Positions 1-22,938 of a stretch of 22,938 nucleotides of DNA are shown piece after piece. This DNA is from a virus. Each line of letters opens with the position of its first letter. Position 1 is the stretch's first letter. Location of the stretch: positions 1 to 22,938 of IMG/VR virus record IMGVR_UViG_3300031898_000018. One strand, given 5' to 3'. The notes beneath the pieces are model-generated. The model was not told the origin of the DNA. It did not search any database and worked only from the letters and a program-made list of their open reading frames with translations. The position numbers and the translations under genes were made by a program.

Positions 1-46
1 CTGTTAAATTCTCTAAATCCATATCTAATGCCAGGGTAATTCTCAT
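1..46 (-). CDS. Partial small protein, N-terminus only
   Basis: A reading frame on the minus strand starts with ATG at 46 and runs off the left edge of the window. The visible start reads MRITLALDMDLENLT. A GGGAGG Shine-Dalgarno site lies just upstream, separated by a few bases. It belongs to the same leftward series as the genes to its right. Too little is visible to suggest a function. Confidence 0.55.
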   Translation of the reverse strand, partial: MRITLALDMDLENLT

Positions 47-70
47 TCTCGCCTCCCTTTTTTAAAAAAA

Positions 71-241
71 TTATTCTCCGATACCCTCAATAGAAATAAC
101 TCGCAGATAAGCATTGCATTTTTGTTCATTAGCCCATTTATCGGCTTCTTCTAATTTTTCAAATAATTTGATACTTCCATCCTCATTCTGTATGCAAGTT
201 ATATAATCACTTCCCTTGACCCAATATAAAATCATATACAT
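71..241 (-). CDS. Small hypothetical protein, 56 aa
   Basis: The frame starts with ATG at 241, has an AAGGAG site 8 bases upstream, and ends with TAA. The product begins MYMILYWVKGSDYITC and contains the charged stretch KLFEKLEEADKWANEQK, which looks like one amphipathic helix flanked by beta strands. The next gene upstream on this strand stops 3 bases before its start codon, so the two are probably co-translated. An alternative ATG lies two codons in. The family is not recognised. Very small proteins like this are typical of early or accessory regions of phages. Confidence 0.6.
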   Translation of the reverse strand: MYMILYWVKGSDYITCIQNEDGSIKLFEKLEEADKWANEQKCNAYLRVISIEGIGE

Positions 242-244
242 TTT

Positions 245-451
245 TTATCTCCTTGTTTTATTTTTAACCTCTTCTACATCCCATAAATTTCTTCCCAAGA
301 CAGATTCGGGCTTAGAAGGGCTTACTTGATCCCCAAATCCCCCTTCTACTTTTAGCTTTGCCTCTTCTGGGCTTCTTGCATCTATCTCTATTTCATAAGA
401 ATATATTTCTTTAACTGTTACCTTGTAGCGCTTTAATTTTTGTTCTTTCAT
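245..451 (-). CDS. Small hypothetical protein, 68 aa
   Basis: The ATG at 451 is preceded by a GAGGAG site at good spacing. The N-terminal half (YKVTVKEIYSYEIEIDARS) alternates hydrophobic and charged residues as in a beta sheet. It is followed by SPEEAKLKVEGG, a pattern common in small phage proteins of the form beta-beta-(A/S)xxEAxxKA. The C-terminus is basic (KNKTRR). There are no catalytic motifs. It sits between two other short leftward genes with gaps of 3 and 32 bases. The fold guess (beta sheet plus one helix) is inference and the function is unknown. Confidence 0.6.
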   Translation of the reverse strand: MKEQKLKRYKVTVKEIYSYEIEIDARSPEEAKLKVEGGFGDQVSPSKPESVLGRNLWDVEEVKNKTRR

Positions 452-483
452 TTAAATCTCCTCTTTTGATTGTGATGCTTTGC

Positions 484-855
484 TCAATCTAGCATTGAGT
501 CGATATAAACCATGTAACCCAAACCGTTCAGATAATTAGACACCTGAGAATAGGCATGCTTCTGTATCTCAAAATCACCATTTCCTTTGTGGCCTATTTC
601 GTTCATATACAATCTCAATCCTCCACCATAAGCAGGCTTGGTTTTTAATCCTTGCATTGCCAATACTCTTTTTAACTCTCTATTTTTCCCTTTACACCAG
701 AATCTCAATGATGTAAATCCACACAAAAAGAAATTTCCTTCATTCTCATAAACCTGCCCGGTAGAATTATCCACTACTCTTATCGGTGATGTTCCCTTCC
801 TGCGTTCCCACTCTTTTTTATAAGCGTCCTCATAGATTTTTTGCAGATTCTCCAT
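484..855 (-). CDS. Hypothetical protein, 123 aa
   Basis: The ATG at 855 has an AAGGAG site about 10 bases upstream that lies inside the end of the preceding gene, so the two genes overlap by 26 bases and are probably translationally coupled. The N-terminus is helical and charged (MENLQKIYEDAYKKEWERRKG). The centre is aromatic and cysteine-containing (FFLCGFTSLRFWCKGKNREL) and a glycine-rich turn (AYGGGLRLYMNEIG) follows. No known motif is recognised. It is one of the larger proteins in the leftward block, and its mixed composition suggests a globular intracellular protein. Confidence 0.6.
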   Translation of the reverse strand: MENLQKIYEDAYKKEWERRKGTSPIRVVDNSTGQVYENEGNFFLCGFTSLRFWCKGKNRELKRVLAMQGLKTKPAYGGGLRLYMNEIGHKGNGDFEIQKHAYSQVSNYLNGLGYMVYIDSMLD

Positions 856-1021
856 CGTCCGTTATCTCCTTCGGCTTAGGGCAATCCGGTATGTGATAAT
901 ATAACCCTTCTCCGTCTTTCTTTAGCGTACCTCCCGGATTACCACAGAGTTTGCAGATAATGAAGTTCCCAACAATAGATTTACAAGAATTCTTCGGTTT
1001 TAGTTTTAAGAGATTTTTCAT
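830..1021 (-). CDS. Small zinc-ribbon-like protein, 63 aa
   Basis: I place the start at the ATG at 1021, because GGAGGAG ends 5 bases before it. The frame extends 24 bases further upstream to a TTG, but that extension contains the ribosome binding site itself. The product has CKLCGNPGGTL followed by a HIPDCPKP segment. That gives three cysteines and a histidine able to bind one zinc. The same CxxCGxxGGTL pattern recurs in the rightward gene at 6253-6627 (CYRCGCAGGTLIKH), so the two may be distant paralogs. Zinc binding is inferred from residue spacing; the role (nucleic-acid or protein binding) is unknown. Confidence 0.6.
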   Translation of the reverse strand: MKNLLKLKPKNSCKSIVGNFIICKLCGNPGGTLKKDGEGLYYHIPDCPKPKEITDDGESAKNL

Positions 1022-1037
1022 CGTCTCCTCCATTTTT

Positions 1038-1220
1038 TTACTCAACTAACTCTGGAATCTCATCGCAGTCATGAACGAGGCTCTGAATAGAGCTCGCCTC
1101 ATAGATCTCATCGGCTTCATTTTTAATCCTTTCTCTCAATGATGGAATATCCTTTAACTCCTCTTCTTTAATCTCGGTCTCAAAAGTAACCGGGTAGACT
1201 ACTGTGATTTTGATTTTCAT
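1038..1220 (-). CDS. Small acidic hypothetical protein, 60 aa
   Basis: The ATG at 1220 is preceded by an AGGAGGTGAT site. The product begins MKIKITVVYPVTFETEIKEE and then has an acidic helix (LRERIKNEADEIYEASS). This beta-then-helix layout resembles the 68-residue protein at 245-451. The C-terminus (DCDEIPELVE) is acidic. Its 5' leader holds the structured RNA candidate at 1266-1347, the only leader of this type seen in the window, so expression may be controlled there. No family is recognised. Confidence 0.6.
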   Translation of the reverse strand: MKIKITVVYPVTFETEIKEEELKDIPSLRERIKNEADEIYEASSIQSLVHDCDEIPELVE

Positions 1221-1265
1221 CTCATATCACCTCCTGCCTTGCTTTTTCTTAGATGGTATTAAATA

Positions 1266-1347
1266 GGGCGGAGACAGAGAGGGCATAACCTTTTTATTCT
1301 GTCCTTTAACTGTCTTAGCTATAACAGTTCGTCCCTACATTCCGCCC
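1266..1347 (-). ncRNA. Candidate structured RNA or 5' leader element
   Basis: The 82 bases between two leftward genes fold on paper into a closed three-stem shape. A 7-bp closing stem joins GGGCGGA (1266-1272) to TCCGCCC (1341-1347). A second stem, GACAG (1273-1277) with CTGTC (1299-1303), abuts the first without a gap. A third, AACTGT (1308-1313) with ACAGTT (1324-1329), has a 10-base loop. The GC-rich closing stem stands out in AT-rich DNA. It would form the leader of the gene at 1038-1220. Segments AGACAG and CTGTCT offer alternative pairings, as in regulatory leaders. No known riboswitch class is recognised, and the strand is inferred from the neighbouring genes. Confidence 0.4.
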
Positions 1348-1355
1348 CATATTTT

Positions 1356-1601
1356 CTATTTTCTTAATAATTTCTCTGCTATTTTAATTGCCCTTCCGGC
1401 AGATATCCCGCCCTGTTCCTCTGCAAAACTCACCCAGGATTCTCCATCAGAATCCCAGGCGCATTTAAATAGCGAGATAGAATCTTTATGAGGATTAGAA
1501 TAAGGACAGGGATCTAAATCGCAACCAGAACACATACCAGATTGATGAAGAAAAGAGACGAATTTATTATATATTTCCTTCTCTTTTTTACTTAATCTCA
1601 T
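1356..1601 (-). CDS. Cysteine-rich small protein, 81 aa
   Basis: I choose the ATG at 1601, which has GGGAGG 8 bases upstream; the open frame continues to a TTG at 1628, but that extension contains the ribosome binding site. The N-terminus is a charged helix (MRLSKKEKEIYNKFVSFL). The centre, MCSGCDLDPCPYSN, followed by FKCAW, places four cysteines close together and could bind zinc or an iron-sulfur cluster. The C-terminus (GRAIKIAEKLLRK) is a basic amphipathic helix. The previous gene on this strand ends 20 bases upstream of this start. The family is not recognised. Confidence 0.6.
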   Translation of the reverse strand: MRLSKKEKEIYNKFVSFLHQSGMCSGCDLDPCPYSNPHKDSISLFKCAWDSDGESWVSFAEEQGGISAGRAIKIAEKLLRK

Positions 1602-1621
1602 AAATTCTGCCTCCCAGGTTT

Positions 1622-1858
1622 TTACCAATTTTCCAGATTAGAATAATACCATTCCTCTTCTAAAATTATCTCCTCACAATCTCTACAATAGCCCGCGAAA
1701 CCTGTGCTATTAGCAGAGTTATTAATAGTTAATTTTCTCCCGCAATGTTTACATCCGTTGTTCTTGATTCTGATTTTAATCATTGATACCAAAGATATAA
1801 CTCCGATAATCACTAAACAAATGCTAGCCCAGATTGAGAAGATTAGATTGAGATTCAT
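1622..1858 (-). CDS. Single-span membrane protein with zinc ribbon, 78 aa
   Basis: The ATG at 1858 follows GGGAGGTG with good spacing; an in-frame GTG at 1867 overlaps that site and is less likely. Residues about 5-28 (LIFSIWASICLVIIGVISLV) form one hydrophobic transmembrane segment, followed by positive residues (KIRIKNN). This predicts the C-terminal part inside the cell by the positive-inside rule. That part has CKHC and CRDC pairs, a classic four-cysteine zinc ribbon, then an acidic aromatic tail. The stop of the upstream gene lies 5 bases before this start. A membrane-anchored zinc ribbon is clear from the sequence; its partner is not. Confidence 0.65.
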   Translation of the reverse strand: MNLNLIFSIWASICLVIIGVISLVSMIKIRIKNNGCKHCGRKLTINNSANSTGFAGYCRDCEEIILEEEWYYSNLENW

Positions 1859-1863
1859 AATTT

Positions 1864-2049
1864 TCACCTCCCTGTTTTTGAAAAATCTTCTGCCTCAAAC
1901 CGCTGTGCCAAACCATAAAATTCAGGATCTGGCGCAATAATCTCAACCCCTGAATTATTTTTCTCGCGCAGATAATCTATTAAATTCTGAACATCGCTAT
2001 AGATTCCCTTAATCTCCACGATTGACCTGTAGATTTTAACATCTCTCAT
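1864..2049 (-). CDS. Small hypothetical protein, 61 aa
   Basis: The ATG at 2049 has a strong GGAGGTG site, and the leader upstream of it contains TCTAAAAACAGGAGG, a box shared with other genes of this block. The product MRDVKIYRSIVEIKGIYSDV continues with LIDYLREKNNSGVEIIAPD, an alternating strand-helix-strand pattern. Its last codons (KTGR, stop) contain the ribosome binding site of the next gene, so the pair is tightly coupled. No motif identifies a function. Confidence 0.6.
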   Translation of the reverse strand: MRDVKIYRSIVEIKGIYSDVQNLIDYLREKNNSGVEIIAPDPEFYGLAQRFEAEDFSKTGR

Positions 2050-2099
2050 CCTGTTTCACCTCCTGTTTTTAGATTTTAATTTAATTGCCAAACACCAAT

Positions 2100-2252
2100 T
2101 TATCTCCATATTACTACTGGTAATTGCAGAGTTATCTTGATATTCTTCGTTTTCCCTCTTTTTATCAACCAAAGATGGATACTCCATTTTCTCCGATCAT
2201 TCAAAACCAGATATAAAGCATATTTCCAGATAGTAAATATCCTGATTAACAT
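2100..2252 (-). CDS. Possible very small basic protein, 50 aa
   Basis: A minus-strand frame runs from ATG at 2252 to TAA. A GAGGTG site lies 8 bases upstream, and the leader carries GAATCTAAAACAG, similar to the leader of the gene at 1864-2049. The product (MLIRIFTIWKYALYLVLNDR, then a basic half with KRGKTKNIK) is hydrophobic at the start and positively charged later. It might attach to membrane, or might not be real. The evidence is position, strand, leader similarity and ribosome site only. Confidence 0.3.
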   Translation of the reverse strand: MLIRIFTIWKYALYLVLNDRRKWSIHLWLIKRGKTKNIKITLQLPVVIWR

Positions 2253-2277
2253 CCTCAATCACCTCTGTTTTAGATTC

Positions 2278-2319
2278 AGATGGCAGAGGAAAAAACAGGA
2301 TGAAAAACCTCTGCCATCT
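2278..2319. repeat. Perfect 12-bp inverted repeat (hairpin)
   Basis: AGATGGCAGAGG (2278-2289) is perfectly complementary in reverse to 2308-2319, with an 18-base A-rich loop (T-rich on the minus strand). No T run follows either side, so it does not look like a simple intrinsic terminator. It stands just upstream of the possible 50-residue gene. It may be an RNA-processing hairpin or a protein-binding site. Confidence 0.6.
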
Positions 2320-2397
2320 CCCATGAGGTCATATATACGCTGTTTTTTGCCTATTCACGGATTAGAGTTCTTCAGATTTCCCCAGATATCTAAATAT

Positions 2398-2468
2398 AAA
2401 AACGAAGAGAGGATATATACATTACCGATTATTATCTAGGGTAATGTTTTACATTAATATACCCTCTC
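2398..2468 (-). terminator. Candidate long-stem terminator after the 2480-2659 gene
   Basis: GAGAGGATATAT (2407-2418) pairs with 2457-2468 (11 of 12 positions). Inside it, ACATTACC (2419-2426) pairs perfectly with GGTAATGT (2440-2447), and a 9-base bulge sits on one side. On the minus strand the stem is followed by TTCG and then five T residues (2402-2398). This fits a terminator for the gene ending at 2480, or an attenuator within the leftward operon. The U tract is short, so read-through is likely. Confidence 0.45.
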
Positions 2469-2479
2469 CCGTTTTTTGA

Positions 2480-2659
2480 TTACTCCTGATTCTCCCGTTC
2501 TTGTAATATCTCCCTGATTCTTGCTTCTTGCTGTTGAAGGTCATCTAACCTTCTCCGTCTGTTGTGCCGTTCTGCCCTTATCTGGTTGATAGTTAAAAAT
2601 TTGAGTTTTCTCCTCAGATCGGCAGTCGGCCACGTTAGAAAGGCTCTGCCGTGTCTCAT
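2480..2659 (-). CDS. Small highly basic coiled protein, 59 aa
   Basis: I choose the ATG at 2659 because GGGAGG lies 4 bases upstream; a further ATG at 2677 precedes the ribosome site and would place it inside the gene. The product starts MRHGRAFLTWPTADLRRKL and is then an arginine-rich helix (IRAERHNRRRRLDDLQQQEA). Heptad-like spacing continues to the end, so a short coiled coil or a nucleic-acid-binding helix is plausible. There is no hydrophobic membrane segment. The function is unknown; DNA or RNA binding is inferred only from charge. Confidence 0.6.
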   Translation of the reverse strand: MRHGRAFLTWPTADLRRKLKFLTINQIRAERHNRRRRLDDLQQQEARIREILQERENQE

Positions 2660-2686
2660 TTTCCTCCCACCTCCCATTTTTATTTT

Positions 2687-3004
2687 TTACTTCTTGATTA
2701 TCCTCCGAAAAATCTCAAGATAGGTTTCTCCTCTTGGCTTCTTCGGATAATACTTCTCATCAAAACACCTCAAGCACAATCTATCATCTCTACTGATTGC
2801 TGAATAGAGATACTTAACCTCTGCCCCGCATTTGCAACGCAAGAGAGCGCTTTTTGTAGATTCGTTAGGAGTGAATTTCGGATAGCAGATTGGCAGGTCA
2901 TAGATTGAGATTTGGTCAATGGTCGCAGATATGGATGCGAGGCGCAGAGACGATGCAGATTGGCGCTTGGGCCGGTTTATCAGCCGCAGGATGATGCTAT
3001 CCAT
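2687..3004 (-). CDS. Zinc-ribbon protein of unknown function, 105 aa
   Basis: Three start codons are close together: ATG at 3013, GTG at 3010 and ATG at 3004. The AAAGGAG site touches the first ATG, so the ATG at 3004 has the most reasonable spacing. The N-terminal half is basic and hydrophobic (MDSIILRLINRPKRQSASS). The C-terminal half has CKCG, then CLRCF about 24 residues later, a typical pair of zinc knuckles, and a basic end (YPKKPRGETYLEIFRRIIKK). It lies 27 bases before the basic protein gene at 2480-2659. DNA binding is plausible, not shown. Confidence 0.6.
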   Translation of the reverse strand: MDSIILRLINRPKRQSASSLRLASISATIDQISIYDLPICYPKFTPNESTKSALLRCKCGAEVKYLYSAISRDDRLCLRCFDEKYYPKKPRGETYLEIFRRIIKK

Positions 3005-3037
3005 CTCCACCATCTCCTTTCCTATTTTTCTCCTTAG

Positions 3038-3082
3038 CCTGTTCCCTAATACTGCTAGATAGTGGTACAGTCTAACCCATTT
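3038..3082 (-). repeat. Inverted repeat partner A flanking the 3133-3411 gene
   Basis: Read on the minus strand this 45-base element matches the plus strand at 3478-3521. The core at 3050-3073 agrees with 3488-3511 at 22 of 24 positions (shared parts include ACCACTAT and TAGCAGTA). The element lies downstream of a small gene and its partner lies upstream, in opposite orientation. Confidence 0.65.
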
Positions 3083-3132
3083 TTTTGTTACTGCTACTTA
3101 CTTTAGGTTATACCATCTCCCTATTGTTGTTT

Positions 3133-3411
3133 TTACTGTTGCTGTTGCTTCTGCTGTTGCTTCTGCTGAGAAAATTCAACCGCTTTTTGTAGTATAACCT
3201 TCCCATCACAAGATCCCAATTTCGCGATCAAATAATCATTGATTTTCTGTTTGAGATCTGGTGCTTCTCGCTGTACCTGTCTGAACTCATCCGGATTTTT
3301 ACAAGCAGTCGCAGGAACACGAAAAAACGTCACATAGTAACCGACGCTTGCAACTTCTCCGTTCTTCTTCTTCGTCTTTGCCTGATTTACTTTTTGTAGA
3401 ATCATTGACAT
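3133..3411 (-). CDS. Hypothetical protein with polyglutamine tail, 92 aa
   Basis: The ATG at 3411 has a GGAGGG site 9 bases upstream, in a leader carrying TCTAAAAACTGGAGG. The N-terminus is basic (MSMILQKVNQAKTKKKNG), followed by a beta-rich segment (VASVGYYVTFFRVPA). The last 14 residues (EFSQQKQQQKQQQQ) are nearly all glutamine, encoded by an imperfect 12-base CAG/CAA/AAG repeat that may vary in length by slippage. The gene is bracketed by an inverted repeat pair. The family is not recognised; a low-complexity Q-rich tail often mediates protein contacts. Confidence 0.6.
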   Translation of the reverse strand: MSMILQKVNQAKTKKKNGEVASVGYYVTFFRVPATACKNPDEFRQVQREAPDLKQKINDYLIAKLGSCDGKVILQKAVEFSQQKQQQKQQQQ

Positions 3412-3477
3412 AGTCTTTACCCTCCAGTTTTTAGATTTTTGGATTGCAACTCAAATTATAGATTGCAATCGTGCCTA

Positions 3478-3521
3478 AATGGGTATAAGACTATACCACT
3501 ATGTAGCAGTACCAGGGCAGG
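3478..3521 (+). repeat. Inverted repeat partner B, with internal hairpin
   Basis: This copy pairs with the element at 3038-3082. It contains a perfect small hairpin (GGTATA, AGAC, TATACC) not preserved in the partner, followed by the shared TGTAGCAGTA. It lies 67 bases upstream of the start codon at 3411, so it is in the leader or promoter zone of that gene. Confidence 0.65.
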
Positions 3522-3542
3522 CAAGGCCTGGGGATGCCTAAC

Positions 3543-3564
3543 AATGTTAGCTAAGCCTAACATT
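3543..3564. repeat. Perfect 8-bp inverted repeat
   Basis: AATGTTAG (3543-3550) pairs with CTAACATT (3557-3564) across a 6-base loop. An overlapping alternative palindrome CTAACA-A-TGTTAG precedes it, and GCCTAACA occurs twice (3536 and 3555). It lies in the 200-base gap between the 3133-3411 and 3639-4037 genes and may be a regulator site or an RNA hairpin. Confidence 0.45.
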
Positions 3565-3585
3565 ATGTATGTAATTGCTAAACAG

Positions 3586-3610
3586 CTAACTTGACTACAT
3601 AAGTCAATAG
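3586..3610 (-). repeat. TTGACT palindrome C, inverted copy of 4083-4107
   Basis: TTGACT (3591-3596), five bases, AGTCAA (3602-3607) form a perfect palindrome. The 25-base element matches the reverse complement of 4083-4107 at 24 of 25 positions. It sits 29 bases beyond the stop of the 3639-4037 gene. It resembles an operator more than a terminator, since no T run follows. Confidence 0.65.
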
Positions 3611-3638
3611 CACCTTTGCCCTCTTCAGTTTTTTTGTG

Positions 3639-4037
3639 CTACCTATCCGCCCACTTTTTACACATTTCTAAATGCGCCTGGTACGCTTCTCCTGGACTGT
3701 TACAAGCGTAAAAATCTATCTCAATGTTGTTTGCCCTTATGTATGGACAACAGTCAAATTCGGATCGCTTCGCTAAAAATACCATTGTTTCATATTTTCT
3801 ACCCAGGCCAATGTCTACTATTGTTGTGTCGGGCAGTATTTCCCCAGTGTTCCTATTTACATAATCTTCGATACTGAGTTCTCCAATCGTGGAGACTATG
3901 TAACCATTCACATAGGTGTTTAGCCTAAAAGCACATCTGGCACCGTCTACAAAGTGGCCAGCGTGTGGCATCCATACCCACCCTTGTTCTTGGTGTCCGT
4001 GCAGGTTTGGCTTTGTCAATAGTTTTGTCTTCGTCAT
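3639..4037 (-). CDS. Hypothetical protein, 132 aa, first gene of the leftward block
   Basis: The ATG at 4037 follows GGGAGG by 8 bases; the open frame reaches an ATG at 4070, but that would put the ribosome site inside the gene. The product begins MTKTKLLTKPNLHGHQEQG and includes WVWMPHAGHFVDGARCAFRL, which is rich in H, W and C. Later come EFDCCPYIRAN and YACNSPGEAYQAHLEMCKKW. Five cysteines and several histidines could bind metal, but the spacing fits no known motif. It is the promoter-proximal gene of the leftward operon and is bracketed by the TTGACT palindromes. The function is unknown. Confidence 0.6.
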   Translation of the reverse strand: MTKTKLLTKPNLHGHQEQGWVWMPHAGHFVDGARCAFRLNTYVNGYIVSTIGELSIEDYVNRNTGEILPDTTIVDIGLGRKYETMVFLAKRSEFDCCPYIRANNIEIDFYACNSPGEAYQAHLEMCKKWADR

Positions 4038-4082
4038 CGTTTTTACCTCCCGTTTTTTATGAGAAGGCAAAGGTTAACTTCA

Positions 4083-4107
4083 CTATTGACTTGTGTAGTC
4101 AAGTTAG
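4083..4107 (+). repeat. TTGACT palindrome D, inverted copy of 3586-3610
   Basis: TTGACT (4086-4091), five bases, AGTCAA (4097-4102). The 25-base element is nearly identical, in opposite orientation, to the copy on the other side of the gene. It lies 46 bases upstream of the ATG at 4037, in the transcribed leader of the leftward operon. The half-site is the same hexamer that is tandemly repeated in the promoter at 4331-4359. Confidence 0.65.
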
Positions 4108-4109
4108 TC

Positions 4110-4330
4110 AGTCAGCAATTTATCCATATATTCAATTTTCAAATAACAAACCCATTGAATCGTTTTAATCCTGCTAGCATACCATTCTACCACGCCGTAA
4201 GGAGCTACTTGCAACGCTTGCCCGTCACTTTCACCGTTTACCTATGCTTCAGGTCTTTTAATTGCTACCAGTGTTTATCGTGTTCAGCAGGCAACCCGTC
4301 TATATTCATTTTTCAAATCCTTCCACCCTT
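4110..4330 (-). other. Long leader of the leftward operon with interrupted reading frames
   Basis: No intact gene is seen. On the minus strand an ATG with a GGAAGGATTTG site opens a 13-codon frame (MNIDGLPAEHDKHW, then TAG). The same frame continues in a protein-like way through three more stops (QLKDLKHR, TVKVTGKRCK, LLTAW). A different frame is open for about 45 codons (including QALQVAPYGVVEWYASRIK) but lacks a good start. This could be a leader peptide, a decayed gene, or a structured leader RNA; the sequence does not decide. Confidence 0.3.
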
Positions 4331-4359
4331 ATTTTACCACAAGTCAAAGTCAAAGTCAA
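4331..4359 (-). promoter_or_regulatory. Sigma70-like promoter with tandem TTGACT boxes
   Basis: On the minus strand TTGACT (4359-4354) is followed after exactly 17 bases by TAAAAT (4336-4331). The spacer holds two more TTGACT copies in direct 6-base tandem. The position, upstream of the first leftward gene with no other gene between, fits the main leftward promoter. The tandem hexamers equal the half-site of the palindromes at 3586 and 4083, so the promoter may also be bound by a regulator of the same specificity. Confidence 0.5.
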
Positions 4360-4436
4360 ACAAAAAAATAAAAAAATAAAAATACATTCATTTTTTTATT
4401 TTTACATTTGATAAGTTACTTTAAGTTTTGGGATCG

Positions 4437-4460
4437 GTGACAATTCAGGCAAATTGTCAC
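4437..4460. promoter_or_regulatory. Perfect 9-bp palindrome, candidate operator
   Basis: GTGACAATT (4437-4445), a 6-base spacer, AATTGTCAC (4452-4460). The size and symmetry are typical of a binding site for a dimeric repressor. It lies about 80 bases upstream of the leftward promoter. The half-site GGTGACA recurs in the imperfect palindrome at 6000-6016, just before the first rightward gene. Confidence 0.5.
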
Positions 4461-4787
4461 TTCTGTTATACTTTTTCTATTTTATCGTCGACGAATTGAT
4501 AAAAATATCAGAATACCGGGGGATAGAAAATTTTTTGCTCTTTTTTGGCATTTTTTTGGAAGTATCTAGTATATCCATTATGATAAATTCTGAAATTCGA
4601 CTTTTCAAATTTTCAAACTTATCGTCTGACTAAAAATGCGCAAGGCTTTTGATTTAATTCATTTTCTCCTATTTACCATTTAGAGCTATCTATTACCATT
4701 TAATATCATCTATTTCAATTCACTTGCTTTTTTAGCAAGTAATTTCAAATCATATATATTTAATTTAATGTTTTCTTTAGTTAGTAT

Positions 4788-5107
4788 CTAGTAAAAATTC
4801 AAAAAACGACTTTTTATAATTATCATGATCATATATTCTAGGCTCTAGTATAATATATATACTCTAGGCTCTATTAGGTACTCTAAGTCTCTGGATTAAT
4901 AATCTAGTTATTATATTATAAATATCATGATCTAGATATATTATAAGCTCTAGAACATATTCTAGGCTCTCTAGTACAAGATAAGTTCTAGTTATTCTAG
5001 TCTGGTACTGGTCACATGATCATGATCTAGAATACTAGTATTAAACATGGTACATGATCAAGATAAGCTAGAGAGAGTATTAGAGAGGCTATATAGTACA
5101 AGATAAG
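4788..5107. repeat. CTAG- and CATGATC-rich repeat field
   Basis: CTAG occurs 14 times between 4788 and 5071. CATGATC occurs five times (4824, 4926, 5015, 5021, 5053). A 21-base near-repeat at 4965-4985 and 5087-5107 shares TAGTACAAGATAAG (19 of 21 positions). AATACTAGTATT at 5031 is a 12-base palindrome. CTAG is normally rare in bacterial DNA, so this density reflects selection or a local amplification process. Origin or protein-array binding is the likely role; this is inference. Confidence 0.6.
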
Positions 5108-5117
5108 CTTAAGGCCT

Positions 5118-5146
5118 TTGACTTGGACTTAATTAGTAGATCTTAT
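5118..5146 (+). promoter_or_regulatory. Possible rightward promoter
   Basis: TTGACT (5118-5123), 17 bases, TCTTAT (5141-5146; 4 of 6 matches to TATAAT). A transcript from here would begin close to the first G run at 5154. It is weak evidence by itself, but it reuses the TTGACT hexamer found in the leftward promoter. A second weaker candidate is TTGACT at 5624-5629 with GAATAT at 5647. Confidence 0.25.
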
Positions 5147-5153
5147 ACGGATC

Positions 5154-5200
5154 GGGGGGTTCCTCATGTGTTGTAGGGGGTCCTAGGGGGGAGTGGGGGG
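5154..5200 (+). other. Four long G runs, possible G-quadruplex
   Basis: Runs of 6, 5, 6 and 6 G residues at 5154-5159, 5176-5180, 5186-5191 and 5195-5200 have loops of 16, 5 and 3 bases. This meets the pattern of an intramolecular four-tetrad or larger quadruplex. It is conspicuous because the surroundings are very AT-rich. Confidence 0.55.
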
Positions 5201-5297
5201 TCTGATATAAGTGCTCATATGCCTAATCAGTTATAGTTTTTTTGGCTCAATATTTTTAAGGGGAATAATGCACCAGCGCCTTCTCTCGTCTTAAACA

Positions 5298-5343
5298 GGC
5301 AAATTTAATTTTAAGCCTTTACTAATGTGGCTTAAAATTTGCC
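5298..5343. repeat. 15-bp hairpin with 5-base bulge
   Basis: The right arm 5329-5343 (GGCTTAAAATTTGCC) pairs fully with the left arm 5298-5317 if five bases bulge out on the left. The loop is 11 bases. No U tract follows. It could be an origin or RNA structure in the non-coding region. Confidence 0.5.
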
Positions 5344-5509
5344 CTCATTTATAAACCTTTATGGATATACACAAAAGCGTTTACCGAAATGATAAGTATT
5401 TTTAAGCATTATCTAATAATCATTAAAATTGAACTTAAATAAAATGTCTTATTTAATATAGTTTGAAATCGCTTAACAATTTGGTAAGTGGTTTTTACAA
5501 ATTTTAAAT

Positions 5510-5565
5510 CCCCGTTGGCCATGTTGCCCGCGGGAAAACATAGATTTGAATTACTTAAAACGGGG
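5510..5565. repeat. Nested inverted repeats
   Basis: CCCCGTT (5510-5516) pairs with AACGGGG (5559-5565). Inside, ATGTT (5521-5525) pairs with AACAT (5537-5541) around GCCCGCGGGAA. The G+C-rich patch is unusual in this region and may mark a structured RNA or protein site. Confidence 0.4.
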
Positions 5566-5757
5566 CTTCTGAACCATATAATCTTAATCTATATTAAAAT
5601 TACTTATCATTTTAGCAAATAATTTGACTTTAAGCGGTACTTCCTAGAATATATATAAGCTCTAGATAATATAGAGGGCAGGATAACCAGCCGGGTGTAT
5701 GTATAAAAGGAGGGTTGAAAGTTTCATTTTGTGTGTAGAATACAGATTGCCTTTATT

Positions 5758-5969
5758 TTAACCCACAGACCGGCGCCACAATAGGGGGTTTTCATGGAAT
5801 TTGCCTATTATGCATGAGATTTTGATCGCAATCTGCAAACGATGAATCTCCTTATCCGCAGAAGAATATAGGACATCGCGAACTTCAGCAGACAATTTAT
5901 CATACTGGATATAGCAGAAGTTATTAAAAACTCATTCGAGAAGGTCTGCTCAGATTTTTTAAAACTCAT
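5758..5969 (-). pseudogene. Possible frameshifted gene remnant
   Basis: On the minus strand an ATG at 5969 opens MSFKKSEQTFSNEFLITS. A second frame, open from 5931 to the stop at 5758 but without an ATG, reads protein-like (YDKLSAEVRDVLYSSADK, then EIHRLQIAIKISCIIGK). A one-base shift at the T5 tract near 5926 would join them into about 70 residues. There is no ribosome site before the ATG. It may be a decayed gene or chance; confidence is low. Confidence 0.22.
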
Positions 5970-5999
5970 AAAAAATATAACAGAATTAACAATTAAATA

Positions 6000-6016
6000 G
6001 GTAACAGGCTGTCACC
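6000..6016. promoter_or_regulatory. Imperfect palindrome, candidate operator
   Basis: GGTAACAG-G-CTGTCACC is symmetric except for one pair. It stands 39 bases before the first rightward start codon and shares the GGTGACA half-site (minus strand) with the perfect palindrome at 4437-4460. A regulator controlling both directions is possible. Confidence 0.35.
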
Positions 6017-6054
6017 ATTTTTAGGTACAAGAATGAAGAGAGGGATATCCACTG

Positions 6055-6237
6055 ATGACTTATATTTCTATCCTGGTAAGATATTTGATTTGTCAAAATT
6101 GTAAATGGTGTTACGATCCTAATTTAACTGCAAGCACTGCATATATTTTTTTACAGCCAAAATATGAAATGGGGGCAGATGGTAATTGGCATTATTTCTG
6201 TCCCATCTGCGGCGGAGTTTTAACCTTAGTATTTTGA
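6055..6237 (+). CDS. Small zinc-ribbon protein, 60 aa
   Basis: This is the first gene of the rightward series. The ATG has a purine-rich GAGAGGG site about 10 bases upstream. The product has CQNCKWC near residue 14 and CPICGG near residue 49, a four-cysteine zinc ribbon with a spacing of about 33 residues. It starts with a hydrophobic stretch (MTYISILVRYLI). The next gene begins 15 bases after the stop. Zinc binding is inferred from the cysteine pattern and the function is unknown. Confidence 0.6.
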   Translation: MTYISILVRYLICQNCKWCYDPNLTASTAYIFLQPKYEMGADGNWHYFCPICGGVLTLVF

Positions 6238-6252
6238 AGGAAAAGGATTTAT

Positions 6253-6627
6253 GTGAAAAGATTCCGGAGAAAGAAAAATATTAAATCGGTCTTTGAAAAA
6301 ACTGATGATAAAAAGTCAGCTCTAAAATCAACATTGAGGAGAATAGTTTGTTACCGATGTGGATGTGCGGGAGGAACCTTAATTAAACATTCCATTGGGT
6401 ACTGTCATCAGGATCCGAGAATATGCGCTCAAAATCTTAAACGCATAAATCTCTGGAAAGAATTTGAGCGAACCAAAGAAAGGATTCTTAAAAGAAGAAG
6501 TCATCTTGATTACAAAGTTTTGGCATGGCTTTATGCTCAATGGCAAGAAATTTGGGAATTTTTCAGACAAGAAAAATGGAGGATTTGTTTAAGGGGAGGA
6601 AGGGTATATGGGAATGAGAAGGGATGA
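6253..6627 (+). CDS. Basic cysteine-rich protein, 124 aa
   Basis: The start is GTG, because the ATG two bases earlier is followed at once by TGA; AAGGA lies just upstream. The N-terminus is very basic (MKRFRRKKNIKSVF). Residues about 33-58 hold CYRCGCAGGTLIKH and then GYCHQDPRIC, able to bind one or two zinc ions. The motif resembles the leftward gene at 830-1021 (CKLCGNPGGTL). The C-terminal half is a long helix rich in W, R and E (LAWLYAQWQEIWEFFRQEKW). It overlaps the next gene by 20 bases. Nucleic-acid binding is plausible but unproven. Confidence 0.6.
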   Translation: MKRFRRKKNIKSVFEKTDDKKSALKSTLRRIVCYRCGCAGGTLIKHSIGYCHQDPRICAQNLKRINLWKEFERTKERILKRRSHLDYKVLAWLYAQWQEIWEFFRQEKWRICLRGGRVYGNEKG

Positions 6628-7366
6628 GTTTGAAGCAAGGCTGTATATCTGCAAGAAATGTGGCAAACCCAAAGTAAGGAAAAGATTAAGCGTCAGGAAT
6701 CCTCCTAAGTATTGTCCGGATTGTTTAGTGAAGGTAAGACTGGGGAATATAAAAAGGGCGAGAGAAAAGAGAGAACAAGTCGCAGAAGTTCCGCCAATCA
6801 TTGTAACTGCTCCCGATGGATTTCCTCTAAAACTTAAAAATGAAGCAGAGCAAGAATATTATGAAGGGAGAAAGGGAGAATATCTAAAAGAATTTGATTG
6901 GGCTGAATCGTCAGATCTTAGTCTTCTTTCAAGGCTTTTAAGTTTAGAAATTCAATGTCGTAGACATGAGAATAATGATAAACCCAAGGAATGGGAGACG
7001 AGGCTTTATATTGATTCAATAAAAGAGATTCAGAATTTGCAACAACGGTTGGGAATATTAAGGCTTCAGCGGAAAAAGAAAAAGGAAGAAAGAGGCCCTT
7101 TAGACATAGTTCAGGATTTAATAAAAAGATTTAACAAGTATCGGGAGGAAAATCCTGATAGGTTTGTTTGGATATGTTCTAAATGTGGAGAAAAGAATTA
7201 TCTAAAGAGAGAAAATACAGATTATGCAACTCTGCATTATGCAGAGTTGCACAATGAACATTCAACACCGATTATTGAAAATACCAAAATTGAAGTAATT
7301 GAAGAAACGGGGTCTACGCCAATATTGGAAGAGAGTGGCGCTACCCCGATAGAAGGAGGTGATTAA
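6608..7366 (+). CDS. Two-zinc-knuckle helical protein, possibly small-terminase-like, 252 aa
   Basis: The ATG follows GGGGAGG at good spacing. Residues 15-40 carry CKKC and CPDC, a zinc ribbon close to those of ribosomal or phage DNA-binding proteins. The middle (about residues 100-175) is helical with a repeated L/R/E pattern (DLSLLSRLLSLEIQCRRH; IKEIQNLQQRLGILRLQRKK). Near residue 192 a CSKC pair is followed by two histidines (HYAELHNEH), a possible second zinc finger. The tail contains repeated TPI and E-rich segments (GSTPILEESGATPIEGG). The helical core resembles some annotated phage terminase small subunits in pattern only. The location well upstream of the large terminase weakens that idea. 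Confidence 0.5.
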   Translation: MGMRRDEFEARLYICKKCGKPKVRKRLSVRNPPKYCPDCLVKVRLGNIKRAREKREQVAEVPPIIVTAPDGFPLKLKNEAEQEYYEGRKGEYLKEFDWAESSDLSLLSRLLSLEIQCRRHENNDKPKEWETRLYIDSIKEIQNLQQRLGILRLQRKKKKEERGPLDIVQDLIKRFNKYREENPDRFVWICSKCGEKNYLKRENTDYATLHYAELHNEHSTPIIENTKIEVIEETGSTPILEESGATPIEGGD

Positions 7367-7367
7367 A

Positions 7368-7595
7368 TTGGCAGAAACTAAATTAACCTGGACCGCCTAT
7401 TGGCGATCGATTGTCAGGTCTTTAAGAACAGGACTAGTTGTTTACGGGGTCTCTGTTCTTGCTGTAGTTATTGGTAATTTTCCCAAATTAGATTATTGGT
7501 ATATTGCCATGATATCCGGAGTAATTGCGGGTATTTTCAAAATGCTACGCGAGAAATATCCAAATTCAGTATTCTGGAAATATTTGCCTCTATAA
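7368..7595 (+). CDS. Two-span small membrane protein, holin-like, 75 aa
   Basis: The TTG at 7368 is 8 bases after a perfect AGGAGGTGAT, which makes it better than the in-frame GTG at 7359 that lies within that site. The ribosome site is inside the end of the preceding gene. The product has two hydrophobic segments (GLVVYGVSVLAVVIGNF and WYIAMISGVIAGIFKM) separated by a short turn, with basic residues before the first. The size and topology fit a class II holin, but no lysin gene is next to it. Other small membrane proteins are equally possible. Confidence 0.5.
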   Translation: MAETKLTWTAYWRSIVRSLRTGLVVYGVSVLAVVIGNFPKLDYWYIAMISGVIAGIFKMLREKYPNSVFWKYLPL

Positions 7596-7625
7596 GTTGA
7601 GATAAATACGGAAAGGATGGATTAT

Positions 7626-7784
7626 ATGAAAGGATTGAAAGCGAAAGCAAAAATTAAGAAAGCAAGGATCTCGGCCAGAGTATACAGGGCTGAAACAGGG
7701 AAATGGGAGAATTTAGGAGTTATTTATAAAGTAGAAAATTTTTTAGAAAAGATTATAAAAAAATTAAAAAAAGTCTTTAGTTAG
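7626..7784 (+). CDS. Small basic protein, 52 aa
   Basis: The ATG at 7626 is preceded by AAAGGAT. The N-terminus is strongly basic (MKGLKAKAKIKKARISARV), followed by YRAETGKWENLGVIYKV and a lysine-rich helical tail ending KKLKKVFS. The segment ARVYRAETGKWENLGVI resembles short proteins found between phage structural genes; this is pattern memory, not a search result. It fills the gap between the membrane protein and the first structural gene. Confidence 0.5.
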   Translation: MKGLKAKAKIKKARISARVYRAETGKWENLGVIYKVENFLEKIIKKLKKVFS

Positions 7785-7812
7785 TAAGAATTCTTGAAAG
7801 AGGAGGAGAGAG

Positions 7813-8178
7813 ATGGCAACTGTGCTTAAGCAGGTTGGAGAGGAGTGGATTATCGATAAACTCGATGAAGTGATTCAAACAACCGGTGATTACATTGGAT
7901 GGGGATCCGGAGCGGGAACTCACACCAAAACCAATCCCTCCAATGCTTTATTTACCGAAGAATCAGAGACAAGGGTAGTAGCAACGAGAACTCAACCAGC
8001 GGCAGACAAAATCAGGTGGGTTGGGACTCTTACCGCTGACGCAGCGAAGACAATCACTAACGCAGGAAACTTTACTGCTGTTACCAGCGGGACTTTGATT
8101 GTGGCGGGGGATTTTACGGGTATACCTCTTAGCCAGGGGGATAAAATTGAGTTTACCATTGAGTTAGAAATTACTTAA
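7813..8178 (+). CDS. Probable virion structural protein, 121 aa
   Basis: AGGAGGAG precedes the ATG at good spacing. The composition is Thr/Ala/Gly-rich and beta-forming, without charged clusters. The motifs IGWGSGAGTHTKTN, ALFTEESETRVVATR and DKIRWVGTLTADAAKTITNA follow a layout seen in phage tail-fibre or decoration proteins: a glycine turn, then E-x-x-R-V, then an I-x-x-x-x-T-x-x-x-A strand. It ends in alternating strands (GDKIEFTIELEIT). There is no signal peptide. A structural role is inferred from composition and from the following genes, and the exact place in the particle is unknown. Confidence 0.55.
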   Translation: MATVLKQVGEEWIIDKLDEVIQTTGDYIGWGSGAGTHTKTNPSNALFTEESETRVVATRTQPAADKIRWVGTLTADAAKTITNAGNFTAVTSGTLIVAGDFTGIPLSQGDKIEFTIELEIT

Positions 8179-8279
8179 TGGGCAATTAAATTATGCCTAT
8201 TATAGTATCGTGTCAAATTTGCAATAAAGAGTTTCAGTCAAAGCTATCGACAGATAAATATAAGCGAGGAGGGCAGAAT

Positions 8280-8594
8280 ATGAAAATAGGCGAAGTGATA
8301 GACGCAAGGAAACATAGATTTGCGGGGGCAGAGCCGAATTATGCAGAGTTAGACCCGCTATTGACAAACAGGGATTTGACTCTGGAAGTGATGCAGGAAA
8401 TCAAGGATAAACTGCTGGTGTTGAAAGAAGCGGCAAAGCAAAGTCAGATTAAATTGGAAGAAGTCGGCGAAGGCGAGTTTTTTGTATGTAAGAATTGCGG
8501 AACAAAGAACTTTGGCAAGTGGCTTAAAGACCCCGTTGATGGGAGCTTATTCAAGTTCTGCGGGTCTTGTAACAAGGTATTGGAGGTGAAATGA
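8280..8594 (+). CDS. Zinc-ribbon protein of unknown function, 104 aa
   Basis: I choose the ATG at 8280 because AGGAGG lies 8 bases upstream. The frame stays open to an ATG at 8193 without a clear ribosome site; that extension encodes MPIIVSCQICNKEFQSKL, which looks like half of an HNH-type zinc finger. The core has KEAAKQSQIKLEEVGEG and then FVCKNCGTKNFGKW and FCGSCNKVLEVK, a complete four-cysteine ribbon near the C-terminus. The stop overlaps the next start (ATGA). It may bind a virion or nucleic-acid partner, but the function is unknown. Confidence 0.6.
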   Translation: MKIGEVIDARKHRFAGAEPNYAELDPLLTNRDLTLEVMQEIKDKLLVLKEAAKQSQIKLEEVGEGEFFVCKNCGTKNFGKWLKDPVDGSLFKFCGSCNKVLEVK

Positions 8595-8812
8595 TGCCTA
8601 AAATTAAAGAGATGCTGGACCAGAAGATTGTTAACTTAGCGCACATACCTATGGGCGATATACCAGAAGACTATGACCCTGAGGAAATAATAAACAATGA
8701 TTCCTGGTGTGACCTGAAAATTGAATTAGAAAATGGAATAAAGATTTATTGCTACGATGTTACTGCAGAAACTAAAGAGGAGTCGGAAAAAAGAGGAGTC
8801 GGAAAAAAATGA
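8591..8812 (+). CDS. Acidic hypothetical protein, 73 aa
   Basis: ATG at 8591 (or 8594) follows GGAGGTG and overlaps the previous stop. The product MMPKIKEMLDQKIVNLAHIP continues acidic (MGDIPEDYDPEEIINNDSW) and then has strands (DLKIELENGIKIYCYDVTA). The last 12 residues (KEESEKRGVGKK) are encoded by a perfect 16-base tandem duplication that is read in two different frames. The stop overlaps the next ATG. No family is recognised. Confidence 0.55.
   Translation: MMPKIKEMLDQKIVNLAHIPMGDIPEDYDPEEIINNDSWCDLKIELENGIKIYCYDVTAETKEESEKRGVGKK
8776..8807 (+). repeat. 16-base perfect tandem duplication
   Basis: The unit AGAGGAGTCGGAAAAA occurs twice in a row. It contains a GAGGAG ribosome-binding core, so the second copy supplies the site for the gene starting at 8809 while both copies encode the end of the previous protein. 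The length is not a multiple of three, so the second copy is translated in a shifted frame. Confidence 0.75.
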
Positions 8813-9039
8813 TTAAGAATGTGGGGACGGCAAGCGTTGGCTATGATGAGGCGACAAAGGTTCTGCGATTAGTTTTTGGCAGGCAGGTGATTGAGATTAA
8901 GAACATAGATATGGAGATGTTTGCCGAACTCTGTGCGGCATTTGGATATTTCAGGGACAGGTTCAATTCAAAGCAGGAAATCATAAAATATAAATCCATT
9001 GACAAATTTTTCTTTTTGAATGGTAAGGGGGTGAAGTAA
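8809..9039 (+). CDS. Hypothetical protein, 76 aa
   Basis: The ATG overlaps the upstream stop, and the stop overlaps the next ATG by one base, so the gene is embedded in a coupled run. The product begins MIKNVGTASVGYDEATKVLR, a beta-hairpin-like start, then RQVIEIKNIDMEMFAELCAA and an aromatic basic end (FGYFRDRF, SIDKFFFLNGKGVK). It is a globular small protein without a recognised motif. Its ribosome site arises from the 16-base duplication. Confidence 0.55.
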   Translation: MIKNVGTASVGYDEATKVLRLVFGRQVIEIKNIDMEMFAELCAAFGYFRDRFNSKQEIIKYKSIDKFFFLNGKGVK

Positions 9040-9413
9040 TGGCAAGAATATTTCAGGCAGATTTACTTACAACGACAGCATCAGGAACAGGTGTTGATGT
9101 TTCAACTTACACCGTCCCATCGGGGAAAACATTGACCTTGAAAGTTCTCGGAATGGGTGGAGAGCCGACGACCTGGTCAACGGCCGAGGCATCTCTCGGC
9201 TATGTCTATCCAGAAATTGCTGGCTTAGACAAAAGAGGGCTTGAAGTCAGGGTAATGGCTGGTGATGTTACTGGCATCAATATCCAGTATCTCATCATTG
9301 AAATCCCTGGCGGAATTACTTTTGCCCAGACTGAAACAGTTCAGGTTGAATGCGACCCTGCGGGAACGACATCAACGAGATGGAGAGGGATAATCATAGG
9401 AGATGAGGCTTAA
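9039..9413 (+). CDS. Virion beta-domain protein, single copy of a repeated domain, 124 aa
   Basis: ATG at 9039 with AAGGGGGTG upstream. Residues 24-35 (YTVPSGKTLTLK), 54-69 (GYVYPEIAGLDKRGLE) and 116-121 (RGIIIG) match the N-terminal domain of the next protein almost motif for motif (YTVPAGKTFYLK, GYIFPSIAGNDKRGLE, GTIIG). The fold is predicted to be a beta sandwich, since hydrophobic and polar residues alternate throughout. Such domains are common in tail fibres, decoration proteins and virion knobs. The one-base overlap with the next gene indicates co-translation. A structural role is inferred. Confidence 0.6.
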   Translation: MARIFQADLLTTTASGTGVDVSTYTVPSGKTLTLKVLGMGGEPTTWSTAEASLGYVYPEIAGLDKRGLEVRVMAGDVTGINIQYLIIEIPGGITFAQTETVQVECDPAGTTSTRWRGIIIGDEA

Positions 9414-10756
9414 TGGCAAGATTATGGGAAGATATTAAACAGGAAATTCCCTTCACTTTTACGCTCTGCTCTTATACTGTTCCTGCTGGCAAGACTTTTT
9501 ATCTTAAAAATCTGATTATGTCAGGAGAATCAGGAATAGTCGACACGGCTGGTATGGGTGGTTCTGGTTATATTTTCCCCAGTATTGCAGGAAATGATAA
9601 GAGAGGGTTGGAAAATTTTCTTTGGAATCATTTTTTGGGAACGAATTGCGGTATTTATTGTGGTGATGGTGGTTCTGGCAGAGGAATAATGAAACAGCCA
9701 TATAGGGAAGGCGTCGGCAATTATTTAGGTATTGACGCAGATTTTGATGGGAATGGTATTCCGTTTAATGAGGGAGAAACTATCGCCATAAAATATATTC
9801 CCGTTTTTTGTTTGCAATCCGACGTTTATAGTTTTAACGATATCAATATTGCAAGACAATTTTACCTTGGCACAATCATCGGCAAATTGAATGACGGGAC
9901 GAGGATATGGATAGAAGAAAAGAGGTTAATAAGTCCTTATTATGAATTCTGGAGTTATACAGTTCCTTTAGCCAAGAAGGCAACAATTAAACATTTGACT
10001 CTTGGAATTACTGAAGAATGGGGAACTGGAGAGGCGGATGTTGGAACTATTCTTGTGTTAATAGACCATAAAGCTTATAGAGGTTTATCTTTAAGATGTA
10101 TGAGAGGAGACCAGGTTTATGGTGCTTCGGGGACAGTGCCGATGGCGATAGGGACTGCTTCTGCAAACCATTTCTCTTTTGCCAGAGCAACTAAACTCGT
10201 AGAGGATTTGGTGCTTTATGAAGGGCAAATAATTTCTTTTGCTTGGTTTTATCCTCAAATTGGGCCAATAAGTATATGGTTTATAAAAAATTTAGAAAAT
10301 GTCTTTTACAAAACAAACTACCTCAAAGGCACGATAATCGGGGATCTGGAGGATGTTGATAGCCCTTGGTATGGGGAAGGAATTCTGATTAGAGAAACAG
10401 GGGCCAATGCCAGGGGAGGATCAGGTTCTTGTGCTAAGTTAATACCTTTTTCTACGGATGTACCGCTATACTGGAAATTTCTTGTTCCGGTTACTGCTTC
10501 AACAAATTTTCAATTAAAGTTCTGGCATAAGATAAGCTCTGGTTTTAATGGTTCGGTTAAAGTTACGATTTATGATACCGATGACGAAACAAAGTTATTA
10601 GACCAGCAGAGCGTTACTCTAACTGATGATGGACAATATCATCAATATACTGCAACTGGTGTTACTCCCGCTAATACTGGATTTTGTAGATGTGTTGTAG
10701 AAATTCTGAATGGGATAAAAAGAGGGGTCATATATATAGATGATATAGAGGCATAA
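9413..10756 (+). CDS. Three-domain virion protein with C-terminal CBM-like domain, 447 aa
   Basis: The protein starts one base inside the previous stop. Domain 1 (about 1-158) and domain 2 (about 175-312) each have SYTVP near the start (20-24, 181-185) and GTIIG near the end (153-157, 306-310), so the unit of the previous gene is duplicated here. Domain 3 (about 318-447) has the look of a carbohydrate-binding jelly roll: YWKFLVPV, FQLKFWHKISSGFNGSVKVT, an aromatic YHQYTATG strand, and a final GVIYIDDIEA, the typical closing strand of CBM4/9-like modules. A role in host-surface binding is plausible. The next gene starts immediately after the stop. Confidence 0.6.
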   Translation: MARLWEDIKQEIPFTFTLCSYTVPAGKTFYLKNLIMSGESGIVDTAGMGGSGYIFPSIAGNDKRGLENFLWNHFLGTNCGIYCGDGGSGRGIMKQPYREGVGNYLGIDADFDGNGIPFNEGETIAIKYIPVFCLQSDVYSFNDINIARQFYLGTIIGKLNDGTRIWIEEKRLISPYYEFWSYTVPLAKKATIKHLTLGITEEWGTGEADVGTILVLIDHKAYRGLSLRCMRGDQVYGASGTVPMAIGTASANHFSFARATKLVEDLVLYEGQIISFAWFYPQIGPISIWFIKNLENVFYKTNYLKGTIIGDLEDVDSPWYGEGILIRETGANARGGSGSCAKLIPFSTDVPLYWKFLVPVTASTNFQLKFWHKISSGFNGSVKVTIYDTDDETKLLDQQSVTLTDDGQYHQYTATGVTPANTGFCRCVVEILNGIKRGVIYIDDIEA

Positions 10757-12064
10757 ATGAAAACGGGGGATTTAGAAAGGTGGTATAGAAATTTACCATC
10801 GAAAATTATTGTCGATACTGATAATTTTAATCTTGGAAGTCAAGATAGATGGTATAGAGAGTTGCCCTGTATTATTCAATATCAACAAACAGCCGCATAT
10901 GAGACTTATTATCAGAATTTATTAGTGACCGAGGTGGGGGTTATAGTTCTAAACAGAATATGCAGCTTTTTTAGGAGCTTATATATTGCCGAAATATCCA
11001 ACATCTTGCTTTCGAAGATATCCAGTTTTTTCAGGGGATTATCTATTGTTGAAGTATCGAGCTCTTTATTTTCTAAAAAAAGTTTTAAAAGTCTATCTAT
11101 TACTGAAGCATCGACCGCCTTGCTTTCAAAAATAATGAGCTTTTTTAGGAACTTATCTACTAATGGGGTTTCAATTGCTTCGCTTTTAAGGGTATGTAGT
11201 TTTTTCAAGAACTTATCTATTACTGAAATATCATCTGCTTTGGTTTCTAAAGTAGCTTTCTTTTTTAAAAGCCTATCTGTTTCATCTGCGGGCATTATCT
11301 CGTTGAGTAGAGTAGTAGGAAAAATGTTAATAGCAGTTTGCATTTCAGTTTCGTCGTTAATGGGAAAAATAGCAAAAATACTAACAGCGATTGAAAGCTC
11401 ATTAGTTTCAATAGTTAAGAAGACGGGAAAAGCATTAATTATAACGGAGACATCGGTCATCTCTCTCCTAGCCGAACTAGTTACAGAGATTCAGGTATTT
11501 TTGGCAGTTGCGGAGATTTCTATTGTTTCTTTGAGCAAAAAGACTTGGGAAACATTGATGGCGACAAGCACTTCCATTAGCTTATTAATTAAAAAGACGG
11601 CAAAAATATTATCAATATTGGAAGAAACATCCATCTCATTGATTAAAAAGATGGAGAGGGTATTGGAGATAAAAGCTATATCTCTTATTTCTTTAATCAA
11701 GAAGATAAAATCGATGATAGCAATAGCAATAACATCTATAGCAGGAATTGATAAATTTAAAATATCGTTTAAAAATTTAGCTACTGCGATAGTTTCTCTT
11801 CCTTCTGTTTGGAAGAAAATATCTAAAAGATTATCAATTAAATTGGCCTCATTTGTAAGTATATTAACGAGATTAATTATACTCTGGCGGGAAAAAATTT
11901 ATTTATTTTCCATTATTTCCAGATTCTTAGGTTTAGAATCAAAAAGAAAAACCACTAATAGATCAAGCGAAATCTGTAAGATTTTGATATTTGAGTCTAA
12001 AATAAACAAGGCACTAAATTTTAAGAGCGGAAGATTAATCGAGCTCGAATCGGAGATTGGATAA
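10757..12064 (+). CDS. Tandem ~20-residue repeat protein, 435 aa
   Basis: The N-terminus has two copies of RWYRxLP (LERWYRNLPSKI, QDRWYRELPCII). From about residue 66 the chain becomes tandem repeats of 18-20 residues, for example CSFFRSLYIAEISNILLSKI, SSFFRGLSIVEVSSSLFSKK and CSFFKNLSITEISSALVSKV. Later units drift to forms like KILTAIESSLVSIVKKT. The composition is extreme (Ser, Ile, Leu, Lys) with no cleavable signal. The strand spacing suggests a fibrous beta-helix or hairpin stack in a tail or fibre protein. Nearby genes for binding domains and a BppU-like protein support this. The last 60 residues are charged and may be a junction. Confidence 0.6.
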   Translation: MKTGDLERWYRNLPSKIIVDTDNFNLGSQDRWYRELPCIIQYQQTAAYETYYQNLLVTEVGVIVLNRICSFFRSLYIAEISNILLSKISSFFRGLSIVEVSSSLFSKKSFKSLSITEASTALLSKIMSFFRNLSTNGVSIASLLRVCSFFKNLSITEISSALVSKVAFFFKSLSVSSAGIISLSRVVGKMLIAVCISVSSLMGKIAKILTAIESSLVSIVKKTGKALIITETSVISLLAELVTEIQVFLAVAEISIVSLSKKTWETLMATSTSISLLIKKTAKILSILEETSISLIKKMERVLEIKAISLISLIKKIKSMIAIAITSIAGIDKFKISFKNLATAIVSLPSVWKKISKRLSIKLASFVSILTRLIILWREKIYLFSIISRFLGLESKRKTTNRSSEICKILIFESKINKALNFKSGRLIELESEIG

Positions 12065-12065
12065 T

Positions 12066-12356
12066 ATGTCAAAAGTCTACAAGGGAGACATTGGAACAAA
12101 ATTTATTATTTCGGCAGGAGAGGATCTTACTGATGTAATAGACCATAAACTTAAGATTCTTAAGCCGGATAAAAGTATAGTGGAGTGGATTACATCAATA
12201 GAGGGAAATCCTGTTGATGGGAAAATTTCTTATATTGCAATAGAAGGGGATTTAGACCAAAAGGGATTATACAAAGGCAATGCTTTTATAGATTTCGGGG
12301 ATTCTAAATTCACTGGCGAGACCTTTCAATTTATTGTTTTTGAGATGTTTGAATAA
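12066..12356 (+). CDS. BppU-like baseplate/tail protein, 96 aa
   Basis: I choose the ATG at 12066, just after the previous stop; an in-frame TTG at 12057 is possible. The product VYKGDIGTKFIISAGEDLTD, then HKLKILKPDKSIVEWITS and a C-terminal KFTGETFQFIVFEMFE, follows the pattern of the small N-terminal domain of phage baseplate upper proteins (KGD-x-G-T, D-L-T, K-x-P-D-G/K, E-W, K-F-x-G-E). In such phages this domain anchors receptor-binding parts. It is a lone domain here. Family recognition is from memory of the motif set. Confidence 0.6.
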   Translation: MSKVYKGDIGTKFIISAGEDLTDVIDHKLKILKPDKSIVEWITSIEGNPVDGKISYIAIEGDLDQKGLYKGNAFIDFGDSKFTGETFQFIVFEMFE

Positions 12357-12376
12357 TCGTGGAGGAGGAGGTTGGG

Positions 12377-12880
12377 ATGAAGGATTTATCGAAGGTCAAA
12401 AAGAGCAATAAGGGATATTATATTGAACGCATTCGCAAGAGAGGAAAAAGAAAAGGGCAAATTGCCAGATATTATGGACATCTTCGAATTTGCAAAGCAT
12501 GCGGAAAAAAACATTTTACAGAGGGCATTAGAAAAGGATATGGGAATTTTTGTTCTCTTAGTTGTGCTAATAAAGGTGAAAATAATAATTTTTATAAGAA
12601 AACGGGAAAGTTTCATCCTACTTGGGAAGGAGGCAAAAAGCATCGCCCTGATGGATATATTCGAGTTTTAAACCCTCAACATCCTTATTGTGAAAAAGAT
12701 GGTTATATTCTTGAGCATAGACTTATTATGGAGAAACATCTTGGCAGATATTTAAAACACGAAGAAGTGGTTCATCATAAAGATAGAAATCCGTCTAATA
12801 ACAAATATTCAAATTTAATATTATTTAAAAATCAAGCCGAACATGCAAGATTTGAAAACCCTTTTAAAGGAAAAGATTAA
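12377..12880 (+). CDS. HNH endonuclease with zinc finger, 167 aa
   Basis: The ATG at 12377 follows GGAGGAGG; an upstream GTG at 12359 would include this site. The N-terminus is basic. C39, C42, C59 and C63 (CKACG, FCSLSC) form a zinc finger. The HNH core (about residues 112-158) has EHRLIMEKHLGRYL, VVHHKDRNPSNN and NLILFKNQAEH, giving the catalytic histidine pair (133/134), asparagines at 141/142 and a late histidine at 156. It nicks or cuts DNA with a bound divalent metal. The next gene (large terminase) starts inside the stop codon. It may be a free-standing homing nuclease, or a packaging partner as known for HK97 gp74; position alone cannot decide. Confidence 0.85.
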   Translation: MKDLSKVKKSNKGYYIERIRKRGKRKGQIARYYGHLRICKACGKKHFTEGIRKGYGNFCSLSCANKGENNNFYKKTGKFHPTWEGGKKHRPDGYIRVLNPQHPYCEKDGYILEHRLIMEKHLGRYLKHEEVVHHKDRNPSNNKYSNLILFKNQAEHARFENPFKGKD

Positions 12881-14376
12881 TGCAGGAAGAGCAATTAACC
12901 AAAGAAGAAAAGATATTTATTGAAGGTTTTTTGGACCCCATAAGCTTCTTTGAAGTTTTTTGGTCTCGCCCGAATGAGCCTTGGATAACAAAACCTTCAC
13001 AGGAAAATATGCTTTTAGACAAATCGGACAATATTTCTTGTCGAGCCGGGAGAAGTATTGGTAAGACGGAAGCCATAACCACTGAAAATTTGCAAAGGGC
13101 TTTATTAAATCCAAATAAGGAAAGCCTTCTGTCTACCCCAAGAAAAGCCCATATCAGTCCTTTAATGGACAGGCTTCTCAATAGAATTGAGATAGATGAA
13201 TTTTTAAACGCTTGTTTAGTTCAAAAAAGAAGTTCTCCCGTTTATATGTATAGATTTGCCAATGGGCACCTTCTCCATGGCCGCATTGCTGGAGCATCAG
13301 GGGGAGAATCAGTTTTGAGTTTACATGTTGACTATGCAACTGTTGATGAGGCGCAACTTTATTTAAAAAGAGAAACAGAACAACTTCAGGGCGTCTTTAA
13401 ACCAAATTGTAAGATTAGAGTTATTGGTGTTCCTAATGGGATTCGTAGTTCATATTTATTTCAGGCTAATAGCGACCCTTCATTTTCGCATCACCACTAT
13501 AAAAAAAGTGACGATCCATTTTGGACAGAAAAAGAAAAAGAAAGACTTTTAAGAATCTATGGGGGAGAGAATAGTCAGATATGGAAAAACCAGGTCGAGG
13601 GAGAATTCGGCCTTCCTGCTCAAAAAGGATTTATAAATTGGGAAGGGTGCTTGATTAAGATGTCGGATTATCAAGTATCCTCTTTGGATGACGAGAGAGG
13701 AAGGGAGGGGATAGAGGATTTAATTGGGAAACTCTCTTTTTCTGAACCCAAGAATAAACCCGAGAAAGCGAGAATATCATTCGACTATGGATATTCACCA
13801 GATCCGACTATAATTGGCATCTGGCTTTATTATCAGAATATTCCTAGGCTTGGAGGGAAAGTGATTATGACCTCAGTTGCTCCAAGTAAACAAGCAAAAA
13901 TATTGGACTATATAGCCAGATATTTCAATGCTGAAGTAATTTCCGGAGATGCTGGGGGAGCAGGATTATCTATAATTCTTGATTTAAAAGATGATATAAA
14001 ATTCCCGAATAAAAATTATCAGGTTATTCCCGTAATATTTCAGGCAATTATTGAAATAGGAGAGGACGGCAGACCAATTAAAGATAAATCTGAAAGAGAA
14101 TATCAAAAAACTTTTAAATTTGCGGCAAAAGAATTTTCTTCAATACAGCTTCAGGAGAGATTTAATAAAAAGCTAATTGAGCTTCCTGAGGATGATTATG
14201 AGATTGAAAGAGAAATGGACGAAGCTACACGAATTGTAACTGAGAAGGGCGATATTAAATATGTAGGAGTTGACCATTACTTGGATATGATCAGGTGTTT
14301 AATATTATCGGATTATCTTGAGCCAGAAGAAAAAGAAGAGGATGATGGCCCCTTATTTGCTTTTGCGGATATGTGA
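12880..14376 (+). CDS. terL: Terminase large subunit, 498 aa
   Basis: Motor and nuclease of DNA packaging. The N-terminal ATPase has Walker A RAGRSIGKT (residues 55-63) and Walker B with the catalytic acid in DYATVDEAQ (151-159). The C-terminal RNase H-like nuclease has SFDYGYSPDPT with D302, SGDAGG with D357 and VDHYLDMIR with H466/D469, which match the three metal-binding acidic positions of the family. The length is normal for large terminases. It overlaps the HNH stop by one base and abuts the portal gene. The order HNH, terminase, portal is that of HK97-like phages. It is complete, with no missing catalytic residue. Confidence 0.93.
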   Translation: MQEEQLTKEEKIFIEGFLDPISFFEVFWSRPNEPWITKPSQENMLLDKSDNISCRAGRSIGKTEAITTENLQRALLNPNKESLLSTPRKAHISPLMDRLLNRIEIDEFLNACLVQKRSSPVYMYRFANGHLLHGRIAGASGGESVLSLHVDYATVDEAQLYLKRETEQLQGVFKPNCKIRVIGVPNGIRSSYLFQANSDPSFSHHHYKKSDDPFWTEKEKERLLRIYGGENSQIWKNQVEGEFGLPAQKGFINWEGCLIKMSDYQVSSLDDERGREGIEDLIGKLSFSEPKNKPEKARISFDYGYSPDPTIIGIWLYYQNIPRLGGKVIMTSVAPSKQAKILDYIARYFNAEVISGDAGGAGLSIILDLKDDIKFPNKNYQVIPVIFQAIIEIGEDGRPIKDKSEREYQKTFKFAAKEFSSIQLQERFNKKLIELPEDDYEIEREMDEATRIVTEKGDIKYVGVDHYLDMIRCLILSDYLEPEEKEEDDGPLFAFADM

Positions 14377-14387
14377 GGAGGATAAAT

Positions 14388-15728
14388 ATGCCAAAAATAA
14401 AGAAAAAAAATGTGGAGATAGAAATCACGGGCAAAGTTAATGGGAAGAAAGTAACAAAAGTAATTAAAAGCTATGGCCCCATGGTAGAAGCGGTTGACCT
14501 TACGGGCAGAGCCGCTAGGAGGAAAATATCTACCAGAGACCTAAGAAGGATCTATGAACAAGACGATCTGGTTGGTCCTATAATTGATGCAATAGTATTC
14601 TCCTGCACAACCGCGGGGTATCATTTTGAAGCATATCCTAACGAAGAGATTAATCAAAGGCATTTAGAGATAGTTTTAAGATTTTTTGAAGAAGTCAATG
14701 AGGAAGATACGCTTAATGATCTTCTACACGATTGTTTTTTGGATTTGAATGTATATGGGAATGAATATTGGGAGAAGAAAACAATAAGCAAAGATATGGT
14801 AGATTATGAAGAAAATTTAATGGATAATAAAATGAAACCAGAGGATATTAAAGTTCCTTATAGATTATATAGATTAAATCCTGAGTTTGTTGAAGTAGAA
14901 GCCGATGAACATGGAAAGATTATTAAATTTGTACAGAAGATCCATGGTAGAGAAAATGTAGACTTTGTTCCGGAGAAAATCATTGATTTTAAAATTACGG
15001 GACCGGGAAGTAGCCTCTATGGGACGGCTCCCGGCGCTAAAGTGGGCGTAAACAGCGCAATCGCAGCTAATATGTATTGCTCGGACTATAATGGAAAATT
15101 TTTCCAGAATAATGCAACTCCTAGATTACACATTGATTTAGGGAATGTAACAAAAGAAGATTTAAAAGAGTTCAAAGAGAAAATGGAGACTGAACTAAAA
15201 GGGAATCCTCATAAAAACCTTATAACGAGGTCTAGAAATAAAGACAATAGAGTCCAGGTTAATCCCATCAGCTTGAAAAATGAAGAAATGGAATTTTCAA
15301 CATACGCAAGAGCCCTCAGGCAGAGAATCTTTGGCGCTTATAGGATGCAGCCGATTATCATGGGTATAACAGAGCAAGAGGGGAAAACTACAGTAGATGC
15401 CCAGATTTCTATATATAAAGCATTGTGTATTAAGCCATTACAGAGAATTGTGGCTGATAGGATAAATAGAAAGATAATGAAAAAAATGTTTCCAGGAATT
15501 AAATTAAAATTTGCATTTAATCCTGTTGATATTTTAGATCAATTAGACCAAGTAAAGATCAGCGAGATGGAACTTAAAAATCAAATCAAGACGGTTAATG
15601 AAATTAGAAGAGAGAGGGGATATACATCAGTTCCTTGGGGTAAGACACCCATTATACCCTTCATGGGAGAAGCTGGGCAGGCCCAGATGCCAGGAGGAGA
15701 AGAAGAAAAAGATGAACAAGAAAAATAA
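14388..15728 (+). CDS. Portal protein, 446 aa
   Basis: The ring at the capsid vertex through which DNA passes and to which terminase docks. I use the ATG at 14388, since GAGGAGG lies just upstream; the frame extends to a GTG at 14373 that overlaps the terminase stop. The sequence has the HK97/PBSX-type portal outline: an N-terminal RRIYEQDDLVGPIIDAIV, then LNVYGNEYWEKK, YRLYRLNPEFVEVEADEHGK, EKIIDFKITGPGSSLYGTA, and a helical C-terminus (FSTYARALRQRIFGAYRMQP). A glycine/glutamine-rich charged tail ends the protein. No catalytic motif is expected. Its position directly after the terminase supports the call strongly. Confidence 0.88.
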   Translation: MPKIKKKNVEIEITGKVNGKKVTKVIKSYGPMVEAVDLTGRAARRKISTRDLRRIYEQDDLVGPIIDAIVFSCTTAGYHFEAYPNEEINQRHLEIVLRFFEEVNEEDTLNDLLHDCFLDLNVYGNEYWEKKTISKDMVDYEENLMDNKMKPEDIKVPYRLYRLNPEFVEVEADEHGKIIKFVQKIHGRENVDFVPEKIIDFKITGPGSSLYGTAPGAKVGVNSAIAANMYCSDYNGKFFQNNATPRLHIDLGNVTKEDLKEFKEKMETELKGNPHKNLITRSRNKDNRVQVNPISLKNEEMEFSTYARALRQRIFGAYRMQPIIMGITEQEGKTTVDAQISIYKALCIKPLQRIVADRINRKIMKKMFPGIKLKFAFNPVDILDQLDQVKISEMELKNQIKTVNEIRRERGYTSVPWGKTPIIPFMGEAGQAQMPGGEEEKDEQEK

Positions 15729-15963
15729 TAAGACTGGTATTGAAATGAGGATGGCAGTATTGGAAACCAAATTTGAAGGTCTATCAAAGGAAATAATTGA
15801 AATTAGAGACAATCACCTTGCGGGGATAAATCAAAAATTAGATAGTCTTACAAGAATGTTTCAGACAAGATTGCCTCTCTGGACATCTATTTTGATTACA
15901 TTATTAACTTCCGGCTGCATAGGATTATTGACACTTTATTTGGCCACAATAAATAAAATTTAA
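15712..15963 (+). CDS. XhlA-like membrane protein with coiled coil, 83 aa
   Basis: The gene overlaps the portal end by 17 bases. I use the ATG at 15712; its nearest GGAGGAG is about 13 bases away, so an ATG at 15745 is an alternative. Residues about 15-50 form a coiled coil (ETKFEGLSKEIIEIRDNH, INQKLDSLTRMF). Residues about 57-80 form one membrane span (WTSILITLLTSGCIGLLTLY). This coiled-coil plus C-terminal span is the layout of XhlA/hemolysin-type holin partners of phages. The placement between portal and hydrolase is unusual for a lysis gene; a head or packaging membrane link is also possible. Confidence 0.55.
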   Translation: MNKKNNKTGIEMRMAVLETKFEGLSKEIIEIRDNHLAGINQKLDSLTRMFQTRLPLWTSILITLLTSGCIGLLTLYLATINKI

Positions 15964-15972
15964 GGAAATCAA

Positions 15973-16767
15973 ATGCAAATTGCCTTTTTAGGTTCGGGTC
16001 CATCAGAGAGGATACCACGGCAATATCATTCAGATCCCATTTGTGTCGCTGCAAGGAAGCCGGGATCAAAGGAAAATCGGACACAAAGTTCAATTATTAT
16101 TTCTGAAGATAATACGAACATGTTAATTGACTGTACCGAAGACTTCGAAGAGCAAATTGAAAGAGAAAAGTTTGACCCGAATAAATTGACTGCGGTTTTA
16201 ATAACTCACGCACACGAAGACGCGATTGGCGGAATGTCTATATTAGATAAAAGGATTGAGAAAAAAATTAAGTTTTACTCTTCTGTAAAAGCCATCGGGA
16301 GAATAAAAGAAAGATTTAAGAAGTTAGAGAATCTCGAACCAATGGTGATAGAAGATGAGAAAGATTTTGAAATCTCTCCGTTTAAAATACGAGGATTTGA
16401 AGTTCCTCATTCGATACAAAAGGGCTTTCCTACATTTGCATTTCAGATTAGGACTGAAAAGACTAAAATCACATATTCAGAAGATGTGGCAGAAATTCCA
16501 GAAGATAAAGAGCATTACTATAAAAATAATGATTGTCTAATAATTGATGCTGCCATTTGGGCATTACAGGAAAAGAATGTGCCCAAATCATTTGATCTTG
16601 ATTCATCAGCGGGCCATTTAGTTGTTGGCAAGGACAAATATCTTCCCTGGATTCTTTCATTGAAAAATAGATTGACTATTTTTACACAGTGTGGCCATGG
16701 GTGGCCCTTATATCAAAGGGCTTTTGAAATATTAGAAGAAGAATTAAAGAGGATTGCAAATGTCTAA
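15973..16767 (+). CDS. Metallo-beta-lactamase-fold hydrolase, PhnP-like, 264 aa
   Basis: AAGGAA precedes the ATG. The protein begins MQIAFLGSGPSERIPRQYHS, the glycine motif of PhnP/RNase Z-like metallo-hydrolases. The metal motif is THAHEDAIGG at residues 78-87 (HxHxD), with further ligands likely at H146 (EVPHS), D171 (YSEDV) and H215 or H242 (AGHLVV, CGHGW). The family contains phosphodiesterases and DNA/RNA nucleases; the substrate cannot be read from the motifs, and a beta-CASP domain is not obvious. The next gene overlaps its last 8 bases, so it is coupled to the ligase-phosphoesterase protein. This argues for a shared DNA-end or nucleotide-phosphate task. Confidence 0.8.
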   Translation: MQIAFLGSGPSERIPRQYHSDPICVAARKPGSKENRTQSSIIISEDNTNMLIDCTEDFEEQIEREKFDPNKLTAVLITHAHEDAIGGMSILDKRIEKKIKFYSSVKAIGRIKERFKKLENLEPMVIEDEKDFEISPFKIRGFEVPHSIQKGFPTFAFQIRTEKTKITYSEDVAEIPEDKEHYYKNNDCLIIDAAIWALQEKNVPKSFDLDSSAGHLVVGKDKYLPWILSLKNRLTIFTQCGHGWPLYQRAFEILEEELKRIANV

Positions 16768-19700
16768 ATTTATAGAGGTGAAAGACATGAAGTTTCTTCC
16801 AGCATATGATGGGCTAAAAATAGAGCTAGGGTCTGAAGAAAGACCCGAAGTCAAAGAGGCGTTGTTAGAAGTAAAAGAAATACTTGATGAAGAATCCGGA
16901 GAAGCATTAATTCCCGAGAAGATTGCAAAAGAAAAAATTGAGTGGGCTCTCTATCAATTGCCGCCTTTTGGGAAAATGATATGGGAAGGCAAAAAGACAT
17001 TAATTGTTAAAAATGTCAAACTTGCTAAACATATCAAAGAACCCCTCCTTTTATGCTCTGGAGAGTATGCATATGGGGTAGTTGTATTGGAGATGCCCAT
17101 AGAGATTGATTTAGAGGAATTTAAAAAGCTGGAAGATAAACATTGTATCTCTGAAAAATTAAGACAGCAATTATGGCCAGAAGATAAAAAATTATACGCT
17201 TATGATTTCAAATTTGAAAGACTTGAAAAAATAATGAAATTTAAGAAGGTTAAGGGCTTTCAGAGCTTTATTAGAGCATCAAAGATAAAATTTATTAAAG
17301 AAGGATTAGATTTAGAAGATTGGATTTTAAATTACGAACTAATACCAGACGAAATTCAGGAAACTAGGATTAAAGGAATAACGGCAGAAGAGTTATCAAA
17401 ACTTTCCCGCAGGGAACTTATTTTCCTCCACGCTCGTCTACATCAACTTTGGGGCAAATTTTTTGCGGAGAAAAAAGAAGAAAAACTGAGCAGGGAAACT
17501 TTAGTAAACACTCACTTTTTTGTAATTCAGGAATTTAAACGAAGAGAGCCTCCAATTAACCATAATATCCACGATGAGCTAGATCGATTATCCGAAGCTC
17601 TTGAGAAAGAAAAATTAAAAAAAGAAGCCTTTCGGATTGAACTAATAGAAAAAGGACTGAGCGAAAATTTTATTGATGCTCTTGAAAAAACACAGGGCGA
17701 TTTAATGGATACGGAGGATTATATTTGTTTTGTTGGTTCTGCCGCAAATAAACCCGATAGGGACCCCAATGATATTGATTTATTAGTCAGAGGAGAAATT
17801 GAGCAAAGGACTAAAATAAAAATTGAAAGAGTATTGAAAGAGGCAGGATTTACTGGTGAACTCCATTGGTTCCGGGACGATAAGGGACCACATTCTTCAT
17901 ATTATCCGGTCTATTCACATATTTTAAGAAGAGAGCCTTTTGAGAAAAAAGAGATAGAAGAAGACAGATATAAAGATGAAGAAAAAACATTAATTGGCAT
18001 TGATATAACAGACGGTCCGCATGCGGAAGATAGAATAATAGAAGAATCTCAATCAAAATTGCAATTGATGAAGCCGTTCCAACCCCTGAAGCCAAGCGAA
18101 TATGCATCAAGGTTTTTTGATATAGACGAGCTAATAAAATTTTGGGCAATAGAGGAGAGATTGAAAGAGGGATTGGCCGTAGATCAGAAATTTGACGGTC
18201 TTCGCACAATCCTTCAACGAGATGGGGATAAAACTCTTATCTACTTCGAAGATGCTAAGAAAGATAGGTCGGAGAATTTACCTAATTTAGTGAAGGATTT
18301 AAAATCTCTGCCAATTGATAAATTAATTCTTGATGGTGAACTATTGGAAATTAAAGATGGCGAACAGACTGATAGAAAGGACCTGCTTAAATTTGCTATT
18401 GGTAAAGGAGAACAGGATGATAGCCACGTGGAAGTTCATTGTTTTGATTGCTTATGGTATGGGGAGAAGGGGGCATTGAATGAATTACCTTGGAAAGAAA
18501 GACAGGAATATTTAAAAAAAGGTTTGTCTAAAAATACAAAACACATCAAGCGAGTAATATCCAAAATAGTCCATACTAGAGAAGACTTGAAAAAAGCAAT
18601 GCTTGAAGTAGCGAAGATAAAAGGATCGGAAGGGGCGATGGTGAAAATATCCACTAGTCGATATTCCCTAGGTGGACGCACAGTCGACTGGACAAAGATC
18701 AAAAGCTGGAAGACTATTAATTATCTTGTTTATGATAGAAAAGCCACAAAAACATCCGGTGTTTATAATTATCTCTGTGCAATTAGACCAAGCGGAGACA
18801 TAGAAAGGTTCGCTGATATTATTGAATTTGGAGGTAAAAAATATATCTCAGTTGGTTCTACTTATAATGTCAAAGAGGATATTAAACTTGGGACTATTAT
18901 CGAAGTAGCAGTAGCGGAAATAAAGATTACGGAAAAGGATGGGAAAATAAGGATAACGCACGATAATCCAGTTTGGCGCGGAAGTGAGGTTGGGAAGAAA
19001 GAACCTTATACTTTTGACCAAATTAAAGAGATAGCCGAGGCTAAAAGAGGATTTAAAAAGTCCGAAGATGAAATTGCTATATCGGATATAGCAGAAAAAG
19101 AAGAGGCCGTCGACAAAACTTCCTATATATATGGGAGGGAACTTTTACAGATCTTTGATAATAGTGGCGAGTTTACTCAGGAATGGATTGATTATGAAGC
19201 AGGTATAAATTCCTGCGAAGTCTTGGAGTTTGACTCGCCGACATTTGAGGAATGGATTGAAGAAATTATTCCTTTAGAGCCATCAATTGAATTGATAAAG
19301 AAATTGACGGGAGAAGAAGGCGGGGCAGCTCGAGGGAAGGGGAATCCATATTTAGTCCCAAATTTGAAGGGAGTTCCTTATGTAGTTCATATTCATTGGC
19401 GAGGATTGAGCGAAGAAGAGGCAAAGACAGGAAAGATTTCAGAAGGAAGAAGCGTTCATTTAGATTTGAGATGGAAAAGTACTCCAGATTATGGATTGGG
19501 AGTAACGCTTGATACGCCAGGAAGTTCGGGGCAAAGAAATAAATTTACCGAGCCCAAGAGAGGCGAAAGAATCCTTTGCCAATTAAAGAATCTGATTCCC
19601 ATGGGTTGGTTTAATAGCAAGAATTTTCCGTATATAAGCGAACCCGGGGGCGTTGGGGCTACAAGTTTAAAATGGGCTCGGATAGAAATATTAAAAAGGG

Positions 19701-19921
19701 GCAATTTAATCTATTTGCCTTACAAAGACCATTTTTTAGAATTTCTTTTTGAGGGCAAGGAGCGCTGGTGCCTGATGTTTGTCCCCACGCCTCCTCAATG
19801 GACAAAAGTCGGTAAGGCAAAAAGGATATGGCTGCTCTATAAACCAGAAGACCAGGAGCCTTATTGGAAAAAACATCCTGAAGCGATGGAAAGAATTAGA
19901 GACAGAATAAAAGAAAAATGA
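16760..19921 (+). CDS. Multidomain ATP-dependent DNA ligase with ASCH-like, nucleotidyltransferase-like and 3'-phosphoesterase-like domains, 1053 aa
   Basis: Start ATG 16760 has GAGG 7 bases upstream and overlaps the hydrolase; ATG 16787, with GAGGTG, is an alternative. Numbering is from 16760. About 68-112: FGKMIWEGKKTLIVK and LLLCSGEYAYGVVVL resemble an ASCH/PUA-like domain. About 323-390: FVGSAANKPDRDPNDIDLLV fits the pol-beta-like nucleotidyltransferase motif (GS, then D338 and D340). About 470-740: DNA ligase with KFDG (nucleophile K477), LILDGELL, SEGAMVK, DWTKIKSW and an OB-fold (VGSTYNVKEDIKLGTIIEV). About 820-1030: a LigD-like phosphoesterase with VVHIH (H877, H879) and RSVHLDLRW (H900, D902, R904). 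It should reseal nicks or breaks and trim 3' ends. Ligase call sure; PhE good; ASCH and NTase moderate. Confidence 0.88.
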   Translation: MSKFIEVKDMKFLPAYDGLKIELGSEERPEVKEALLEVKEILDEESGEALIPEKIAKEKIEWALYQLPPFGKMIWEGKKTLIVKNVKLAKHIKEPLLLCSGEYAYGVVVLEMPIEIDLEEFKKLEDKHCISEKLRQQLWPEDKKLYAYDFKFERLEKIMKFKKVKGFQSFIRASKIKFIKEGLDLEDWILNYELIPDEIQETRIKGITAEELSKLSRRELIFLHARLHQLWGKFFAEKKEEKLSRETLVNTHFFVIQEFKRREPPINHNIHDELDRLSEALEKEKLKKEAFRIELIEKGLSENFIDALEKTQGDLMDTEDYICFVGSAANKPDRDPNDIDLLVRGEIEQRTKIKIERVLKEAGFTGELHWFRDDKGPHSSYYPVYSHILRREPFEKKEIEEDRYKDEEKTLIGIDITDGPHAEDRIIEESQSKLQLMKPFQPLKPSEYASRFFDIDELIKFWAIEERLKEGLAVDQKFDGLRTILQRDGDKTLIYFEDAKKDRSENLPNLVKDLKSLPIDKLILDGELLEIKDGEQTDRKDLLKFAIGKGEQDDSHVEVHCFDCLWYGEKGALNELPWKERQEYLKKGLSKNTKHIKRVISKIVHTREDLKKAMLEVAKIKGSEGAMVKISTSRYSLGGRTVDWTKIKSWKTINYLVYDRKATKTSGVYNYLCAIRPSGDIERFADIIEFGGKKYISVGSTYNVKEDIKLGTIIEVAVAEIKITEKDGKIRITHDNPVWRGSEVGKKEPYTFDQIKEIAEAKRGFKKSEDEIAISDIAEKEEAVDKTSYIYGRELLQIFDNSGEFTQEWIDYEAGINSCEVLEFDSPTFEEWIEEIIPLEPSIELIKKLTGEEGGAARGKGNPYLVPNLKGVPYVVHIHWRGLSEEEAKTGKISEGRSVHLDLRWKSTPDYGLGVTLDTPGSSGQRNKFTEPKRGERILCQLKNLIPMGWFNSKNFPYISEPGGVGATSLKWARIEILKRGNLIYLPYKDHFLEFLFEGKERWCLMFVPTPPQWTKVGKAKRIWLLYKPEDQEPYWKKHPEAMERIRDRIKEK

Positions 19922-19955
19922 AAGCAGAACATGATAAATAAAAGGCGAGAATAAA

Positions 19956-21185
19956 ATGTCTAAAGAATGCGAAGAAACGGGATCTGGTTTTATAGATGAA
20001 TTAATTCAAAGACTAATAAAGGACAAGCCTAAAAATTTTAGGGACGAAAAGATTAATGAATTTTTAGGCTGCCCCAAGAATAAACAGACAATTGTTGGGA
20101 AGACAGTCCCGGGTTATCTAGCGGGATTATATTCATTAGCGGTTGAATCAATAATCAAAAACCAAGATTTTTTTATTACCAATCTTAGCAGAGAAGGAGA
20201 ACAACCCCCTAGATATACAAATTGCCAAACAGGACATGGGCAAGAAGCGAATTATTTATTAGAGGGATTTTATTTCATAAAACAAGAATGCCCAATGGTA
20301 ATAGGGGTTGAGCCTGTTCCGATGGCTTTTAGTATCGAAGTTTATTTGCCAAAAAATAAAAAGAGTATCGGGATTGATTTTCTTAAAGAGATTGATATAT
20401 GGGCAAAAAAGAATAATTTCTATAAGGGCAAAGCTATTGAAGCAAAAAGGCAATACGGCGATCTTTATTTTGATTTTTTGGCTCCGATTAATAAAAACTG
20501 GGATGATATTATTTTATCAAAGACACAGATTGATGAAATATCTGAAAATATTCTGGTGCCGATAGAGCATTCTGATATTATGAGGAATCTGAATAAGACA
20601 GCTACAAGAGGTGTATTATTTATCGGTAAACCCGGAACGGGGAAAACATTGTTTTTAAAGATTCTTTGCGAAGAGGTTAAAAGCCATACTCGGATCTGGG
20701 TCTCAAGCAGCACTCTTTCAGGCAGTGTGGTTTCGCAAATATTTGATGCTGCAAGAGATTTAAAACCAAGTATTTTGATATTAGAGGATTTTGATTTAGT
20801 AGGCAGGGACAGAGAAGTATCAAATTCAGAATCTCTAGGAAATTTATTAATGGAGCTTGATGGGCAGAAAAGCAATGATGATTTGATTATTTTAATTACT
20901 AGCAATAATCCTAAGACTATTGATAATGCCCTGATGAGACCAGGGAGAATTGACAGAACAATTGAATTTCTAATCCCCGATGAGCATCAGAGATATAGTT
21001 TATTGAAATTATTTTTAAAAGAATATAAATCAAACATAGATATAAAAAAATTGGCGAAAGAGACTGATGGATATACAGGCGCTGATTTAAAGGAATTAGT
21101 AACTTCGGCAATATTACGAGCTATTAGAAGAGAACCAAAGAATCCACAAATTGTAGATAGTGATTTTAAATCACATAGTTTTTGA
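19956..21185 (+). CDS. AAA+ ATPase, BCS1/CDC48-like, 409 aa
   Basis: GGCGAG precedes the ATG. Residues 1-200 are an unrecognised N-domain with alternating strands (CPMVIGVEPVPMAFSIEVYL) that could contact a substrate. The ATPase domain has Walker A GKPGTGKT (224-231), a Walker B of the BCS1 form ILILEDFD (273-280), a sensor-1 segment ITSNNP (314-319), arginine-finger motif RPGRID (328-333), and a lid ending GYTGADLKELV (372-382). This is a classic AAA unfoldase or remodelling ring, expected to act as a hexamer. It follows the ligase gene by 34 bases. It may remodel a protein complex at DNA ends or in the head; the partner is unknown. Confidence 0.85.
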   Translation: MSKECEETGSGFIDELIQRLIKDKPKNFRDEKINEFLGCPKNKQTIVGKTVPGYLAGLYSLAVESIIKNQDFFITNLSREGEQPPRYTNCQTGHGQEANYLLEGFYFIKQECPMVIGVEPVPMAFSIEVYLPKNKKSIGIDFLKEIDIWAKKNNFYKGKAIEAKRQYGDLYFDFLAPINKNWDDIILSKTQIDEISENILVPIEHSDIMRNLNKTATRGVLFIGKPGTGKTLFLKILCEEVKSHTRIWVSSSTLSGSVVSQIFDAARDLKPSILILEDFDLVGRDREVSNSESLGNLLMELDGQKSNDDLIILITSNNPKTIDNALMRPGRIDRTIEFLIPDEHQRYSLLKLFLKEYKSNIDIKKLAKETDGYTGADLKELVTSAILRAIRREPKNPQIVDSDFKSHSF

Positions 21186-21227
21186 CAATTAAGTTTCTCT
21201 CCCTAATGGTCTTCTGAGGAGGGAGAG
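21182..21227 (+). promoter_or_regulatory. Possible promoter box and hairpin before the capsid genes
   Basis: TTGACA (21182-21187) overlaps the AAA+ stop codon; a weak TAATGG lies 16 bases further on. CTCTCCCT (21197-21204) pairs perfectly with AGGGAGAG (21220-21227), forming a hairpin at what would be the start of the transcript. Together with the terminator that follows, this could be an attenuator. The promoter part is weak. Confidence 0.3.
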
Positions 21228-21231
21228 ACAG

Positions 21232-21306
21232 AAGGCCCAAGAAAATCATAGCCCCAAAATCTAAGATTCCTAATGGGGAATTGATGCTATGACTTGGGCC
21301 TTTTTT
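21232..21306 (+). terminator. Long-stem intrinsic terminator
   Basis: AAGGCCCAAG (21232-21241) pairs with CTTGGGCCTT (21293-21302). An inner stem CATAGC (21247-21252) pairs with GCTATG (21286-21291), and GGGG (21275-21278) can pair with CCC within 21253-21255. A run of six T (21301-21306) ends the structure. It is the clearest intrinsic terminator in the window. It should reduce transcription from the ligase/AAA+ genes into the protease and capsid genes unless antiterminated. Confidence 0.8.
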
Positions 21307-21324
21307 ATTTAAGGAGGTGAAAAA

Positions 21325-22671
21325 ATGGACGAAGAAATCAGAACTTATAGCGGTTTAGAGTGCGAGATTCCTATAGCGATAAAAAGACATTACATCGAGA
21401 AAGGAGAAAAGGAAGAGGAAGAAAAGAGATGGGTGATCGAAGGATACGCTTCAATGGAAGGAGCGGATCGAAATGACCCTGTGATTATTATTTCAAGAGA
21501 GGCGATGAAAGATTCCGAAGATGACCTCAAAGAGAATTCTACCGTTTTTCTAGAGCACCAAAGATTTGAAAGAATAGGCAAAGTGCTTGATAGCAAGGTA
21601 GATAAAAAAGGTCTTTGGGTAAAGATTCTAATTAGCAAAACGGCAAAGGATGTCTGGAAACAAATTCAGGAAGGGGTATTGAATGCTCTGTCTATAGGAG
21701 CGAAAATACTCGAATCTATTAAAAAGATTGACCGAGAACTAGGCAAATTGGTCGAAATAGTGACCAAGATGGAAATTCTTGAAGTCAGTCTTGTAGGACT
21801 ACCCGCACATCCAGATACAAAAATTATTAGCTGGAGGGAAGAGGCCTTACAACCAGTATATGATTATGTTTTTAAGTCATTACAAAATTTTGAAACTAAA
21901 AATGAAGGAGGTGAAAAAGAAATGACGCAGGAAGAGATCAAAGAAGAAGCAAAAGAGGAAGAAAAAATTTCTGAGGAGATAAAAGAAGCCCCAAAAGAGG
22001 AAGAATCCGAGGTAAAGGCTGAGGAAAAAGTTGAAGAGAAAACCGAAGAAAAGGTTGAAGAAAAAATTGAGGAGAAGGTCGAGGAGAAAAAGGAAGAAAC
22101 CATAGAAAAAGTAGAAAAATCGGAAAGCGAAATCGAAGAAAAGAAAGATGCCAAATGTGATTATGAGGAAGATGAAAAGAAAAAACCCAAGAAATCCGAG
22201 GATTCCGATATAGAAGAGGCAAAATCTTCTATTGTGGGGAAGATAAAGTCTGCGATTGTCCTTCTTGAAAAAGCAGTTGAGGGGTTAGAGGCTTATTACA
22301 AAAAGCCTGAAAAATCAGAGGAAGTAGCGGATCTTAAGGAAAGGAAAAAGAAATATCCGAAGCCCGATGAGGAGTATGAAGAAGAGGAAAAAAAGAAGAA
22401 AAAGCCCAAAGAGGAATATGAAGAGTATTACAAGGAAGAAAAAAAGGCTTTGGAAGAGCTAAAAAAGTCTATTGAGGAATTATCCAAGAAGATAATCGGA
22501 GAGGACAAGGTTAAGGAGATGGCTGAAAAAATTACAAAAGATGTAATTAAAAAGCTCCCCGAGCCAGAAGAAATTAGAAAGGGGCTTGAAATTAAGGAAG
22601 AAGAAGAAAAAGAGCCAAAGGACCCAAGGAAGAGGCTGGAAAAGCATATTGAAGAAATGGTGCAAAAGTAA
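21325..22671 (+). CDS. Prohead protease fused to scaffold, 448 aa
   Basis: AAGGAGGTG precedes the ATG. Residues about 35-170 are a U35/S78-type prohead serine protease: WVIEGYASMEGADRNDP, FLEHQRFERIGKVLD with catalytic H78, GLWVKILIS, LNALSIGAKI with nucleophile S123, and ILEVSLVGLPAHP. Residues about 190-448 are almost all K and E with helical periodicity, the typical scaffold composition; the protease should cut this part out during head maturation. The end (RKRLEKHIEEMVQK) may contact the capsid protein. The gene directly precedes the capsid gene. An internal in-frame start at 21922 probably gives the scaffold alone. Confidence 0.88.
   Translation: MDEEIRTYSGLECEIPIAIKRHYIEKGEKEEEEKRWVIEGYASMEGADRNDPVIIISREAMKDSEDDLKENSTVFLEHQRFERIGKVLDSKVDKKGLWVKILISKTAKDVWKQIQEGVLNALSIGAKILESIKKIDRELGKLVEIVTKMEILEVSLVGLPAHPDTKIISWREEALQPVYDYVFKSLQNFETKNEGGEKEMTQEEIKEEAKEEEKISEEIKEAPKEEESEVKAEEKVEEKTEEKVEEKIEEKVEEKKEETIEKVEKSESEIEEKKDAKCDYEEDEKKKPKKSEDSDIEEAKSSIVGKIKSAIVLLEKAVEGLEAYYKKPEKSEEVADLKERKKKYPKPDEEYEEEEKKKKKPKEEYEEYYKEEKKALEELKKSIEELSKKIIGEDKVKEMAEKITKDVIKKLPEPEEIRKGLEIKEEEEKEPKDPRKRLEKHIEEMVQK
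21922..22671 (+). CDS. Nested scaffold protein from an internal start, 249 aa
   Basis: Inside the protease gene, in the same frame, AAGGAGGTG (21905-21913) stands 8 bases before ATG 21922 (MTQEEIKEEAKEEEK). This is the strongest ribosome site form used in the window, placed exactly between the protease domain and the charged helix region. The product would be a free scaffold lacking the protease, as with Nu3 inside lambda gene C. The composition is about half K and E with repeated EEKVEEK units. Separate expression is inferred from this site. Confidence 0.55.
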   Translation: MTQEEIKEEAKEEEKISEEIKEAPKEEESEVKAEEKVEEKTEEKVEEKIEEKVEEKKEETIEKVEKSESEIEEKKDAKCDYEEDEKKKPKKSEDSDIEEAKSSIVGKIKSAIVLLEKAVEGLEAYYKKPEKSEEVADLKERKKKYPKPDEEYEEEEKKKKKPKEEYEEYYKEEKKALEELKKSIEELSKKIIGEDKVKEMAEKITKDVIKKLPEPEEIRKGLEIKEEEEKEPKDPRKRLEKHIEEMVQK

Positions 22672-22747
22672 ATTTGATTTTGCCAATTAGTCAGCTTTAG
22701 TTCTCTTTGGAATATATCTATTCTAAAACAAAGGAGGTGATATAGAG

Positions 22748-22938
22748 ATGACTATCGACATCAAAAAGGCTCTAGATGAAAGCGAAGTTGGTGGAGTTGG
22801 AGGAGGAGTTTTAATTCCGGAAAAAATTTCTCCGGATATTCGGGACGTGCTGGATACATCGGCTCCATTAAGGGTTCTTTTAAGAAGGGTTCCTTGGTCA
22901 ACCAATTCCTATGAGTGGAATGATAGGACTGCTTTGAT
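22748..22938 (+). CDS. Major capsid protein, N-terminal part
   Basis: AAAGGAGGTGAT lies upstream of the ATG at 22748; the frame is open to the window edge (63 codons seen). The product begins MTIDIKKALDESEVGGVGGG, followed by VLIPEKISPDIRDVLDTSAP and LRVLLRRVPWSTNSYEWN. The position right after protease-scaffold and the pattern (glycine turn, then an I-P-E-x-x-S-x-x-I strand and an N-arm-like region) fit a HK97-fold capsid protein. The C-terminal majority is missing, so the call rests mostly on position. Confidence 0.65.
   Translation, partial: MTIDIKKALDESEVGGVGGGVLIPEKISPDIRDVLDTSAPLRVLLRRVPWSTNSYEWNDRTAL

Follow-up and report, generated by a model that had tools for sequence, protein, structure and literature searches.

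Gene content and the strand switch

The window analysed here, 22,938 bases long, comprises an entire virus record, whose ends are linear by its IMG/VR class, one that often denotes a fragment. A gene-free strand switch at 4071-6054 separates a leftward gene block (1-4070) from a rightward block (6055-22938), and inside this gap of about 2 kb lies a field at 4788-5071 that is crowded with CTAG tetramers and other short palindromes, in agreement with an earlier sequence-only reading, which had placed it between divergent operons. Neither the lists of open reading frames nor a scan with variant genetic codes gave any convincing gene in 4071-6054. A hidden gene read with an altered code was considered by trying TAG, TGA and TAA each as sense codons and was rejected, the longest stop-free stretch being 158 codons (TAA as sense, 4023-4496). 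No tRNA was found in the gap, and no Rfam family reached its gathering score there, a chance-level miRNA match (E 0.86) being the only one obtained.

The proteins recognised in the window are an HNH nuclease (12359), a large terminase (12880), a portal protein (14373), a metallo-beta-lactamase fold, a DNA ligase, an AAA+ ATPase and a prohead protease; the virus is a tailed virus, as yet unclassified. The ATP-dependent DNA ligase domain is located in the middle of a 1055-residue protein (16754-19921) with long flanking domains, and the only annotated match of this protein in the phage collection is to ANMV-1, which infects an uncultured archaeon. A Cdc48/PAN-like AAA+ ATPase gene (19956-21185) stands between those for the ligase and the prohead protease, which is unusual for a structural gene block, and tandem repeats of 12/24/36 bases at 22007-22099 encode a Glu/Lys-rich stretch of the prohead protease protein. 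Amongst the leftward genes, the small protein of ORF 245-451 shows a weak DpnD/PcfM match that lies below the cut-off (E 7.5e-5). The predicted structures of ORF 3133-3411 and ORF 6608-7366 have pLDDT values of 49 and 55, respectively.

Scans of virus contigs with single proteins (terminase, ORF 6608-7366, portal and ligase) returned no relatives. Alignment-based scans recovered distant loci only, at identities of about 20-36%, namely 10 with the terminase, 13 with the ligase and 80 kept of 116 with a wider terminase alignment, which repeats some loci of the first terminase scan. Terminase kin share 20-29% identity, and the three closest (L115, L116 and L117; 26-29%) carry no other protein of the window in the stretches compared. 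A scan of genome contigs gave 11 loci matching the common ligase core only, none of them with a further protein of the window except for a Cdc48-like ATPase in L104. Ligase-core similarity to Nanoarchaeota, Parvarchaeota and Daviesbacteria assemblies (27-30%) is too weak to name a host. DNA searches against phages (near and distant) and plasmids (distant) gave no match, and in the open-access literature searched, titles and abstract beginnings did not point to any account of such a field in this virus.

The AT-richest 100 bases of the window (4741-4840, 16% G+C) adjoin the left end of the field and may serve as an unwinding element. Cumulative GC skew, which had been suggested as a check, reaches its minimum at 4971, within the field, and the cumulative purine minimum falls at 5028; the skew minimum is weak evidence, since gene direction flips there too and the field makes up 17% of the gap. 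The gene-free stretches to the left of the field are C-rich (skew -0.23 and -0.16), and those to its right are mixed (+0.26, -0.05 and +0.11). Directly to the right, four G runs of 6, 5, 6 and 6 bases are found on the + strand at 5154-5200, as the sequence-only reading had noticed, and they could form a long-loop quadruplex. Amongst the large hairpins that it also described, one is clear, right of the field at 5298-5343 (z -3.1 on the + strand and -2.6 on the - strand for the folded segment 5280-5429), whereas the folding of the field itself is not unusual (z -0.33 as RNA and -1.94 as single-stranded DNA).

Other features of the gap include an inverted repeat of 26 bases in its right half (5380-5405 / 5594-5619), which is 85% complementary and encloses 188 bases; taken with the nearby hairpin (5298-5343), it may belong to a structured RNA or to the remnant of a small element. 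On the left, AAGTCA is repeated 3.3 times at 4331-4360, where a promoter-like site facing left (TTGACT-17-TAAAAT with TG) overlaps the repeat.

An excess of short palindromes

A recount reproduced the 14 CTAG in 284 bases (4788-5071) reported earlier, with starts from 4788 to 5068, out of 43 in the 22,938-base window. The accompanying statement that roughly one would be expected holds for base composition (0.76), but a fair expectation is higher, because the field is TpA-rich (1.46 times expected). Dinucleotide shuffles of 4780-5120 contained 4.2 ± 1.75 CTAG and at most 10, none of 2000 reaching 14, while sequences from a second-order Markov model of the field averaged 4.9, with 14 or more in none of 5000. 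The five CATGATC heptamers were likewise recovered, at 4824, 4926, 5015, 5021 and 5053, with no copy elsewhere in the window; 0.016 are expected, and not one of 2000 dinucleotide shuffles held five. The near-repeat, given before as 21 bases, was found as 22 bases (4964-4985 / 5086-5107) with 20 of 22 identical (91%).

Nor is CTAG equally dense elsewhere, as no 300 bases of the record outside the field hold more than 3. In 187 control loci (2,238,116 bases), which do not sample viruses at random because they were fetched via protein or pattern matches, and a few of which overlap or share one record, the maximum was 8 CTAG per 341 bases (L146 and L092). A 16-letter pattern derived from the repeat matched 76 loci, none with a CTAG field and all with at most 6 CTAG per 300 bases. 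The cluster is real and statistically extreme.

The label CTAG is nevertheless too narrow, since CATG, GATC and GTAC are enriched as well, with 6, 5 and 5 copies in 4780-5120 against 0.4, 1.5 and 0.9 expected, as compared with 14 against 4.3 for CTAG in the same count. Together with CTAG these are all four of the palindromes with outer C/G and inner A/T; none of AGCT, TGCA, TCGA, ATAT, TATA and TTAA is raised in the field. The best 341-base stretch for the four tetramers combined is the field itself with 31 copies, whereas the maximum is 7 in the remainder of the record and 16 in the 187 control loci. Considering all palindromes of a given length in 4780-5120, there are 62 of four bases (38.8 ± 5.1 in shuffles; none of 1000 reached 62) and 13 of eight bases (4.0 in shuffles; 2 of 1000 had as many), with no significant excess at ten bases (3 versus 1.3; 158 of 1000 shuffles). 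They are densest at 5015-5042, where CATGATCATG, GATCATGATC and AATACTAGTATT occur.

Outside the field, the record holds fewer of these four tetramers than expected (observed/Markov-expected: CTAG 29/46, CATG 27/51, GATC 48/96, GTAC 12/25), in line with the avoidance of CTAG on which the sequence-only reading had drawn, and the same applies to some other palindromes (ACGT 5/16, CGCG 9/18). Such depletion agrees with the idea that the field is a restriction-modification target or decoy composed of CTAG, GATC, CATG and GTAC sites, or acquired DNA that escaped the avoidance, for which halovirus and plasmid precedents can be cited (PMC11431627, PMC7230728, PMC2194725). Haloarchaeal viruses can be wholly or nearly without CTAG and GATC (PMC2194725, PMC7230728). 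An acquired region of the plasmid pHILL-c2 contains four CTAG within 122 bp (PMC11431627), a case that resembles the field in being a CTAG cluster within an element that otherwise avoids CTAG. The pHILL-c2 sites, however, lie by an acquired gene, whereas those of the field number 14 in 284 bp and are accompanied by repeats within a probable control region. Foreign DNA would moreover be expected to bring an average density and not a several-fold excess over the field's own trinucleotide model, and the want of enrichment of AGCT, TGCA and TCGA also argues against restriction or acquisition, which we regard as extremely unlikely.

The earlier suggestion of a site field for a methylase is poorly supported, as the enrichment extends to CATG, GATC and GTAC instead of being specific to CTAG, and none of the proteins searched could be recognised as a methyltransferase. 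Strong restriction of CTAG in the host is unlikely because the depletion in the virus is only mild. A related possibility is a reserved palindrome field, the four tetramers being scarce in the genes and gathered in a single control region, by which the origin would be marked through host methylation or host restriction/modification enzymes would be drawn off the genes; we hold this to be highly unlikely.

Amongst the loci used for comparison, avoidance of individual palindromes can be much stronger. Three ligase-bearing loci (L091, L093 and L096) have zero CTAG in 15.2, 13.1 and 20.6 kb, where 14, 9 and 22 are Markov-expected, which suggests hosts that restrict CTAG, and AGCT is missing from L005 1-21062, where 71 are expected.

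Diverged repeat units

On reading the alignments, three diverged direct repeats were found to underlie the field, with the form CATGATC-(26-35 bases)-AGGCT..TA.GTAC..ATAAG, the ..ATAAG end being more altered in unit A. All are on the + strand: unit A at 4824-4889 (CATGATC ... AGGCTCTATTAGGTAC ..), unit B at 4926-4985 (CATGATC ... AGGCTCTCTAGTACAAGATAAG) and unit C at 5053-5107 (CATGATC ... AGGCTATATAGTACAAGATAAG), and a partial fourth copy, D, is found at 5644-5687 (CTAGAATATATATAAGCTCTAGATAATATAG ...). Local alignment scores exceeded those of all 300 shuffles for A versus B (85.5; shuffles 48.9 ± 5.8), B versus C (62.5; 38.2 ± 4.9) and B versus D, taken as the piece 5631-5700 (42.5; 28.1 ± 4.4). 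The alignments of A with C (99 of 300 shuffles), A with D (28 of 300) and C with D (38 of 300) are not significant.

The 14 CTAG are divided into 8 in the units (181 bases), 5 in the linkers (103 bases) and 1 outside. CTAG was considered as the conserved core of the units and rejected, its positions differing between units; according to the alignments, about three sites align between A and B and most are altered in unit C. Duplication of a unit is insufficient by itself to account for the CTAG density, because the linkers between units carry CTAG too.

The poor conservation of the copies, with A-C not significant and D partial, is consistent with a relic, in which an AT-rich palindromic stretch was locally duplicated a few times and is now decaying without function. 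Worn word-repeats in an intergenic region of another phage (L146 19840-20260) point in the same direction. Against a relic, the linkers are as described CTAG-dense (5 in 103 bases) in a virus otherwise short of palindromes of this SWWS type, and 2 kb of idle DNA is uncommon in a compact virus; on balance a relic appears unlikely. The L146 region is C-rich on its left (CCTAGCC, CCTTGCC) and G-rich on its right (GGCTAGGC, GGCAGGG), has 8 CTAG in 300 bases and adjoins an apparent tRNA gene, as judged by eye.

Spacing is irregular throughout, the CATGATC of units A, B and C being 102 and 127 bases apart and the five heptamers following one another at 102, 89, 6 and 32 bases. No helical phase of CTAG was detected at 10.4-10.6 bp (resultant 0.18-0.21), and the best period, 9.5, has a resultant of 0.66, below the 95% null value of 0.68. 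For a partition (centromere-like) array maintaining a low-copy element, which was amongst the earlier suggestions, the 7-base repeats in AT-rich non-coding DNA are what would be expected, but the uneven intervals between the heptamers do not fit, and a search of the neighbouring genes recognised none of ParA/ParB/TubZ-like or ribbon-helix-helix type. With nothing specific in its favour, partition is the least probable of the readings considered here.

A putative origin or control region

Our leading reading, held tentatively and at somewhat less than even odds, is that the field may be a cis-acting protein-binding array in a control region, most likely one that includes the replication origin. 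Divergent orientation of the blocks around a gene-free gap, together with repeats, palindromes and the position of the skew minimum, fits the earlier idea of an origin or operator array, or of both in one. Amongst the features of iteron-type origins, at least three direct repeats in non-coding DNA are represented by A, B and C (with A-B and B-C significant and A-C not), and an adjoining AT-rich unwinding stretch by 4741-4840, which has the lowest G+C of the window; regular spacing or helical phase was not found. The window proteins that were searched included no recognisable replication initiator, polymerase or helicase, and the record may be a fragment.

Known initiator sites were looked for by their consensus sequences. 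The gap holds 5 DnaA boxes at one mismatch, a number reached by 51 of 300 shuffles and hence no enrichment, and the whole window 27 versus 24.2. The archaeal Orc1/Cdc6 ORB (TTCCANTGGAAAC, up to 3 mismatches) is not found in 4071-6054 and occurs 13 times in the window, against 31 by chance.

The same repeats and palindromes between diverging gene blocks could instead belong to a bidirectional promoter with an operator array, at whose palindromes a viral or host regulator would switch the leftward block, probably early, and the rightward, structural block, without an origin. Promoter-like sites facing outward are present at 4359-4331 and 4608-4580 (leftward) and at 5555-5582 (rightward). Such sites are, however, no commoner than in shuffles (17 versus 13.1 ± 3.6), and the nearest outward candidates, matching at 10 of 12 positions, are about 180 and 450 bases off the field. 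No clear DNA-binding regulator was seen in the leftward proteins searched, ORF 245-451 matching phrog_36 weakly (E 0.023). Sites of the trp operator type are likewise CTAG-centred short palindromes placed close together; the field differs from them in its irregular spacing, and no TrpR-like gene was recognised.

Tailed archaeal viruses of the genus Haloferacalesvirus provide a precedent for control of this kind. Intergenic repeats of HF2 bear promoters, and three direct repeats of 12 bp occur in a bidirectional promoter region common to haloferacalesviruses, so that repeated AT-rich elements stand at points of transcription control, as they may in the window (PMC8707807). They differ in that their 58- and 29-bp repeats are found at several places in genomes without CTAG (PMC7230728), while the window has a single CTAG-rich cluster. 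We rank an origin first and an operator array second on account of the low G+C at the edge of the field, the nearby G runs and the separation between the field and promoter-like sites; a promoter and operator region without an origin is doubtful, if a serious contender.

A packaging (pac/cos) site recognised by a small terminase subunit was also considered. ORF 6608-7366, located 1.5 kb rightward of the field, resembles L005 8674-9321 (E 1e-6, 25%); in the L005 virus the large terminase is encoded two genes downstream of that ORF. The identity of ORF 6608-7366 as a small terminase is a guess, because no terminase family matched and the predicted model is poor, and the HNH nuclease, large terminase and portal genes are 7-9 kb from the field. 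Packaging, which we also judge highly unlikely, lacks support, as do the partition and methylase readings.

Returning to the origin, a close likeness is with the iteron-type origin of the Vibrio cholerae PLE satellite, a noncoding region whose semi-palindromic repeats are bound by the initiator RepA; it shares with the field a gene-free setting, several types of repeat and semi-palindromic repeats (PMC7145576). For PLE, by the same account, the initiator is known and the repeats were tested, whereas no initiator was recognised in the window, its copies are far more diverged and its palindromes densely packed. A control region or origin is an ordinary kind of element; it is the composition that is unusual.

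In an origin of this sort, a dimeric initiator or regulator would bind the repeated palindromic sites, and it would probably be encoded by the virus outside the present fragment. The AT-rich stretch at 4741-4840 would then open, and forks, as well as transcription, would depart both ways. The CTAG density would reflect copying of the repeat combined with a preference of the protein for short palindromes, CTAG in itself being no signal.

Should the field serve this virus as origin or switch, it would offer a handle on the replication and regulation of a lineage nearly without recognisable relatives. The contrast between palindrome-poor genes and a packed field would also make it possible to test whether a virus retains restriction-type sites solely at positions required by a binding protein.

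Follow-up and report, generated by a model that had tools for sequence, protein, structure and literature searches.

A DNA ligase and LigD-type 3'-phosphoesterase protein encoded among the head genes of uncultured tailed viruses, with a putative role in virion-borne DNA repair

Polyvalent proteins, as surveyed by Iyer et al. 2017 (PMC5512222), are very large multi-enzyme proteins whose genes lie close to late virion genes and which are built from exchangeable domains, including methylase, Pol-beta nucleotidyltransferase (NTase) and 2H domains, with assemblin-like peptidases always found at the C-terminus. The term ligase denotes RNA ligases only in that survey, DNA ligase and metallo-beta-lactamase (MBL) domains are undescribed there, and archaea are described as poor in such proteins. 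Another point of comparison is given by the bacterial and archaeal LigD/NHEJ systems, in which an ATP-dependent DNA ligase is combined with a 3'-phosphoesterase (PE) of the LigD superfamily. Some mycobacteriophages need NHEJ for genome circularization, according to the passage of PMC3898472 that cites Pitcher et al. 2006, and end joining in the service of an entering phage genome thus has precedent. Enzymes fused to an XkdF-like head maturation protease are also found, in annotations of Lactococcus and Rhizobium phages, as DNA methyltransferase/prohead-protease fusions. Phage proteins that are ejected are difficult to detect, and a DNA ligase is usually assigned to replication.

Here we analysed a linear virus record of 22,938 bases (the window, i.e. 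the whole stretch of DNA studied), in which a multidomain protein with ligase and PE domains is encoded between the portal and prohead protease genes. The features of the locus, with those of the ligase protein indented in sequence after its gene, were as follows.

12359-12880, + strand: HNH endonuclease gene, first in the listed rightward late-gene run
12880-14376, + strand: terminase large subunit (phrog_2 1e-17)
14373-15728, + strand: portal protein (PF04860 4e-28)
15598-15963, + strand: small coil/membrane ORF, after the portal gene and before the MBL-fold gene
15973-16767, + strand: MBL-fold hydrolase with a PhnP/RNase Z-like core, 264 aa (PF12706 8e-21)
16760-19921, + strand: multidomain ligase protein, about 1053-1055 aa (1053 aa when started at the ATG at 16760)
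 16925-17317, + strand: N-terminal domain, weakly ASCH/PUA-like (alignment with L016 and L031)
 17708-17983, + strand: Pol-beta-type NTase-like domain, motif GS..N(9)DID (family HMM, 57/70 members)
 17966-19057, + strand: ATP-dependent DNA ligase, adenylation and OB domain (PF01068 1e-21, model and motifs)
 19334-19918, + strand: LigD-type PE domain (3p4h profile E 0.0014, model Z 12.9)
19956-21185, + strand: AAA+ ATPase, Cdc48/PAN-like, with AAA_lid_3 (PF00004 2e-22, PF17862 2e-13)
21325-22671, + strand: prohead serine protease with a long charged C-terminal tail (PF04586 9e-15)

The ligase ORF in the program-made list opens at a TTG at 16754, with the alternative ATG at 16760 giving an 8-base overlap with the MBL gene, and a gap of 34 bases separates its stop from the AAA+ start at 19956. 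The preliminary description of this DNA had placed MBL-fold, ligase and AAA+ genes between portal and prohead protease with exactly this spacing, and its coordinates and domains were upheld, while its "portal pair" proved to be the terminase large subunit (12880-14376) followed by the portal gene (14373-15728). Scanning the window for Rfam families and tRNAs yielded no matches. The idea that an HNH gene beside the terminase marks cohesive ends across the ligase/PE family was dropped because the relatives lack that HNH.

The only Pfam match of the ligase protein was the DNA ligase domain (PF01068, 1e-21). This domain carries the motifs KFDG (aa 479-482) and SEGAMVK (aa 625-631), in agreement with the KxDG and EGxxxK patterns of ligases, and residues 404-768 of the AlphaFold model aligned to DNA ligases from archaea and other sources, best to 2cfm (Z 25.2); an ATP-dependent DNA ligase fold is thereby confirmed in the predicted structure. 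Pfam and PHROGs scans of the window protein gave no match for the PE domain. When a profile built from ten C-terminal domains was compared with 177,635 PDB sequences, the best two matches were 3p4h (E 0.0014) and 3p43 (E 0.47). Modelled with AlphaFold (pLDDT 76.8), the window domain aligned to 3p4h with a Z of 12.9 and an rmsd of 2.2 over 114 of 118 residues, the first five rows of that structure alignment all being LigD-type PE (Z 12.9 to 10.1) and the next, unrelated row having a Z of 3.9, and Foldseek with the same model gave 3p43 as the sole match at E < 0.001. The metal-site motifs HIHWR (aa 879) and SVHLDLR (aa 900) span aa 879-906; in the alignment of ten members the H and the S-x-H-x-D were invariant and the R nearly so, and H.D.R was kept in 75 of 86 PE domains. 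By its modelled beta-barrel fold and its metal- and phosphate-site residues, the window domain is assigned to the LigD 3'-phosphoesterase superfamily. The ligase-phosphoesterase fusion of the preliminary description was thus corroborated by profile, model and conserved site residues, with both folds borne out by the structure prediction that it had proposed as a check.

The protein also has more domains than were seen in that description, which missed the NTase-like domain. The DxD of this region is present in 66 of 67 copies and a third D in some, whereas in the window this third acidic residue is replaced; matches to outside libraries were weak. About 130 N-terminal residues are common to the window protein, L016 (a Methanophagales MAG contig) and L031. 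A profile of this N-terminal domain had 2dp9 as its best PDB match (E 0.11, not significant), and a Pfam search with it gave no match. AlphaFold confidence was low over both the N-terminal domain and the NTase region, and we therefore claim no fold for either; in the whole-protein fold search the list was filled by ligase matches.

The 3'-PE family accepts ribonucleotide ends, which would suit a role of the ligase, NTase and phosphoesterase in mending toxin-cut tRNAs. The NTase beside a ligase moreover recalls the pairing of RlaP with RNA ligases that has been proposed to mend tRNAs cut by host toxins in jumbo phages (PMC7824862). The ligase studied here nevertheless resembles replicative-type DNA ligases rather than the Rnl families, and in relatives it is fused to DNA methylases and UDG, such that we consider RNA repair very unlikely.

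Single-protein searches with the ligase protein, the MBL and the AAA+ found no close relatives, and relatives were reached through alignments, single sequences being insufficient. A two-row alignment search gave 13 viral contigs. The same alignment used against genome contigs gave Methanophagales, Methanosarcinales and Euryarchaeota MAG contigs having the order portal, ligase/PE and, where the contig was long enough, prohead protease, with 9 of the 13 matches in that search being DPANN contigs with ordinary-sized ligase ORFs, which we took as outgroup. Two more searches, based on PE alignments, yielded over 100 loci, so that the first set, the window and the later searches together comprised 115 PE loci, forming 70 clusters at 90% PE identity. 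No PE relatives were found in plasmids.

The genes adjoining ligase/PE in these relatives encode portal, MuF, protease and capsid proteins. On the PE ORF or at most 9 kb away on the same strand, a ligase was found in 62 of the 70 members and an NTase in 57. The region upstream of PE had portal or MuF genes in 29/70 and the region downstream in 0, and protease or capsid genes lay downstream of PE or were fused to it in 38/70 and upstream in 0, these neighbour counts being lower bounds because few seeds underlay the head-gene models and contig edges cut off many of the loci. An XkdF prohead protease was fused to the PE ORF in 19 of 70 members, and was the final domain in 35 of the 36 ORFs that combine XkdF with ligase or PE. 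Apart from this C-terminal XkdF-like protease, domain scans identified MBL, D12 and C5 methylases, UDG and Nudix as fusion partners of the core, with 2H also among the exchangeable partners around NTase/ligase/PE. The 70 members are mutually related and their counts do not represent independent events; as the same gene order recurs across 70 distinct viral loci, the ligase/PE arrangement is confirmed as lying far beyond chance. In a tree whose outgroup was small (nine DPANN ligases and two from phages) and whose window branch was long, a branch supported at 99/97 separated the 18 head-operon ligases from this outgroup.

The three window genes fared differently in this comparison. The AAA+ motifs are intact (Walker A, Walker B, sensor 1 and RPGRID), but among the 70 distinct PE members no other AAA+ gene was found in the head operons. 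As it adjoins the ligase in the window only, the ordered trio is not conserved, and the AAA+ gene may be a local addition with no conserved link to the ligase module. In 16 clusters (21 distinct ORFs) MBL and ligase were found on one polypeptide, which supports that the MBL belongs with the ligase/PE module. Hence, the head-operon module of the preliminary description stood as regards the recurring ligase/PE core and its MBL partner but not as an ordered trio, the MBL being usually ligase-fused and the AAA+ confined to the window; the search of viral contigs that it had suggested, with lack of conservation next to head genes as the contrary outcome, went against the AAA+ gene and in favour of the ligase core (70 members). 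That the genes would be unrelated single insertions (morons), chancing to sit between head genes, agrees with the solitary AAA+ gene but is contradicted for the ligase core by the one order and the many fusions common to these members, and we regard its probability as close to negligible.

The MBL of the window has HAHEDA in place of HxHxDH and TQ in place of the final TH, two metal ligands thus being lost, whereas HxHxDH is kept in 17 of 21 family MBL domains. Judging from these residues, zinc site 2 is partly lost. The proposal that this MBL could be a DNA-end nuclease was consequently weakened, the window copy departing from the motif of catalytic MBL enzymes, and without these two ligands a nuclease role seems doubtful in this virus. 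The swapping of MBL, 2H, D12 and C5 methylase partners around the core could instead suggest mainly counter-defence cargo, with MBL and 2H destroying nucleotide signals in the manner of Apyc1, methylases blocking restriction, and ligase/PE undoing cuts by host nucleases; the window MBL did match Apyc1 weakly, at a non-significant E of 0.67. This explanation may overlap with that of virion-borne repair. We find it somewhat unlikely, with the constant part of the family being NTase, ligase and PE instead of signal-degrading domains, and with a degenerate metal site in the window MBL.

Among 50,697 phage records, a ligase with PE was found in ANMV-1 alone, a virus from methane-seep archaea, and its AJP62006 (annotated as ATP-dependent DNA ligase) was the best outside relative of the window ligase protein in that set, with 27% identity over 411 aa across NTase and ligase and with the C-terminal domain aligning separately. 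Like the window protein, AJP62006 has NTase, ligase and PE on one polypeptide, and its gene lies right behind a portal gene (phrog_146 2e-30); unlike in the window, MBL and AAA+ neighbours are absent and the prohead protease is found elsewhere in the record. We found no open-licence paper treating ANMV-1 together with DNA ligase.

Compared with LigD/NHEJ, the window has the order NTase, ligase and PE, and has it inside a virus head operon. Since neither a LigD primase-polymerase (PF21686) nor Ku (PF02735) was found in the window and 13 related records, several of them fragments, the module as judged by its domains resembles part of LigD but is not LigD/NHEJ proper. It likewise differs from the NHEJ-dependent mycobacteriophages, as these appear in the cited passage of PMC3898472, in that the virus itself encodes a ligase and PE in its head operon and that Ku was not found, and from the methyltransferase/protease fusions of Lactococcus and Rhizobium phages, which are without a ligase/PE core. 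The closest agreement was with polyvalent proteins. Disparate enzymes are found on one large polypeptide (NTase-like, ligase and PE in the window, with more added in relatives), located among virion genes and with the assemblin-like protease at the C-terminus where present, as seen from the gene order and XkdF fusions. The polyvalent hub domains (zincin MPTase and ArdC-N) gave no match in general Pfam scans of the window and relatives. By architecture and location the ligase protein fits the polyvalent kind, virion packaging being putative, with the differences that its family has a constant core of NTase, DNA ligase and LigD-type PE and occurs in archaeal virus and archaeal MAG contigs.

Prohead proteases enter the prohead and, as it matures, cleave themselves and their neighbours. 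Fusion to such a protease would bring an enzyme into the prohead and free it there, and with the precedent of polyvalent proteins (PMC5512222) we infer packaging and ejection for the family. We thus think it probable, with both packaging and function being putative, that this is a polyvalent-type protein that is packed into the prohead, ejected along with the DNA and employed in healing and sealing the genome as it enters the cell. The ligase protein with its MBL partner would then constitute a virion-targeted DNA-repair polyprotein, made alongside the head proteins and thereafter taken into the prohead, an entry that in relatives would be ensured by the XkdF fusion, with the protease freeing the enzyme. 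Having left the particle together with the DNA, the protein would in the new cell clean 3' ends using its PE domain and seal nicks or annealed genome ends using its ligase, thereby protecting or circularising the incoming genome, whereas the swap-in partners (D12 and C5 methylases, MBL, UDG, Nudix and 2H) could add anti-restriction, repair or signal-degrading functions. The fusions to DNA methylase, UDG and MBL indicate a set that acts on DNA entry or repair. Counting against virion-borne repair in this virus are the prohead protease of the window being a separate gene, the NTase lacking its third acidic residue, the MBL lacking two metal ligands and the failure to find Ku or another end-bridging partner.

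The head-operon location would also give late expression, and the proteins could act late in the producing cell, repairing nicks and damaged ends of replicated concatemers before or during packaging. This is in line with the adjoining portal and terminase genes, and with DNA ligase and 3'-phosphoesterase being the sole firmly assigned activities, as based on models. A fusion to the XkdF prohead protease (19/70) would however place the enzyme inside the prohead, and methylase, UDG and MBL fusions are unexpected for a packaging aid; we consider this late action unlikely. The earlier notion of a late-expressed set hence agrees with the operon position; the XkdF fusions, however, favour prohead packaging and action on entry over late action only.

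A core of DNA ligase and LigD-type PE is new relative to the polyvalent-protein survey (PMC5512222); as the literature covered was that under open licence, an earlier description elsewhere is possible. The at least 70 distinct relatives, often fused to a capsid protease, suggest that such viruses may carry a DNA-repair kit in the particle and inject it with the genome. It is possible, though falling just short of probable, that a widespread group of uncultured tailed viruses, including those of methane-oxidising archaea, carries in the virion an end-healing ligase made as a cleavable extension of the prohead protease, which upon ejection heals and seals the genome without Ku. A conserved head-operon ligase with LigD-type PE and capsid protease fusion would carry LigD-like end healing to the moment of virus entry and render "repair on arrival" testable. 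The family would furthermore supply diverse natural fusions of ligase and end-healing domains, and it would widen the polyvalent-protein idea to archaeal viruses, where such proteins are said to be rare (PMC5512222).

The head-operon proteins that join a Pol-beta-type nucleotidyltransferase-like (NTase) domain, an ATP-dependent DNA ligase and a LigD-type 3'-phosphoesterase (PE) are divided between two ORFs in the relatives L007 and L012, where a gene with a 2H/LigT phosphoesterase and the NTase (L007:3315-6512 and L012:2821-5301), in L007 also with a D12 DNA methylase, is found upstream of a gene for ligase, PE and the prohead protease XkdF. On one contig of a Methanosarcinales MAG (L018:647-6919), four other genes stand between the ligase half and the PE half, whereas another locus of the same MAG (L017) encodes both as one protein. 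The NTase, which usually accompanies the ligase, was also seen as a domain of a prohead-protease gene itself at L015:13334-15340. In ANMV-1, a virus from methane-seep archaea, the ligase gene is followed by one (L002:5868-9368) encoding a very cysteine-rich repeat protein of 1166 aa, whose final 40 residues (CDYCRDMW...YHEHCRCYG) by eye look like the C-terminus of MuF.

Within the window, an HNH endonuclease gene (12359-12880), absent from the ligase-family relatives, abuts the terminase gene. The ORF at 10757-12064 (435 aa) has an internal repeat with a 60-base period, and no family match was found for it. Leftward genes on one side and rightward genes on the other flank a stretch of about 1.7 kb at 4380-6055 having no ORF above 60 aa, with inverted repeats as well as direct repeats built around CTCTAG, a motif that occurs ten times in the window, six of them at 4843-5665. 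This stretch is possibly an origin or control region.
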